IMG/VR virus record: IMGVR_UViG_3300037635_004282
Location: 1-59,526 of that record
Source: a virus
DNA length: 59,526 nucleotides
Reading direction: 5' to 3' (one strand)
This document shows positions 1 to 59,526 of the stretch, piece after piece (the first letter of the stretch is position 1; each line of letters begins with the position of its first letter). The notes beneath the pieces were generated by a model. That model was given only the letters and a program-made list of their open reading frames with translations. It was not told the DNA's origin and searched no databases. The position numbers and the translations under genes are program-made.

Positions 1-2
1 TC

Positions 3-3000
3 GATGCCAACTTCATGCATCGAGTCGAAGTGACCGCCCTCGCTGGCAGTGGCAAAACCAAGTTGTTGGAGGCTAATCTTCAGGCTATCAGTCAGTATGT
101 CGAGATGCAGGACCAGTTTGGATTCAAGTTTAGTGAATCACCTGACTGGGAGACGGCACTGGATGACATGAAGGAACACAAACAATACTTCAACACCGAG
201 ACCGACAATGACCTCATCGACTGCTGGATTAGAAACATCCACGAGTCCACCGAGGATGTGTTCTTCGACATGGTTGACAAGGAGCAATACATCACCCACG
301 ACAACAAATACTTCGTCCAGTGCTGGATTGGATTGATGTCCAAGCCTGCAATGACAGCGAGGAAAGTGAAGGTCCAGTTGGAGACCGCTAGGAGGAACCA
401 TTTGGAGTTAGACGAGGCAGGTGCTGTGGACCTAGTTTCAGTCATGATGCTACTTTTCCTCCCACTGATCATGGTCGTCAAGGCTGTCCAGTATGCATCA
501 GCACTGGCTGACCAATACAGTGAGATGAGACATCCCGCTGAAGCACACAGAATCGATGAGGACATCCCTGAATTGCTTGCCTTTGGCGGTGGGGTTGACT
601 CCACAGCAATGGTCGCCATTCAGTGCGATAGAGACGCTGGATTCGCTGTTGTCAACAGCATCCTAGAGGCCAAGGGTCAACAGGGCTGGACCAGCGATGA
701 GTTTGATGAGATGTTCCCACCAGTTGAGCATGTTGTCTTCGCCAATACAGGTGCTGAATGGGACCATACCTATGCCAACATCGAGTATGCCAAGGTTCGA
801 TTGCAGGAGGCAGGAATACCGTTCACCATCGTCCACAACGAATACCGTGGACCGATTGATGATTACATCAAGGAGCGAGGCATTGTCCCGTTCTTCAATG
901 GTGGCAAGCACACCTGCTCCAAGATATGGAAACAGAAGCCCATGCAGGACTGGTCCAAGGAGACCTATGGCAAGGACACTGTGGTTCGCTGGGCTGTTGG
1001 CATCTCCTATGATGAGACGGCTCGTATGTCCAAGTTTAACGGCCTTGACAAGAAGGCACTTGACCAAGGTCAGGTCAGTCGTTTCCCAATGACCGACCTG
1101 ATGATGACTCGATACGATGAGCAACTGATCATCCAAGAATTGAATTGGTCTCCTGATGGTGATGTAGTCAGGCTCTCCGCCTGCTATCACTGCCCATACA
1201 ACACCGAGGAGGACCTGCGCCTCCTCCGTAACCATAACCCAGCACTGTGGACCAAGGCTGTCGAGATTGAGCAAGCATTCTTCGACAACAAGAACCATCA
1301 GAATTGGCTCGATGCTGGCAAGCCATTGAATGGTCGATGCAACAACCTAGTCGATGACAAGAAGTGCAACACCAAGCCAATTGCAGGTCAGGATGATTGC
1401 CTAGGCTGTGGGCAGGAATACAACGGTGTTCGCCGTGCGCCACATGGTATGTGGGCTGATGACTATGCTAACCGTGCCGAGGACCCACAGCGATTGATTC
1501 AACGCAATGGACCAACTGGTGGACTGATGTCCATGGAGGAATGGGGCAGTTACATCGATACAGGAATCACCCCTGCACCTCAAGGACAGACTACACTGTT
1601 CGATACTGGGTGCGGTGGATGTTCTAGCAAAGGACTTCTCTTCGATGACAGTGCATCTGTCTCGATCACTGGGATTTACTTCATGCTGTTCTTCATTCTG
1701 TGTGTGCCTTTAATTATGGTTATCAAGACGGTCCAACTGATGCACCCTATTCTAGTCAAACAATCTAGCGACATTACATCCAGCGATGACTCATCGTTTG
1801 AGACCTGTGGAGGCCAGTCAGCACCTGATGTTGATGGGTCCACCATTCAACTACACTACGCTGTCCCGTCCACCAACTGTGATGGATTCCCTCACAGTGC
1901 TGAACAGGCTGTGGGACTCAACCAACTGCATGATGGATTCATCCATTGGGCGGAGACAGGAGAGCCAGTGTGTCAGATTATCGAGGCCGTTGCAGGAAGC
2001 GGTAAGACCACTTACATCAAGTCGGTTGCCAAGATGATGGCTAACCTAGGACTGGGTTCATACCGTGTCATCCTCACTGCATTCAATGTCCACATTGCCA
2101 AGGACCTCAATCAGGTTGCTATCGACATAGGACCGTCTCTAAGCGGCTTCGTTAGGATGGGTGGCAGTAACACTGTCCAAGCGGCAGGACTGTCCGAGAT
2201 TCTAGTCCCTGCTGGCCTTCAGAAGGGCGTTGACATATCCGTCGATGGCTCCAAGGAGCGTAACCTCGCTAGAGTTGTCCTGTCTGATGCCATTGGTCAG
2301 TATTCGGAATACAATGACCTGATCAAACAGGGAACCCCTGACCAGCCTCAAAACTGGATTAGTGGTTGGTATGCTCATGCTAGTGCTTTGATGGACCTAG
2401 TGTCCTCGGTCAAGGACGATGGCCTAGACCCTCGTCTCGACTCATTCACTACTGACTTCAATGACTTCTTGAACCGTAAATCCAGCATCCTTAACTGGGC
2501 TGAATCACCACTGTTTACATTGAAGAAGTCCATCCTCGTTCAGATGATTACTCGATGCATCAAAGAGGGTCAGACTCTCGTATTCAATGCAGGAACCGCC
2601 CTTAGACCCGCCAAGGGTGCTAAGTCGCCCAATGGTGAGCGAGGATACAAGCGTGGGGTCCACACTTACACTGGTGGCCCCTTTGACAAGCAGGTTTCTG
2701 ACCGCATCAAGGCTGTCTGTCCTGAACCATCCAAGAAGGGTTCAGGCCGACGCAAGGTCGCCAGCAATGATGCAAAGCGCAGTGGATGCAAAGGAACCAC
2801 CAAGTCAATGATCGAAGGTGGACCAGTATTCGACATCAAGCGCATCAAGGCTAAGATGTTCGATGATGATGATGCTATGAATGAGTATCTAGCCTGTGAG
2901 GTCATCCTGCCTATGTTTGTCAGGTTCTCATCCTATGATGCTGGCAACGGCAATGTATCCCCTGACCATCAGAAGAAGTGCAGTGTCAGTGTCAACTCCA

Positions 3001-6000
3001 CATACCAACGCAACGGTGGCACATCAATCCGTGCGGCCATTGGTGACTTCGCCAAGGTTGGCAACAACGGCAATATGCAGAAGGCAAACATTGGAGGAAT
3101 CCACCGCTGGAAAATCACTGATGAGAAGTCGGCTAGGAGAGCAATGGCTGTCCTTGCACTGCACTTCGGCACTACTGCCAAAGGAGTCTATGTCAATGAG
3201 GCTGAAGTCGAGGAGTCCAAGGCGGAGAACCCAGTCGGTATCGTCTCCTTCGATGACATGACATACAGCCCATTCTATTACGACCTGCGACCACCACAGC
3301 CAGCGGTGCTACTGTGTGTCGATGAAGTGCAGGATTTGTCTGTATTGAAGGGCGATATGGTTCGCCGCTTTGCTGATGAATCCACCAATGTTCTGTTGGT
3401 CGGTGATCGTCGTCAGGCACTGTATCTGTTCGCTGGTGCTGATGGTGCGGCAATGACCAAGAATGCTCAAGCATTCAACTGTGAGCCATTGCCAATGACC
3501 ATCTGTTGGCGTAACAGCATCAAGGTGGGACAGAATGTCCACCGCATGATGACTTGGGCCACATCAGTAGCCACCAGTGGCGATGAGCCTGTGGACCTAT
3601 CCAAGACAGAAGTCCCAGCATATGCTGACCATCGCTGTCCTCCTATCGCTGACTGGCGTGAAGGTGCTTCTAGCATCAGGATGCCAGCACACCTCGTATC
3701 TCAATACATCGAGGCGGGAGACATCACTTGTAGCCGTGTGGTTGCACCACTGGCTAGAATCGCCATCAACACCCTGCGAGAAGGCAAAGCAGTTGTATTG
3801 CCAGCAGGCAATGACGGCATCGATGGACTTGTCAAGAAAATATGGACAGGCTCTCGACCAAAGTATTCAGGCAAAGGTCACGCTATCAAAGGTCTAGGAC
3901 TCCCTCAAACTGACAGTCAAGGCTCAAGAGACATTGCACATGATGCACCGTCTCAAGTATCCCTCACTGAAATCAAGAAGCGAGTCGATGATCTGTTGAA
4001 TTATGTTCGTAACAAAATAATCAGGGATGCTGGCAATGACCCCAAGGCTGTTGACAAGGACAACTCCTATCAGAATCTAGTCGATGAGACTGACTGTGTT
4101 ATGGCACTGGCTGAAGGATGGCTTGAACAGACTGGCAACATCAACCAGTCCAGCCGTGGTTCCACCATCCGTGCTGACCCAGCACTGTTCTTGAAGTGGC
4201 TAGACCAATTCCTAGGACAGACTGAAGGTCGCAATGGCGAGGACAGCATCAGGTTCGCTTCTGTTCACCGTGTCAAGGGCGCACAGGGTAAGAGGACCTT
4301 CATTGTCATGGACCGTATCCTCAAGGACAAAGAGGGCGAGGAGAGAGTCGTTGGTGCATTCATGCTACCTCATTGTATGACTACACCTGATGAGGCTGTT
4401 CAAGAATTGAATGCAGTTTATGTCGCCGCTACTAGGGCCATCGACCAAACGGTCCTCGTATCTCATGACAAGGACTTGGCTGAATTATTCCCCACCAAGG
4501 AGTCCTTCGACCTAGTTTGGCAGGCCGCTAACAGCGGTGATGACACACTGGTCGCAATGGCATACAAGAACGCTACAATGCCTGAAGCCGACAGGGTTGT
4601 AGCCCAGCCCAAGGTTGAGCAACTAAAGTGTGGTTCATGTGAAATCCCTCTCGATGCTGATGCTGATGTCGATGAATGTGTTACAGAAGGCTGTGACTCG
4701 ATCATGTGCAAAGAATACAGTGGCAGGGAGGCCAGCGGTCCAGCAGGTTGTGGTGTAGCGGCAACATTTGAGGACATGATTGACCGCACTGGCAATAAAA
4801 TATGCTTCAAGTGTTCCGATAAACAGCGTGAAGAGGCACTAGCCAAGGACGACGCTGAAGAGTTACCTCAAGACGCTATTGAAGCCGTTGACCCTAGAGC
4901 ATACACTGAAGAAACTGTTACCTATTCATGCAACAAATGCAAATACACTGTTCACCCAAGAGTCCGTGTGGATGGCACGCACAATGGAGGAGGCCGTTGC
5001 CCATATCGCCGGTCTGATGGATGTAGTGGCCACATGGAGATGGTAAAGGAGGAAGTGATCGACATTGCCAAGGCAATGGCGGATGCACAGTTTGAGATGG
5101 AGGCGAATGCTCATGTCTTAGAGAACCCAAACTTCTCCCAGCCTCCAACAATGCAGGAGAGGATGGACAAGGCAATGAAGGATGATGAGTCAGGTGCTAT
5201 CGATTTAGTGAGCATTTTTATGCTGATGCTGTTCCCTATCATCCTAGTGGTAAACATGGCTAAGAAGATAGTCCCAGCGTTCACATTGGCTCAAAGAGAA
5301 GCATTGACTGAAGAGGGTCCAGCATACTACACGAGCGACGATGATACAAAGAACCGTGTCATCAACGACAGGACCGCATTCAATCAGAAGACGGGGTTCT
5401 TCTTAGCATGTGAAGCATGTGACGAGTCTAAGTTTCATAACTTCACAGACAGCGAGAAGTATCCTCGACAGGCTCAACAAACCCGTTATCATAGTAACCC
5501 ATTCTCTAGGACTCGATCATTCAATGTTCACTGTGAATCATGTGGCGGTATCACCAAGCACCATAAGCAACCTAAGCCACCTGAATGGTCCCCTAAGTCT
5601 CTCGTTACCATTGAGAAAATGGGGACTCGACCTGAACAATGGGGCTTTGCACCAGTGAAGTTTCACAAGCAAAAGGTTGAGACTTTCAGCATGTGTGTGC
5701 ATTCACCAAACACTTACAGTGGGTCATACGGCCAAGGCAGTGGTCATATTGTCCCAGTGAAAGGATACGATAGAAGTAGCCGCTATTCTCGTGGCTCTCA
5801 ACTATGCACTTATGCTATCACCACCCACCTCTCCGAGGAGAGGCTAAAGAGGATGCCAACTAAGTGGACAAGGGACCGTAACTACACCATTACTGATGAC
5901 CTTCAGTCGTGCATGGGTTCAGGCGAATTGGTCATGACTATCACTGACAGGAATGAGGAGGAGTTGTGGAGACGACTACACCCAATGACTGATGATGACG

Positions 6001-6953
6001 GGAGAGTCCTTGACAAGTATGTCCCAAAGGTCGGTGACGAATGGGCCTTCAGGAGAAAGGTGGAGAAGGACATCGAAGCGTCATTTCATGTTCAACCGCC
6101 AAACCAGTCAATGACGAACCGTGCGATATTGTATCATCATTATGACCAACTCGATGAAGTAACACACACTGAAGTGATCAGATGTGAAACCAAGAGAGCA
6201 AAGCAGGAATTGAAAGACGGTGAATGGGTTGAAACAGAACCCGCTGAATACAGACCAGCATTGATTGTATATTTCCCATGCCCTAAGTGTGAAGGTGGCA
6301 AAGCGGAGGGATACTCCACCGTGAAGAGTAAGCAAACGATGAACAAGCGTAAAGTTGGTTTCGATGCTGATGTCGGGACTATCGGCAAATGGTCGAAAAC
6401 ACCCATGACTGTTGGTATTGTTCAATGGCCAAAGGATGATGATGGCAATAACATAGTCAAGTTTGACTCAAGGTTTCACCACCATGACTGTATGGTCTGT
6501 GGTAAACCACACATCAAGTCGGGTCTAGTGCCAGTCATGGCCACAGACGATGAGAAGGACTGGCATGGCATGTGGGTCGGTCAGGACTGTGCAAAGAAGT
6601 TTATGGGATTCATGAAGTTTACAGTGCCTGCGGATGCATGTAAGAAGTGTAATGGCCCTAAATCAAAAGGGATGCTGTTCAAAGAAGTCAGACCAACACC
6701 TTCTGTTATTGAGGACAATGACCTGTCTCAAGAGGAGGTAACTGACCAACTCCATGTAGTGTGGGGCTGTGCCACCTGTGGCAATGAAGGGACACATGAG
6801 GAGATGGTGATCGAGTATGACATGGAGACCTATGTCGGCAATGGCCATAAAGTTGAGACTGTCAACTCCAAGGATGTTGGCGAGAAAATCCGCTGGGTCG
6901 GATTAGACGGGTCCCTTGAATTGAACCCGCAGGAGAGAGTTACACCTGAATGA
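3..6953 (+). CDS. Giant multidomain ORF: P-loop stub, PAPS-reductase domain, UvrD-like SF1 helicase, cysteine-rich regions, three hydrophobic segments (5' partial)
   Basis: Open to the left edge of the window, so the true start may lie upstream. Residues below count from the ATG at 15. A Walker A (LAGSGKTK, 9-16) begins a P-loop stub that stops within about 120 residues. A PP-loop ATPase/PAPS-reductase-like domain follows (FGGGVDSTAM at 190, KHTCSKIWKQKP at 298, CYHCP at 390, CGGC at 533). A full UvrD-type SF1A helicase follows: AVAGSGKTT at 658, VDEVQDLS near 1102, GDRRQALYLFAGA near 1131, SVHRVKGAQGKR near 1416, YVAATRA near 1470. CxxC clusters occupy 1540-1660 and 1796-2260. Three similar hydrophobic segments separate the domains at 132-160, 544-573 and 1723-1751. 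No stop codon or frameshift was noticed at the junctions. The helicase call is strong and the PAPS-reductase call good. Whether the product stays one chain or is cut is unknown. Confidence 0.85.
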   Translation, partial: DANFMHRVEVTALAGSGKTKLLEANLQAISQYVEMQDQFGFKFSESPDWETALDDMKEHKQYFNTETDNDLIDCWIRNIHESTEDVFFDMVDKEQYITHDNKYFVQCWIGLMSKPAMTARKVKVQLETARRNHLELDEAGAVDLVSVMMLLFLPLIMVVKAVQYASALADQYSEMRHPAEAHRIDEDIPELLAFGGGVDSTAMVAIQCDRDAGFAVVNSILEAKGQQGWTSDEFDEMFPPVEHVVFANTGAEWDHTYANIEYAKVRLQEAGIPFTIVHNEYRGPIDDYIKERGIVPFFNGGKHTCSKIWKQKPMQDWSKETYGKDTVVRWAVGISYDETARMSKFNGLDKKALDQGQVSRFPMTDLMMTRYDEQLIIQELNWSPDGDVVRLSACYHCPYNTEEDLRLLRNHNPALWTKAVEIEQAFFDNKNHQNWLDAGKPLNGRCNNLVDDKKCNTKPIAGQDDCLGCGQEYNGVRRAPHGMWADDYANRAEDPQRLIQRNGPTGGLMSMEEWGSYIDTGITPAPQGQTTLFDTGCGGCSSKGLLFDDSASVSITGIYFMLFFILCVPLIMVIKTVQLMHPILVKQSSDITSSDDSSFETCGGQSAPDVDGSTIQLHYAVPSTNCDGFPHSAEQAVGLNQLHDGFIHWAETGEPVCQIIEAVAGSGKTTYIKSVAKMMANLGLGSYRVILTAFNVHIAKDLNQVAIDIGPSLSGFVRMGGSNTVQAAGLSEILVPAGLQKGVDISVDGSKERNLARVVLSDAIGQYSEYNDLIKQGTPDQPQNWISGWYAHASALMDLVSSVKDDGLDPRLDSFTTDFNDFLNRKSSILNWAESPLFTLKKSILVQMITRCIKEGQTLVFNAGTALRPAKGAKSPNGERGYKRGVHTYTGGPFDKQVSDRIKAVCPEPSKKGSGRRKVASNDAKRSGCKGTTKSMIEGGPVFDIKRIKAKMFDDDDAMNEYLACEVILPMFVRFSSYDAGNGNVSPDHQKKCSVSVNSTYQRNGGTSIRAAIGDFAKVGNNGNMQKANIGGIHRWKITDEKSARRAMAVLALHFGTTAKGVYVNEAEVEESKAENPVGIVSFDDMTYSPFYYDLRPPQPAVLLCVDEVQDLSVLKGDMVRRFADESTNVLLVGDRRQALYLFAGADGAAMTKNAQAFNCEPLPMTICWRNSIKVGQNVHRMMTWATSVATSGDEPVDLSKTEVPAYADHRCPPIADWREGASSIRMPAHLVSQYIEAGDITCSRVVAPLARIAINTLREGKAVVLPAGNDGIDGLVKKIWTGSRPKYSGKGHAIKGLGLPQTDSQGSRDIAHDAPSQVSLTEIKKRVDDLLNYVRNKIIRDAGNDPKAVDKDNSYQNLVDETDCVMALAEGWLEQTGNINQSSRGSTIRADPALFLKWLDQFLGQTEGRNGEDSIRFASVHRVKGAQGKRTFIVMDRILKDKEGEERVVGAFMLPHCMTTPDEAVQELNAVYVAATRAIDQTVLVSHDKDLAELFPTKESFDLVWQAANSGDDTLVAMAYKNATMPEADRVVAQPKVEQLKCGSCEIPLDADADVDECVTEGCDSIMCKEYSGREASGPAGCGVAATFEDMIDRTGNKICFKCSDKQREEALAKDDAEELPQDAIEAVDPRAYTEETVTYSCNKCKYTVHPRVRVDGTHNGGGRCPYRRSDGCSGHMEMVKEEVIDIAKAMADAQFEMEANAHVLENPNFSQPPTMQERMDKAMKDDESGAIDLVSIFMLMLFPIILVVNMAKKIVPAFTLAQREALTEEGPAYYTSDDDTKNRVINDRTAFNQKTGFFLACEACDESKFHNFTDSEKYPRQAQQTRYHSNPFSRTRSFNVHCESCGGITKHHKQPKPPEWSPKSLVTIEKMGTRPEQWGFAPVKFHKQKVETFSMCVHSPNTYSGSYGQGSGHIVPVKGYDRSSRYSRGSQLCTYAITTHLSEERLKRMPTKWTRDRNYTITDDLQSCMGSGELVMTITDRNEEELWRRLHPMTDDDGRVLDKYVPKVGDEWAFRRKVEKDIEASFHVQPPNQSMTNRAILYHHYDQLDEVTHTEVIRCETKRAKQELKDGEWVETEPAEYRPALIVYFPCPKCEGGKAEGYSTVKSKQTMNKRKVGFDADVGTIGKWSKTPMTVGIVQWPKDDDGNNIVKFDSRFHHHDCMVCGKPHIKSGLVPVMATDDEKDWHGMWVGQDCAKKFMGFMKFTVPADACKKCNGPKSKGMLFKEVRPTPSVIEDNDLSQEEVTDQLHVVWGCATCGNEGTHEEMVIEYDMETYVGNGHKVETVNSKDVGEKIRWVGLDGSLELNPQERVTPE
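408..494 (+). repeat. Hydrophobic segment 1 of the giant ORF
   Basis: Encodes residues 132-160. Acidic entry LDEAGAVDLVS, then a core of about 18 hydrophobic residues with a central proline (FLPLIMVVK) and a basic exit. It separates the P-loop stub from the PAPS-reductase domain. It closely resembles the third segment: both read E-x-G-A-[VI]-D-L-V-S followed by M-L-rich sequence and P-[LI]-I-[ML]-V-V. Confidence 0.75.
1644..1733 (+). repeat. Hydrophobic segment 2 of the giant ORF
   Basis: Encodes residues 544-573, between the PAPS-reductase domain and the SF1 helicase. Acidic entry DDSASVS, hydrophobic core, then VPLIMVIKTVQ. The exit closely resembles segment 1 (LPLIMVVKAVQ), while the entry has diverged. 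Again negative charge precedes and lysine follows. Confidence 0.7.
5181..5267 (+). repeat. Hydrophobic segment 3 of the giant ORF
   Basis: Encodes residues 1723-1751, between the helicase with its first cysteine clusters and the C-terminal cysteine-rich region. Entry DDESGAIDLVS, core with central proline (LFPIILVV), basic exit NMAKK. The entry is nearly the same as in segment 1, although codon choice differs. This indicates an old duplication or selection on the protein sequence rather than a recent DNA repeat. Confidence 0.75.
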
Positions 6954-6986
6954 GCCTTGATATAGGGCTTGTTTAATGGATGAATC

Positions 6987-7061
6987 GCAGGCGGGGTCAA
7001 TCAATACCTGTGGGGGTTTGGTTGTAGGCTTTGTATGTTGGCCTTCACCATCCCCGCCTGC
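6987..7061 (+). promoter_or_regulatory. Long-range 10-bp perfect inverted repeat in the gap after the giant ORF
   Basis: GCAGGCGGGG at 6987-6996 pairs perfectly with CCCCGCCTGC at 7052-7061, enclosing 55 bases. It lies in the 125-base gap between the giant ORF and the next gene, ending about 18 bases before the start codon. A transcript could fold with this stem. Possible roles are a termination, processing or leader structure; nothing proves one. A tRNA was considered and rejected because there is no D arm or T-loop consensus. Confidence 0.45.
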
Positions 7062-7078
7062 ACCTTGAGAATGAAGAG

Positions 7079-7570
7079 ATGATAATTATGGCAGAATATG
7101 TTGAGATAGAAATTGAAGAGATGGACCTTTTCCTAGGCGAAGAGGGTTTTGAAAGAATTGAACCTGACGCAGTGGGACACCCGTGCAAAGAAGCGGTGTA
7201 TGAACGCAGTTACGATGATTCAGGGTGTCGCATCCGAATCTATTCGTCTGTGGACATTCGCAATTCAGCAGGTCGCAAAGCAGGTTCAGACGCAATACGA
7301 GTCGTGCTGGTTGACCCTGAAGGATACCCTTGGAATAAATCATTCAAGCGTGTGCATCGGGTGGTGAATTGGCGTAACAACTTGTTACAGCGAATCAACC
7401 CAGTGATCGATGAGTATTGGAAATACCCATGGCAAGCACCTAGGGAATGCCCTAAGTGTCAAGGAGGAATACTCCGAACCCGCTGGGGCAAAAAAGGCCC
7501 ATTCATGGGCTGTTCAAACTACAACCCAACGGTGCGTGACTCATGTCGTAACACCGAGGCGGTCCAATGA
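7079..7570 (+). CDS. Hypothetical protein with C-terminal topoisomerase-type zinc ribbon
   Basis: About 163 residues from the ATG at 7079 (an ATG at 7088 is also possible). The reading frame extends upstream to a TTG without support. The N-terminal two thirds are acidic mixed alpha/beta and not recognised. The C-terminus reads CPKCQGGILRTRWGKKGPF-x-GCSNY...C, the pattern of the C4 zinc fingers found at the C-terminus of type IA topoisomerases, which bind single-stranded DNA. This suggests nucleic-acid binding. The stop overlaps the start of the next gene by 4 bases (ATGA), so the two are probably translated together. Confidence 0.8.
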   Translation: MIIMAEYVEIEIEEMDLFLGEEGFERIEPDAVGHPCKEAVYERSYDDSGCRIRIYSSVDIRNSAGRKAGSDAIRVVLVDPEGYPWNKSFKRVHRVVNWRNNLLQRINPVIDEYWKYPWQAPRECPKCQGGILRTRWGKKGPFMGCSNYNPTVRDSCRNTEAVQ

Positions 7571-8124
7571 ATATATTCATCCTGCATGTAGTAGCGAGGA
7601 TATGCGCTAGAATGCACTGCGATGTTCATGTGGTCAAACAGATACTAGAGGCGGCTCAAATGATGGTCGCCGCTTTGGTTGCCAATGGTCATGACCCTGC
7701 TGATATGCCTCTCTCCTCTAGCGGGAGACCATACGGAGTTACGCATAAGAATCATCCATGCACATTATGGGCGGGAGAGTCCAATGCTAACTTCAGGTGG
7801 CTAGGCAGGTTTGGCTTGGCATTAGGGGAGGAGTTTCTGTATAGGAAACGAAGTGCTGACAATAAGCACCCTCTATCAGCCATCGATAAGCCACATCGAT
7901 GCGTCGAAGTGATAGAGCAACTGATCGCAATGCACGAAGCAAAGCCGTTTACCGATAAGACTGACGAGATGACTCCATTCAAGCAATGTATGCCTGATGA
8001 GTTTAGAAGCGAGGATACAGTCCTATCCTATCGTGAGTATTACAAGTCAAAAGTGTTCAAGAATACCATATCAGGAAGGCCTGAATGGAACGGCTTACGG
8101 CCCGCTCCTGAATGGTGGTCCTGA
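7567..8124 (+). CDS. Conserved viral protein with HPCTLWAGESNANFRWL motif
   Basis: 185 residues. The core HPCTLWAGESNANFRWLGRF, followed by EFLYRKR, a central H-P-L-S stretch, CMPDEF, SYREYY-x-SK and a C-terminal PEWW, recalls a family common in marine phages. There the pattern is HPCTLWARES-x-x-NYxWL ... MPDEYK ... YRxYY. Members are sometimes labelled as DNA repair or glycosylase proteins, but I know of no firm function. The order of conserved blocks makes family membership likely. The start is an ATGA overlap with the preceding gene. Confidence 0.8.
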   Translation: MNIFILHVVARICARMHCDVHVVKQILEAAQMMVAALVANGHDPADMPLSSSGRPYGVTHKNHPCTLWAGESNANFRWLGRFGLALGEEFLYRKRSADNKHPLSAIDKPHRCVEVIEQLIAMHEAKPFTDKTDEMTPFKQCMPDEFRSEDTVLSYREYYKSKVFKNTISGRPEWNGLRPAPEWWS

Positions 8125-8146
8125 TAGTGAGCCTTGAAATGCTAGA

Positions 8147-8159
8147 CCTCCTTCGGAGG
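8147..8159 (+). promoter_or_regulatory. Hairpin that buries the Shine-Dalgarno sequence of the thermosome gene
   Basis: CCTCC (8147-8151), loop TTC, GGAGG (8155-8159). The 3' arm is the only good ribosome binding site for the ATGs at 8164 and 8167, so pairing would hide it. Heat opening of such a hairpin would be a simple thermosensor for a chaperonin gene. That role is inference; five GC-rich pairs are visible. Confidence 0.4.
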
Positions 8160-8163
8160 GGTT

Positions 8164-9807
8164 ATGATGCCCAACGGACAACAGCCGATATTCATAATGC
8201 CTGAAGGAACAGACCGCACAAGAGGAAAGACGGCACAGGGTAACAATATCGCCGCCGCTAAAGCGGTTGCTGACGCAGTGAAATCAACACTAGGGCCTAA
8301 AGGAATGGACAAGATGCTAGTCAATGGACTAGGCGATGTCCTCATTACCAATGATGGTGCTACAATCCTGCGTGAAATCAATGTCGAACATCCAGCGGCC
8401 AAGATGGTCATTGAAGTTTCAAAGACTCAAGAAGCACAGTGCTTCGACGGGACTACATCAGCCGTTGTTCTCGCAGGTGCTTTACTCAAGGAGAGCGAAG
8501 CACTGATCGAAAAGAATGTGCATCCGACTGTTATCGCATCAGGATACCGTCTCGCATCGTCTAAAGCATTGGAAACTCTTGAGAAGTGCGTGCTTGACGA
8601 AAGACAACTGTCCAAGGTCGGTAAAGACCTAGGAGCCATTGCTAAGGTCTGTGCTGAAACAGCATTGACTGGCAAGTTTACTGATACTCACGAAGGAGTC
8701 AAGGATGTCATGTCAGGCATTGCGGGCGATGCCGTCAACAGATTGTCTGACGGGATAAACCCCCCAAACTTAGACGACATCAATGTGATATGTGCAACAG
8801 GTGGTTCAGTTGAAGACTCATACCTGATGGATGGAATTGTCCTAGAGAAGGAAAAGGCTCACAACGGAATGCCAACAGCAGTTGACGGAGCCTCGCTTGC
8901 ATTGGTTGACTTTGCTATTGAAGTTAAGAAAACTGAAGTCGATGCGAGAATCCAAATTACAAGTCCTGATCAAATGCAAGACTTCCTCGACCAAGAAGAA
9001 ACAGCCCTGCGAAACATGGTGAAGAAGTTTCAGGATGCCGGAGCAAATGTGGTTCTATGTCAAAAGAAGATTGATGACCTAGCCCTGCATTACATGGCTA
9101 AGGCTGGCATCATGGCATTACAGTCATGTCGAAAGTCCGAGTTGTCATCAGTCGCAAAGGCGACAGGTGCTGTTGTTATCAGTGACCTTGATGACTTAGT
9201 TGATGCTGACCTTGGTTCCGCTGGACATGTGATTGAAGAACGAATTGGTGAGAACCTGATGGTTCGTATCGGTGGCGTGTCTGAAGTTGATTCAAGGGCG
9301 GTCACAGTCATCCTGCGTGGTGCAACCACCCATGTCGTTGAAGAGATTGAAAGAGCCTTCGATGATGCGCTTGGAGTAGTGTCTCTAGTCATCAACACCT
9401 CACAGATTGTCGTGGGCGGCGGATGCACATTTGCGGCAATGGCGAAGAACCTGCGTGAATATGCCAGCACTGTTGCTGGTCGAAAGCAGATGGCTATCGA
9501 AGCATATGCCAAGGCACTTGAAGAGATTCCTTCGACCATTGCTGAAAACGCAGGCATGGACCCAGTTGATTCGATCATCGCTTTGAGAGCGGCACACGCT
9601 AACAGCGCATACACCCACGGAATCCTCGTTACAGATGAGGAGACCGACCTTCTAGTTGACAACCTCCTCCACTATGGAGTGGTTGAACCATTGAGCGTAG
9701 TCAAGCAGGCCTTGATTAGCGCAACTGAAACCTCGACCATGATTCTCCGCATCGATGATGTAATTCAAATGCGTCAAGCGGGGCCTCAAGGCTCACCTAT
9801 GATGTGA
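8164..9807 (+). CDS. ths: Group II chaperonin (thermosome subunit)
   Basis: 547 residues, the usual length of an archaeal thermosome/CCT subunit, which forms double-ring ATP-driven folding chambers in the cytoplasm. Motifs: [11 protein letters not shown] at 42, NDGAT at 63, [12 protein letters not shown] at 94, FDDALGVV in the returning intermediate domain, GGGC, GMDPVDS. The three Mg/ATP aspartates expected for hydrolysis (in NDGAT, DGTT and DDAL) are present. Oddities: the normal GDGTT motif reads FDGTT, the GGGA-x-E motif reads GGGCTF, and the tail ends QGSPMM without Gly-Gly-Met repeats. Start is ATG 8164 or 8167, with 8167 better spaced from GGAGG. A virus-borne copy may fold viral structural proteins or replace host rings. 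Confidence 0.97.
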
Positions 9808-10040
9808 TGGTTATGCCTGTCCACGGCGATTTCACATACGATAGAAGTTGGGTTGAGATTGAGGACATGCTGGATAGAGCCGAGAAGGTTCAGAACCAAC
9901 ATGCGACGGCTATATCCGACAAGACAATGAACAAAAAGAGGCGAATGCATCACGCTCGCAACTTCAAAGCGTTGGAGGGTGTGGTCAAGACACTTCGTTG
10001 GGTGCTGGGGGACAAAGACATCGAACACCCCTTGGAATGA
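9807..10040 (+). CDS. Small hypothetical protein downstream of the thermosome
   Basis: 77 residues from ATG 9807 (GTG 9804 is an alternative), overlapping the thermosome stop codon and so probably translationally coupled. Charged and helical (SWVEIEDMLDRAEKVQNQHA, then a basic KKRRMHHARN). No recognised domain. The tight overlap is the main evidence that it is real. Confidence 0.6.
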   Translation: MVMPVHGDFTYDRSWVEIEDMLDRAEKVQNQHATAISDKTMNKKRRMHHARNFKALEGVVKTLRWVLGDKDIEHPLE

Positions 10041-10093
10041 TCATGAAACTGCACGAGCAACCGAGAACATAGTCCATATGAACCTCATAAATC

Positions 10094-10444
10094 TCACGAG
10101 CCAATGCCGTGCCACCACCTGTCCATGAACGCTTTCTCTCGGAGGTATTGCTCCTCCGTTATCACATCGCCGCAATTCATCTGTATCATTGTCTCCCCCA
10201 ATGGAGCATCGTCCTCCACCTCCGTCGAGGGTGTTGGGACTGGGACCAGTATTTTCCGACTATGATGCTGAATGATTTCAGCGGCTTCAGTTGGCTTCAG
10301 GCCACCCACCCTCGTGATACCACCTCCTTGGATGGTTACGATCATCTCATTAAACACTAGAAGTGTTCCTTCAGGCTCATCTTGCATATCAATTATTTTT
10401 CTTGTCATAGTTTTCATCTCCATTTGTTTTTTGTTCATGTTCAT
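10094..10444 (-). CDS. Hypothetical protein, only minus-strand gene in the early half
   Basis: 116 residues from ATG 10444; a start at ATG 10408 (MTRKIID) has a better GGAG upstream. Mixed sequence with IVTIQGGGITRVGGLKPTEAAEIIQ and an acidic end. It is divergent from the operon beginning at 10,715, with a 270-base AT-rich gap between them. A lone gene facing away from an operon across a shared control region could be a regulator, but no DNA-binding motif is visible. Confidence 0.6.
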   Translation of the reverse strand: MNMNKKQMEMKTMTRKIIDMQDEPEGTLLVFNEMIVTIQGGGITRVGGLKPTEAAEIIQHHSRKILVPVPTPSTEVEDDAPLGETMIQMNCGDVITEEQYLREKAFMDRWWHGIGS

Positions 10445-10714
10445 CTAAAGCGGGGATATTCTGAAAATCGGAAAAAACTCTCAACTTTCCCGAAAACTTT
10501 CCGAAGTCTCACAACCATCATCTTTACTCGATATATCTCAAGAATCGGATTATTTTGTCGAAGACGAACATTATATTGTATCATTACCTGCAACTAGGAT
10601 GTTGATATTACGATTTGAATCTCGGACCTCGTGATTGGAATCTTTGCCAATAGTGAGACATTAAATACCCTGACGGCCTCGTAGGTGTTGTCCCCAAGAG
10701 GGATTAAGGTGAGA
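10445..10714. promoter_or_regulatory. Divergent promoter region with TATA-like box and tandem 11-mers
   Basis: Noncoding and AT-richer than its surroundings. ATTAAATA at 10660-10667 is a plausible archaeal TATA box, about 48-55 bases before the first ATG of the rightward operon. Upstream, GATTTGAATCT (10612-10622) and GATTGGAATCT (10633-10643) form a direct repeat at 21-bp spacing, two helical turns, as expected for paired operator or activator sites. A leftward promoter for the minus-strand gene should also lie here but is not clear. Confidence 0.5.
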
Positions 10715-12397
10715 ATGATGAGTCGAAAGTTGATTAAAGAGAGTGCTGAAGAGATGGATAATATCCCCGCTGAATTGGGTCCTGCGTTGAAAATGCTAGG
10801 AACAATCCTGCAAGAAGAATACATGAGTCGTGATGGGGTTTACCTCAATACAACCGAGCGTAAAGACAACCCCCAGCCTATTGCACTTGTCGATGATACT
10901 GTCATCACAGTCAGGGTGGGTAACAAGCGCATTACAATGACTCCATCTGATGCTGACAAACCAGCCGTCCTGATACCAGTCGGTATGAGTGACAAAAGAA
11001 ACACATGCTCGATCCCTAGAGACTGGGCTACTGGTGTTTGGGTTGATGCATTGATTGAAGCATTCGATGGAGACCCATCAGTAGCATTTGCATTTGCTGA
11101 AAGAGTCAATACAGCCATTGACCTTGCTATGGTGGTCGATGAAGAGACTGGCAAAAAGTCAGTCAAGCAATCTGACCTCCCGACTCATCGTCATGCTGTT
11201 GAAGTGGCTGAAATCCTTGAGTCGTTGAAGCGACACTTTGAGGGTCAGTCGGCAGGTTCACCAAAGGTCAACATGGACTTCACCATTGAGGAGATTGGTG
11301 CAACACCTGTTGGGCCAACTGCTGAAGAAGTTGAGATGGCTAATGAATTGGCTAAACTACAACGCACCGAGAAGGTCTTGAACACCCTCGTTCCTAATCC
11401 CAATGTAACACCCACGCAGGAGACCCCTCCTGTGGCACAGGATAATGTCATCCCCGTTGAGGCATCCCATCCCGAAACTACCGACCCTGTGCCTGTTGTA
11501 TTGGAGGAGGAAACCACCCCAGTTGTTGAAGTGGAGGACACTGTGGATTCTGAACCTATTCTAGGCGTTACTGGTCATCCTGAACATATTGAACACTTGA
11601 TCATCGAAGCAATCAACACTGCTGATGAAGCCAATGATGGACCTGATGGACAGGTCGGCCCCACATGGGGTCAATTGAAGAAGACATTGAGTGACCACAC
11701 CCTCCGTTATGTGGACACGCCTGATGACATCAGGGATGCACGCAGGTGCTTAGACAAACTTGTCAAGCACGGCCTAGTCAACAAAGAGGGCGCACGAAGA
11801 AGCACACGCTATTACCTGACTGGTTCAGGGCTTGAGTTGCTGGTCGGAATGCCATTGCCTGATGTCATCAGTCAAGACCTTGAAGAAGTCTCAATGGCCC
11901 CTAGCGGGGATTCCGCTGTGGCTGTATCACATGAGCCTCATATCAACGCTGAAGCAGGTGGCATGTCCATGTGGACTAATGACCCTGAAGTGGTCCAAGA
12001 AGTCAAGGACGAATGGGATGCGATCATTGCTGACAGTGAACCTTGGGACGGACATGTCGAGGACACCTTTGCTAACAACCCTATGCCTATGGCTGTTATA
12101 CCGCACACAGGCTGTGCTAACTGTGACAAGCCGCATAAGTTTGTTTACGAAGACCTCCCAGTAGGCCCACGCAGGTTCTGTTCTGAAAAGTGCCTATGTC
12201 ACTATGCCGCCCTAGAATACAAAGGCGAAGGGTATTACATCGAGTCATTGCGAAACCAACCGATGGGTCACTTTGAGGCCCCAGTTGATGAGCCAGTGGA
12301 TGAAGAACCCGTTCCTGTGGCTGGTCCTGCCAGCATGGACACTGGGACGGCTGATGACCCTGCTATGGATTACCTTGGACTAGGAGGTGGTTTCTGA
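10715..12397 (+). CDS. Large winged-helix and zinc-finger protein, possible regulator
   Basis: About 560 residues; ATGs at 10715 and 10718 follow AAGGTGAG. The N-terminal 190 residues are globular and unrecognised. A Pro/Glu/Thr/Val-rich acidic linker spans roughly 230-300. Around 319-375 (TWGQLKKTL ... CLDKLVKHGLVNKEGARRSTRYYLT) there is a winged-helix-like pattern with a basic wing. Near 466-495, CANCDKPH ... RRFCSEKCLCHYA resembles a treble-clef (FCS/TRASH-like) zinc finger. First gene of the long operon, which suits a regulator of early expression. Family not identified. Confidence 0.85.
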   Translation: MMSRKLIKESAEEMDNIPAELGPALKMLGTILQEEYMSRDGVYLNTTERKDNPQPIALVDDTVITVRVGNKRITMTPSDADKPAVLIPVGMSDKRNTCSIPRDWATGVWVDALIEAFDGDPSVAFAFAERVNTAIDLAMVVDEETGKKSVKQSDLPTHRHAVEVAEILESLKRHFEGQSAGSPKVNMDFTIEEIGATPVGPTAEEVEMANELAKLQRTEKVLNTLVPNPNVTPTQETPPVAQDNVIPVEASHPETTDPVPVVLEEETTPVVEVEDTVDSEPILGVTGHPEHIEHLIIEAINTADEANDGPDGQVGPTWGQLKKTLSDHTLRYVDTPDDIRDARRCLDKLVKHGLVNKEGARRSTRYYLTGSGLELLVGMPLPDVISQDLEEVSMAPSGDSAVAVSHEPHINAEAGGMSMWTNDPEVVQEVKDEWDAIIADSEPWDGHVEDTFANNPMPMAVIPHTGCANCDKPHKFVYEDLPVGPRRFCSEKCLCHYAALEYKGEGYYIESLRNQPMGHFEAPVDEPVDEEPVPVAGPASMDTGTADDPAMDYLGLGGGF

Positions 12398-12693
12398 TGA
12401 AGGACTTCAAGCCGGTCATTGGCACAGCGGCCTCACGCAACAAGTGGTTGCCAGCACGACTACGCATTGAGCCAAAGTTTGTCCGTCTGACGCAGGTCAA
12501 TGGACACACGGGCATGGTTATCCTTGTTCGGATTTCATCTATCATCTCAATATCACCTATGACATTGGACCCGCTTGAAGGGTCGTTTGTTATGCTCGCT
12601 GGCGACCAACGCCCAATCAAGGTTTCAGAACCATACGGAATGATCGCTAGTAAACTTGGAATCAAAGCAGTAGTATCTGTGGAGGAGGAGTAA
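12397..12693 (+). CDS. FlbD-like small beta protein
   Basis: 98 residues, starting on the last base of the preceding stop codon (TGATG). The core FVRLTQVNGHTGMVILVRISSIISI ... GSFVMLAGDQRPIKVSE follows the FlbD/YopX-like small-barrel pattern: L-T-x-x-N-G, then I-x-x-I, then G-x-x-I-x-V-x-E. Such proteins are common in phages but of unclear role. Fold assignment moderate, function unknown. Confidence 0.8.
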   Translation: MKDFKPVIGTAASRNKWLPARLRIEPKFVRLTQVNGHTGMVILVRISSIISISPMTLDPLEGSFVMLAGDQRPIKVSEPYGMIASKLGIKAVVSVEEE

Positions 12694-12695
12694 TT

Positions 12696-13595
12696 ATGAC
12701 AGGAATCAAAGCATGGGTAATCACCCACTATCACGGCGGCATACCAAACGGTTCATCCATCTATCTCAATGAGGCTGATGCTAGAGTTGATTGGGATGAA
12801 ATGTTTGATGCTGAAGACATTGCGAAGTATGAATATGAAGACCATGAAGGCAATCTATTGACGGCTCAATCAGCGTGGGACCACGGATGGTGCGAGATGC
12901 ATAAAGAAGAGATGCGAGTCGATGAAACAATCATTGAGGGGACAGGAAAACACCACCGCTCTATTACCGATGCAACTGATGTCATTCATCAGACTGTGCT
13001 TGAGGAATTATGCCACAGGCTAATCGACTCCATGGACGCTCATGCCGACTGTCGAAAGGAGTTTTCTGACTGGTGCGGTTTTACACCCATTGGTCAAAGA
13101 GGACTCAAGGAACACGAGGCTAGGAGAATCCTAATGCCTGAAGACGGCTCAATAGAAACATGGGACCAATACTACAACCTTGAATACAGACCAAGTGATA
13201 CTATTCACCTTGCTGACTTTGTTCACGCATCAATCGAATTGATTGAAGAAAAGGGAGTAGTTGATTTGGATGATTATGACCAACAGAACCTCCTGCATTA
13301 CTGCGCTATGTGGAACATGGAATGCGGCATCAATGATTTGGATGAGGAGGACTTCATTATCGCACAGAACGCCGCACTTATGTTCTATAAGAGGGGCTGG
13401 GCAACTAAGAAACAGTTGCAGGGCTGGGGTGACTTCATCGCTGAAGAAGAGGTCAAGACAGTGACTATTACAATGCCTGAAGACGCATGGAACATATTGT
13501 CTGAAGCACTATCCATGGACATGGAGTCTAAGCATATCGACCCTGAAATACGAAATGATATTTACGAAGCAATGGATCAGGTGGTGTTTGAATGA
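12696..13595 (+). CDS. Acidic hypothetical protein
   Basis: 299 residues with a strong GGAGGAGGAG ribosome binding site at 12681-12690. Very acidic, rich in Asp/Glu and Trp (HYHGGIPNGSSIYLNEADAR at the N-terminus, later WDQYYNLEY and MWNMECGINDLDEEDF). No recognised fold; the N-terminal stretch looks like a short beta sheet. Its stop overlaps the following start by 4 bases. Confidence 0.8.
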   Translation: MTGIKAWVITHYHGGIPNGSSIYLNEADARVDWDEMFDAEDIAKYEYEDHEGNLLTAQSAWDHGWCEMHKEEMRVDETIIEGTGKHHRSITDATDVIHQTVLEELCHRLIDSMDAHADCRKEFSDWCGFTPIGQRGLKEHEARRILMPEDGSIETWDQYYNLEYRPSDTIHLADFVHASIELIEEKGVVDLDDYDQQNLLHYCAMWNMECGINDLDEEDFIIAQNAALMFYKRGWATKKQLQGWGDFIAEEEVKTVTITMPEDAWNILSEALSMDMESKHIDPEIRNDIYEAMDQVVFE

Positions 13596-14023
13596 GGTCT
13601 GAATGGATTTGGATTTCGGCTGATGACAGCGAGGCTATACTATATCCTATCATGGGGCCTAGACTTGAAGACGGACCTCAACGCATTAGGTGGATGCAGG
13701 ACATGATTGGTGGCTACTTTACGCCCTTCATCCCAATCTATCCTATCAAGACTGCCGAATTGTTTTGGATGGGTGTCTTTTCTCACCCACAGTTTACAAT
13801 CGAAGACATCAGCAGGTTTGATGAGAACATTCAGAACCTATGGTGTGATGAAGAAGGAGACCTGAAGCAGTTGCCACTGAACAAGCGAGCGACCACTTTA
13901 ACCGGCAGACCTATTGTTGGCAATATCCTGATTGAATTGACTAATCCTGATTGGGATGAAGAAGCGGAGGGCCTGTGGGTCCAGTCTTCTGATGGCCCAG
14001 TCTTCGTGAAGGAGGAGGAATGA
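13592..14023 (+). CDS. DUF3846-like protein
   Basis: 143 residues. The sequence RWMQDMIGGYFTPFIPIYP ... NLWCDEEGDLKQLPLNKRAT ... IVGNILIELTNPDWD matches the DUF3846 pattern: LQ-x-x-V-GG-Y, then x-C-N/D-E-E-G, then L-x-x-N-x-x-A-T and I-x-G-x-x-L. The family is frequent in phages and conjugative elements, function unknown. The stop overlaps the start of a micro-ORF. Confidence 0.8.
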   Translation: MRSEWIWISADDSEAILYPIMGPRLEDGPQRIRWMQDMIGGYFTPFIPIYPIKTAELFWMGVFSHPQFTIEDISRFDENIQNLWCDEEGDLKQLPLNKRATTLTGRPIVGNILIELTNPDWDEEAEGLWVQSSDGPVFVKEEE

Positions 14024-14112
14024 TGATGCCCTGCGAATGTGATGAGCCAGTGCCTCGCCATGTCGGATGTCATCCGACCTCCTGCACCAAATGTGAAGAG
14101 GTGATCGAATGA
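14023..14112 (+). CDS. Micro-ORF, 29-residue zinc-binding peptide
   Basis: Starts on the last base of the preceding stop and ends overlapping the next start (ATGA), with GGAGGAGG at 14011-14018. Product MMPCECDEPVPRHVGCHPTS plus CTKCEEVIE, with cysteine/histidine spacing CxC...H..C.H...CxxC. Overlaps at both ends plus a strong binding site support translation despite the size. Confidence 0.6.
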   Translation: MMPCECDEPVPRHVGCHPTSCTKCEEVIE

Positions 14113-14417
14113 GTGAAGTAAAGGTGGTTCCTATGCCATTCCCGCCATTGGGGAACATCCCCATGAGAATGCTCATAGTTACTGATGAGGACATTGCTAA
14201 TGCACCGTCATGTGAAAATTGCATGAAGGTTCGCTTTGACCACCCTGATATGATGGGTGAGCGTAACGACTGGTGTCTTGATTGTAATGATGAGGCACTG
14301 AAGGCGGGGGGCATGGATGATGCTTCGTTTGGCCTATGGGTTCTTGACAATATCAACAAAGGTAAAGTGATTGGAGTCATCCGTAAAGACAGGGGGTCTA
14401 TCCGTGTCAAAAACTAG
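14109..14417 (+). CDS. Small zinc-binding protein (CENC/CLDC)
   Basis: 102 residues. A single zinc ribbon (CENCMKVRF ... WCLDC) sits in the middle, flanked by PMPFPPLGNIPM and a basic C-terminus KVIGVIRKDRGSIRVKN. Preceded and followed by overlapping genes. Role unknown; the two CxxC pairs indicate metal binding. Confidence 0.75.
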   Translation: MSEVKVVPMPFPPLGNIPMRMLIVTDEDIANAPSCENCMKVRFDHPDMMGERNDWCLDCNDEALKAGGMDDASFGLWVLDNINKGKVIGVIRKDRGSIRVKN

Positions 14418-14706
14418 GAGAGGCCGAGGCCCTGCTACAACAGTATGGACCCCACAGAACCGACCAAAGAGTCGTCAGCATTCGTCATTGGTATGGCGTG
14501 CCGCTGTATCTGTATTGGGCTTCCCACCGTCTTGGATGAGGATGGTCCCAGCAAACAGATATGCGGATACTCCTGATGGGAGGGTGTTATTGAAAACAAC
14601 TCGCTGGGAGATTGCACGGTCTGAAAACGATAAACACCCGATCATCATATCAGGTCCGGCAAAAAAAGCCGCTGAAGAATTACTGACAATGGAGGTTTCT
14701 CAATGA
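14404..14706 (+). CDS. Small basic hypothetical protein
   Basis: About 100 residues from GTG 14404, chosen because AGGGGG lies at 14390-14396 and the overlap with the previous gene is then only 14 bases. The frame is open further upstream to a TTG at 14371. The N-terminus is strongly basic (SKTRRGRGPATTVWTPQNRP), the rest mixed. Possibly nucleic-acid binding. Function unknown. Confidence 0.65.
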   Translation: MSKTRRGRGPATTVWTPQNRPKSRQHSSLVWRAAVSVLGFPPSWMRMVPANRYADTPDGRVLLKTTRWEIARSENDKHPIIISGPAKKAAEELLTMEVSQ

Positions 14707-15341
14707 GTGCGCTAACAATACCAGTTGCCCCAAAAATACCTATCAGTGTCGTATTGAGGCAGTGGTCAGGTGCGGTGTTAATCATCGATGAGAACACTAG
14801 AATTGAGGATGTCGTTTCTGAAGAAGGGCCTGATTGGATAGAAGTCCCTGAAGAACATTCTTCGATTACATTATGGAATTACAAAGCACCTTTTGCGCTG
14901 TTGCCCTATATTGACCTCCCATTTGAGGTGTTGAACAAAAGAGGAATGGCTGTTATCACTGCTGATGGCAGGAGAGGGTGGGTGATTTATGACATGGCAG
15001 TAAGCCCAATGGCATCAACGGCGATTGAACCTGAAGACTGTCCCGACTTCATTGCTAGTTTAGAAGACAATCACTGGGAGGTTATACCAATGAAAGCAAA
15101 AGAAGTTGATCAGAAAAAGCACTTCGCAAAAAGAACAGATGACGGTTCTTACGACTTTACTGCCGATGTTATTTGGGAGGGCAAAACCTGTGAATGGTGT
15201 GGCCACCCTCAAATGAAAGACCATGAGGGTCCATGTGAAGCATGTGATGCGGAACCACAGGCATATGACGGGGCAGGAGTTGTTAAAATGGACAAATCAA
15301 TGCCTAGCATTCCCGAACATCAAAGAGAGGACTGGGCATGA
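14703..15341 (+). CDS. Hypothetical protein with C-terminal zinc ribbon
   Basis: 212 residues, ATGA overlap with the gene before and after. The N-terminal 130 residues look like beta-rich sequence (ISVVLRQWSGAVLIIDENTR). The C-terminal CEWCGHPQMKDHEGPCEACD is a four-cysteine zinc ribbon. No family recognised. Confidence 0.8.
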   Translation: MSALTIPVAPKIPISVVLRQWSGAVLIIDENTRIEDVVSEEGPDWIEVPEEHSSITLWNYKAPFALLPYIDLPFEVLNKRGMAVITADGRRGWVIYDMAVSPMASTAIEPEDCPDFIASLEDNHWEVIPMKAKEVDQKKHFAKRTDDGSYDFTADVIWEGKTCEWCGHPQMKDHEGPCEACDAEPQAYDGAGVVKMDKSMPSIPEHQREDWA

Positions 15342-15706
15342 GCGAGCCAATAGCGTGGTTGAACCCCCTAAATGATGAAGTCTATTACGAGGGGGACTTG
15401 ATCCCTCAATATGCATTTGATATGTCAGGTGCGCTTGTTTACGGCGAAACCTGCGTGGTCCTCAAAGACCCCGGTTTTACAGGAGTTGTAGTGGTTAAGC
15501 ATAATGGACAGAAAAGAGAAGTTGAATATACTCCTATGATTCCGCAGGAGGAAATCGTTGAATGGGTTTTGCCCGCAATAGAACCTGATGAAAAGGTGTT
15601 CTTTGTTGGACCTGAAAGCCCCGGATGGCGTTGGTTTTATGCCCGCCGTGCCACATTAGCATCGAGGTCCCAGTCCATGTCATCAGGAGAAGACATGGTG
15701 GTGTGA
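15338..15706 (+). CDS. Hypothetical protein
   Basis: 122 residues, ATGA overlap with the preceding gene. Beta-rich (AWLNPLNDEVYYEGDLIPQY, TGVVVVKHNGQKREVEYTP). No catalytic motif or known family visible. Confidence 0.75.
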   Translation: MSEPIAWLNPLNDEVYYEGDLIPQYAFDMSGALVYGETCVVLKDPGFTGVVVVKHNGQKREVEYTPMIPQEEIVEWVLPAIEPDEKVFFVGPESPGWRWFYARRATLASRSQSMSSGEDMVV

Positions 15707-15739
15707 GCCTTGAAAAGGCAGACCCCCTTGGCAGTTACT

Positions 15740-15880
15740 ATGCAAGACACTGTTTGGTGCGACGATTGCGACTGTCAAATGGTCAGCAAAGAGGAGATAT
15801 TTGAATGTCCAGTATGCAAAGACTACATCAGTTGGGACGCATATTATGAACAAAAAGCCGCCCGTTGGGGGAGGATTTGA
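15740..15880 (+). CDS. Micro-ORF, 46-residue zinc ribbon
   Basis: From ATG 15740 (TTG 15710 would add 10 residues). Two cysteine clusters, WCDDCDC and ECPVC, 10 residues apart, then a short aromatic tail (YISWDAYYEQKAARWGRI). It fills the gap between two neighbours of the same operon and ends 2 bases before the next start. Probably a genuine small metal-binding protein. Confidence 0.65.
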   Translation: MQDTVWCDDCDCQMVSKEEIFECPVCKDYISWDAYYEQKAARWGRI

Positions 15881-15882
15881 AT

Positions 15883-16188
15883 ATGTCTGATTGGGACGGA
15901 CTCGTCGCTGAACGCAAATATCGAATGGCTATTCAGCCATGGAACGAGGTCATTACCGAATTGAGGGTTGACCGAGGGATGTTGATCGGTAGTAGTCAAT
16001 TCACCGAAGACATGACCGGAGTTGAAAGAGTCAACGCATTGACCGTCATTGATGCGGCTATCAAGACAGCAAATGGATGGATTGAGCATTACAGAAAAGA
16101 CCGAGACAGAATACAGGGAGGTATTCTGAATGTATTCAAGACCAAGAAAATACAGTCCATGACCGATGAAGAATTAGGTGAGATATGA
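15883..16188 (+). CDS. Hypothetical helical protein
   Basis: 101 residues from ATG 15883, with GGGGGAGGA at 15867-15875; the frame extends to a weaker TTG at 15865. Predicted mainly helical (VNALTVIDAAIKTANGWIEH) with a basic stretch (YRKDRDRIQGG). Function not recognised. Confidence 0.75.
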   Translation: MSDWDGLVAERKYRMAIQPWNEVITELRVDRGMLIGSSQFTEDMTGVERVNALTVIDAAIKTANGWIEHYRKDRDRIQGGILNVFKTKKIQSMTDEELGEI

Positions 16189-16340
16189 TGGAGGCCGCTG
16201 AAAAGGTCAATGTCAAATGCCCTGATTGTAAAAACGACTACATGCTAAGAGATGGGGAGAAAATGGATATAATCAACCGCAAGGTAAAACCAGTAATCAA
16301 ATGCCCTGTTTGTAGGAGGTGGATGTTTCATGATGCCTGA
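16185..16340 (+). CDS. Micro-ORF, 51-residue zinc ribbon
   Basis: Begins at ATG 16185 or 16188, overlapping the previous stop, and its stop overlaps the next start by 11 bases. Two CPxC knuckles (KCPDCKNDYM and KCPVCRRWMF) 24 residues apart form a classic zinc ribbon with basic residues, as in many DNA- or RNA-binding ribbons. Confidence 0.7.
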   Translation: MMEAAEKVNVKCPDCKNDYMLRDGEKMDIINRKVKPVIKCPVCRRWMFHDA

Positions 16341-16863
16341 ACCAACACAGCGAGACATTGAATGGGCTTATCGTCTATGGAATGGTTTGGCTCTCGGAGG
16401 CTCGTGGACATTGCCAGCAGTAGGCGTATATGTCAGGACAGGTGAGACTCAACTGACGCTGGCTATAATGCACAGTAGTAAACCCGTTGACGATGCTTTT
16501 GGCTCATCTATATTTGACCGACATGATTGGATTGTTGGGCTAAGTGAATTGATTAACTGGAATGTCAATGAGGATATTCATGAAGCATTTGACAATCATG
16601 AAGATCAGATTATTGTAAAGGATGAAGACATCGGCAATGTCGCATTATGTGACACGGGCTGTGGTGCTATTATCCGTATTGTTGCATTGAATGCAGGAGT
16701 CCAATATATCCCAATTAGCATGGAGGGCCAATGCCCCCTATGCGGCGAGTTGGAGGCAATTCCTCACGATATGAGGGGCAAGCATGTAGTTGTTGATGAT
16801 TCAGCGTATCTGATGAAACAGCAAAAGGCTAGAGAAGCACCACCTGTCAATGAAGAGGAATGA
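16330..16863 (+). CDS. Hypothetical protein with C-terminal zinc ribbon
   Basis: 177 residues. The N-terminal 100 residues are beta-rich with aromatics (RDIEWAYRLWNGLALGGSWT). The C-terminal half has LCDTGCGAII ... GQCPLCGELE, a zinc ribbon. Family unknown. Tail overlaps the next start by 4 bases. Confidence 0.8.
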   Translation: MMPEPTQRDIEWAYRLWNGLALGGSWTLPAVGVYVRTGETQLTLAIMHSSKPVDDAFGSSIFDRHDWIVGLSELINWNVNEDIHEAFDNHEDQIIVKDEDIGNVALCDTGCGAIIRIVALNAGVQYIPISMEGQCPLCGELEAIPHDMRGKHVVVDDSAYLMKQQKAREAPPVNEEE

Positions 16864-17165
16864 ACATGACGAAGAAAACAGATTGGGGCCACCTTGAATC
16901 TAGGCTGATAGGTAAAATCGAGGCTAGATGTCATATGGGGATGGAGTTGCACACTATGACTTCAAAGGGTTTCAATACACGCATTTTGAATATCAGACTT
17001 TTCCGAGTTGTCCCAAACTTTTCAGGACACACGGGCTATACGAAGCAGGGGGTCATGCTAACCAAAGATGAGGTTCGTGATTTACATTCTTATTTGACCG
17101 AGGCATTAGCAAATGACAGTCTTTGGGACGATCAAGAAACAAGCGGAGTTGTTCCTATTGAATGA
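16860..17165 (+). CDS. PC4-like single-stranded-DNA-binding coactivator candidate
   Basis: 101 residues. RILNIRLFRVVPNF ... GYTKQGVMLTKDEVRDLHSYL follows the PC4/Sub1 layout: I-R-x-x-Y/F, beta strands, then T-x-K-G-I/V-x-L-T-x-x-E followed by a helix. PC4 proteins bind single-stranded DNA and stimulate transcription. The 3' end overlaps a TFIIB-like gene by about 50 bases, so a transcription role fits. Assignment moderate; key PC4 residues need structure comparison. Confidence 0.6.
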   Translation: MNMTKKTDWGHLESRLIGKIEARCHMGMELHTMTSKGFNTRILNIRLFRVVPNFSGHTGYTKQGVMLTKDEVRDLHSYLTEALANDSLWDDQETSGVVPIE

Positions 17166-17556
17166 ACAATTTTACGACATTCACTTTGAAAAGGCCGAGC
17201 AAATATGCTCCGCATTAGACCTTCCTCAAGACATTGCCATACTATCATATGACTTATGGATGGCATTACTGATGAAGGTCCCTAGGACTCCTGTGAGGCT
17301 TCTATGCGATTGCATCTATGTCGTAGCACATATGACCGGCAACAGGCGTTCTGTCAATTCTCTAGCGGATACCGCTAAATCAGTCACCGGCTTCAGGGTC
17401 AGGGTTATGTCAAAGGACAAGAGGAGGGAGGGGACTAGGTGGGTCCAAACCACCGATTTACAACCTATTGTGTTGAGCGTTATACCTGACCAAGATGCAC
17501 TTGATTTGTTGCTATCTGAATACCCCTCCCCTCCAACGGAGGAGGGAGCGGCTTGA
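17113..17556 (+). CDS. Mini-TFB: single cyclin-fold repeat of TFIIB type
   Basis: 147 residues from ATG 17113. Residues 25-100 (FEKAEQICSALDLPQDIAIL ... PVRLLCDCIYVVAHMTGNRR, then SVNSLADTAKSVTGFRVRVM) follow a TFIIB/TFB cyclin repeat. A first helix with L-x-L-P is followed by a central helix with IY-x-x-x-x-x-G and a helix-turn-helix ending T-x-x-x-x-R. A full TFB has an N-terminal zinc ribbon, a B-finger and two repeats; only one repeat is present here. It could redirect or inhibit host RNA polymerase through TBP or promoter contacts. The C-terminus is unrelated to TFB. Confidence 0.65.
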   Translation: MTVFGTIKKQAELFLLNEQFYDIHFEKAEQICSALDLPQDIAILSYDLWMALLMKVPRTPVRLLCDCIYVVAHMTGNRRSVNSLADTAKSVTGFRVRVMSKDKRREGTRWVQTTDLQPIVLSVIPDQDALDLLLSEYPSPPTEEGAA

Positions 17557-19013
17557 ATACATATTCGGATTTACCTTTCAGGTCTCTTGCTGAATGCACT
17601 AGACTAATGGGTTCATTGAAACCTGAACGCCTGATAGCAAACTGTTTGAATGCGAACAAATCAAATCAATACGCTATTGTTTACTACTTCTATTCTCCTT
17701 CTAGCGATACTCGGTTGTCTGATGAAGACTTCAGGGAGATATTCTTTCATCTGACCGATGCACATGCTGATGAGGTCGATGATGACCCTGACCCTATACA
17801 CTTGTTATCTCAATTGTCAGAAGCACATAGCACTACTATGAATGCGGGCCGTGCAATTAGCATTTTGAAAATGGTCCTGACAGCGAGTGATAATGAGTTA
17901 AGAGCCGAATACATGAGGCCATTGTTTCAAAGGATTGACTCAAGAGACTTACATTCACTGATCATGAGAATGAGTATCAGAACGGGGGTTGCTAGAAGGA
18001 GACATATCATCGCCGCACTAGCGTGGGCCAATGGAGAGTTGTATTACCAAATCAAAAGAGCATCATACTTAGTGGGTATGGAGAGGACATGTTTTGTATT
18101 ATCGCAGGGCGAGGACCTGTATCCGCTCATACAGCCCAAAACAGGCATTGGCATCATAATCCCATCCCCCACCTATGTCGAGTCTCCAAATGATGTCAAG
18201 TTTACAGGCTGTTATATGGAGCATCCTGAAGGGGAGTGGATGAGCCTGCATGTAATGGAGGACACAATCAAATTGTTTGACTCATCAGGTTCCGAAGTTG
18301 ACATGGAGGGCGGTTATGAGATATACAATACATTCCCCAATGGCATTTACCTCGTGGAGTATGCATCACATAGAGGTCGGCAACTGCTAGTGTGCGACAT
18401 CCTCAATGACAACAACCTCACCTATGCAAACAGAAGAAAATCGTTGGAAGATACATTACCTAAATGGGCTTTGAAAAAGGTCAAGAAATTATCTGACCCA
18501 ACAGATGCAAGCCAGCATATATCGAAAGACAAAGCCGTTATACTGTGGAATGCTGATGGAGTAAACACTTATGAAAATACACATTATGAGATGGTTGTAA
18601 TGTCAGCAAAGGTCAAGAAAAAGCCTATTTTCAGGGTGGTGAGTGGCAAATGGGTCGAATCTATTCACGAGTCTCACGCACCATTGGTGGGTAAATGGAG
18701 AGTAGCGGCTAGAGATGGCAACTCGTATTATCCAGTTGGATTGATCGAAGCGGAACCCGATATAACCAAGAAACTGAAACAGATGAACCCGTCATCGGCA
18801 AAATTGTTGAATGATGAGTTTACATTAGCCACCCCTATCTTTGTTGAAGCCGAGGTAAATGCCGCAGGCTGGGGTGACTATGGTCCATACATACACGGGC
18901 GGATAATTTCAATTGTCCATTCCGCTGGCAAGAAAGACTGTGTAGGGATTGAAGAGATAGAGATGCTTTGTGGGATGGATGAAGATGGGACAGAAGAACA
19001 ACAGATTGGATGA
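17553..19013 (+). CDS. ATP-dependent DNA-ligase-like protein lacking the catalytic lysine
   Basis: 486 residues from TTG 17553, overlapping the previous stop (TTGA), with GGAGGGAG at 17541-17548. Residues 130-200 (LHSLIMRMSIRTGVARRR) resemble the ligase N-terminal helical domain. Residues 215-250 (GCYMEHPEGEWMSLHVMED, KLFDSSG) occupy the place of the adenylation motif K-x-D-G-x-R, but the lysine and aspartate are absent. YLVEY near 266-270 and LLVCDILNDNNLTYANRRKS near 278-297 match the DGE and V-x-DI-L ... E-R-R ... L-E blocks that follow. An OB-like C-terminus is plausible. The ligase resemblance is moderate; as read it would not form the enzyme-AMP intermediate. A structural or regulatory role is possible. 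Confidence 0.6.
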   Translation: MNTYSDLPFRSLAECTRLMGSLKPERLIANCLNANKSNQYAIVYYFYSPSSDTRLSDEDFREIFFHLTDAHADEVDDDPDPIHLLSQLSEAHSTTMNAGRAISILKMVLTASDNELRAEYMRPLFQRIDSRDLHSLIMRMSIRTGVARRRHIIAALAWANGELYYQIKRASYLVGMERTCFVLSQGEDLYPLIQPKTGIGIIIPSPTYVESPNDVKFTGCYMEHPEGEWMSLHVMEDTIKLFDSSGSEVDMEGGYEIYNTFPNGIYLVEYASHRGRQLLVCDILNDNNLTYANRRKSLEDTLPKWALKKVKKLSDPTDASQHISKDKAVILWNADGVNTYENTHYEMVVMSAKVKKKPIFRVVSGKWVESIHESHAPLVGKWRVAARDGNSYYPVGLIEAEPDITKKLKQMNPSSAKLLNDEFTLATPIFVEAEVNAAGWGDYGPYIHGRIISIVHSAGKKDCVGIEEIEMLCGMDEDGTEEQQIG

Positions 19014-19176
19014 GGTATTTGCTATCGATAATTGGCTAATACGGTGGATGTGGATAATATGGCTTTTGACAATATCAATACTCACGATAATAGCATTGAC
19101 TCCAATATGGTTAGTCATCAAACTGATGGACTTAGCGGATTGGGCATGGATGCGGATATTTCACCGTCACCATTGA
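18985..19176 (+). CDS. Small one-span membrane protein related to the giant ORF's hydrophobic segments
   Basis: 63 residues from ATG 18985 (ATG 18979 and GTG 18970 are alternatives). It overlaps the preceding gene by about 29 bases and the next by about 31 in different frames. An acidic entry LDEVFAIDNW precedes a long hydrophobic stretch with tryptophans, then LTPIWLVIKLMDLADWAW. The patterns L-D-E-x-x-A-[VI]-D and P-[LI]-x-x-V-[VI]-K are shared with the segments at 408, 1644 and 5181. Could be a holin-like, anchor or assembly protein; function unknown. Confidence 0.6.
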   Translation: MGQKNNRLDEVFAIDNWLIRWMWIIWLLTISILTIIALTPIWLVIKLMDLADWAWMRIFHRHH

Positions 19177-19541
19177 GTTATGAGGATTTGACTAGAATCC
19201 TATTGGTATCAACGATGAGGCCATCAATCACCTGTCAAAAAACAACTTCAAGAGCATGTGGATATATCATTAGGCCTGAAATTAGATTCCCTAGATTTAC
19301 AGGGAGGGTGGCTCAATACTTGGAGTCGTTAGGCCTAATCCCTCGTGAGTTATATGCCAAGCCTGAAGAGATAAATAGAATACTTTCGATCACTAGAGGG
19401 ATGGATGAGTTTGTCCCAAACCATGAGGGCCTTATGCTTGTCCGTGCATTGAATGGACGGCTCAAACAGCCTAAGAACCACCAAGAAGTTTTAGAGGCTT
19501 TACAGATGATTGAGGACGCTAGATTGAGTGAGCCTTCATAA
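19146..19541 (+). CDS. Hypothetical protein
   Basis: 131 residues from ATG 19146, chosen to limit overlap with the membrane protein. The same frame is open back to a TTG at 19032, but those codons are probably the shadow of the membrane gene. Helical, mildly basic (CGYIIRPEIRFPRFTGRVAQ, ALNGRLKQPKNHQEVLEAL). No family recognised. Confidence 0.65.
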   Translation: MDADISPSPLSYEDLTRILLVSTMRPSITCQKTTSRACGYIIRPEIRFPRFTGRVAQYLESLGLIPRELYAKPEEINRILSITRGMDEFVPNHEGLMLVRALNGRLKQPKNHQEVLEALQMIEDARLSEPS

Positions 19542-19593
19542 GAGAGATGTTGATAGGACATATCCCGCAGAAGCGTAAAATGAGTTGAAGATT

Positions 19594-20916
19594 ATGATGA
19601 ATGAGACACTAAAGAGAATAGGAACAAGCAAAGGATGGTCCGACGAAGAAACAACTAGCAAGTTTGCTGTGTTTGTTCAAGAGTCCTTCCCCGAAGTATG
19701 GACACAGAACGGAAATAAATTGGACGGCCTAGATGCCGATGATTTGGACTTCTTTTCAGCATCCTTCGATGTCAGCATGAACCGTCGCACTGGCGGCGGC
19801 GGCGGCAAAGGCGAAGAATGGGTTGGCATGATTGTAGCATACAATGGCCGACGAGACACTATGGAGCGACAGCGAACACTTGCTGTTGACAGTGCTGAAG
19901 GAAACCTTGCACAGGCATTGCGTTACGGAATGCAGTATAACGGCAACCCTGTCGGTATTGGCCGTGCATATCTGAATGATGGCGGAGACTGGGTTCTAGT
20001 CGATGCTGATGACAAACAGGTCCATTCTGAAAAGGCTTCAGACAAACCTCCTCGCTGGGTCATCCCGATCAATGGCGGTCAAATGCACATTGCTATGATT
20101 GGCTCAAAGAACGGTGGCAAATATCCAAAGCCTGCATTCATGCCTAAGCGTGAATGGGTGTTCATTGGCAACAAGAAGGACCTATTCCTTTCAGATGGTC
20201 CATTGCCTCCTCGCACGCTTGAATGCTCCTTTGAATCGGCTGATTTGCACTTACAGATGCATCGCCCAATTCGTTTCAAGGCTGAAGAAGCCGAGGGTTG
20301 GCCTGACAAGACCAAGACTATCCTCCGCACTGGCAACATGACGGCATCATACGACCTAGAATGGGTCCCTGATGCTCAACTGGACAAAGCCACTGCCATC
20401 TTCAAGCCTGACCAATTCATGGCTCAATTCATGGATGTTGTTGATTTGAATGACCTGTGGGAATACCACGATGCAAATGCAACTACTTCTCCAAATGGTA
20501 AAACATATGGTCCAACCTTCGCCATTTCAGGCGTTGTCGATTACATTGATTATGACGGCAAAGAAGCACCATCCTTCATCGAAGGCGGCTTCAAGCATTC
20601 TCTCACTATCAGCAGTAACAGTCTCCGCCGAGATAACCCTGATGCCAGCCTTTGGGTCGAATTGACTCGCTACTTGGTTGACAACCATCAGGCTTTGAAG
20701 GTTCTGAAGCAGGACGGCTGGAAGCCTTATGCCCGTGGTTCAAGAGTTTGGATTGTTGTTCGATCACGAACATGGGATGCAACCGATGGCTCTCGCAACA
20801 TGTCTCTTGATGGCCTTAGCACCTATGCTATGCCAATGCGTTCAATCGTCGCTCAAGAGCCTGACGCTCAATCAAGTGACCTAACTGGTCTCAACGACTT
20901 CAGCGGTGGTGCTTGA
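19594..20916 (+). CDS. RPA-like single-stranded-DNA-binding protein (tentative)
   Basis: 440 residues from ATG 19594 (ATG 19597 next). Beta-rich throughout, with a Gly-rich turn (RRTGGGGGKGEEWVGMIVAY) and an acidic C-terminal tail ending LTGLNDFSGGA, as in many single-stranded-DNA-binding proteins. It lies directly ahead of the RecA-like ATPase, Cas4-like nuclease and primase genes. Codon choice shifts here to a more regular, highly expressed style, which suits a protein needed in quantity. The OB-fold call comes from context and beta pattern, not a decisive motif. Confidence 0.6.
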   Translation: MMNETLKRIGTSKGWSDEETTSKFAVFVQESFPEVWTQNGNKLDGLDADDLDFFSASFDVSMNRRTGGGGGKGEEWVGMIVAYNGRRDTMERQRTLAVDSAEGNLAQALRYGMQYNGNPVGIGRAYLNDGGDWVLVDADDKQVHSEKASDKPPRWVIPINGGQMHIAMIGSKNGGKYPKPAFMPKREWVFIGNKKDLFLSDGPLPPRTLECSFESADLHLQMHRPIRFKAEEAEGWPDKTKTILRTGNMTASYDLEWVPDAQLDKATAIFKPDQFMAQFMDVVDLNDLWEYHDANATTSPNGKTYGPTFAISGVVDYIDYDGKEAPSFIEGGFKHSLTISSNSLRRDNPDASLWVELTRYLVDNHQALKVLKQDGWKPYARGSRVWIVVRSRTWDATDGSRNMSLDGLSTYAMPMRSIVAQEPDAQSSDLTGLNDFSGGA

Positions 20917-21249
20917 ATGGGCTGGTGGCCTTTGGACCTCAAGACTGGGGGTATTGCTTTTGGGGCTGAAGGTCTCAAAGAAGGACTCATGTGGGGCGAC
21001 TCCGTTGCCGACATTGTTGATGCGGAGTTGACTTCGTTCCTTCACCAAGTCATCAAGCAAACTAGCGCAGTGTTCACCGCCGAAGTTGGCAGGGAACCAA
21101 TGCCTATTGAGATTCTATGCGGTTTGGCATTCAGCCTAAACGCCTGCGAGACTCACGAGCCATTGAACAGTCTATTTCCTGAAGGCATTAAATCAGCACA
21201 TACGCTGAAGGTTGAAGTCGGACGGGTTGATCAGGAGGACTTAGAATGA
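20917..21249 (+). CDS. Hypothetical protein between RPA-like and RecA-like genes
   Basis: 110 residues, starting on the base after the preceding stop. MGWWPLDLKTGGIAFGAEGL is an unusual tryptophan-rich N-terminus; the rest is a helical bundle (SVADIVDAELTSFLHQVIKQ). The stop overlaps the next start by 4 bases. Its position suggests a replication or recombination accessory; no motif confirms it. Confidence 0.75.
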   Translation: MGWWPLDLKTGGIAFGAEGLKEGLMWGDSVADIVDAELTSFLHQVIKQTSAVFTAEVGREPMPIEILCGLAFSLNACETHEPLNSLFPEGIKSAHTLKVEVGRVDQEDLE

Positions 21250-22439
21250 GCGGAACAGGATTTTTTGACAGCGTTGCATTGGTGGACACCACGAAGGACC
21301 CATCTGAAATGAAGAAGGTCCCGGTGCAGGAATTGCCATCGACTTCAACAGTTGCGGCCCCATCAAAGGTTATGAACCCAAACCCCCCTTCTGAACCAAT
21401 CGACTACACCAGCCCAAATCCCCCAATCGATTCGCTCATTGAAGAGGTCGTGGCGGAGATGCCAATTCAGGCGGCTCACAGTAGCCAACTGACTAACTGG
21501 GACTCACCGGGGGCTTTCATTGTCAAAGACGCTAGACTATTGGCTCAATATACGCCAACATGCGTTTTAGCCATGATTGCAGGTCCTGCAAAGAGCGGTA
21601 AGACGGGAATGGTGCTAGATAGCCTCACGCCTGAAGAAGTGGCCAATGGTGCTGAAATATGGCATGTTGATTTTGACTTGGGTGGAGACACCACTAAGGC
21701 GGCTCACCATTCTGATAAGAAGGACAACATTGTCGTTATCTCTCCGTGGGTCATGGTTCAGAATCAAAGCCGTGTCCCTTATGACTTTCAAGCAACATAT
21801 CAGCGTGTGCTGGACATTCTAAACCACGCTCATGAAGTTGCCAAGGAACAGGCTAAGTATTTCATGGAGCATGGGTCAATGCCAAAACCGTATCTGAAGA
21901 CTCTAGTATTCGACGGTGCTGATCAATGGCTGAACATCTGTGGGACCTTGATGAAGGTGTATGACCTTGAATTAGGTCGTGATGGCATTGCCACTACTGG
22001 TCAAAAGACCACCACCAAAATTGGCCGTTTCAACTGGGAGATTCGTAAGAACAGATACAGGGCGGCTTTGCCTCATGGGATGCAGGAGACCGCTCGTTTG
22101 GGCGTTCACTGCTATGTGATTACTCACATGAAACCATCCTATGACAGCAATGGCAACGAGATTCTTGGGTCTGATGTCCCTGACATCCTCCCTCGTAGCG
22201 AGGGAGACTTTCAACAGTTGATTCATGTCAAGGTGTTGCAGGAACGCAATGAGAAGGGCGAGTTGACAGGCAGTAGCAGGTCGCAAGCAACAGTCGTTGA
22301 GAACCGCACCAGTTTGAAGTGTGGACAGCCAATCGTGCTATTCGTCCGTAATGCCGAAAACCCACAGTGGTATGGCTGGCCGGGGCTTAGGGATGGTTCA
22401 TTCGATCATGGGACCGATTTGATTGGTTATCCTGAATGA
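21246..22439 (+). CDS. RecA/RadA-like (Sak4-type) recombination ATPase
   Basis: 397 residues. Walker A AGPAKSGKTG near 113-121, a following strand IWHVDFDLGG, Walker B KTLVFDGAD near 218-226, and a third conserved block HCYVITHMKPSYD, laid out as in a RecA core. The N-terminal 90 residues are Pro-rich and disordered. Phage Sak4/UvsX relatives drive single-strand annealing or strand exchange with an SSB partner, which fits the RPA-like gene just upstream. Confidence 0.85.
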   Translation: MSGTGFFDSVALVDTTKDPSEMKKVPVQELPSTSTVAAPSKVMNPNPPSEPIDYTSPNPPIDSLIEEVVAEMPIQAAHSSQLTNWDSPGAFIVKDARLLAQYTPTCVLAMIAGPAKSGKTGMVLDSLTPEEVANGAEIWHVDFDLGGDTTKAAHHSDKKDNIVVISPWVMVQNQSRVPYDFQATYQRVLDILNHAHEVAKEQAKYFMEHGSMPKPYLKTLVFDGADQWLNICGTLMKVYDLELGRDGIATTGQKTTTKIGRFNWEIRKNRYRAALPHGMQETARLGVHCYVITHMKPSYDSNGNEILGSDVPDILPRSEGDFQQLIHVKVLQERNEKGELTGSSRSQATVVENRTSLKCGQPIVLFVRNAENPQWYGWPGLRDGSFDHGTDLIGYPE

Positions 22440-22449
22440 GGTGTTTGAT

Positions 22450-22725
22450 ATGAGTGAGAAACACGATGACTGGAAAACAGGCAATGGACGCACATGGTAT
22501 TTTGATGATGCCTTGAATACGAAAGTTACGCTTAACAGCCCTATTGCATTCCTTGCATATCAGGCACAGCAATTCAGAAAGTTGTATCACATGACGAAGC
22601 ATATTGTCGATTACAGTGGAGCCGTCGAGGAATTAAGCCTCAATGACATTGAAACTGCAAAGAAGGCGGTGGTCAATCTATTCGTTGACCAAGACATCGA
22701 TGATGCACCGGATGATGAATCATGA
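22450..22725 (+). CDS. Small hypothetical protein
   Basis: 91 residues from ATG 22450, with GAGGTG 8-13 bases upstream. The N-terminus is hydrophilic with aromatics (DDWKTGNGRTWYFDD), followed by two helices and an acidic end. No family recognised. Confidence 0.7.
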   Translation: MSEKHDDWKTGNGRTWYFDDALNTKVTLNSPIAFLAYQAQQFRKLYHMTKHIVDYSGAVEELSLNDIETAKKAVVNLFVDQDIDDAPDDES

Positions 22726-22946
22726 AGCAGGAGTGGCAGTGGATGACAACTCTAAATATCAAGGACGCTGGTGTTGCCGAAGCCTCTAGGACCATGTGTT
22801 GGTTCTGTGGTGGTAAAATGATTTGGCAATGCGATAATGACTTGGATGAAGTTTTCATGACTGAAGATGAAGGGATCGTCGCCACGCTAGTATGCGACTC
22901 CTGCAATGCCACAGCGCAATACATACAGAAGGAGGAGTCCGAATGA
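22722..22946 (+). CDS. Small zinc-ribbon protein
   Basis: 74 residues with ATGA overlaps on both sides. MCWFCGGKMIWQC ... LVCDSCNATAQY gives the two CxxC knuckles of a classic zinc ribbon of the kind seen in transcription factors. Placed between recombination genes. Role unknown. Confidence 0.75.
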   Translation: MKQEWQWMTTLNIKDAGVAEASRTMCWFCGGKMIWQCDNDLDEVFMTEDEGIVATLVCDSCNATAQYIQKEESE

Positions 22947-23986
22947 GCATTGAGCCATCCGCATCAGGAATCAAAGGAGTCAAGCCTCCGGGTATATACC
23001 CCATAGAAGGTCGAGATGGCTTGTATTCAGGATACGGCTATCACCCTGTTGATGGAGCATCCCCTGACTTTCTATTGAGGGTCAGTAAGTCATCATTGAA
23101 TACATTTCAATTCTGCGAACAGCAGTATTTTATCAAATACATGCTTGGTGTTAAGGAGATGCAAAATGATAACATGTTGAGGGGGACAAATGTCCACGAT
23201 GCCCTAGAGGACTTCTATGACGCTATTGACCTCGACCATGCTCAAGCCCTGAAAGAGGAGGGGGACATCAATGCCGTTTATCGATACTTTACTGGGTTCA
23301 TTCCGAATGTGAGTAAAGAGAAGGAATACAAAGGGGAGGTAAGCCCCTCAATGCCATTCACCCTAGGCGAGGAGGACCACCTCGACAGGTTAATGCAAAT
23401 TGAAGCAGGCCGCTTTATGTCATCAGACCTAGAAAACTTCCTCCCCGTGATCAACGAGGACACACTAGATGCAATCATCGATTTGAATGTCGATGGTAAG
23501 ACAATTTTAGTCCATTTGACGGGTATTGTCGATAGGGCGTTTGCTGATGGTGCTGGCAACCTGCATATTCACGAATTAAAGACTGGCCTGTGGAAGCACA
23601 GCGACGGCAAATTAGATTCAATGCGGAAGGAGATGGCATTCTATGTCTATTTGCTCCGCAAGTCCAAGGGACACCCTCTTAGCGGCACTACCGCCACCTA
23701 TTGGGGCTGGGACCATACGAAGGGAGATACAGAAGGAAAAGAGTTGTATCGCTTTGTTGAGAATGTCCGTTCAGATTCAATTCAAGATGTGATAAGAGAC
23801 CTGAAATCATTGGTCCGAATGCACTTGAGATATACTGGGAACAACAATGGATGGATGTTTCCTCAAAAACCAAATGGCTGGGCCACTATGAAACTGTGCG
23901 AGCCTTGGTGCGCTGTCAAGGGCTTTTGCCCCAAATATGGGAGGGTATTGATGCCCCATGACATGAAGAAGGAGATAGAAATATGA
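22943..23986 (+). CDS. Cas4/AddB-like PD-(D/E)xK nuclease with Fe-S cysteines
   Basis: 347 residues from ATG 22943. SSLNTFQFCEQQYFIKYMLG gives the first cluster cysteine; RGTNVHDALEDFY is the RecB-family helix. GIVDRAFADGAGNLHIHELK carries the G-x-x-D ... E-x-K active site. The C-terminal CEPWCAVKGFC supplies three more cysteines, as in Cas4/AddB 4Fe-4S nucleases. Such enzymes resect DNA ends in replication and recombination. It follows the RecA-like gene in the operon, so end processing for recombination is the likely role. Confidence 0.88.
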   Translation: MSIEPSASGIKGVKPPGIYPIEGRDGLYSGYGYHPVDGASPDFLLRVSKSSLNTFQFCEQQYFIKYMLGVKEMQNDNMLRGTNVHDALEDFYDAIDLDHAQALKEEGDINAVYRYFTGFIPNVSKEKEYKGEVSPSMPFTLGEEDHLDRLMQIEAGRFMSSDLENFLPVINEDTLDAIIDLNVDGKTILVHLTGIVDRAFADGAGNLHIHELKTGLWKHSDGKLDSMRKEMAFYVYLLRKSKGHPLSGTTATYWGWDHTKGDTEGKELYRFVENVRSDSIQDVIRDLKSLVRMHLRYTGNNNGWMFPQKPNGWATMKLCEPWCAVKGFCPKYGRVLMPHDMKKEIEI

Positions 23987-24399
23987 CTGATGAAGACGAA
24001 TGGAATGTATGCTTGAAGAAAATACCGCATGAATATGCTGTGCTGATCAAAACCTTAGTGAAGGCTTCACCTTTACAGGATGTGTCGGCAATGAAACAGG
24101 AATTGCTTTTGAAAGCAAATACGATTATGTCCGAATTGAATGAAAGAGCAAACAAGACAAAAACATTCAAAATATCTGACTTTCAAAAGGTTGACCCTCC
24201 ATACGGTGCTGGCGTGGATTTGGACAAGTATTTCAGACCAACGACACGCTCAAACGATTTCACCCCTAACAAGAACGCTCACAAAAAGAAGAAGGTCGAA
24301 CCCAAAACTAAGAAAGCACCTAAGAAGACAAGAAAGGTTCGCAAAGACAAAGGGGTCAAGCGTGGTCCTCAAAAGAATCGAAAGAAGTCAAAGAAGTGA
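23983..24399 (+). CDS. Hypothetical protein with highly basic tail
   Basis: 138 residues, ATGA overlap with the nuclease. The first 90 residues are helical. The last 45 are very rich in lysine and arginine (NAHKKKKVEPKTKKAPKKTR), a histone-tail-like stretch likely to bind DNA. It may help package or condense replicating DNA or act as a nuclease partner. No family recognised. Confidence 0.75.
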   Translation: MTDEDEWNVCLKKIPHEYAVLIKTLVKASPLQDVSAMKQELLLKANTIMSELNERANKTKTFKISDFQKVDPPYGAGVDLDKYFRPTTRSNDFTPNKNAHKKKKVEPKTKKAPKKTRKVRKDKGVKRGPQKNRKKSKK

Positions 24400-24405
24400 T
24401 CGTCA

Positions 24406-25506
24406 ATGGGTTCAATGTTCCGTCATTTCCCTCGTGAGGTCTGTATGAGGACTCGCAGGGTTGTAAAGAATGAGGAACAGTTACAGAAGTATGTCCTAGC
24501 CACCAATGGCAAAGACAACATAACCACCACCGTATATGGGTTCAGGGAGTTGAAGCCGAAAGGCAACCGTGGCGAGTATAATACCGCCATTGTCCCCCAC
24601 TTCGTAGTTGACTTAGACAAAGACAGACTTCAGGGTATGAGCGATGCTGAAGCAGGACAGCGATGTTCTGAAGAGGCATGGCGGTTATCAGCGCACCTAT
24701 TGGAAAATGGATGGAGACATGCAGTATGGTTCACTGGCGGTGGTTTTCACATATGGGTCAACCTTGATCAGGAGTATGTCTTAGAACCTATGGAGTTGAA
24801 TGACCTGCTTGTATCAGGCAGGGCGTTAATCTCAAAATGGGTCAAAGACATGGACTTACAAACACTTGACCCAGTTGTATCGTTTAGGCCTGACCGTCAT
24901 ATACGGATACCAAACTCATTCAATTTCAAACGAAACATATGGTCGATTCCCTTGTATTTAGGGGGCATCTCCGAGGGTTGGGACCATATTGTCCAAAGAG
25001 CCAAAGAACCATCAAACATCAGCATGTGCTTAATGGGCGACAAGGGTATGCCCTTAGAAGTAATCAAGCGAGACCCAAATAATCCATTCGGCCCTCAAGG
25101 AGGAGGCTTTGCGAAGCAGGAGTTTAATGCTGAAGAGGTCGAAATAGAGATGAAGCGTATTGGGAATATCCCTATGTTGCCCTGTCTCGCTGAAGCCACA
25201 TGTGAAACTGGTGCAAATCCTCCGCACCTGCCGAGGGTGTATCTGATGATGTATCTGTTGGATTACTTCAACCGATTCGCACGACCCCCATCTAACTCAA
25301 AAATATCTATCGATGATCGTGTCAATCAGGCACACGCATTCATCGCTCAATTGAAATGGGCTGATTACAAGCCTGATGTAACTCACAAGTATCTCAAGCA
25401 CGGGGCGGAAAGGCAATACCAAACACCGACCTGCCCCACATTATATCGTGAAGGATTATGCGTGGGTAAATGTCCATTTTATGATGGCAAAGGAGTTGGA
25501 AATTAG
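24406..25506 (+). CDS. Archaeo-eukaryotic primase: PriS catalytic domain fused to PriL-like Fe-S domain
   Basis: 366 residues from ATG 24406; MRTRRVV at codon 14 is a possible later start. PriS motifs: HFVVDLD (D69, D71), WFTGGGFHIWV (H115), LDPVVSF then RPDRHIRIPNSFNFKR (third acidic D155 and basic residues). The C-terminal third carries LPCLAEATCETG near 258-268 and PTCPTLYREGLCVGKCPF near 340-357, a set of cysteines as in the PriL C-terminal iron-sulfur domain. It makes primers for viral DNA synthesis. Fusions of this type are known in archaeal plasmids. Confidence 0.9.
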   Translation: MGSMFRHFPREVCMRTRRVVKNEEQLQKYVLATNGKDNITTTVYGFRELKPKGNRGEYNTAIVPHFVVDLDKDRLQGMSDAEAGQRCSEEAWRLSAHLLENGWRHAVWFTGGGFHIWVNLDQEYVLEPMELNDLLVSGRALISKWVKDMDLQTLDPVVSFRPDRHIRIPNSFNFKRNIWSIPLYLGGISEGWDHIVQRAKEPSNISMCLMGDKGMPLEVIKRDPNNPFGPQGGGFAKQEFNAEEVEIEMKRIGNIPMLPCLAEATCETGANPPHLPRVYLMMYLLDYFNRFARPPSNSKISIDDRVNQAHAFIAQLKWADYKPDVTHKYLKHGAERQYQTPTCPTLYREGLCVGKCPFYDGKGVGN

Positions 25507-25644
25507 ATGACAAAAGAATGTAAATATATGCATCATAAAATATGCACAGGCGAAGCAACTGAAAGAAACAAATGGAATGTGGCAATGTGTAAATCATGCC
25601 TTAACCATTGGACAAAATATGGGGGGAAAGCAGTTGTCAGATAA
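25507..25644 (+). CDS. Micro-ORF, 45-residue zinc-binding protein
   Basis: Starts at the base after the primase stop. ECKYMHHKIC ... MCKSCLNHW has C-x4-HH-x2-C and CxxC, a compact zinc-binding arrangement, then a basic end (GGKAVVR). The stop overlaps the next gene's TTG start region. Real gene likely because of its position and pattern. Confidence 0.6.
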   Translation: MTKECKYMHHKICTGEATERNKWNVAMCKSCLNHWTKYGGKAVVR

Positions 25645-25936
25645 ATTGCCTGCTTGGAATGCTCGTGCAATGCAAATGCCTGATGGAGGCGTTCAATATG
25701 TTATTCTTCAGGGTGAACAGCCGGTTGCCTTTACAGGCGACCAAAACTTTGCTCGTCTAGTGATCGATTTGTTGGAGACCCATAGGACTCCGATGTTTCA
25801 AGAAATCCTAGGTGAAATTGCTAAAAGGCAGGGCAGGGATTCTGTTGACTTCAATGAAGTGCCTGAAACCGCTGATGACGACCTTGAACGAATGAAGGCT
25901 GAACGACTCGCCAAACTCGATAAAGAGGATGATTGA
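25634..25936 (+). CDS. Small hypothetical protein
   Basis: About 100 residues from TTG 25634, chosen because of GGGGGG at 25621-25626. ATG 25619 and ATG 25577 are upstream alternatives. Compact alpha/beta start (LPAWNARAMQMPDGGVQYVI) then a charged helical end (DDDLERMKAERLAKLDKEDD). No family recognised. Confidence 0.65.
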   Translation: MSDKLPAWNARAMQMPDGGVQYVILQGEQPVAFTGDQNFARLVIDLLETHRTPMFQEILGEIAKRQGRDSVDFNEVPETADDDLERMKAERLAKLDKEDD

Positions 25937-26090
25937 GTTGCGTCTTACAGTTGTTGTTTGCGTCAACACTGGATGTGACAACAATGTCCGTTCAGGATTC
26001 AGGCGGTGCGTTTCATGCTTGCAGGGCTGGACCCCTGCGAAGAGAAAGGAACAGGCTGACAAAATCAAGGCAATGCAGGAGGAGGAATGA
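25929..26090 (+). CDS. Micro-ORF, 53-residue zinc ribbon
   Basis: Overlaps the preceding stop by 8 bases and the next start by 4. CVNTGC ... RCVSCLQGW gives C-x4-C and CxxC, followed by a basic helix (PAKRKEQADKIKAMQEEE). Second of three consecutive tiny zinc-type genes between primase and XPF-like nuclease. Confidence 0.65.
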   Translation: MIELRLTVVVCVNTGCDNNVRSGFRRCVSCLQGWTPAKRKEQADKIKAMQEEE

Positions 26091-26305
26091 TGTCAACAGT
26101 CATCGTGTCAGAAAAAGGCTGGGTTGCTGACTGGGGGGTATGCTCTCATCCTGAATGCAGTAAGCCAGCACATCCCATGTCAGGCACACATTGGCTGTGC
26201 GTGAATCACTATGCTGATTGGCATAACGGATATGCTAAACACTATGGTTGGTCGATAATCGACCCTAATGAAATACTTCAGGAGGTTGAAGAAGATGCCT
26301 GCTGA
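26087..26305 (+). CDS. Small Cys/His-rich protein
   Basis: 72 residues; ATG 26087 or 26090. CSHPECSKPAHPMSGTHWLC, then VNHYADWHNGYAKHYGW, gives a cysteine/histidine set consistent with one zinc site, rich in aromatics and histidine. Preceded by GGAGGAGG. Its end overlaps the start of the XPF-like gene by 11 bases. Confidence 0.7.
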   Translation: MMSTVIVSEKGWVADWGVCSHPECSKPAHPMSGTHWLCVNHYADWHNGYAKHYGWSIIDPNEILQEVEEDAC

Positions 26306-27008
26306 AAAGATTCTATTCATTGACAACAGGGAGCGTTCAGGTCTTGAAGCACTTGTCAAAAAGTATCTCGACAAGAACAAGAAACTGAAGTATCAGACCC
26401 GACAGAACATGATCACAGACTACGCCTTTGCTAGTGTCGGCATTGAATCAAAGTCAATAGAGGACTACATGCAAAGCCTGCATAGTGGACACTTAGAACA
26501 TCAATTGCATAACCTTGATGACAATTACAATCAAGGCATCCTTTTGATTTGGGGGACTCTTGACAAATATGTAGCCAATGCCAAAAAAGGTGGTCGTAAA
26601 ATCCCCTATGCACGAGCATGGGCCAGTTATGTCGGTTCCTTAGCGAGGTGGGCTGTTGACTACGATATATCCATCATCACATTCCCTGACCGCTCATCGG
26701 CGGCTAGATTCATCTGTAAGAGATTTGAGAAGCATGACACCATTGGCTCGTCATCGACATATCGTGTTATGAGGAGAACCAACTCCGAGGACATGCGTAT
26801 GGATGTGTTGAGAGCGGCAGGTTGTAGTGAAGCAATTGCACGGCGTTTGATCGATGCTCATGGTTCTGTAACTGAAATCGCTGGCTTGACCGCCAAAGAA
26901 TTGATGCAGGCCGAGGGTGTAGGAAAGGTTCGGGCGCAAAAAATAATCACTGTGCTGAACAGTGAAGAGGCTGTCCCAAATGAAAAAGTCAAGATGACAA
27001 GGGCGTGA
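26295..27008 (+). CDS. XPF/ERCC4-type structure-specific nuclease with HhH domain
   Basis: 237 residues from ATG 26295 with AGGAGG 15 bases upstream. The N-terminal nuclease domain has LFIDNRERSG and a core TDYAFASVGIESKSIEDYMQ. This corresponds to the G-D-x-n-E-R-K-x-x-x-D site, with E, K and the final D kept but R replaced by S. The C-terminal 165-225 holds paired helix-hairpin-helix motifs (VLRAAGCSEAIARRLIDAHG; AEGVGKVRAQKII). Such enzymes cut forked or flapped DNA. The R to S change may weaken but not abolish activity. Confidence 0.85.
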   Translation: MPAEKILFIDNRERSGLEALVKKYLDKNKKLKYQTRQNMITDYAFASVGIESKSIEDYMQSLHSGHLEHQLHNLDDNYNQGILLIWGTLDKYVANAKKGGRKIPYARAWASYVGSLARWAVDYDISIITFPDRSSAARFICKRFEKHDTIGSSSTYRVMRRTNSEDMRMDVLRAAGCSEAIARRLIDAHGSVTEIAGLTAKELMQAEGVGKVRAQKIITVLNSEEAVPNEKVKMTRA

Positions 27009-27057
27009 GTGTTGAAATACTTGACCATCATCCCATAAACTCCACAGGTGTAAAAAC

Positions 27058-28506
27058 ATGCTATTGAGACCAACTACTGATGCTGGCGGGAGAAAGTGGG
27101 ATGACTATACTCTAGTCAAATCCGACTTTGAAGGCAGTAAATACATACGCAACTACATTTCACGATTCAACACAGTCTCTTTCTTTAACGAATATGCGGG
27201 GATGCTTTCATACTTCTTTGTAGCAGGCCAAGCACTTTCACCATACATGCGAATACCAATACATGGCGCACATGTTGATTGTAGGGTGCATGTCTATTGG
27301 ATTCAACAATCAAGGACTGGTAAATCGATTGCATATGAGTTTACGGCAAAACTGTTGAGAGCGTGCGGTATTGAAACCGAGTCTTTCAGTGGTGGCTCCG
27401 ATGCTAAAATGATCGGAACGGTCATACAACAAGCAACATACGACGATGACGGCAAACCAAACGGTGAGGAATATGTCACGGTCCCCGGTATCCTAAATGG
27501 ATACAAAACGCTTCTATTCGATGAAGCGAGTATATTGCTGAATGATGCAAAGGCATATTTCAGCGACAAAATCCTCTATCTCCAACAAGCGATGGCCCCG
27601 ATAGGCAGTGAGACCAATGTATTGGTTAAGCACCTTGTGGGGGGGTCTGTGAGGACTCCATCAGGTGTCTCCTTATGGATGACCACCTATCCGCCAAAGG
27701 ACATCATGTCGCATGTCTTAGAGAAGGGATTCTTTCAGCGTGTGTTTCTATATCAAAATGATGTAGGTGTCGAACAGCGTCAAACCACCAGTGAACATCG
27801 GATGGGGGGCGTATATGTCCCCGTCCCCGACAAGGTTTGGTCTTATGAAAACCTAGCCGAGTTTATTTTGGACATTCAAGGCTTGGTTAAGGCACGGTTA
27901 CTGAAGGCCGCAGGTCTAACTGATGAGGAATGGGACGAGTTGGAGGAGGGTGTGAAAGAGGAGATTGCCATTCGTCACACATACGACATATTCAACATAG
28001 GCCCGTCATATCATGCCGCACTGTTGAATGCTGTTGACGACTATTATGCACTGATCAAAGGAATCAACAATGACATCATCAGGGAGACAGCAATGTCATT
28101 TATTCCCAATGTCGAAAACTACACTATCATTTTCGCCAACATCATTGCCGCCACCATGAAGACATCCGTCATCACAGCCGACCATGTAATGATGGCCACT
28201 GAAATCATTTATGACAACCTCCATAATCTCATTATTTGGCTTGAACAGAAGCAAGATGTCAAGGCAAAGAAGCGAAGAGAGAATGAGATGCACGGCTGGA
28301 AAAAGGCATACAACTTATGTGGCAAGTTTGCTCATAAGAAGTCAAACAAAGAAGTCGTGGCTAAGAAGGACCTTGAGAAGAGGTATGCCTCCGAAGCGGC
28401 TGTCAGCACTAGAACCGCTGAAAGAAGGCTTGACAAGTTGATTGCCAACAGTCAGGCTGAACGGTTGATGGATGGCCGAAAAGCATTCATACACTTGAGT
28501 TGGTAA
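27058..28506 (+). CDS. AAA+ ATPase, probable replicative helicase
   Basis: 482 residues. Walker A IQQSRTGKS near 82-90, Walker B KTLLFDEASILL near 150-161, then ILYLQQAMAPIG and WMTTYPPKDI at about 208-215 in the sensor position, followed by a helical lid. The layout resembles MCM-like or phage DUF3987-type helicase ATPases. The C-terminal 70 residues look like a winged helix (NKEVVAKKDLEKRYASEAAV). Located after primase and nuclease genes, so unwinding at the replication fork is the natural role. The exact family is not settled. Start ATG has AGGTG upstream. Confidence 0.75.
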   Translation: MLLRPTTDAGGRKWDDYTLVKSDFEGSKYIRNYISRFNTVSFFNEYAGMLSYFFVAGQALSPYMRIPIHGAHVDCRVHVYWIQQSRTGKSIAYEFTAKLLRACGIETESFSGGSDAKMIGTVIQQATYDDDGKPNGEEYVTVPGILNGYKTLLFDEASILLNDAKAYFSDKILYLQQAMAPIGSETNVLVKHLVGGSVRTPSGVSLWMTTYPPKDIMSHVLEKGFFQRVFLYQNDVGVEQRQTTSEHRMGGVYVPVPDKVWSYENLAEFILDIQGLVKARLLKAAGLTDEEWDELEEGVKEEIAIRHTYDIFNIGPSYHAALLNAVDDYYALIKGINNDIIRETAMSFIPNVENYTIIFANIIAATMKTSVITADHVMMATEIIYDNLHNLIIWLEQKQDVKAKKRRENEMHGWKKAYNLCGKFAHKKSNKEVVAKKDLEKRYASEAAVSTRTAERRLDKLIANSQAERLMDGRKAFIHLSW

Positions 28507-29237
28507 TGATGTTTAAGAAAAGTCTAGGAAATTGGTTAGAAGAAAACAGGGTATATACGATCAAGGCATTTTCTGAAACGGATGCCTGCGATTTACCACA
28601 TGGCTGGGAAAAGCCTAGCGAGTTTACTTTGAATGCCATCGTAATCAAAGGCGGGCATGGCGAGCATCTAGTTTTCACTGACGAGATATACACAGTCAAA
28701 ATAAATGCACGGACTGTTGAAGTTAGGAACCTCGACACTTTTACTGAATGGGTTCAAGGTTTGCACCCCGAATCAGTAATTGTAGGGTATGGCTCAAAAA
28801 ACTTCGACATACCGTTGATTGAGTCTGTGTATCCTCTCGCCTTTATTAACCGAAAAGGGGACCTTCTATTTCACGACCTGTTAGAATTGGTTCAGGACAT
28901 GACAGCGAAACACTACGACTCATACCCCCGAAGAATATCCTTGACGGCTTTAGCCAGTATGAACAAAATCCGTGATTCTATAATCCCATTACCTAGTATC
29001 GTGACTTCAACCTTACAATTGCTATCAATGTGGCGTTCTAAGAACAAGGCAGGAGTCTTGAAAAACCTCATTGCTGAAGCCCATACAATTGCACGCTTAA
29101 TGTGGCAAATGGACATAGATGATGGTTCGTTGTTGATCAGGGACGAAAGAACGGACAAAAGAGTCAGACTTACTGCTGACGACTTTTCGATTCGTTCCGA
29201 CACGACTCCCGAAGACCATCCGAAAACATCCGAGTAA
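28506..29237 (+). CDS. RNase H-fold DEDD-exonuclease-like protein, probably degenerate
   Basis: 243 residues from ATG 28506, overlapping the helicase stop. VIVGYGSKNFDIPLIES is a clear Exo II block (N/S-x-x-FD). The start, YTIKAFSETDAC, is in the place of the Exo I FD-x-ET motif but has lost the first Asp. The expected final YC-x-x-DV block reads LIAEAHTIARL, without an obvious aspartate. The fold is fairly clear, activity doubtful. Its last 68 bases overlap a minus-strand gene tail to tail, marking the convergence of the two transcription units. Confidence 0.7.
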   Translation: MMFKKSLGNWLEENRVYTIKAFSETDACDLPHGWEKPSEFTLNAIVIKGGHGEHLVFTDEIYTVKINARTVEVRNLDTFTEWVQGLHPESVIVGYGSKNFDIPLIESVYPLAFINRKGDLLFHDLLELVQDMTAKHYDSYPRRISLTALASMNKIRDSIIPLPSIVTSTLQLLSMWRSKNKAGVLKNLIAEAHTIARLMWQMDIDDGSLLIRDERTDKRVRLTADDFSIRSDTTPEDHPKTSE

Positions 29238-29364
29238 ACTCCTCGCCGTCCTCGTCTTCTATCTGTATCGGGATGTCTGTAAAATCCATTTTGAATGCTT
29301 CAATCATTATACCGAATAGCACTAGAACCATTAGGACCCCTGTAAAGAAAAGTAAACCCACCAT
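29170..29364 (-). CDS. Small one-span membrane protein at the end of the late operon
   Basis: 64 residues. An N-terminal hydrophobic segment (VGLLFFTGVLMVLVLFGIMI) is followed by an acidic tail (IEDEDGEEFTRMF). Overlaps the plus-strand exonuclease-like gene by 68 bases on the opposite strand, so its coding status is not certain. It lies 21 bases after the methyltransferase gene. Size and layout would suit a holin-like, spanin-like or virion membrane protein; no specific family. Confidence 0.6.
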   Translation of the reverse strand: MVGLLFFTGVLMVLVLFGIMIEAFKMDFTDIPIQIEDEDGEEFTRMFSDGLRESCRNESKSRQQ

Positions 29365-29385
29365 CTGTCTCGATACATGGAGGGG

Positions 29386-30747
29386 TCAGCGGCGCATGAA
29401 GTTTTCGATTATCTCCCGTGGACTAACCACGGCTTGACCCATTGGTGATTGAGACAGGCCATGCTCTTTTTCAGTTGCTAGGATTGCGTCTAAGCCCTCG
29501 CCGTAGGGAATCAGTGAGCGTGTGAAGTATGCAGGTGCGGTGACATTCCTGCCCGCTCTATTCGTAAACGAGATAGGGCCTAATTCATTGATACCCGCTC
29601 TTGCGCCCGGAGGTGCGGCGGCGTAGTATTGATTCCCGTATCGCCCTGTTCTGATCGATTTAGGTTCCTCCCATTGACCCTCGGATTTACCTCTTGGTTT
29701 GGACCTCCAATACTTTCCGTCAGTCAATTGAGGATAATCAGGCTCTCCGCTTAATTCAGGGGCATGACTCAACCGCTCTTTGAAGTCCTTGCTACCTCCC
29801 TGTGAGAGGAGTTGCTTCAACTCATGGGCCTGCAAGTTTCTTTGTTCACCAGCACCCGGCATGTCATTGTAAAGGACATTACTGCCGTATAGGATGTCAT
29901 TCAACGGGTCTTTTGCACCTTTCAATCTAGGGCGTGGTGTCCAGTCTTTAGGAAAATGACCAAATAAATCAGTGGGCTTCAATTCGGGGATGCCCCCTCC
30001 GCCCACATGCATTCTTTGAGGCAACAGTGGAGAGAAGTCAGTGATACCGAATAATTCAGATGAAGCGGGGTCTTGATACGAAGCGTGTTGAATGTTTGCC
30101 ATATCCCAATCGCCAAAGGAGGTGGGGTGGTATCTCAACACAGACACCGGGTTCTCGATGAATGCTTTCATATCAGGGTTGTATTCACGAAGGTCCTCCA
30201 TCAAATCAAAGGTTCTTTGCATTGTCCTTTGACTGTTTATAGCGGCCTCATTCTTTGGTTCCCAGCCTGCCGCTAAGTCTTCAGGGTATTCCTCGTCGGT
30301 CCCTCTTAGCATATTCAATTCACGCTTTAGGTTCCTCCCTCCGAGTTTCCATTGGTCGGGGGTTTTCCATGTATTACCGATTTGTTGCATTGACCATCCT
30401 TCGCACGGTCCACTAGCAAATAATAAATCGATAGGCCCACCAAAGTCATCAATCATTTGATCAGCCGTGAGGTTGAGAATGTTGACTCGCTTATCGGGAA
30501 GGATTCCAATTGGTTTTCCTTTATGCTGGTCCCAGTCATATCCAATTACATTATGACCTCTATCACGGGCCGCAGTGGACCATCCAGCGTGGACATTTGG
30601 CGTGCCATCAGGTCCAACGGACCCGCCAACAGCGGAGAATAAATCGGCAACATTCAGGCGATGATCATGAGATTTCATTAAAGCGGCCTCCAAGAGCATC
30701 CACCCTCTCATTGCCTCCTTATTAGATCGCCTATCCATCAATCTCAC
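29386..30747 (-). CDS. Phage-type DNA cytosine-C5 methyltransferase
   Basis: 453 residues from GTG 30747 (ATG 30738 is equally possible). Motif I VADLFSAVGGS at 33-43, motif IV ASGPCEGWS with the nucleophilic C115, motif VI AFIENPVSVLRY near 195-206 (ENP instead of the usual ENV). A later AAPPGARAGI recalls the APRGSRTG of phage relatives. It transfers a methyl group to cytosine, probably to protect viral DNA from host restriction. The target-recognition part lies about 210-340. In the late operon, so modification at packaging time is likely. Confidence 0.85.
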   Translation of the reverse strand: MRLMDRRSNKEAMRGWMLLEAALMKSHDHRLNVADLFSAVGGSVGPDGTPNVHAGWSTAARDRGHNVIGYDWDQHKGKPIGILPDKRVNILNLTADQMIDDFGGPIDLLFASGPCEGWSMQQIGNTWKTPDQWKLGGRNLKRELNMLRGTDEEYPEDLAAGWEPKNEAAINSQRTMQRTFDLMEDLREYNPDMKAFIENPVSVLRYHPTSFGDWDMANIQHASYQDPASSELFGITDFSPLLPQRMHVGGGGIPELKPTDLFGHFPKDWTPRPRLKGAKDPLNDILYGSNVLYNDMPGAGEQRNLQAHELKQLLSQGGSKDFKERLSHAPELSGEPDYPQLTDGKYWRSKPRGKSEGQWEEPKSIRTGRYGNQYYAAAPPGARAGINELGPISFTNRAGRNVTAPAYFTRSLIPYGEGLDAILATEKEHGLSQSPMGQAVVSPREIIENFMRR

Positions 30748-31022
30748 CGACTTGTTGATGCACGACTGCCGCCAGCACCTAGTTGCCTTCTCATAGCGGG
30801 CCTGACATTGCCACGACTCTTGTTTCGTTTGTATCGCCTAGCGGTTTTACCACGCTTGTTTTTGCGGCTTACCGTCCATGCTTTGTTCTTAGCCTGACGC
30901 ACGGGCCTGTCTGAAATGTTGTTTTTACTGTATCCTTTGAATCGCCCTTTGTCAAGGTCTTTCAAGACAGCGAGTCCGGCTTCAACTGCACGGCTTTCAA
31001 CCGAGGCCTCACTCTCCGCCAT
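30744..31022 (-). CDS. Small highly basic protein
   Basis: 92 residues, GTGA overlap with the methyltransferase start. The second half is very rich in Lys/Arg (RQAKNKAWTVSRKNKRGKTA, RRYKRNKSRGNVRPAMRRQL). No family recognised. It could bind DNA in the virion or act as a late DNA-binding protein. Its start region overlaps a possible zinc-ribbon frame. Confidence 0.65.
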   Translation of the reverse strand: MAESEASVESRAVEAGLAVLKDLDKGRFKGYSKNNISDRPVRQAKNKAWTVSRKNKRGKTARRYKRNKSRGNVRPAMRRQLGAGGSRASTSR

Positions 31023-31138
31023 ATATTAGCGCACAATGGACACTCCCATAGATGTATCCTTTCACGGCTCCCCGCATAAAACCCATTTATACGAATCGCT
31101 AAGACCACATTCTTGCATTTCGGGCAATCCTGTGAAAT
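30962..31138 (-). CDS. Possible zinc-ribbon frame without a normal start codon
   Basis: A frame with DCPKCKNVVLAIRING and HLWECPLCANIWRRV, a plausible zinc ribbon, runs from a stop at about 31153 to 30962. No ATG, GTG or TTG lies before the first cysteine, so an ATT start (31138) or another mechanism would be needed. It overlaps the basic protein by 61 bases. Low confidence: kept because the pattern is better than chance for a 177-base frame. Confidence 0.35.
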   Translation of the reverse strand: MSQDCPKCKNVVLAIRINGFYAGSRERIHLWECPLCANIWRRVRPRLKAVQLKPDSLS

Positions 31139-31169
31139 CTTGTCGGTGTATTTTCTAGGTTGGATTTAC

Positions 31170-32378
31170 TCACGCCCCAGCATGTGTATATTCAATGATT
31201 ACATGGTCATATGCGAGACCACCAAATACCGGCATTCCGGGGTCAGCAATGATGTTCAATGCTGTGGGCGTAACCGTGTTGATAAGCGGGTGGTCAGCAG
31301 GCATTACAATAGGGGCTACTTGATCAGGCTGTGCAATTGAAATGAATGTGCAGGTCAATAATCTCAAAGGATTTGGCTGACTCGGAACCGTTGGATTAGC
31401 CTCTATTGCCGCTAAAGGGGTATGTGCTAGTCCAAGTGGGGGAAGCACGCCATAATTCAAAACGAGAGGTCCTGACCACGCAAATATGGCTCTTGATTGA
31501 CGGTGAACAGGTGTTAATTGATACGACTTCAAAGGAGTAGCATCTGTCTGATAGAACAAATGAGTTTCGCCTGTTCCTTCAGGGGCTGGATTTGAAGCGG
31601 TTGGGTCTCTCGCATATAGAAGCCCCATGTCGGTTATGGGGAGATTTGCCGCATTCAAGCCAGCAATCATATCGTTACGGGGGTTCTCATGGTCACTAGC
31701 GGAGTCTTTATCGATCAATGAAGATAATGCCACAGGACCCGGCCTGATGAATGTTCTTTTATCTTCAACTTGATGAATGACAGGATGCGATGCACCTTTT
31801 CCTATTCTTAACCAAGCCAAAACAGTGGTCTGTCTGACTAAGTGTGCAAAGGGCGTTGAAGGGTATTGATTTGAAGTGGTATCGACATATGACCCATAAA
31901 CCAAACCAATGTTTTGAGGTCCACGGGGGTCCACATATACAAGCAAAATTGCTTCATCGCCAGCGGCTACGCCATTGGCTAAAGGAGCCACATTGCCACC
32001 TATACCACCAGCGGTTCCTCCGGGGTGATAATCAATATGATAATTGGTTGCGGCGGTGATGTCTATCGTAGCACCGCCACCCACGGTGTAATACATCCCG
32101 TCAACACACACAGTCCCAGTAGCAACTGAAAACTCTTTAGTGGTTCCAACTGAACCAACTGGGCTGATATGACAGTTATCCGACAAAGGGTTGTTACGAT
32201 CAGAATTGTTGTAATCGTTTAGACCGACTGGGACCACACCATTACCAAGCAGGTTTTCGGTGATGTTGGTTAAGGTTGTAGTAGTCAAAACATCAGTATC
32301 TCGTAATCCTTCAAACTGATATGAACCCGCTGATGTAGCAGTCTTGTTGTGTCCTTCTGAAAGGTCAGTGTTTGGCAT
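31170..32378 (-). CDS. Tail fibre/appendage protein (tentative)
   Basis: 402 residues, starting adjacent to the end of the 113-residue gene (1-base overlap). Gly/Thr/Asn/Pro-rich, beta-rich (TTTTLTNITENLLGNGVVPV, GGGATIDITAATNYHIDYHP), typical of virion appendage proteins. No enzyme motif. Position behind the giant tail protein suggests baseplate or fibre. Confidence 0.7.
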   Translation of the reverse strand: MPNTDLSEGHNKTATSAGSYQFEGLRDTDVLTTTTLTNITENLLGNGVVPVGLNDYNNSDRNNPLSDNCHISPVGSVGTTKEFSVATGTVCVDGMYYTVGGGATIDITAATNYHIDYHPGGTAGGIGGNVAPLANGVAAGDEAILLVYVDPRGPQNIGLVYGSYVDTTSNQYPSTPFAHLVRQTTVLAWLRIGKGASHPVIHQVEDKRTFIRPGPVALSSLIDKDSASDHENPRNDMIAGLNAANLPITDMGLLYARDPTASNPAPEGTGETHLFYQTDATPLKSYQLTPVHRQSRAIFAWSGPLVLNYGVLPPLGLAHTPLAAIEANPTVPSQPNPLRLLTCTFISIAQPDQVAPIVMPADHPLINTVTPTALNIIADPGMPVFGGLAYDHVIIEYTHAGA

Positions 32379-32719
32379 CAGCGCACCTCCACTAAGACAT
32401 CGACACGGATTTCATTTGTAGTGTCCTTTGTAATTGGCAAGAAAGAGGCCCTATATGCGGCATTATCCAGTGAAGTCTCTCCATGCATAACAATCTCTTT
32501 GATTGTGTTTGCTGATGTCAAAGTCGTATCAAAAACTGCTGTAAATGAAACGGTTCTATCATCGATTCTTTGTATTGAAGGCGATTGCGTGATTTGAGGG
32601 TTGCCCGCCCCTCCATCTCTTGATGATGCCTCTCCGCCAGTGGACCCTAATGTGATGTTCTTTATCAGGCCCTGTAAATGGTCGGTTAAAGCCGCTTTTA
32701 TTCCGTCTAGCGTTGGCAT
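32378..32719 (-). CDS. Small tail/appendage protein
   Basis: 113 residues. The start LDGIKAALTDHLQGLIKNIT and beta-rich body (RTVSFTAVFDTTLTSANTIK) recall N-terminal attachment domains of phage fibres. It links the 2,400-residue protein and the 402-residue appendage gene. Function by position only. Confidence 0.65.
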   Translation of the reverse strand: MPTLDGIKAALTDHLQGLIKNITLGSTGGEASSRDGGAGNPQITQSPSIQRIDDRTVSFTAVFDTTLTSANTIKEIVMHGETSLDNAAYRASFLPITKDTTNEIRVDVLVEVR

Positions 32720-32733
32720 TTCGTATCTCCTCG

Positions 32734-35700
32734 TTACTTGACCACATATGGCCTGCTCTTGGACATTCCTATCGGTAACGCCCTATATGTGTTGGCAGGG
32801 TCTATCGCCTTTCGGACTCCAATTTGACCCTTTGAGTTGATTATCGACGCACGATGTCCAATGGTCATTCTTGTATTGTTGTTACTTCTAGTGACTATCC
32901 TGTGGACAGTAATCAACTTGACACTAGATGAAAGGGATACCGTGATCGAGTCTTGACTCACTAATTCCTCATTCCCCGCCGAGTTGCCAATGCTGGCCTG
33001 TAAGTCTGAAAGAATGCCGGATATACCTTTTTCGTATTGAGCGATAACAAAATCACTTGTTCCGCTTTCATAGTTATGTGTTGTTTCAAACACTGCAAAA
33101 AGACCTTTCAGGCCGTGCGTGGATAAGTCCACGCTGATTACATCGCCGGGGTGGACTGAAGTTGCATTGACCATGCCGATAACCCTTATCATTGGCGCAC
33201 CATTTTCAATTCGTGATAGTAATGACTTTGCGAGCCTGATAGCGGTCTTTCGTGTTTTCAAGCCGGGGACTTCTTGAGTATAAGACCGGACTACATTCTC
33301 ATCAGAACCAGCACCCGCTTGTAATTTCATCCGCTCAATGTCTTTGACTTCAACCAATACGCTTTCGTTCTCGGCTATTTTGTCCCCCTTGACGGCTACT
33401 ACATTCGGTGAGTCGAACATTCTGCTGACTACAATATCTCTAGCACCACTATCCGCACCTATTCGCTTTCCTGTTTCTTTGAATACCTGACTTGAATACA
33501 GTAATACGCCTGATGCTGTATTGATCAGTTGATTGCCATCTATCTGTGAGGAGTTACGAATCACCTCCAATATATTCAAACCACGAGTATTTCTTGAAAT
33601 GAAATTGTTGCTATGTTGCATTATATCCGTTAAGCAGGGGTGTCCTCCAATAGCGGATGGAGACACCGATGTTTGAATCATAGTCGTGTCTTTCAAGTTG
33701 AAACCAGCGGAGGATGAAGAGGCATCATTGAGTAAAGTCATTACAGCGTCTGTTGTTCTTATTCCGATAGTAGCATACTGGCCTGCAAAGACATTGCCCA
33801 CTTCAAGACCGGAGTCGGTCAGGGTCAACCCATCCATATTCTTGAAAGTCACATATTTGCCACCAAGGTCGTCTTTTACCTTGTCAACCTTCCACCTTTG
33901 CCCTTCGCTATCGAATATGTAAGGCGGGAAAAAGTTGGAGGTTACTTCTCTTGAGTCTATCATTAGTTTGTTGCTTCTATCGGTGGCACTAATTCGACCT
34001 TGATTAGGACCATCCTCGATATTGAAGGTTCTTTGAGTCATCATAATGAAATCGTCGGGGTTATATGTCGTCAGGCCTTTATACGACAATCCGGTTCTTG
34101 TAGCGGATGTTCCATCGTGCTTATACAATGAGGTGGCTTGATACTCCGACAAAACAATAGCGTTGTCGATCAATGAAGGGAGAAGAGGATAGGTCTTGGT
34201 GAGGCTTATGGTGGCTTGTCCAAGCGAACCATCGGATACGGGGTATCTCTTTGTATTAGTGCTTGCTGAAGTCCCAAATGTCTTTCTTGCATAAAACAGG
34301 GTGGTCCCATCCCAAGTATGTCCAGCAGGCAGGTCCCCATTCGTTAGTAATGGCGATGTATTAGCAACAACGCTTATGCTCAATATATTTTTGTTCTTTG
34401 AGGTATAATGTATTGAACCTGAATACCCCGGATACACTAGGTCTCCTGAATCAGGCAACATTGAGGCATCTCTAACAACCATGTAGTAATCAGAACCAAT
34501 CGAGTAGTATCGTTTTATTTCAACACGATTGTAATTCCTGTTTCCGTCGATATACTGCTTTCTGACAGCCTCGTTTGGCCTTTGTTGAGCCGCATGGTCT
34601 CCGCCAATGTTTGATGATGAGTCGGAGTATCTTGTTTCACTTTGACTGATTACTTCAAAACCTCCGGGGTGTGTCGATTGGGAATAGCGTGGTTCAATTT
34701 GAGAATATACCTGACCATCGGGGTCAATTCTGTTTGCATCTGATTTGAAAAACTCAAGCATTGCTGTTGAAGGAATGAGGTGATACACTACATCATGATT
34801 ATTTGGGTCCGGCCATTCAATGACAAACTTATCAGCCGCTGACATGATCGGTTCCGTCATACCTTGAGGCTTGTTCATATTCAATTCAAAAATACCGTAT
34901 CTCTTGTCTCTATGATAGAAGTTGTCGGATGGCTGGGAGAGGTCGCCCGTATCTAGCGGCAATGGACCCAACATGTAGCCGTCCTGTCCAAGTGCGGCTC
35001 CATTTGGGGCGAAGGGATACATTTTCGATGGTCTAAATGGCCTCACTATGTAATCAACAAATGTCCTTGTGGGGTGTGATGTTGACCCTTTGGTCCCTGA
35101 AACCGCAAGAGTATTGCTCACTGTTGAAAGACTACCTTCACTTTGACGATTCAAATAGGTTTTTCTTAGAATGAATACACCACCCCAAGGCGGTAAATCA
35201 GCCCCTCCTCGGATGTTCCATATATCGTTAGCACCAGCAAATGGCGATGCCTTGATAGTGTCTGATATGGCATCAGGCTCACCCTTTGAATCATTATTAT
35301 CGACTGAAAAAATTGGTTTGTCGCCGTAAAGAATGTCTGTTGTGTGAGGGGTATTGGAGACCGTGAATGGGACTCCAACCGTCCCTAATGTATTACATTT
35401 GACCGCCGTTCTCAACTTATTCATGTATGAGGGGGTGATTGGGTATTGCTGTCCAACCATTAAATCAGAATGCAAAGAAGCCGCCTTTGTTGAGGTAATC
35501 AGATAATTGCTATTCTTTTCAATTGTTTCTTCTTTAGTGGTTGTAATGATCAGACCCATCCTAGGCTCGGACCTTGATGATACCTGCCTATGGTCGGCTA
35601 TTTCAGCGAGCGGTGTGGGCAATATGTCCTGTCCTGCTGTCAAAGACGAGTCATAACCCCAGCCACTAGATGGGAATGAACCAGTTGCTAAGGCATCATT

Positions 35701-38700
35701 GGAGTTGGTATGTAGCGCATTGCCTATGAGATGCCAAGCCGACCCAAAGTTTGTCGTTTGAACAGTAGCAATCGAATCTGAACCAGTCCCAGTTTCATCG
35801 AAAGACGGGATTAAGGGGTCGCCTCCTTTACTAAGAACCGGCACTTGATTCAAGGCGGTATGAGCCGCATTATATTCATCGACCCACATACCGGCGGGCA
35901 TGTGAACCGGCTTGAAAACACCAGCGGATTCCAAACCAAAAGAACGACCAATCCCTAAAGGTTCATCACTAAATGAGGTAATTGGTTCGTTACTAAGCCT
36001 GCTATTGTAGGTCATAGGGCTTCCTTGAATGGTGTGTCCTGATAAAATAATGCCAATAGGAGAAGACCTTTCAACACCCCCAACATCCGTGTTACTCCAC
36101 ATATATCCGGGGTATGTTGCGGCTAATGCCACCGAGTCATGTTGGCCCCCATCAAAACGACCTTTACCAAAGATAGAACCCTGTGAAGTTTCAGTCTCCA
36201 TAGGGTCTCCCGCTAACATGTCAACTGCATTCGATGCTGTTCTTACTCCCCAAGCACGAACAGGTAAACGCCTTCCATGATCAAAACCAACCATTGGTTG
36301 TAGTCCTAGATACAGTTGATGTTTGATATTGAAGCCTGAACCTTGTTTCACACTATATTTTCCAAGTGTAGTTTTGTAGGGGTTTATGCTGTCTCCAATT
36401 CCTTCACCACGAGTATATCTCTCCCCGTTGTAAACTTTGGGCAACATCATGGTTCCTCTTGCTTCTCTTACGGTTGTATTACCCATCATGACCGCTGAAC
36501 CGGACTCCAAAGTCCCCACGCCATGCCCGCCCGCATTCAAGCCGTTAAACCCGTATGACTGAAGCCACTGCAACGCATATATGCGCTCAAACTTCTGTGC
36601 TGGCCTCATCTGACCATACCTGTAATTAGGATTTGGCGCACCTGCTAGTAAGTCAAAGATTGACTGTGCGGTGTATGATGTTCTATTGATTTGTTCTGTT
36701 AAATCCAACCTTGAATGGTTTCTCAAAAGCAAACCTCTTGTTGCAGGGAATTGCATTGCTCTTGGCATACCGGCTTCACGGTATCTGAACATCATAAAGT
36801 GTTCACGGACAGAACCCGTTATTGCCGGATGTCCGTATTCAGCGAGCCAGTGGCATAGGAACGCATCAGGTTTCGCACCAGTATTCGTGTCCGTTTCTTT
36901 CAAAATCCCCCTGTCCCATTCAGAAGCAAAATCGATAGTCATCATGTTAGTGTAATCGGGGTCGTGAACAAACAAAGGTGGGACTGTTGCTAATTCGGTG
37001 GCAACACGGGGGTTAATCCAGCCCCATTCGCTACCTCTTACAAGGTATTGAACCTCTTCATAAACGGCTGGCAGTATATTTGAAGTCGCAGGGTCATGCA
37101 TGTGTTTTAGCAGTCGAGTCATAGCCGGTTCAGGCCTGCCCCCTGACAATTGATAGTCACCGATCATGAAACCATTGACCATCATTTCTGATGCGGCGGT
37201 ATAACGGTTCCTGAAATTAGGAATATGGAGATTCCCATCGGTGTATTTGAATTGAATATCCGTTGCCGAGGAAATGCCTGAAACAGATAAATCGGTGACT
37301 GGCTCACCAAATGCGACCTGCTCAACAAATCCTTCAACATTAGTATGTTCCTGACCCGGTGCGATCAACCAATCAATCTGTTTACCATCTTGGTTATTGA
37401 ATTGGTGTGCATATGCCGCTAACAAAACAGTCTCACGGGTTTCACGGCCATAACCAATAGTCGCTTCTTCTAATGGCAATCCATCAGCGGAGAATGAACC
37501 AGTCGCTCCCGCATATCCAGCAACTCCTTTCAATTCAATACTGTCCAAAGCAAACTTTGAGCCTGCCGCACCTGATGCTGGTGGTTTAGCCTGTTGAAAT
37601 GCGTGATGTTTGTTCTCGGTTTCAGCCTCAAACATCAGCGTGTATGCTGAACCATGACTTCTATGCAATTGTCGTCTCATAGCAAAAGGAGTGCCTCTAT
37701 GAGTCAAGGGGGTTACAAATGAATGCCCCTGCCTCCCAAACCTCAACCTAGCATGTGGGACCGTAAGCGGCTGGACCGCACCATTCGCTGTCATTGGCAA
37801 CACGGAACCTCTTTCAGCGTGGTCTGTAATCCGATGTGCGGAGTATATCCTAGTGGTTCCACTGGGGACCGCACCGGGCGTTATATCCGTAGCAATTCCC
37901 TGTGTTGAAACCATATCGGGGTGTAGTAAACGCTCACAGTGAAAAATCAACATGCGGTCATGTGTATCGAATTGAGATACATGCCCCTGTTCTATTGCTC
38001 CCTCCGTCGCAGTATTACGAACCCCTAACTCTCCCTCGTCCCTGCCATACAAAGTAGCAACTCTTGACATGAAAGTTGATTCCAAATGGCCGGGGTCGTG
38101 TTCTTCAGGAGGGGCAATTCCACCCATCCCCCATGTTTTGTTTGAATGTGCTTGAATGCGGTCATGAGATGACCGGACAAATATACCGCCCGGTATCTCC
38201 TCCGCCGAAGGCAATGTAAGCCTCAAGTTTGGAGTTGACTTTCCATTGCTTGATGACGGGCCAATCCGTTCCTGACCAGTTTCACTATCAAAAGACTGGT
38301 TTTCAACAACAAAATCCCTGATTACTGTTCCAAAGGGCGAACCTCCGGGCAAAACAAGAACCGCACCTGAATCATCAACGACTTCAATGTCTTCAAAGAC
38401 CATTTCTTCATTTGTGATGGTGAGTCCTTCAACTCTTTCTGTGTTGATCGGGCGTTTTACGAAAAATGGTTGGCTATATTTAGCCCCTGTTTCGCCAGCA
38501 TAACCTGAAGATGCTTGGTCATTGATGAGGGTTAAACGAGCGGCATCAAGAGCGGAGTTGTCGGTTATACCTGAAAGTCTATCAAAGCCATCACCATTTT
38601 CTAATTGATTTGAATTAGTTGCGCCTTCGTTAATCGTTTTACCTTCATAAAGCACTATGTTCTTTTGATTTACATCAGTTGAAGTCGGTTGCTTTGTCCC

Positions 38701-39984
38701 GTGTTCCATTTTCGCAATCATCAAATGTGTTTCTCCGTTAATATCAGGGAATGTATCGGGATTTGCCGCTGTCATGCCACTGATTGCTGGTTCTGTAATT
38801 GTAAAGTCAGGAGGGGGTATAGACGGCAGTAGCGTTGAGTTTAGTCCTTCTATGCTGAACCGACAAAAACCATGATTCTGTGTATGCATCACAGGAGTCC
38901 CACCCTTTGATTCATAATTCAAAGCGGGCAACCCCATATTGCCCCCATCCAATGATTTAGCGGTCAAATGCCAAACGGGTAATGTTTGACCAAGACCTTG
39001 AACCACAGGCCCACCATTCGCACCGGCCCAATAACCGCCACTAGCGGAGGGATTTGTCGATTCCCACGAGATTACAACTGTATGCTGTGCTGGTGCGGCT
39101 TTCAGGGTCAACTCCGATATTACTCTCGTCCCCGTTCCAGTTGCACCAGTGCTTTCAATCAAAGTGGTGGTATCCATCGTGGTTCCCAAGAGTTTGTCTT
39201 TGACCCCGATCAAATCAATAGCGGGACCTAAATCGTGGAGAGTTGCGGCGTATGCGCTGGTAAAATTGGACTCATCTTTACCCCAACCTCGGATTGGTTG
39301 CCATGAGTCATAGGTGTAGGTTCTCCCCGCCACAGGGCTGTGTGATGGCGAATGAGTTGAATCGATTGAATCACCCGGTAATGCACCGCCTGCTTGGACG
39401 GTAAACTCACCCTTTGGAGGTAAATCAGATGGCCCCGCATTTTGAAATAAATCTCTAAAGTGGATTCTTAGCCTTGAAGTTGTAGGTGCTGAAAATGATT
39501 GTCCAATGTATTCACTTTGTCCAGCCATATTGACATATCTAGCCCTCAAATACCTAGACATTCCTCTTTCGCCAACTTGCCTGACCCGCTGGCTGTTAAT
39601 TTTAGCCGCAATTACTCTAGCCGCTTCTTCAGAACCGAGGTTATAACCTCCGCCGTTTGCCAAACTATATGCGGCTAGGTCAACAATGATTACATTTGTA
39701 GTGTCACTTGTTGGCTGGGCGGGTATTGAAGCAGGGCCAGCATTTGCCATACAGGTTTTGATCAGAACCTGAAGCCCCTGCCGCCATGATTGGGTGTTTA
39801 TTCCGTATTGCCACCCCCCTGTTCCCGAAGCGGAATGTTCGTCGGTATATTCAGTATCGGGATAGGTGATGTGCATAGAGAACCACCCTGAAGCGGGGTA
39901 TCCCGATGGACCGCCGAGCGGTTGAATCGATGCGGGATAGACCTGTTTACGGTCCATGAACCCCCTATCCGCCAATCCCGCCAT
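32734..39984 (-). CDS. Giant distal-tail/hub protein
   Basis: About 2,416 residues from ATG 39984; a GTG at 39993 overlaps the upstream stop. Beta-rich, rich in Gly/Ser/Thr/Asn/Pro, low cysteine, as in tail-tip proteins. The C-terminal 200 residues include IRLAKSLLSRIENGAPMIRV, VHPGDVISVD and GLFAVFETTHNYESGTSDFV. This resembles the C-terminal domain of phage tail hub (gpD-like) proteins that defines a hub barrel. The rest has no recognised domain. Among the largest proteins here; likely the tail tip. Confidence 0.75.
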   Translation of the reverse strand: MAGLADRGFMDRKQVYPASIQPLGGPSGYPASGWFSMHITYPDTEYTDEHSASGTGGWQYGINTQSWRQGLQVLIKTCMANAGPASIPAQPTSDTTNVIIVDLAAYSLANGGGYNLGSEEAARVIAAKINSQRVRQVGERGMSRYLRARYVNMAGQSEYIGQSFSAPTTSRLRIHFRDLFQNAGPSDLPPKGEFTVQAGGALPGDSIDSTHSPSHSPVAGRTYTYDSWQPIRGWGKDESNFTSAYAATLHDLGPAIDLIGVKDKLLGTTMDTTTLIESTGATGTGTRVISELTLKAAPAQHTVVISWESTNPSASGGYWAGANGGPVVQGLGQTLPVWHLTAKSLDGGNMGLPALNYESKGGTPVMHTQNHGFCRFSIEGLNSTLLPSIPPPDFTITEPAISGMTAANPDTFPDINGETHLMIAKMEHGTKQPTSTDVNQKNIVLYEGKTINEGATNSNQLENGDGFDRLSGITDNSALDAARLTLINDQASSGYAGETGAKYSQPFFVKRPINTERVEGLTITNEEMVFEDIEVVDDSGAVLVLPGGSPFGTVIRDFVVENQSFDSETGQERIGPSSSNGKSTPNLRLTLPSAEEIPGGIFVRSSHDRIQAHSNKTWGMGGIAPPEEHDPGHLESTFMSRVATLYGRDEGELGVRNTATEGAIEQGHVSQFDTHDRMLIFHCERLLHPDMVSTQGIATDITPGAVPSGTTRIYSAHRITDHAERGSVLPMTANGAVQPLTVPHARLRFGRQGHSFVTPLTHRGTPFAMRRQLHRSHGSAYTLMFEAETENKHHAFQQAKPPASGAAGSKFALDSIELKGVAGYAGATGSFSADGLPLEEATIGYGRETRETVLLAAYAHQFNNQDGKQIDWLIAPGQEHTNVEGFVEQVAFGEPVTDLSVSGISSATDIQFKYTDGNLHIPNFRNRYTAASEMMVNGFMIGDYQLSGGRPEPAMTRLLKHMHDPATSNILPAVYEEVQYLVRGSEWGWINPRVATELATVPPLFVHDPDYTNMMTIDFASEWDRGILKETDTNTGAKPDAFLCHWLAEYGHPAITGSVREHFMMFRYREAGMPRAMQFPATRGLLLRNHSRLDLTEQINRTSYTAQSIFDLLAGAPNPNYRYGQMRPAQKFERIYALQWLQSYGFNGLNAGGHGVGTLESGSAVMMGNTTVREARGTMMLPKVYNGERYTRGEGIGDSINPYKTTLGKYSVKQGSGFNIKHQLYLGLQPMVGFDHGRRLPVRAWGVRTASNAVDMLAGDPMETETSQGSIFGKGRFDGGQHDSVALAATYPGYMWSNTDVGGVERSSPIGIILSGHTIQGSPMTYNSRLSNEPITSFSDEPLGIGRSFGLESAGVFKPVHMPAGMWVDEYNAAHTALNQVPVLSKGGDPLIPSFDETGTGSDSIATVQTTNFGSAWHLIGNALHTNSNDALATGSFPSSGWGYDSSLTAGQDILPTPLAEIADHRQVSSRSEPRMGLIITTTKEETIEKNSNYLITSTKAASLHSDLMVGQQYPITPSYMNKLRTAVKCNTLGTVGVPFTVSNTPHTTDILYGDKPIFSVDNNDSKGEPDAISDTIKASPFAGANDIWNIRGGADLPPWGGVFILRKTYLNRQSEGSLSTVSNTLAVSGTKGSTSHPTRTFVDYIVRPFRPSKMYPFAPNGAALGQDGYMLGPLPLDTGDLSQPSDNFYHRDKRYGIFELNMNKPQGMTEPIMSAADKFVIEWPDPNNHDVVYHLIPSTAMLEFFKSDANRIDPDGQVYSQIEPRYSQSTHPGGFEVISQSETRYSDSSSNIGGDHAAQQRPNEAVRKQYIDGNRNYNRVEIKRYYSIGSDYYMVVRDASMLPDSGDLVYPGYSGSIHYTSKNKNILSISVVANTSPLLTNGDLPAGHTWDGTTLFYARKTFGTSASTNTKRYPVSDGSLGQATISLTKTYPLLPSLIDNAIVLSEYQATSLYKHDGTSATRTGLSYKGLTTYNPDDFIMMTQRTFNIEDGPNQGRISATDRSNKLMIDSREVTSNFFPPYIFDSEGQRWKVDKVKDDLGGKYVTFKNMDGLTLTDSGLEVGNVFAGQYATIGIRTTDAVMTLLNDASSSSAGFNLKDTTMIQTSVSPSAIGGHPCLTDIMQHSNNFISRNTRGLNILEVIRNSSQIDGNQLINTASGVLLYSSQVFKETGKRIGADSGARDIVVSRMFDSPNVVAVKGDKIAENESVLVEVKDIERMKLQAGAGSDENVVRSYTQEVPGLKTRKTAIRLAKSLLSRIENGAPMIRVIGMVNATSVHPGDVISVDLSTHGLKGLFAVFETTHNYESGTSDFVIAQYEKGISGILSDLQASIGNSAGNEELVSQDSITVSLSSSVKLITVHRIVTRSNNNTRMTIGHRASIINSKGQIGVRKAIDPANTYRALPIGMSKSRPYVVK

Positions 39985-39986
39985 AT

Positions 39987-42900
39987 TTACCACACTAACC
40001 TAGATGCATACAATCCTTGCGCTTCTAAAACCGTAAAAGCACGGTCCCACACGCCAATATGGGCCAGCGAACCATTCTTCAGGAATATCGGACCCACATC
40101 GTTATGACCATCGGTGGCCGGAACAACTTGAGGAGTCCCATAAGTCGAGGAGCCAATAACGCTCGGAGCCTGATCGAAATAGTGAGACCCATTATGGGGC
40201 GCACCGTGTAAGGCAACGCCAACAGTAGCCATGCAATTCCCCCTGACACCTTTCGTAGGGTCAACTGTCGATGGTTGTCCGTTTTCCAATGGGACATAAG
40301 GATGGTCAGCAACTCCCTCGGATGTTGGTGAGCCTTGATGTTCATGCCGAGGGTATTTTGAGCCACCTGATGTTGTTGTGCGACTATTTGGTGCAGTGCC
40401 ATCATAGAGAGCATCTTGGTCTGTCACCAAGAACGCCGATAAATCAACTCCGTCGATGATCAATTTACAAGTAGCCATTGACAAGCCTGATTGGTTGCCG
40501 TCATGAACGAAAACACAGTGATGCCATTCATTATTTGTAATGTATAACGGCGAACCTCCGTGAGCGGCCATATATGCGGCAACATCAACATATGCGAATC
40601 TAGGTTGGCCGCTGGTTAAATCGGCATAGTGCAACGCAAAGTTGTATTCTTGATTCAAAGCCGAGGTATTTGCACCCCCCATCGAAACCCCCCAAGGTAA
40701 ACCACTCGCATCAATTCCGTGAATTATTGGCCCTGACATCGCATCCGGTCCACCATTTATTGACATAAAAAAGAATGAAACTGTAAATGGCTTCGACGCT
40801 GATAGCGGCCTATTCACCTCGGATGAAATCTCGCCTCCAATTCCACTTCTAGGCCCAAGGTGAGGCAGGGATGCAAAGGCCTCTCCGACACCCGTATTGT
40901 CCCAGTCATGACACACCAAGTATGGGTATCCGGTGGTTGGCCATGGCCCCGCACCTGTATGTCCTATGAATTGAATAGGCCTAAACTTAGTGTGGCCTGT
41001 GGGCGAAGTTGCTGTCAGCGTTGCTTTTCCTGCGGGAACGCTTAACTTTTGATAACGACCATAAATCTCCTCTTTTAACACAGTTTCATCGTTTTGAGGA
41101 TATGCCGCAGTGTATTCAGTCGTGTAACTCGCCGCATAGGGCAACGGGTTCTCTTCGACCATTGAAAGGTATAACAAGCAATCGTCAATAGGTTGACCAG
41201 TGGATGGTCTTATTCGTGATTTATGATGCAACCCTATGTATGAGTTTTCATTGATCGTATCGTGGTCTTTAATCAGCGTAAAGTCGAGGACCGCTGAAGC
41301 CTTATTCGTTTCATGTAAGTTTTGCATTCCTGCGAAGCCGGTGGGACCTTTTGAGTAGTGATGCCTGTATGAGTCGCTATAATCGTTTGAAGAACCATCG
41401 CTGACATCGACCATCACCCCCGTATGCCCGCCTCCAAAGAATAGGATTCCTTTTGAGTTGACCAATGGCCAAAGTATCTCCACGCTCAATCCTAGAGCGT
41501 CTGTTTCAACCCCTAAACTGTCTTTAATGAATAGACTGTCGTAAAACTTCTCAATTTCAACCCATGGGGTGATATTTCGCAGGAGAACGCCATTTGTAAT
41601 TCTCAATCCTTTGTTGCTCAACTGACTAATTCCTTCAAACCAAAACATCCTGCCATTTACCCTGCCAATCCCTCTATTTGCCGCACTGATCTCCGAGCCA
41701 AGCGTCAGAAGGCCTTCATATGCACGATTATCAACAGCGATATAGTCTATCGGGGGGGAGTTGGCGGCATTGAAACCTGCCAATGCGTGAAGACTCCCAA
41801 ACATCGTCTGTCCGGTTGTAGGCCTTCTTGGGACCACCATTTTGATGTAATCGCCTGTTATTGTCGTGTCCTCGTCATCATCACTAAGAGTCGGTTGAAT
41901 CGTTGTTGTTACAATTGTTTGGCCGACCCCTGTATAAGACCGAATCTGCTCGTTATATGGTGAAAGTAAACGCCCATGAGACCCGCCGGTAAATGTAGTG
42001 ATAGGAACAAAGGTTTCACCATCAGAACCGATTGGTAAAGGTGCAGGGAATGAGTTTGCTTGATAATGAAGGCTATTTGTCGCCAATAGACCCCCTGAAC
42101 CAATACACGCAACCGGCTGATAGGGGTATGGGCTTCTGTTATCCAACCATATTGCGAAGTTACGAGCCGTAGCCCCCGGTATGGTGCTGTGAATTACAAT
42201 TGTTTTGCCCTTTTCGCCGTTTCGACTTTCAACTTCTTTACCTTCAAAAGCCCTCACATAGCCCATATGAGAGCCGGTGTTACCCTCTCCAAGGTGGTCG
42301 AGGTCGAAATGATTTGGTGCGTCAAAAGCACTGAACCCGATGTCGTTTTTAGCGGCGGGGTGAGCCGCCAAGTTGATTTTTCTGATTACTTCATCAAAGC
42401 ATGAATTGAAGTCCTTCTTTGTAGTTGCTATTCCATTGAAATCTAAATCCATAGGCCTAATGTATTTTGTTGAAAGTCCATCGCTAGATTTGCCTTGAAG
42501 AGACAAAGCCGATGGTTTACAATCGACACCCAAAACCAGCGGGCGATCAGAAAAGGAATACAACGCCTCATCGCAATCATAATCAAAAGCCTCCATAGAA
42601 GGAACCCCTCTTAGCCAATACTTGTTCACATTTGTCTCGTCACGAGTAATGTCTTGGCCCCCTGTTGCTGAAACTCCCCGTCCAAACAAAAACCCAATTT
42701 TATGTGCAATTGAATAAGCGATGTCCTCCTTTGTATGAGAATTGTGAGCCGAAACCGCTAGATTCCACGAGTCTGTTGCCAAGGAGGTCATACAAACATA
42801 ACCGCCTAAGACAACAGTCATCCCCGGAGTAATGTCATTCAAACTCGCCGCCGCAATTGACGATGCCTCCGTTATACGGTCTGTTTTTGACATCGACCAA

Positions 42901-45857
42901 AGTGCGTCAATAGTAAAGGTATTCCCCACTCTTGTAACCTTGGCAACATAACCCATTTTACCTCCAAGTAGCCCCTCTCCAATTGTTATGCAATGTATGC
43001 CTGTCAATGGCAAGTCGTTTAGTTGTAATCCTAATTCTGATAAAGAGTCCCAGCCATCCGCATTATCCACGGTAATCGTGCTAGAAGGTCCATCAACGCT
43101 TTCAACAACCGCTGTAACGCTTGGGCGTTGGCATCTGATCAAAGGACGGTGGCGGGCCACTTCAGCCAATGCCCCATAAGTCGATACGGTCAAACCGGGC
43201 TGACCACCGTCGCCAGTGGGTAAGGAATGCTTGTAAATTGAGTCTGTAACTTCAAAAGAGGACGCATATGCGTCAATACCCCAGTCAATAGAAAAACGGC
43301 CCTCTTGATTCTTCATTTCAGGCCGGTTCATTGCCGTCATCGTGCAATCAATGGTCATGCCAAATCCTTTTTCTGTTGGCAATGGTTGATTGTCAGCATC
43401 GGGATAAAGAATCTTCTTTGTATCGTAAAACATCGAAGGGAATAGAGGCAATTCAACCAATGCTCTTGTCGATGCATAATATGTTGAGGACTGTTTATCG
43501 TTTCTTACAGATGCATTCCCCGCCCCAACTATCCTGTCCTTCCATCCGGGGAAAATAGGGTGTTGTATTCGTGAAGGTTTTACATCAATAGCCCCCTGAC
43601 CCGGACCTCCTAATGACAATGAAACGGTTGGCGTGCCTAAATCACCAATCTCTTTGAGGGGGGTCCCCTCCGACAATTTGAAGTCCCTTTCTGTTTTCTG
43701 ATCGGACAAATCCATGAGTAAAGAGCGGCCTCTAACTGTTATACCCGCACTCGCAGAAGTGCTAGTCCCCGGTTCAATTTCTTCGATTCGTCCTTTCATG
43801 AGGGTATATTCCAAATGAACGAGGTGAGACTCGCTAGGGTTTGAAGGTTCAGTTATCAAACCGTCTAAACCGCCTCCAATCCCTCTTGAAGTCGGATGAA
43901 CCAAGACTAGCAACTCTTCACTGGTAATGTCGTTATCAATGACATCAAACGCTCTATTTGATGCCGACGAGAACACACTGCTCTCTTTCTTTTTGATGTA
44001 ATCTGATGACCCCGCACTCGATGACACCCTTAGAAGGTGGTAATCCGCCGAAGTGTCAGGGTCGGGGACCACCGTGCTGGGTATTGCCTTTGGACGGCCA
44101 AATCCTCGGTATGAATATCGATTATTGACAAGACAGTCATCAAGGTTGATAAAGGGTGAAGGAGTTATTTCACCACTAGGAGCCGAAGTCAACACATTTG
44201 ATTTTAGTGGCTTGTTTAGATTTTTAGCGGGTATCGATACAATACCGCCGGGTGCAATAATCTGAAAACCAATTTCAGATGCGGCTGGTGTTGCCCCTGA
44301 AATATCCCAAGGCCTCTTTAGAAGGTCAGCAAGTGGCCTGATTGCCCCTGTTGACATTTCATAGGCTTGACTTCCCGCTGGGAATGTTTTTCTGACAACT
44401 AAATGCCCTTTATGCTGACCGTCTCCTGTAATCCAAGGCTTGGCGTAATCATTTACAACAGTGTGCGGGTTTGCTATACCCGTCCCTGCAACAACTTCGC
44501 CCGTCAAGTCAATAGCGTCATAATGAACCTCGATGATTGGAGGGACACCATTTGCGACTAAATATGCGGGGGTTGTGATCAAAGCAACTCTTGTGTTTTT
44601 GTCAGGAGTCAGGTGTTTGATATAAGCCTCGTTTGTAGGGATATATTTCACTGTTTCATTTGGGCCAATGTAATTCCCTGTTTTATGCTCTCTAAATTGA
44701 GCGTTATGGTTTATGTCTAATGACTTTAACATGAAAGGCTTGATGTCATCAACTGCAATAGCAATGATGTCATCACAGGTGGATGAGGATAAATTGTAAC
44801 CCCCCGCTCCAACTTGTTGAAACGCTCCTGATGAGTATTCACTAATTACCCTGTTATATGGAGAGGCGGGGGCTAGACCCATAGTGCCAACAACAGATGA
44901 AGACTTATTCATAACACGATTTACTTCACCTTGATACACCATTTCAGTTACTTTCACCATATCGCTTTCGTTTATGATGCTGTTAAGAGAGAGGTCATCT
45001 GATTCATAAGTGAAAGTGTCCGATATTCCTTGAACCGTCTTTTTCACATATTGAGCATCAGGCTGGGGCAATGATTTGAGATAAAACTCACCTTCAACAA
45101 TTGAATATGATGTTACTCCCCCCATCGCCCCATAGGTCAATTCCGAATCGGGTTCGATCAGGACTCCCGTGTCGTCGGTTACTTTCATACCAAGGCTTGC
45201 GGGCGCACTCGGAGCATAGGGTGGCGGTGAAGGTTCTTCGGGTGGGGGTTCAGGGGGGTCAAACGGTTCTTCGGGGTCAGGGCCAATAGGGGGTGTTACA
45301 GGTGTGGATGTAGGTGGTTCTTCGGGTTCTTCAGGTGGTTCAGGTGGTCCTTCGCCCCCCTCAAAATTGTAAGTGCCTGTCATTAACGCCGCCATTATAG
45401 CATCAGGGTCCAGCATAAAGAGAGATTCAGCATTAGCAATGTTCCAATTTGATTTATCTTGGGGGTTCCCTCCAACTGAAGGAACGGCATGTGAAAGGTA
45501 TGTTTTGTCAGGCGAGGTGGAGTCGGATGAATACCGAACCTCCAACTCCTCTATTGCGAATGCGCTGTTGCCAATTTGTTCTGAAATCATTCCCGCCGCT
45601 TCTGCGGGGGGGACTCCAAGACCTGATTCTTCATCGACCATGTAAGCGGCTAAACTGCCCAAACAATGCCCTAGATGTGTGAGGTCAGTGCTGACTATAT
45701 CTCTAAAAACATCATCATTCAATTCCGCCCAGTTGACCGGCAACTGATGAGGGGCCTCGGCTGACATGAAAATACGACTGAAGTATTCCGTGAATATAGT
45801 AGGGAACAGCGTAGGTTCAAGTTGTTGGAGTTGTTGTTTTGTAAAAGCAAACGCCAT
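39987..45857 (-). CDS. Giant tail adhesin with Pro-rich hinge and C-terminal LamG-like domain
   Basis: 1,956 residues, starting at the base after the upstream stop. The N-terminal 170 residues are helical (AFTKQQLQQLEPTLFPTIFT). A Pro/Glu-rich hinge follows at roughly 170-225 (EEPFDPPEPPPEEPSPPPYA) and then a long beta-rich body. The C-terminal 300 residues have a LamG/concanavalin-like pattern: PFTVSFFFMSINGGPD, NEWHHCVFVHDG, CKLIIDGVDL, IGVWDRAFTVLEAQGLYAS. LamG domains bind carbohydrate, so host-surface recognition is likely. Confidence 0.75.
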   Translation of the reverse strand: MAFAFTKQQLQQLEPTLFPTIFTEYFSRIFMSAEAPHQLPVNWAELNDDVFRDIVSTDLTHLGHCLGSLAAYMVDEESGLGVPPAEAAGMISEQIGNSAFAIEELEVRYSSDSTSPDKTYLSHAVPSVGGNPQDKSNWNIANAESLFMLDPDAIMAALMTGTYNFEGGEGPPEPPEEPEEPPTSTPVTPPIGPDPEEPFDPPEPPPEEPSPPPYAPSAPASLGMKVTDDTGVLIEPDSELTYGAMGGVTSYSIVEGEFYLKSLPQPDAQYVKKTVQGISDTFTYESDDLSLNSIINESDMVKVTEMVYQGEVNRVMNKSSSVVGTMGLAPASPYNRVISEYSSGAFQQVGAGGYNLSSSTCDDIIAIAVDDIKPFMLKSLDINHNAQFREHKTGNYIGPNETVKYIPTNEAYIKHLTPDKNTRVALITTPAYLVANGVPPIIEVHYDAIDLTGEVVAGTGIANPHTVVNDYAKPWITGDGQHKGHLVVRKTFPAGSQAYEMSTGAIRPLADLLKRPWDISGATPAASEIGFQIIAPGGIVSIPAKNLNKPLKSNVLTSAPSGEITPSPFINLDDCLVNNRYSYRGFGRPKAIPSTVVPDPDTSADYHLLRVSSSAGSSDYIKKKESSVFSSASNRAFDVIDNDITSEELLVLVHPTSRGIGGGLDGLITEPSNPSESHLVHLEYTLMKGRIEEIEPGTSTSASAGITVRGRSLLMDLSDQKTERDFKLSEGTPLKEIGDLGTPTVSLSLGGPGQGAIDVKPSRIQHPIFPGWKDRIVGAGNASVRNDKQSSTYYASTRALVELPLFPSMFYDTKKILYPDADNQPLPTEKGFGMTIDCTMTAMNRPEMKNQEGRFSIDWGIDAYASSFEVTDSIYKHSLPTGDGGQPGLTVSTYGALAEVARHRPLIRCQRPSVTAVVESVDGPSSTITVDNADGWDSLSELGLQLNDLPLTGIHCITIGEGLLGGKMGYVAKVTRVGNTFTIDALWSMSKTDRITEASSIAAASLNDITPGMTVVLGGYVCMTSLATDSWNLAVSAHNSHTKEDIAYSIAHKIGFLFGRGVSATGGQDITRDETNVNKYWLRGVPSMEAFDYDCDEALYSFSDRPLVLGVDCKPSALSLQGKSSDGLSTKYIRPMDLDFNGIATTKKDFNSCFDEVIRKINLAAHPAAKNDIGFSAFDAPNHFDLDHLGEGNTGSHMGYVRAFEGKEVESRNGEKGKTIVIHSTIPGATARNFAIWLDNRSPYPYQPVACIGSGGLLATNSLHYQANSFPAPLPIGSDGETFVPITTFTGGSHGRLLSPYNEQIRSYTGVGQTIVTTTIQPTLSDDDEDTTITGDYIKMVVPRRPTTGQTMFGSLHALAGFNAANSPPIDYIAVDNRAYEGLLTLGSEISAANRGIGRVNGRMFWFEGISQLSNKGLRITNGVLLRNITPWVEIEKFYDSLFIKDSLGVETDALGLSVEILWPLVNSKGILFFGGGHTGVMVDVSDGSSNDYSDSYRHHYSKGPTGFAGMQNLHETNKASAVLDFTLIKDHDTINENSYIGLHHKSRIRPSTGQPIDDCLLYLSMVEENPLPYAASYTTEYTAAYPQNDETVLKEEIYGRYQKLSVPAGKATLTATSPTGHTKFRPIQFIGHTGAGPWPTTGYPYLVCHDWDNTGVGEAFASLPHLGPRSGIGGEISSEVNRPLSASKPFTVSFFFMSINGGPDAMSGPIIHGIDASGLPWGVSMGGANTSALNQEYNFALHYADLTSGQPRFAYVDVAAYMAAHGGSPLYITNNEWHHCVFVHDGNQSGLSMATCKLIIDGVDLSAFLVTDQDALYDGTAPNSRTTTSGGSKYPRHEHQGSPTSEGVADHPYVPLENGQPSTVDPTKGVRGNCMATVGVALHGAPHNGSHYFDQAPSVIGSSTYGTPQVVPATDGHNDVGPIFLKNGSLAHIGVWDRAFTVLEAQGLYASRLVW

Positions 45858-48401
45858 CTAAATCACTCCGTATTTTTCAAGGAAATAAGCGTTTACCTCG
45901 ACCATTTCAGTATCTGATAACGCTTTATCATAAATCATCCATTCGGCTATTCTAAAGTCCGTCACTGCACCAAAATTAGAGGTTGTAGCAAGACCTGTTG
46001 CGGGGTCAACCGCACTTGCATTGCCCAATAAACTGAATATCTGATCGTGAAAGTCAACAGCCGTCGCAATCGAACCATCACTAATTTGGTTATCCAACTT
46101 GACCCCGTGCGTCCATTCCTCGACTTTACTCGTGACTCCCGTTCCACTAATCCGAATACAAAGCAATTGTGTTTGATTGGCGGAGGGAATCGGGAGAGCG
46201 GGCGGTATAACTCCGGCTGACGCATTTGAAAAGGTTCTGCTATTTGTCGGGAGGAGGTAATCAAGTGAAGTGAGGTTGGTCCCTCCCTGAACCGAAAAGA
46301 CACGCAGGTTTGATGTAATGTCGTAAACAGGGTTTATCATCATAAAAATAGTGTATGAATCAGTTGGCGATGTCGTGAGTTTATTTGTTGTCGATGACCC
46401 GCCATTTACTAAGACCTTACCGTTTACGGAGGAACCTTGGACTTTGTAACAGGGTTGCCCATTGAATAGGGTGTTACTAGACTCCCACGCCCAATCCCCG
46501 CCGTTTGTATCTCCAAAGAAGTCCATCTTGTTGCCTGAAAGGTCTTTGAAATGCCTGCAAAAAACACCACTGTAATACAGTTTATGAGCGGCATTATGCC
46601 AAAAAATGAGATTCTTTTTTGGGGGGTCCTGACCCGCCGGGTTGTAATTTGTATCCCCCGCAGACATCCACATCTGTGGCTGATTAAGGTGCGAGGGTAT
46701 TACCTTGGGTGATCGACTTTGAATTGAAACCCAAAAAGCCTCGTTCTTATTCCCTGAAACATCCTTAAAACGCTGGCCCTGTGAAAACACAGCACGAGTA
46801 TATGCGTCCTTTGGTCGTGTTTTTTGGCCCGGATTTGTGACCAAATCTGTCTTTTTCTCTCCGTCATCGAAAACCAAATCTCCATTGCCTAGACAAATCC
46901 AAACAGGGGTGTCGTCATCATGGTGATACTTGAAACTAGAAAATCCGGGTCGGTTTTCAACGCCGCCGATACCGCTTGAACCGTTGGCGGTTTCATCACT
47001 AGCGGCATGGGTGGACACGCATAAAACCACATTTTGGGTGAAATCAATACCAATCACCCTGACTCTTTCAGTTGGGTTCGTCATTGGGTCTAAATCAGTG
47101 TCAACCCCCTTCGCTAATACTCTCTCAACCAAATACAATTCACTGCTTGGGGTGGTCGTGGGGTCCATGTATGGCATCCGTAGTGAACCCGTTGAACCTT
47201 TGTGATATTTAGTGTCAGGGTGAGTCCCTGAATGATTTATGATCAAGTTTAGGTTTGATTGAGGGATTCCCTGTAAAGACCCTGCGGGGTCAAGGTAATC
47301 AAATACATTAGAATTGCTTTGACCGCCTGTTACAGTAGTCTCGGAGGAGAATAACAGGTTCCCTCCAACATACCATGACTGTTCTCTTATTTCTTCTAAA
47401 GGAATACCAGTGAATAAGGATGCCAACTTCTCCGTTGCTGAATATATGTCTTCTGTGGTTGAAAGGTTACGAGGCAATTCCCTCACTCTAAAGGTTCCGA
47501 GGCCTGACGGGTTCCCAGCGACACCAATTGTTTTGAAATCGTAACCAATCATTACTAGAGGTATGTCAAACATACCATCATCGGTTCCGGGTCCATCCCT
47601 CCCTTGAGTTGCACTCCCTGACTTTGAATTACTGAAAAACTTGACATCAGGAATCTCTATGTCATCATTGAAATCCCAAAAGCCAATGCATTCGTCAATG
47701 TTTGTCAAAGGTTCAAGTTTAGGGGCCACTGTTCCACGGCTGATACGAATGCTTTCGATCAGGCCACGATATTCTCCTCCTTTGCCTCCAATGAAAAGGT
47801 CTGAAGACTTTTGGTCCATTAGTCGTGAGTCCCCCCCAAATGACAATTCAGCGACTAAAGCAGTGTTCATGAATAGTTTGAGGCCATGGGTATTAAACTG
47901 TGCTGTAACCATCATAAGTGGTTGCTTATTGAATGTGTAGTCCTGTGGCTTAAGCCGGTTGTCTCCATATTTATGCATGGTTGATGGGAGGAATGTGTCA
48001 ATTGAAAAACTGGTTTCGACTGTAAAAGAATTGCCACCTGATATAATTGTGAATGAGATAGGCCCCGCTTGAGTCCCATTTACAGGGTCATATACTCCAA
48101 ACGGGTTGCCAACTTGTAGTGAAAACTGGCCGTCTTTGGATACCACCATCCCGCCCATGTCAGGAACCACATAAGCGTCTATGGTGAAAGCCCCTCTAAG
48201 TGTGTTCAATGGATTTGTTTCATTCGGGATATGTTCACGCCCCGTTCTTGTCGAATTACTATATTCGGTGGTGGGCGAAAACGAATAAGCAGGTCTATTC
48301 TTCTTTACACCCCGTTCTTTGAATGCCCCAGTTGGGACGACTAAGCCATCAGTAGTGCCATTCATACGAATAGACTTGCCATAAAAACGATGAACACCCA
48401 T
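45858..48401 (-). CDS. Tail protein with two LamG-like domains
   Basis: 847 residues. First LamG-like domain about 60-240 (GAFTIDAYVVPD, FNTHGLKLFMNTALVAEL, GLIESIRISRGT). Second in the C-terminal third (DSYTIFMMINPVY ... FRIAEWMIYDKALSDTEMVE, with Y-x-x-EKYG at the very end). A beta-rich middle separates them. Probably a tail-surface glycan-binding protein, working with the adjacent 1,956-residue adhesin. Confidence 0.75.
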   Translation of the reverse strand: MGVHRFYGKSIRMNGTTDGLVVPTGAFKERGVKKNRPAYSFSPTTEYSNSTRTGREHIPNETNPLNTLRGAFTIDAYVVPDMGGMVVSKDGQFSLQVGNPFGVYDPVNGTQAGPISFTIISGGNSFTVETSFSIDTFLPSTMHKYGDNRLKPQDYTFNKQPLMMVTAQFNTHGLKLFMNTALVAELSFGGDSRLMDQKSSDLFIGGKGGEYRGLIESIRISRGTVAPKLEPLTNIDECIGFWDFNDDIEIPDVKFFSNSKSGSATQGRDGPGTDDGMFDIPLVMIGYDFKTIGVAGNPSGLGTFRVRELPRNLSTTEDIYSATEKLASLFTGIPLEEIREQSWYVGGNLLFSSETTVTGGQSNSNVFDYLDPAGSLQGIPQSNLNLIINHSGTHPDTKYHKGSTGSLRMPYMDPTTTPSSELYLVERVLAKGVDTDLDPMTNPTERVRVIGIDFTQNVVLCVSTHAASDETANGSSGIGGVENRPGFSSFKYHHDDDTPVWICLGNGDLVFDDGEKKTDLVTNPGQKTRPKDAYTRAVFSQGQRFKDVSGNKNEAFWVSIQSRSPKVIPSHLNQPQMWMSAGDTNYNPAGQDPPKKNLIFWHNAAHKLYYSGVFCRHFKDLSGNKMDFFGDTNGGDWAWESSNTLFNGQPCYKVQGSSVNGKVLVNGGSSTTNKLTTSPTDSYTIFMMINPVYDITSNLRVFSVQGGTNLTSLDYLLPTNSRTFSNASAGVIPPALPIPSANQTQLLCIRISGTGVTSKVEEWTHGVKLDNQISDGSIATAVDFHDQIFSLLGNASAVDPATGLATTSNFGAVTDFRIAEWMIYDKALSDTEMVEVNAYFLEKYGVI

Positions 48402-48406
48402 TCATA

Positions 48407-49666
48407 TCACAGTCCCACAAGTTGCTCAACCGCCGCCATCGAAAGGTCGTAATTCCATACAGAATCACCTGCTGAATATGATGGGTCAAATGAGGTTACG
48501 ATTGCTGGGATAGCAATACCCTGTTGTAAGAAGGGATTTGGCCTGACCGTTTCCCCGTTTACAATGTCAACTGGGTCATACACGGAGGTGTTGGACTCCG
48601 CTGAAAAGTCGGTCCCCGGACCCGCAGGGATTAAGAATTGTCTCAAAACTTGTTGCCCGTTTGGGTCTGAAATGATCGACTCGTAAGGAATCCTGATTCC
48701 TATAATGTATTTTTGAACGGCTTTACTTTCACTTATTCTTAAAAATTGGGCAGTATCAACTGAAGCAATGGAGTCAGGTAAATCGATAAGACTCCCCGTC
48801 AGAACCTGTGGGCTGATGAGCGCACCGCCGGGACTAGGGTTTGAAATCATATTCATCAGGTCTTGCAGTTTGTCTCCTTTTGTCATTTTCAATGCGGCCA
48901 CGCCGCCCGTGAGGTTGGATATGAGGAATGGATTTGGCCAGTCTTGGCCAGCACCGCCAATGGTCGAATCTGACTGTTTGATGACAGTATGATTGCTATG
49001 TGACCCTGTTTTTACATTTGACAGGGTAATCTTTTCACCTGTCGTGAAATTACCTTCGACGCTGTTCTGTGCGTGATACGAAATAGCATCAGCCTGCCCT
49101 AAACCTTGAGCCACTGTCATTTCAGATGTGAATAAAACCGGAATAGAACCAACATGTATTGATGCGGCATTTAGTGCCAGTCTGATCGCAGTTGCCACGG
49201 TTTCAGTATCGGTGGTCGAAGAGACATCGACATTGATAATCGACTTGTTTGCGATTGTATTAGCCACTGCGCCATTAGTGAAGCGGATAGTAAAGTTTTC
49301 ATTGAGTCCGGCGGCTAATTGGCCAGCCGTTGAAGCGACAACCTCTTTTCCAAACAACAAACCTTTTGCATAATTCCACGAGGGGGTCCTAAGTGAACCA
49401 AACCATGTTGACCCAAGTGAGGACCCACCCGACAGGGACAGGTCAAGCATCATAGAAGAACCAACGCCAGCAGAACCGTTTGAATCGTCTGATAGAATGC
49501 CAGTTACTTTGATTATGATGTTTGTTTGATTTAGGTCAAGAGCGGCACGAGTTGCTAAGACAGGTAATGCATGAACAGCAACCATCCTTTGAAAACTGAA
49601 TGCAATCTCCTCGGCTTCTAACTCAATGACACTGCCGTCTCTCCTAATGAGTTGAATCTTGGGCAT
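48407..49666 (-). CDS. Distal tail or baseplate protein (tentative)
   Basis: 419 residues; the ATG overlaps the last base of the tape-measure stop. N-terminal ribbon (PKIQLIRRDGSVIELEAEEI) then a beta-rich body with Ser/Thr/Asn. Position immediately after the tape measure is where distal tail proteins normally lie. No decisive motif. Confidence 0.7.
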   Translation of the reverse strand: MPKIQLIRRDGSVIELEAEEIAFSFQRMVAVHALPVLATRAALDLNQTNIIIKVTGILSDDSNGSAGVGSSMMLDLSLSGGSSLGSTWFGSLRTPSWNYAKGLLFGKEVVASTAGQLAAGLNENFTIRFTNGAVANTIANKSIINVDVSSTTDTETVATAIRLALNAASIHVGSIPVLFTSEMTVAQGLGQADAISYHAQNSVEGNFTTGEKITLSNVKTGSHSNHTVIKQSDSTIGGAGQDWPNPFLISNLTGGVAALKMTKGDKLQDLMNMISNPSPGGALISPQVLTGSLIDLPDSIASVDTAQFLRISESKAVQKYIIGIRIPYESIISDPNGQQVLRQFLIPAGPGTDFSAESNTSVYDPVDIVNGETVRPNPFLQQGIAIPAIVTSFDPSYSAGDSVWNYDLSMAAVEQLVGL

Positions 49667-51153
49667 TACATTACACCTCTCCCATATCCGCCTGAACGAG
49701 ACCTCGTTCTAAATGCTCTTTGAACCTCTTGACTTACTTTGTCGGCTATTTCACGAGCATTGCCCCCGCCACTGACGGAGATGTTGATGTTGTTGGTGTC
49801 ACCACCGCCGCCGCCGCCCATACCTTTCACGGTGACTGGGATGCTACTGCCGTCAGGAAGAGGGACAACTGCTTCGGTCCCGTGTAGCGTGGCTAAATAT
49901 CCTGAATCAGGTCCACGGGATACACCGCCCGAATCGAAAAGTCCACCCACAAAGTCTGCCGTTCCACCGATGAATCCGCCAACGCCGTCAACAATTCCCT
50001 CTATCGTATCAACAATAGGGGATAAGAAGTCCATGATGTCATCAACCCATCCTTCGACATAACTCCAAAGTGCATCAAAGGTGTCTATGAATATATCACC
50101 GAAGCCTACGATCAAGTCCCAAACCTTACCCCAGTCCCCGGTGAAAACCGCTACAATGATTCTGATAATGTTGACTATAACTCTCATTACGAACATGAAA
50201 AGAGCAACTGCAACTTGAAATGCTAACTTGAAACCAAACCACAGGGGCATAAGGAACGGAATGATAAACGCCACGAGATAAACGACAATGGCTATGATAA
50301 CTCCGATTACCCTGACTACAATAGCCGCCACTTCAAAGAGCATCATACCTATTTCAACTATGAAATCAATTATGCCACTGGATATGAGGAAGTCAACAAA
50401 GCCACTAATTGCCCCTGTAATGAATGATGTTACACTTGCGAAGTCAACACCTACATTGTTTAATGCCCCGAATACGATGCCAAAGGCGAACATTACCGCC
50501 TCCATTAAACCACCAATCGCATCAATCATCCCCTGTAAAGCACCAGTATCCGACAGGTGTTGAAATATCATTACAATCGATTCTATTACTGCGGCAACTA
50601 TGGTGGTCCACATGGTATATGCTTGGATAATACCCGCAAATATGACCATCCCTGCGGCCATCAAAGGTTCTATTATGGGCATAAAGTCTAGCCCCATGAT
50701 TATCCCAATCAATTGCCCCACCGAGCCTATTATGCTCATGAAATTATCAATTATCCCCCCTAAAGCGTCTTGAATACCGGGGAGCATATCGCCAAAGCCG
50801 CCCATTCCGCCCCCTAAAAGACCCAACGCCATCATTAAAGCGAGGCCAATACCTATGGCCATAGTGAATGTCATTACAATTTTGGTCATCCCCGAACCCA
50901 ACATGCCAATTGTTTTGGTGATCGGTGCGGCGGCTTCGTCCATGGTTTCAAACGCCTCACTGACATCAGCCATGACTTCAGTGGCTGTTGCCATTACCTG
51001 TTTTGACTTAATCCACAGGTCATAGAATGGGCCGAATGCCTTGTTATACATCTTGGTATAAAGAGCGGCGGATTGGACATTCTTAGTGAAACCGCCAATA
51101 GCAATGCTTGCCGCCGCTATTTCACTTGTTGCCGCCGATGCACCTTCCGCCAT
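49666..51153 (-). CDS. Tape measure protein
   Basis: 495 residues, short for the class. The N-terminus is helical (IAIGGFTKNVQSAALYTKMY), the middle has several hydrophobic helices (IGLALMMALGLLGG, VIVYLVAFIIPFLMPLWFGF). The C-terminus has PDSGYLATLHGTEAVVPLPD, a block common to tape measures, and a Gly-rich stretch. It sets tail length and is ejected with the DNA; hydrophobic helices suit membrane contact at entry. It follows the frameshifted chaperone pair, as in most siphoviruses. Confidence 0.88.
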   Translation of the reverse strand: MAEGASAATSEIAAASIAIGGFTKNVQSAALYTKMYNKAFGPFYDLWIKSKQVMATATEVMADVSEAFETMDEAAAPITKTIGMLGSGMTKIVMTFTMAIGIGLALMMALGLLGGGMGGFGDMLPGIQDALGGIIDNFMSIIGSVGQLIGIIMGLDFMPIIEPLMAAGMVIFAGIIQAYTMWTTIVAAVIESIVMIFQHLSDTGALQGMIDAIGGLMEAVMFAFGIVFGALNNVGVDFASVTSFITGAISGFVDFLISSGIIDFIVEIGMMLFEVAAIVVRVIGVIIAIVVYLVAFIIPFLMPLWFGFKLAFQVAVALFMFVMRVIVNIIRIIVAVFTGDWGKVWDLIVGFGDIFIDTFDALWSYVEGWVDDIMDFLSPIVDTIEGIVDGVGGFIGGTADFVGGLFDSGGVSRGPDSGYLATLHGTEAVVPLPDGSSIPVTVKGMGGGGGGDTNNINISVSGGGNAREIADKVSQEVQRAFRTRSRSGGYGRGVM

Positions 51154-51154
51154 T

Positions 51155-51472
51155 TTATTCCCTCATTTGCTGATTTACTCGCTCAAAGTAGTCCTCGTCG
51201 CTAGTAGTGCGTAGTGGTCGCCCACTTTTATTATTCGCCCCTTTACTCATGTTTTTGTGCATTTTATCCATTTCAGACTTGGTTATATCCTGTGCGGCAC
51301 GCATGAATATAAAATCAAGCATAACGCTCTCATGCGATTGATCGTCCCAAGAATGTGGTGGACATTTGAAATAAGAACCGAGAGCAAAAGTTACGGTCTT
51401 ATGAGCCAAAATTGTCTGCTGTGGAGGCGTAAAAGGATTCTTCTCGCCATCAGATGAAATGTAATCTATCAA
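51155..51472 (-). CDS. Tail assembly chaperone, frameshift extension (T part)
   Basis: 105 residues from TTG 51472, which has no ribosome binding site. The frame is open upstream into the G part, so it is probably made only as a fusion by -1 frameshifting. It contains TPPQQTILAHKTVTFALGSY and a charged tail. Such extensions guide tube polymerisation around the tape measure. The next gene, 1 base away, is the tape measure. Confidence 0.75.
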   Translation of the reverse strand: MIDYISSDGEKNPFTPPQQTILAHKTVTFALGSYFKCPPHSWDDQSHESVMLDFIFMRAAQDITKSEMDKMHKNMSKGANNKSGRPLRTTSDEDYFERVNQQMRE

Positions 51473-51483
51473 ATCGGAGAAGG

Positions 51484-51852
51484 TTATACCAAAGGGTCTG
51501 CTTCACCGCCGGATGCAAACTGTTGCATGATGTCCGTCAATGAAGGAAGAACCGCTTGGATGGCGTTGCCAACTTCAGGTTTTAGATTGAATAGGTCTTG
51601 TTTGCTCAATGCTGGTTCTGTTCTGTCAACGCATCGTGCTAACACATAACGCCAGTAACCTCCGAGGTCGATTGAAGGCGATGCCTCACCGTCAATAACC
51701 TTGAAGTCAACGAATTGAGACATTGCCTCCTGCTGTTCAATCCATGATAGTGGTTTAACATAGACAATCAATGTGCCATCAGGTGTCTCCACCTCATGAC
51801 GATTGGCACTGCGGCTCAATACAAACCGATGATTATTCTGATCCTGTTGCAT
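51484..51852 (-). CDS. Tail assembly chaperone, G part
   Basis: 122 residues from ATG 51852, with GAGGTGG upstream; the frame extends further to 51945 only as a shadow of the SAP gene. RFVLSRSANRHEVETPDGTL and PLSWIEQQEAM are followed by helices. Located between the tail tube region and the tape measure with a slippery site at its 3' end, the standard place for the gpG-type chaperone. Confidence 0.8.
   Translation of the reverse strand: MQQDQNNHRFVLSRSANRHEVETPDGTLIVYVKPLSWIEQQEAMSQFVDFKVIDGEASPSIDLGGYWRYVLARCVDRTEPALSKQDLFNLKPEVGNAIQAVLPSLTDIMQQFASGGEADPLV
51490..51496 (-). promoter_or_regulatory. -1 ribosomal frameshift heptamer C CCT TTG
   Basis: On the minus strand the G-part frame reads GAC CCT TTG GTA TAA. 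The heptamer C-CCT-TTG obeys X-XXY-YYZ (C-CC, T-TT, G) two codons before the stop. A -1 slip continues into GGT ATA ACC TTC TCC GAT TTG without stops to the T part. Position and form match the conserved tail-assembly frameshift of tailed phages. Confidence 0.75.
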
Positions 51853-52231
51853 CGTCTTCCACCTCTTCAACAGTTTCTTCAGCCGGGGCTTCAGCCGGGG
51901 CTTCTGTCGAGTTTCCTTCTGTTTCAGCACTTTCGTAACGCTCAATCAAATCCTTTTTGTTGCCATAAATAGGCAATCCCTTCTCCTTCAGCATAAGGCG
52001 AAGGTCGGTAACAGTCAAATCCCAAAGTCCTCCGGTTGGGTTTTCGACTACATTGGCTTCAGCCATTACCGATGTTCCGGTTGAGTTTGTATAATCAGGC
52101 AATGACACATGGACCTTTACCTCATCGGCACTTAGTCCGGGGCCAGCATTCACTGATGTCCCTGTAATTGTCCAGTCAAGGGGCGTTCTTACCCCGTTTA
52201 ATGTCACGAATCCTGATAGTCGCATAGCCAT
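51833..52231 (-). CDS. SAP-domain protein in the tail cluster
   Basis: 132 residues. The N-terminal half is beta-rich (SGFVTLNGVRTPLDWTITGT). Residues 73-103, with VTDLRLMLKEKGLPIYGNKK then DLIERY, form a clear SAP motif (two helices with GL-x-x-x-GxKxxLI-x-R), which binds DNA. A Glu/Ala/Pro-rich acidic tail follows. Immediately upstream of the tail chaperones, in the same operon. SAP domains are unusual in tail clusters; the acidic tail may be linker-like. Confidence 0.75.
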   Translation of the reverse strand: MAMRLSGFVTLNGVRTPLDWTITGTSVNAGPGLSADEVKVHVSLPDYTNSTGTSVMAEANVVENPTGGLWDLTVTDLRLMLKEKGLPIYGNKKDLIERYESAETEGNSTEAPAEAPAEETVEEVEDDATGSE

Positions 52232-52265
52232 CCCACTACGGTATAACGCTTAATCATTACGCTTC

Positions 52266-52670
52266 TTATTGAAATCTAGGATGGCCTTCAAACTTCATCT
52301 GATCGGCAATTGCTTGTAATTCCTTTAGCCGTCGCTGGCTTTCTTCATGACTTTTGACTCTCCCTTGTATTCTTTCGGTTGCCGCTGTTTCAGGCATATT
52401 GCCCAGTGATTCTAAAGGAAAATCGGGGTCGCCTACATTAGCGGCCACAGTCCCTTGCATGTTGGCCGCATTAGACATGTAATCCTCCGCCCAGCCTTCA
52501 GGGTCTCCTTTGTAAGGGGCGGGTATAGGGCTTTGCGAGACCGCCTGTGCGGTTTCTTGACCTCCAAGCATCTGAAGTTGTTGCATGTCCTGCTCATAAT
52601 CCCCCTTCAAGAATTGACTCCATGCGGAGTCCAATGCCTGCTTGTGAATCATGGCTTCTGTTTTTGGCAT
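52266..52670 (-). CDS. Tail-cluster protein with shared N-terminal tag (copy 2)
   Basis: 134 residues from ATG 52670, one base after the upstream stop, with GGTGAG ahead; three more codons (start 52679) are possible. The first 18 residues MPKTEAMIHKQALDSAWS differ by one residue from those of the next upstream gene. The rest is Gln/Ala/Pro-rich and unrelated. Function unknown. Confidence 0.7.
   Translation of the reverse strand: MPKTEAMIHKQALDSAWSQFLKGDYEQDMQQLQMLGGQETAQAVSQSPIPAPYKGDPEGWAEDYMSNAANMQGTVAANVGDPDFPLESLGNMPETAATERIQGRVKSHEESQRRLKELQAIADQMKFEGHPRFQ
52617..52670 (-). repeat. 54-bp direct repeat, copy 2 (N-terminal tag)
   Basis: The 54 bases that encode MPKTEAMIHKQALDSAWS repeat, with a handful of differences, at 53263-53316 in the same frame and at the same place, the start of the gene. 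The rest of the two genes does not match. Confidence 0.75.
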
Positions 52671-52671
52671 T

Positions 52672-53316
52672 TTACTCACCTGAATAGGTCAGTTGTCGGT
52701 TGCGGGGCGGGGGGAGTTGTCCTTGTGGCTGTGGCCTCTCTAACTCCATTCCCTTATCAGCAAAACGGTCATAGAACATGGGATGAATCTCATCCGCTCG
52801 TTGTCCGGGGTTTACCAGCCATTCAGGGATGCCCTCCATGGGTGACTCTCCCGTTCCTTCTGTTCTAATACTGCTCTCTCCTTCTGCGTGTTCAGGGTTC
52901 TTCACCGTGTCTTTAGTTGAAACACGCATTTCACTGTTTTTGTCAGGTAAGGCATAACCCTGCTTCCTGTCATAATTCGGATGAGACGGGTCTAAAGCAC
53001 CTCTTTCGTAGTGTTCGGGTCGGGGGGCCATTACTTCTGAATCTCCGGGCCTTCTTTTTCTCCGGTCATATAGGTCGGGGTTTCCTGATGTAGCACTTAG
53101 CATATTTGCTCTTTCGTCCCTCAAGTTGCTCCTCACTTTTCGCTCATATTCCGTCACTACTGGCTGATCAATTTGGTCATCAAGATGTTCTAAATCTCGC
53201 CTCAAATTATCAGCGTGCGCTTGATGACCATGCGGTGCATATGAGCCGTAAAACTTCATCAGACTCCATGCGGAATCTAGGGCTTGCTTGTGAATCATGT
53301 CTTCTGTTTTAGGCAT
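52672..53316 (-). CDS. Tail-cluster protein with shared N-terminal tag (copy 1)
   Basis: 214 residues from ATG 53316, chosen because it starts exactly at the tag MPKTEDMIHKQALDSAWS; the frame runs further upstream to 53358. The body is hydrophilic, rich in Arg/Asp/Pro (HADNLRRDLEHLDDQIDQPV), and looks partly disordered. Lies between the tube gene and copy 2. Function unknown. Confidence 0.7.
   Translation of the reverse strand: MPKTEDMIHKQALDSAWSLMKFYGSYAPHGHQAHADNLRRDLEHLDDQIDQPVVTEYERKVRSNLRDERANMLSATSGNPDLYDRRKRRPGDSEVMAPRPEHYERGALDPSHPNYDRKQGYALPDKNSEMRVSTKDTVKNPEHAEGESSIRTEGTGESPMEGIPEWLVNPGQRADEIHPMFYDRFADKGMELERPQPQGQLPPPRNRQLTYSGE
53263..53316 (-). repeat. 54-bp direct repeat, copy 1 (N-terminal tag)
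   Basis: Encodes MPKTEDMIHKQALDSAWS at the start of the 214-residue protein; partner of 52617-52670. The protein is conserved at 17 of 18 positions, while codon third positions vary more. This points to selection on the peptide. Confidence 0.75.
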
Positions 53317-53326
53317 AATAATCAAC

Positions 53327-55774
53327 TCATAGGGTATAATATGGATTGGTTTCTTCAATCTTCAAGTGTCGGACAATGCATTCAACTTCAGCGGTGACTG
53401 GTCCCTTGTCATCAGGCATTGGATGATTTGCTTTGACGATGGTGTAGTCTTCAAGCGTGATTACTGTGCTTTGTCTTGTAGCCGCTGAACCTGTCTTGTT
53501 CATTCTGAACACGATGTCGTTTGAATTAGTGTGATGCTTTCTAGTCCTCATTTCAGTCCAATAGCGGTCATCCTCGACAATGGCCGAGAAGTTAAACTTG
53601 TATTCTCTCATTGCTTCTGTGATGTCAAGTGCCTGATGTGTTCCGCCGTGTTGAACCTGATCACCGTCAAGCGTTTGACCTTCAAATCCACGAACATACC
53701 AGCGAGCGGAATTGTTGTTGGCGAGACTAAACTCAAATTGAGTCCCACGGAGGACAGGTGTGCCAAATGCTTCAACGCTCAAGTCTTGGAATAGGTATGG
53801 CTTTTCACCATCAACTGCAACACCTGAAACCAATCGGTTGACAAAAGTGTTCGCTGTATTTTCAAACATACGGTGTGGGACAAACTTGTTGACAGTATCC
53901 GTGTAGTGGCGTGTTGCCTCATACTCCATTGTCAGTTTGCATTCTCCTTCACTATCAGCCGCTAGTTTAGCGGATTGCACTTTGCATCCATTGAAGAGTC
54001 GTAGCATTTGTTCACGGCCCGGAGTTGCGTTTGTTTGTCTAAAAGACTGTTCGATCATAAATGTCGGAACATGAGTATGCCCGAATAATGTGTGAGATAC
54101 ACCATGGGCCAAAGCACCACCAGTGCCAATCATTGGGGTCCCTCTTCGACCATCCTTGACAGTCAAAGCACCAGCCGTTGAATGCACATAGCCCATTCTT
54201 TCAATGCCACATGATGCGGCGATGTGGTCAAGTAGCCATGGTTCTTCGATATACAACTCGGTGTTTGCATTGTTCTTGCCGATAATCCTGCGGATTTCAT
54301 TCTTGAACACAGTTGGCAGTGTTGAGTCAGCACCCGGAATAGAATGGGTGTCTTTGTCGTAAATCTGAATATAGTCGCCAGCGGAGTATTTCGCACCTAG
54401 GGTCGCACTAACCTTGACAAACACATCGCCTGAAGCAATGCTCGCAGTTGGCGAACCAAGAAGTTGGACCGGGACATCGACAAGTTTGACTCGTGCTTGC
54501 ACACCCGCATCGATGTCGGCAACGGTCTTGTGAGCCGGTGCATCAACAAGGACTGAAGTGGATGCCGCAAATGAAGCGGAACCAGCACCGCTAGTGACAG
54601 TGATTGTCACTGTTGGATAGGAGGTATATCCGCTACCCGGTTCAGTGATTACGATTGCGTCTAATGTTCCTGTCGCAGTGACAGTCCCAGTGGCTTGAAC
54701 GCCCCCTGTGAGGTCGGGCGCACCGAAGACTACATCAGCGGAGTTTATCACTCCTGCTTGAGTTACATCGCCCATAGCAGGCACGCCAACCGCTGAAATG
54801 CCAGCGGCGAATGAACCGATCAAGACTTTACCGTCAGTGCCAAGAGTTTTGATAATTCCGGCGGTTGGAACCGTATCATGGGAAGTAGCAAAAGAGCCGA
54901 CACCCATTACATTCCCGGTGTCCGTAGCAATAGTCCTAGCACCAAGGAGAATGGTCTGACCATCAGCACCACCAGTGAGGCTGGCGAGACCAGCCGCCCC
55001 TAGTGTCGTTAGGTCTGTGACATTCACTTTATTGGTTGACCCATATGCTTGAACCGCCCAAATGTCAGTTGCACTGTCTTTGAGGTTCAATGGATTCTCG
55101 GTTAATATGGTTGCACCTGAAAGACTGTTAATGCTAGACAATTCGCCATCGCTCTTTGAAACACAGCCGCCAAGTGCATATTTCATCCACTTCAAGGTGT
55201 GTGCGTTTGACTCCATGCTCCCACCGGCCAGTGTTTCACGGCCACTGGTCAATACATTGACATCTCGACCCATGCCAATGACATGTTGCTTTCTGACATC
55301 AATTTCAGGTTCAGGCAATCCAAATGTGTTTAGCAATCCAATGAAACCATCGCTCTTTACTTGAGACGATGAATCCGTGCTTGCCGCATCAATGGTTGGA
55401 CAGCCAATGCTGTCAAGAGTAAAAATATCTGACGCTTTTGCATTGCCCGTAGTAGCCATTGCAGGTTGAACATTGATCGTGTTAGTTGAACAGTCATTTG
55501 CAGTGATGTAATAGGTGCGGCGTGTTGCTGAATAGTCATCAGACGAATAGACATCTCCACCCGCTACACGAAGGATACAACCCACGAGAACATTGTCAGG
55601 AACCGCATTATGGAACCATGCATTGCTACCGTATGTAATCACGGAGGTATTTGGCAATGTAGCGTGTGCCGCCACTGCCCAACCATCCGCACTGTCGTCG
55701 CCTTCTAGTCTCAATCCTGTTTCTTTGCCCCAAGATACTTCTGCTAAGTCGCCCTTGAATACTGTGTTTACCAT
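53327..55774 (-). CDS. Probable major tail tube protein with inserted domains
   Basis: 815 residues. The N-terminal part contains FGLPEPEIDVRKQHVIGMGR and LKWMKYALGG, similar in pattern to archaeal and phage tube proteins. The C-terminal third (MLRLFNGCKVQSAKLAADSE, GECKLTMEYEA, GFEGQTLDGDQVQHGG) fits a tube fold. The middle has Gly/Thr-rich repeats (GTVTATGTLDAIVITEPGSG, YTSYPTVTITVTSGAG), an Ig-like surface domain. Located between the terminator-like and chaperone genes. Tube rather than sheath because no sheath features are seen. Confidence 0.7.
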   Translation of the reverse strand: MVNTVFKGDLAEVSWGKETGLRLEGDDSADGWAVAAHATLPNTSVITYGSNAWFHNAVPDNVLVGCILRVAGGDVYSSDDYSATRRTYYITANDCSTNTINVQPAMATTGNAKASDIFTLDSIGCPTIDAASTDSSSQVKSDGFIGLLNTFGLPEPEIDVRKQHVIGMGRDVNVLTSGRETLAGGSMESNAHTLKWMKYALGGCVSKSDGELSSINSLSGATILTENPLNLKDSATDIWAVQAYGSTNKVNVTDLTTLGAAGLASLTGGADGQTILLGARTIATDTGNVMGVGSFATSHDTVPTAGIIKTLGTDGKVLIGSFAAGISAVGVPAMGDVTQAGVINSADVVFGAPDLTGGVQATGTVTATGTLDAIVITEPGSGYTSYPTVTITVTSGAGSASFAASTSVLVDAPAHKTVADIDAGVQARVKLVDVPVQLLGSPTASIASGDVFVKVSATLGAKYSAGDYIQIYDKDTHSIPGADSTLPTVFKNEIRRIIGKNNANTELYIEEPWLLDHIAASCGIERMGYVHSTAGALTVKDGRRGTPMIGTGGALAHGVSHTLFGHTHVPTFMIEQSFRQTNATPGREQMLRLFNGCKVQSAKLAADSEGECKLTMEYEATRHYTDTVNKFVPHRMFENTANTFVNRLVSGVAVDGEKPYLFQDLSVEAFGTPVLRGTQFEFSLANNNSARWYVRGFEGQTLDGDQVQHGGTHQALDITEAMREYKFNFSAIVEDDRYWTEMRTRKHHTNSNDIVFRMNKTGSAATRQSTVITLEDYTIVKANHPMPDDKGPVTAEVECIVRHLKIEETNPYYTL

Positions 55775-55785
55775 ATTTCTTCACC

Positions 55786-56217
55786 TCATACTGCCACTAA
55801 TGGCTTGCTAAATGTAATGACCTCGGCCTGCATAGTGTAGCGGAACATCCTCTTACTACGGTCTGACAAGTCGGTTCGGGTTTTGAATATAACCCTGTCA
55901 AAGTTGGTCCCATCTCCTTTTCGATGGAGGTGGAGGATACGCCGGACTTCATCACGAATTGCACTTAAACGCTCCCGGCTCTTTACGGTTCGCACATCGA
56001 TGGTCAAATTGATATGCTCGTTAATGAAGTCGAAAAGCAATTCAGGCTGTGCTTCGTTGTGTGCTGTTTCAAACACACGCACTACATCCTTATCCTGCAT
56101 ACGGACTCTTTTACCTTCGCCACGATCAAGAACAGCAATGTCCTCAATGCTTGGTTTAGGGGATAAAGTCCAGTTTGAATTGAGTAAATTGACAATTGCT
56201 ATAATGGCATCAGTCAT
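55786..56217 (-). CDS. Tail terminator/completion protein (tentative)
   Basis: 143 residues. N-terminal helix AIIAIVNLLNSNWTL, then a strand-rich middle and C-terminal strands (KRMFRYTMQAEVITFSKPLV), the layout of tail terminator proteins. A central block (INLTIDVRTVKSRERLSAIR) matches the common beta-strand/helix pattern. It sits just upstream of the tube gene, as expected. Confidence 0.7.
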   Translation of the reverse strand: MTDAIIAIVNLLNSNWTLSPKPSIEDIAVLDRGEGKRVRMQDKDVVRVFETAHNEAQPELLFDFINEHINLTIDVRTVKSRERLSAIRDEVRRILHLHRKGDGTNFDRVIFKTRTDLSDRSKRMFRYTMQAEVITFSKPLVAV

Positions 56218-56219
56218 CC

Positions 56220-56498
56220 TTAAATCCCCCTGTATAATTTGTCTTTGAGGTGATTAAACTTCATTCGGTGAGGGTTTGTCGGCAGTTGAATATCAACAAC
56301 ATGCTCAATTTCGGCCTCGGACATGTCTAGCCCATCCAATTCAGACATAAGAGATTCACGCATGATTTGACCATCTCGCCAGTCTATCTCATTGGCGGGC
56401 AACTCTTTAGCGCATACATCCAACTGTTTGGAGATGGCTGTCAAAGACATCAACCATTCTTCAGTAACAGGGAACAGTTTTTCAGCCATATCAGCCAC
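56220..56498 (-). CDS. Small head-tail connector region protein
   Basis: 92 residues, mostly helical and acidic (EEWLMSLTAISKQLDVCAKE, LDGLDMSEAEIEHVVD), overlapping the preceding gene end by 8 bases. Position between the adaptor-like and terminator-like genes suggests neck or connector function; no family recognised. Confidence 0.65.
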   Translation of the reverse strand: MADMAEKLFPVTEEWLMSLTAISKQLDVCAKELPANEIDWRDGQIMRESLMSELDGLDMSEAEIEHVVDIQLPTNPHRMKFNHLKDKLYRGI

Positions 56499-58131
56499 CC
56501 ATGCCCGCTACAATAATTGATTCTTGGAATGGAACCAGCAACTGTTTTGCTTCTGTTTCTAACCTTTGCACCTTAGCGTTAAGGTCTATTCCTTGAGAGC
56601 CTTCAGGGAACATAACGGAGTAATCATCAGCCATCAATATGTCAATGACAACCAATTTGGTGCAAGCGTCTTCGATCATCTTATCGACATACCTTTCGCC
56701 ATACACATATGAAATCTTTAGGCTGTGGTTCTCAAAGAACGGGTATTGGTTGTTAAACATGATTGCCCCGTTGTCCTCCATTGACCACCAATCTGTTTGT
56801 CGTTCTTCGGAGGTGGCATCGCTATTGAATCGGTGTTGCGTCAAAGTGTCTGTCGCTAATACATTATCGCCAAAAGTCCCTGATAAGTCAGTGACGATAG
56901 TGAATGTATTGCCCACACGGGTGCATAATGCCACATGATTCCCTGAACATACAATACCATGGCCCTCCGTAAAAGTCCCAGCATCATCAACAACAAACCC
57001 GGTAATTGGTGAACCACCAGTCACTGATGTGATTGTAGTCGAATGTGTTGCCCCTAAAGTGAATGTGAATGAATTGGTGTTTGTAACGCCGATGGTGGCA
57101 TTCTCCCCCTCCTCCGTTGAACGCATACTGCTGATCATAATTTTGCCATCTCCATCGTCGCTGTTTGCTGTTGCCAAAAACTCATGGCTGACATTCAATG
57201 GTTTAGGGACTCCGTTTGGGTCTGTCCCTTCAGTCAAAGAGCCTATCTGTATTGCTGTTTTTTCAGCGGCGGCATCCATGTTTATCAGATTTGAAATCTG
57301 TTGAGCAATGGTTTTTATCCCGAAGTCTTTACTCCATTGGTTATTGCCAACCCCTTGTTCAAGCGTTGCTGTTGCATTTACTCCACCGGGGCATAGGAAA
57401 AACTTGTCAGATGCTTGTATCTGTATGGGGTTTGTAATTGACAGTTTGATACGAGACGCACCTAACTCTCGATAGTAATCCCCTTGCCAAACCGAAAGCC
57501 GTAAAATGCGTTGAACCGCTCTATTCTTCAGATATACCGCACCTACATAATCGGTGTAATATCTCCTTCGATATGGTTTGAAAGTGGTGAAGTTTTGATA
57601 CTCGTCAGATACAAGACTTGGCCTCCATGACATACGGGTGGTCCTGTCAATGTAATCCTGTCTTTGCCTGATCAGGTCCTCAACATGAGACTTGCTCAAG
57701 CCTCTTTCTTTGCTGTTGCTTATTGAAGAGTTGGCTTGGACAACAGCACCTTGAGCGGTTGTATATGCAACTCCGGGGTCTTCAGCAATGAGGTTTACTT
57801 TTCCCCCAGTCCCTGCTGATTTGACCAAGGATACGCTTAGAGTTGAACCCATTGATTCAACATCATCATACACAGTTATGCTGTCGCCCGCTGAAAAGCC
57901 CCAGCGTCGATAGTCAGCCCCCCCAATGGGGATTAGAATGTAATTTGTTAAAGCAGTTAATGAAGCGTCAATGTTCGCACCAGTATCAACGGTGGTGTCT
58001 CCCGCTAAAATCACAGGTTCAGGAAGTGGCAATTGTAGGTATTCGCTTACTTTTTGGACGGTGGTGTAAACCAAGTCATCAGGATATAACGGCTGACTAG
58101 GCCGATGACCCGGATGAAAGACTCTTGGCAT
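56491..58131 (-). CDS. Head-tail adaptor/neck protein with inserted beta domains (tentative)
   Basis: 546 residues with GGAGGGGG upstream. The N- and C-terminal helices (YTTVQKVSEYLQLPLPEP; RYVDKMIEDACTKLVVIDIL) recall head-tail adaptor folds, with beta-rich inserted domains between (AGDSITVYDD; IGVTNTNSFTFTLGATHSTT). Unusually long for an adaptor, as if decorated. Call rests on position upstream of the terminator-like gene and on the helical ends. Confidence 0.65.
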   Translation of the reverse strand: MPRVFHPGHRPSQPLYPDDLVYTTVQKVSEYLQLPLPEPVILAGDTTVDTGANIDASLTALTNYILIPIGGADYRRWGFSAGDSITVYDDVESMGSTLSVSLVKSAGTGGKVNLIAEDPGVAYTTAQGAVVQANSSISNSKERGLSKSHVEDLIRQRQDYIDRTTRMSWRPSLVSDEYQNFTTFKPYRRRYYTDYVGAVYLKNRAVQRILRLSVWQGDYYRELGASRIKLSITNPIQIQASDKFFLCPGGVNATATLEQGVGNNQWSKDFGIKTIAQQISNLINMDAAAEKTAIQIGSLTEGTDPNGVPKPLNVSHEFLATANSDDGDGKIMISSMRSTEEGENATIGVTNTNSFTFTLGATHSTTITSVTGGSPITGFVVDDAGTFTEGHGIVCSGNHVALCTRVGNTFTIVTDLSGTFGDNVLATDTLTQHRFNSDATSEERQTDWWSMEDNGAIMFNNQYPFFENHSLKISYVYGERYVDKMIEDACTKLVVIDILMADDYSVMFPEGSQGIDLNAKVQRLETEAKQLLVPFQESIIVAGMGG

Positions 58132-58147
58132 ACATTACCCCCCCTCC

Positions 58148-58699
58148 TCAATAATCGTCTCCGATTTCAAGATGTCTTACTTTTCCGCCTTGTCTGCGTT
58201 GTTGTTTTCCGGCATGTCTCGACTCGGCTCTCCGGCGTGAACATGTTGAAGGGACTTCACCAGCGGCACATTGGTCAGGGGAGTCCGTTGACATAGCACC
58301 GCACCCTCTTACTGAACATGGCTGTGCTTTGATCAGGGACCAACCGCAGTCACCCGCTTCTTGAATTGCTTTAGCGAGTTTAGCCTTCTTTGGGTAACAG
58401 TTTTCACATGCATTGCCGTCAGTGTCCGTCCCGTCCGAGCAATTCATACAATTCATATTCTTGTATGCCTTTTCATCACTCTTAGCAACTTTCTTGTTGC
58501 CATCCTCATCCATGTCCAATATATTGACGGCATTAGGTGAAGAATCCGTGACCTGCTTAGGAACGCCACACTTTTGGTTACATTCGCTTTTCTGTGCTGG
58601 TGTGCATTCAGAATAATTGCAGTTGAAATGTTTCTGACAGTATGCGTTCTTTTCATCCATGTCGGCTCTCGCCTTCAAAATTAACTCATTTAGATTCAT
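58148..58699 (-). CDS. Cysteine-rich protein in the virion cluster
   Basis: 183 residues with 14 cysteines (AYCQKHFNCNYSECTPAQK, NMNCMNCSDG, CENCYPK, CSVRGCG). The C-terminus is basic (RRRAESRHAGKQQRRQGGKV). The pattern suggests several zinc sites or a disulfide-rich domain; spacing is irregular. Placed among head and neck genes, so possibly a virion component. No family recognised. Confidence 0.75.
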   Translation of the reverse strand: MNLNELILKARADMDEKNAYCQKHFNCNYSECTPAQKSECNQKCGVPKQVTDSSPNAVNILDMDEDGNKKVAKSDEKAYKNMNCMNCSDGTDTDGNACENCYPKKAKLAKAIQEAGDCGWSLIKAQPCSVRGCGAMSTDSPDQCAAGEVPSTCSRRRAESRHAGKQQRRQGGKVRHLEIGDDY

Positions 58700-59037
58700 G
58701 CTATTTGCCTCGCTTTTGAATTATGATGGCTACCTAAATTGTAGTCCATAGGACCGCTACATACAGCACAGGAGGGAGTCCAGCAAAAATGTAGCATCCC
58801 ACAGTCCAAGCATCTAGTGCCTGAACCAATGCTTTGGATGTCCATTCTTTCATTGCCTTTAATCTCCATTCGTATATCGGTGGAATTGCGTGCCAGCCAC
58901 TCTTTGCTGAATGGGGCAATAGATTCGTGAACAGATGAGTTGTGAGAGTTTGCTACTTCTAGCATTCGGCTATTGCGCCTCTTCTCAATTTCAAACGCTT
59001 CGTCAAGATCGACTGAATCAACAGATAGTCTTGCCAT
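58696..59037 (-). CDS. Zinc-ribbon protein in the head cluster
   Basis: 113 residues, ATGA overlap with the cysteine-rich gene. The first half is helical and charged (VDLDEAFEIEKRRNSRMLEV). The second has RCLDCGMLHFCWTPSCAVC, a zinc ribbon. It may pair functionally with the next gene. Function unknown. Confidence 0.75.
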   Translation of the reverse strand: MARLSVDSVDLDEAFEIEKRRNSRMLEVANSHNSSVHESIAPFSKEWLARNSTDIRMEIKGNERMDIQSIGSGTRCLDCGMLHFCWTPSCAVCSGPMDYNLGSHHNSKARQIA

Positions 59038-59051
59038 GTTGGACAGCCCCT

Positions 59052-59384
59052 TCAGGCTCGCCCGCCGGTAATCATGATACGGATTGTTACCGTTGTGAGA
59101 TTGAGTCCTGTTGCTTCAATAAGTGCAACATTTGCACCGCCACCGTCAGCGGGGTCGGTTTGAACATAAGCCTTGATTTTCTTAGTGTCACGGTCATATT
59201 CAAAGACATAACCGCCAGTGTTTTCAATGTGAATCAGATCAGGGTTCGCCACATAGGATGTCGCATCGAAATCCGCACCGCCTGCGTCCCATGTGGTGTC
59301 TGCTGTTGATGCACTAAGGGATACAGTCAATCTGTTGCCCGATACATTGGTTCGCCCTGCTTGAGTAACTGTAAGAGTCGTCAT
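59052..59384 (-). CDS. Small beta-rich virion protein
   Basis: 110 residues from ATG 59384 (a TTG at 59393 is upstream). Alternating strands (NRLTVSLSASTADTTWDAGG, GYVFEYDRDTKKIKAYVQTD, NLTTVTIRIMITGG) suggest a compact beta sandwich, as in capsid decoration proteins. It lies directly after an unidentified structural gene. Decoration role is inference. Confidence 0.7.
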   Translation of the reverse strand: MTTLTVTQAGRTNVSGNRLTVSLSASTADTTWDAGGADFDATSYVANPDLIHIENTGGYVFEYDRDTKKIKAYVQTDPADGGGANVALIEATGLNLTTVTIRIMITGGRA

Positions 59385-59426
59385 TGCTATCAATCCGTTC
59401 AGTATGTCTTTCCTTATAACAATAAC

Positions 59427-59446
59427 TTACTATTCAAGAATAGTAA
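59427..59446. terminator. 20-bp inverted repeat overlapping a stop codon
   Basis: TTACTATTC, two bases, then GAATAGTAA: nine perfect base pairs, AT-rich. On the minus strand it spans the stop codon of the upstream gene (TGA at 59434-59436) and is followed by an A/T-rich tract. A processing or termination hairpin, or an operator for downstream genes, are both possible. Confidence 0.4.
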
Positions 59447-59526
59447 ACTATGACTCGGATTGGCCCTGTGGAAGTATGAAATGTGTTTGCACTTAGGAAT
59501 TGAAGAACAAACTTGACACTGCCACA
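59434..59526 (-). CDS. C-terminal 30 codons of an upstream structural gene (partial)
   Basis: The minus-strand frame from the window edge reads SVKFVLQFLSANTFHTSTGP then IRVIVYYS and stops at 59434. The strand-turn-strand pattern, ending in IRVIVYY, is typical of the last beta strands of a capsid or other virion protein. Only this fragment is in the window; its identity cannot be known from it. Confidence 0.45.
   Translation of the reverse strand, partial: CGSVKFVLQFLSANTFHTSTGPIRVIVYYS

Follow-up and report, generated by a model that had tools for sequence, protein, structure and literature searches.

What do look-alike hydrophobic segments do at the junctions of a viral reading frame that joins a helicase, a PAPS-reductase-like enzyme and zinc-finger-like units? 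The window, by which we mean the whole 59,526-base virus record analysed here (G000), opens with such a frame. An earlier note had described one ORF with three look-alike hydrophobic segments; we confirm this, and in a related record, G003, the complete frame proves larger, with 3528 aa and five copies (S1-S5), of which the window retains S3-S5 and two more lie upstream. We propose tentatively, at somewhat less than even chance, that the segments are short, proline-hinged anchors that would hold one fused multi-enzyme chain on the host membrane. The features are as follows.

3..6953, + strand: giant fused ORF, 3' part; 2316 aa in the window, 5' end cut at the record's left edge
3..407, + strand: end of unit C; P-loop ALAGSGKTKLL at 36-68, then a stretch without recognised function
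408..491, + strand: hydrophobic segment S3, sequence LDEAGAVDLVSVMMLLFLPLIMVVKAVQ
495..1643, + strand: unit D, PAPS-reductase-like PP-loop protein; PP-loop 573-611, ACYHCPY 1179-1199, Cys-rich end 1605-1643
1644..1736, + strand: hydrophobic segment S4; four residues longer, most divergent copy
1737..5180, + strand: unit E, UvrD/Rep-type SF1 helicase; P-loop 1977-2015, DEVQD 3309-3341
4626-4952, + strand: cysteine-rich, zinc-finger-like stretches of unit E, 3' of the helicase
5181..5267, + strand: hydrophobic segment S5
5268..6950, + strand: unit F; 561 aa, six CxxC motifs, no recognised family
7031..7570, + strand: gene 7031, downstream of the giant ORF; in 6 of 7 loci with a free helicase, a homologue lies downstream of it
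8164..9807, + strand: thermosome gene, the basis for tracing relatives and the likely host group

The giant frame is not an assembly artefact, because it is under selection: dN/dS between the window and G003 is 0.178 over 2303 codons. G001 (L002, IMGVR 3300010150_000033) shares its first base with the window and is the same virus type, since only 2 of 16,950 positions differ, and G003 (L004, IMGVR 3300021197_001557; 107,132 b) is a distinct virus with 90% identity across the window's first 12.4 kb, in which the complete frame takes up 9.9% of the record. The earlier note had reasoned that stop codons at the segments in relatives would betray an artefact; none lies inside the frame in G001 or G003. 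Although contigs do break within the giant gene, it is hardly credible that stop codons between genes were lost in assembly or sequencing, given the same open frame in a second record of this virus type and in a distinct virus. A third record, G002 (L003, 97,368 b), is 99.98% identical to the window over the compared 10.9 kb that begin at window position 6009, and at its opposite end it matches G003 up to a point some 330 bases from the start of the giant ORF; assemblies thus tend to break within this gene. Breaks inside or just before it are seen at window 1-27, L002 1, L003 1 and the end of L017, and the window's first 27 bases, which do not align to G003, are likely a variable or recombining spot.

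Constraint differs along the frame. The PP-loop and helicase units have a dN/dS of 0.095, the cysteine-rich stretch together with unit F 0.16, and the end of unit C 0.41; pooling the three segments gives 0.31, though their 107 codons hold just 6.2 synonymous and 6.8 non-synonymous changes. Synonymous divergence is patchy, with dS of 0.14-0.19 across the PP-loop and helicase units against 0.68-0.89 over the cysteine-rich stretch and unit F, which suggests recombination. DNA divergence is low at S5, with 5 differences in 40 codons, a value equalled by 4 of 644 windows; this hints at exchange at the segments, though unit F has other low patches. S3-S5 are known from two distinct viruses, and S1, S2, units A and B, most of C and the N-terminus from one contig (G003), where the complete protein carries, close to its N-terminus, a signal-like stretch and a second hydrophobic one.

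Unit E matches phrog_1967 at E 2.9e-36 as well as a Pfam family, and its P-loop and DEVQD motifs, together with a UvrD fold, place it among SF1 UvrD/Rep helicases. In a Foldseek search of the helicase model, PcrA, RecB, UvrD, AddA and Rep were the best solved structures, at E about 1e-11 with TM-scores of just 0.2-0.5. The earlier note had proposed comparing related genomes for the domains as separate genes, and the comparison bears the idea out: elsewhere the helicase has a gene to itself, and so does a PAPS-reductase-like protein belonging to the same broad family. At least 12 other virus records carry the SF1 helicase free-standing, namely G007, eight of 33 searched (G011, G014, G016, G019, G021, G025, G026 and G028), and G189, G190 and G191, which the helicase search itself located; in G189 and G190 the gene is truncated at the start of the record. 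That search returned 52 loci, most of the others being weaker or partial and left uncounted, as was an edge fragment in G006. Complete free helicases measure 913-1730 aa. They are homologous to unit E but stand alone, with no junction segments, PP-loop unit or N-terminal units; the segment profile, run on 11 of the 12 free-helicase records, found no match, and the helicase ORF of G014 lacks any hydrophobic stretch above 1.9. In L126 the free helicase opens 45 residues ahead of its P-loop, and S4 ends 83 residues before that of unit E. At the other end, the free helicase of L149 (G011) closes with the same cysteine-rich finger that unit E has after its helicase; this end corresponds to a point about 118 residues short of S5, so L149 offers no free counterpart to what remains of unit E.

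Two of the free helicases, L177:4582-8772 (G016) and L178:4636-8406 (G191), begin with a hydrophobic, signal-like leader, MIFS(I/V)IA..., whose start lies directly 3' of a ribosome-site-like word, GGAGGTG; in G016 (L177/L123) the helicase start overlaps the stop of the preceding gene. Such a membrane leader is in itself unusual for a helicase, and since these two genes stand free, a membrane link of the helicase may recur outside the fusion.

The neighbourhood suggests that the chain grew around an older helicase gene. A homologue of gene 7031 follows the free helicase in six of the seven loci examined (L032, L118, L123, L126, L128 and L132; it was not found in L133), directly downstream and overlapping the helicase by 4 bases in L118 and L132, and the thermosome follows as in the window in L118, L123, L126, L128, L132 and L133. 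In G007, G014 and G028 the arrangement is opposite to that of the window, the helicase lying about 10-12 kb downstream of the thermosome. Because the giant ORF occupies the helicase's place before gene 7031, units A-D were probably added before the helicase and F after it. An older SF1 helicase gene around which other enzymes became fused would best explain this pattern.

Unit D matches phrog_424 (E 3.3e-26), an SspD model (E 3.2e-7) and the BrxP defence model; its Pfam PAPS_reduct match stays under that family's own cut-off (16.6 versus 22.5 bits). With both a PP-loop and a cysteine motif, it can be assigned to the PAPS reductase/PP-loop proteins. A gene of the phrog_424 family stands free in five of 16 records (G016, G021, G025, G028 and G191), all of which also carry a free helicase. 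That family model, however, also hits 14 of 14 control genomes, and a direct search with the fused protein at E 0.001 reported no free PAPS-reductase gene in the four of these five records that it covered; for both reasons the free genes may represent another branch of the family. Among the four free PP-loop proteins that were read, three start 11-13 residues before the PP-loop and the fourth, L233, whose match has a stop inside the matched stretch, up to 30; S3 ends 31 residues before the PP-loop of unit D, about 18-20 residues before the start point of three of the four. Six phage homologues start 0-29 residues ahead of the region matched to unit D, and three of them (L226, L229 and L231) have a Cys-rich tail of the same kind as that of unit D, which directly precedes S4. 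In the available text of one study (PMC10853773), SspD is equated with DndC, the PP-loop enzyme of DNA phosphorothioation, and passages of Xu et al. 2023 (PMC10160649) place cysH among magrovirus genes, as sulphur metabolism. Either role, DNA phosphorothioation-type or sulphur metabolism, appears possible for unit D.

Units A, B, C and F gave nothing better than about E 0.01 against Pfam, NCBIfam, PHROGs and defence-system models, and we treat their weak matches (FGase, thymidine kinase, CcmA and AAA_35 among them), at about that value or worse, as noise. No relatives of these units were found in the phage collection or among the fetched viral loci, the whole-record searches for unit relatives having been run with the units other than A, and a viral_contigs pattern scan with units A-C found G003 alone. 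The structure model of unit F is unusable (pLDDT 28). Unit C carries a second P-loop, resembling that of the helicase (window 36-68; L004 7844-8653), with no other helicase motif recognised, and is possibly a remnant of a duplicated helicase start.

The five segments are homologous repeats with a common entry motif and an invariant proline. Mean Kyte-Doolittle hydropathy over 19 residues is 2.55-2.69 in S3-S5 and 2.55-2.75 across all copies; S3-S5 are the sole stretches above 1.6 in the window ORF, and among the other listed + strand ORFs only 12397-12693 has one (1.68). Chance hydrophobic stretches are ruled out by block-wise shuffles that keep the hydropathy profile: nine of the ten segment pairs outscore all 1000, and the score of S4-S5 was reached by 4 of 1000. 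In alignment A1, whose eight rows come from two viruses, a single Asp and a single Pro are invariant. The entry motif, as read from the alignment, is D-(D/E)-x-(S/A)-G-A-(V/I)-D-(L/I)-V-S in S1, S2, S3 and S5 and conservatively changed in S4. The same four copies have a 16-residue uncharged run from the Asp to the first Lys (Asn in S5), with the Pro at position 11, and S4 has a run of 25 residues, long enough to span a membrane; the residue before the Pro in the five segments is Leu, Leu, Leu, Val or Phe. By the estimate of a simple insertion scale, each of the five could enter the membrane as a spanning helix, at -0.8 to -2.6 kcal/mol. With the segment profile at E 0.01, G003 gives five matches and 17 further tested records give none, the covered part of G002 beginning past S5. 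A pattern scan of viral_contigs recovered only G003 and G001 (109 stretches matched the pattern and three, at two loci, were confirmed). As a host motif the segment is not credited, with weak partial matches in 4 of 145 Poseidoniales genomes (best E 0.008, with an internal stop) and, in six further Poseidoniales genomes, none better than E 0.019.

The earlier note placed the segments exactly at domain borders, which holds broadly: S4 comes immediately after the PP-loop unit, S3 lies close to the start point of free PP-loop proteins, and S4 ends about 38 residues before the free helicase start of L126, but the distance from the helicase end of L149 to S5 breaks the exact fit. These free homologues rule out the segments as parts of the helicase or PP-loop folds. 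So, more weakly, does structure prediction, which the note had named as a check and which gave an answer of low confidence: in a model of the helicase plus S4 (12 sequences, mean pLDDT 57.6, pTM 0.52), helix 13-47 holds most of S4 (residues 6-36; pLDDT about 49-64), pLDDT falls below 50 at 37-62, and the rest follows. The weak model thus suggests that S4 is a separate helix ahead of the helicase. The note had also read an acidic entry and a lysine exit into each segment, and had argued from this charge orientation that an uncut chain could not span the membrane at every segment and still keep its ATP-using DNA enzymes in the cytoplasm. All five are indeed more acidic before the core than after it, with net charges over the 20 residues on either side of -5/-1, -1/0, -2/0, -1/+1 and -2/+1, but because the exits are near neutral over 20 residues, the charge rule is a weak guide to topology and the paradox is softer than claimed.

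We propose that complete enzymes were fused around the older helicase gene of a tailed virus and that similar hydrophobic elements, copied into the junctions, came to serve as membrane anchors. Each element would dip into the membrane from the cytoplasmic face. The helicase, the PP-loop enzyme and the zinc-finger units would thereby remain in the cytoplasm and near one another at the membrane, most likely at an early stage of infection and in the service of replication or sulphur-type DNA modification; cutting of the chain would be unnecessary. Several observations fit membrane anchors of this kind. The repeats sit at the junctions and nowhere else in G003, and in four of the five the run of 16 uncharged residues has its Pro at position 11; pairs of a branched residue and Pro may favour re-entrant helices, according to the available part of PMC6133551. 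The units between segments have their own ends, and the helicase and a PAPS-reductase family gene occur free in the records named above. The hydrophobic leaders of L177 and L178, each after a ribosome-binding-like site, also speak for anchoring, and the frame belongs to the + strand block, the capsid genes being coded on the other strand; no peptidase was recognised in any unit. Against re-entrant anchors, the model of S4 is an unbroken helix rather than helix-break-helix, its uncharged run could span, the entry is acidic where that of PglC's re-entrant helix is basic, and the insertion scale allows all five as spanning helices. The conserved ten-residue entry motif also exceeds an anchor's needs, and the pooled dN/dS of the segments is above that of the helicase and PP-loop units, few though the changes are.

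The cut polyprotein and the peripheral insertion between which the earlier note had hesitated both stand as readings. In the first, the main rival to our proposal though one we consider rather doubtful, this would be a polyprotein of a tailed dsDNA archaeal virus, its six units joined by copies of one element that acts as both junction mark and membrane anchor. Division just before each segment would give every enzyme its own N-terminal anchor, with the N-tail out and the enzyme in the cytoplasm, all oriented alike at the inner side of the host membrane. Conservation of the entry motif at S1, S2, S3 and S5, with conservative change at S4, would suit a junction mark, the excess of acid before the segments fits separate N-out/C-in chains, and what lies between segments are complete proteins. 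The candidate proteases are one of the host's or, if packaged, the virus's S78 prohead protease, which G003 encodes next to its capsid gene. No peptidase, however, was recognised in the units (A, B, C and F being orphans with no recognised relatives) or, by Pfam, in a selection of 53 other G003 ORFs, and to our knowledge polyproteins are rare among prokaryotic viruses.

Separate, N-terminally anchored enzymes like those of L177 and L178 could also arise as part of the product if ribosomes initiated just before some segments, which we judge improbable. AGGAGG with an in-frame start lies directly before S2 (L004, ATG 7706) and S3 (window, TTG 402), AGGAG precedes S5 in both the window and L004, and the mean best site strength at the eight segments exceeds that at random places (p 0.012, post hoc). 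Yet the pattern was found after the fact in two viruses that are not independent, and how many sites rank as strong varies with the cut-off (p 0.18, 0.06, 0.08 and 0.002 at -5, -6, -7 and -8 kcal/mol). Moreover, neither virus has a start codon in the tested zone at S4, the sites at S1 and at S3 of G003 are weak, and equally strong sites occur elsewhere in the ORF. An unlikely alternative dispenses with the membrane and makes the segments contact helices that pack the units, multimerise the chain or bind capsid proteins for packaging. Conservation beyond mere hydrophobicity would favour such contacts, but the hydropathy is very high, the segments flank different folds, and the profile is silent in the free-helicase records searched. 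Weighing these points, we retain membrane anchors on an uncut chain as our preferred, if tentative, reading.

Polyproteins of eukaryotic RNA viruses likewise hold several enzymes in one frame with hydrophobic stretches at the borders. The present case differs in belonging to a dsDNA tailed virus, in having no recognised protease in the chain and in using copies of one element as borders; units complete and known apart elsewhere are D and E only. Also close in kind are the polyvalent proteins (Iyer et al. 2017, PMC5512222), in which one viral chain combines unrelated catalytic domains including a helicase, with 2-15 domains per polypeptide; a helicase, a PP-loop unit, cysteine-rich stretches and units of unassigned function bring the giant ORF within that range. 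None of the domains shared by polyvalent proteins (ArdC-N, MPTase, LPD domains, SNF2 helicase-methylase) was recognised here by Pfam, NCBIfam or PHROGs. In the portion of the article available, its authors liken polyvalent proteins to polyproteins and describe those above 1,000 aa as almost all bacterial, with a paucity in archaea; its main text uses 'transmembrane', 'TM helices' and 'TM segment' 0 times, whereas repeated segments mark the present chain. Re-entrant helices such as those of PglC and caveolin, as far as PMC6133551 was available, share with our segments a Pro within the hydrophobic stretch and an enzyme on one face of the membrane. They differ in that positive residues precede the PglC helix, whereas the entry is acidic here and five copies occur per chain, and re-entry of the present segments is proposed from sequence. 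Phage PAPS-reductase-like proteins (phrog_424), distantly SspD/DndC-like, have the same PP-loop and CxxC arrangement as unit D but are free genes, whereas unit D lies between two segments.

Our literature search on polyproteins of archaeal tailed viruses, Poseidoniales viruses or phages, on helicase and PAPS genes of Poseidoniales viruses, and on archaeal polyvalent proteins, found no description among the titles listed, although an earlier mention is possible. Prokaryotic viruses usually encode such enzymes as separate genes. Since related viruses offer both a separate and a fused helicase for comparison, it becomes possible to test how a polyprotein-like architecture originated, and the locus suggests that some archaeal tailed viruses may hold replication or DNA-modification enzymes on the membrane.

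The host is probably an archaeon of the Poseidoniales, because the best cellular matches of the thermosome (best 80 matches) are Poseidoniales and marine Euryarchaeota MAGs, at identities up to 56%, and because all 18 genomes in one clade of viruses presumed to infect Marine Group II carry thermosome genes, according to the consulted part of Nishimura et al. 2017 (PMC5332604). L041 (CALDQY010000296.1), filed as a Rhodobiaceae bacterium, has a Poseidoniales-like thermosome, 55% identical to the query, and is probably a binning error. The + strand block of the window runs from the giant ORF through to 29237, thermosome included, and 29386-59393 is coded on the - strand; the - strand block of G003 contains genes for an SU10-like capsid protein, the S78 prohead protease and terminase. 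Two adjacent giant - strand ORFs of the window, 32734-39993 (2419 aa) and 39987-45857 (1956 aa), probably encode tail proteins; the second has a weak Laminin_G_3 match (E 0.0016, under cut-off), and both are otherwise unrecognised by Pfam. Just 5' of the giant ORF, between divergent gene blocks, L004:4210-4630 is noncoding and contains near-repeated TCATATGACA-like words, which make it a candidate promoter or origin; an Rfam search of L004 3800-15300 gave no match. The G003 ORFs of alignment A8 include matches to PD-(D/E)XK, an ERCC4-type nuclease, HMGL-like and pyrimidine-dimer glycosylase families.
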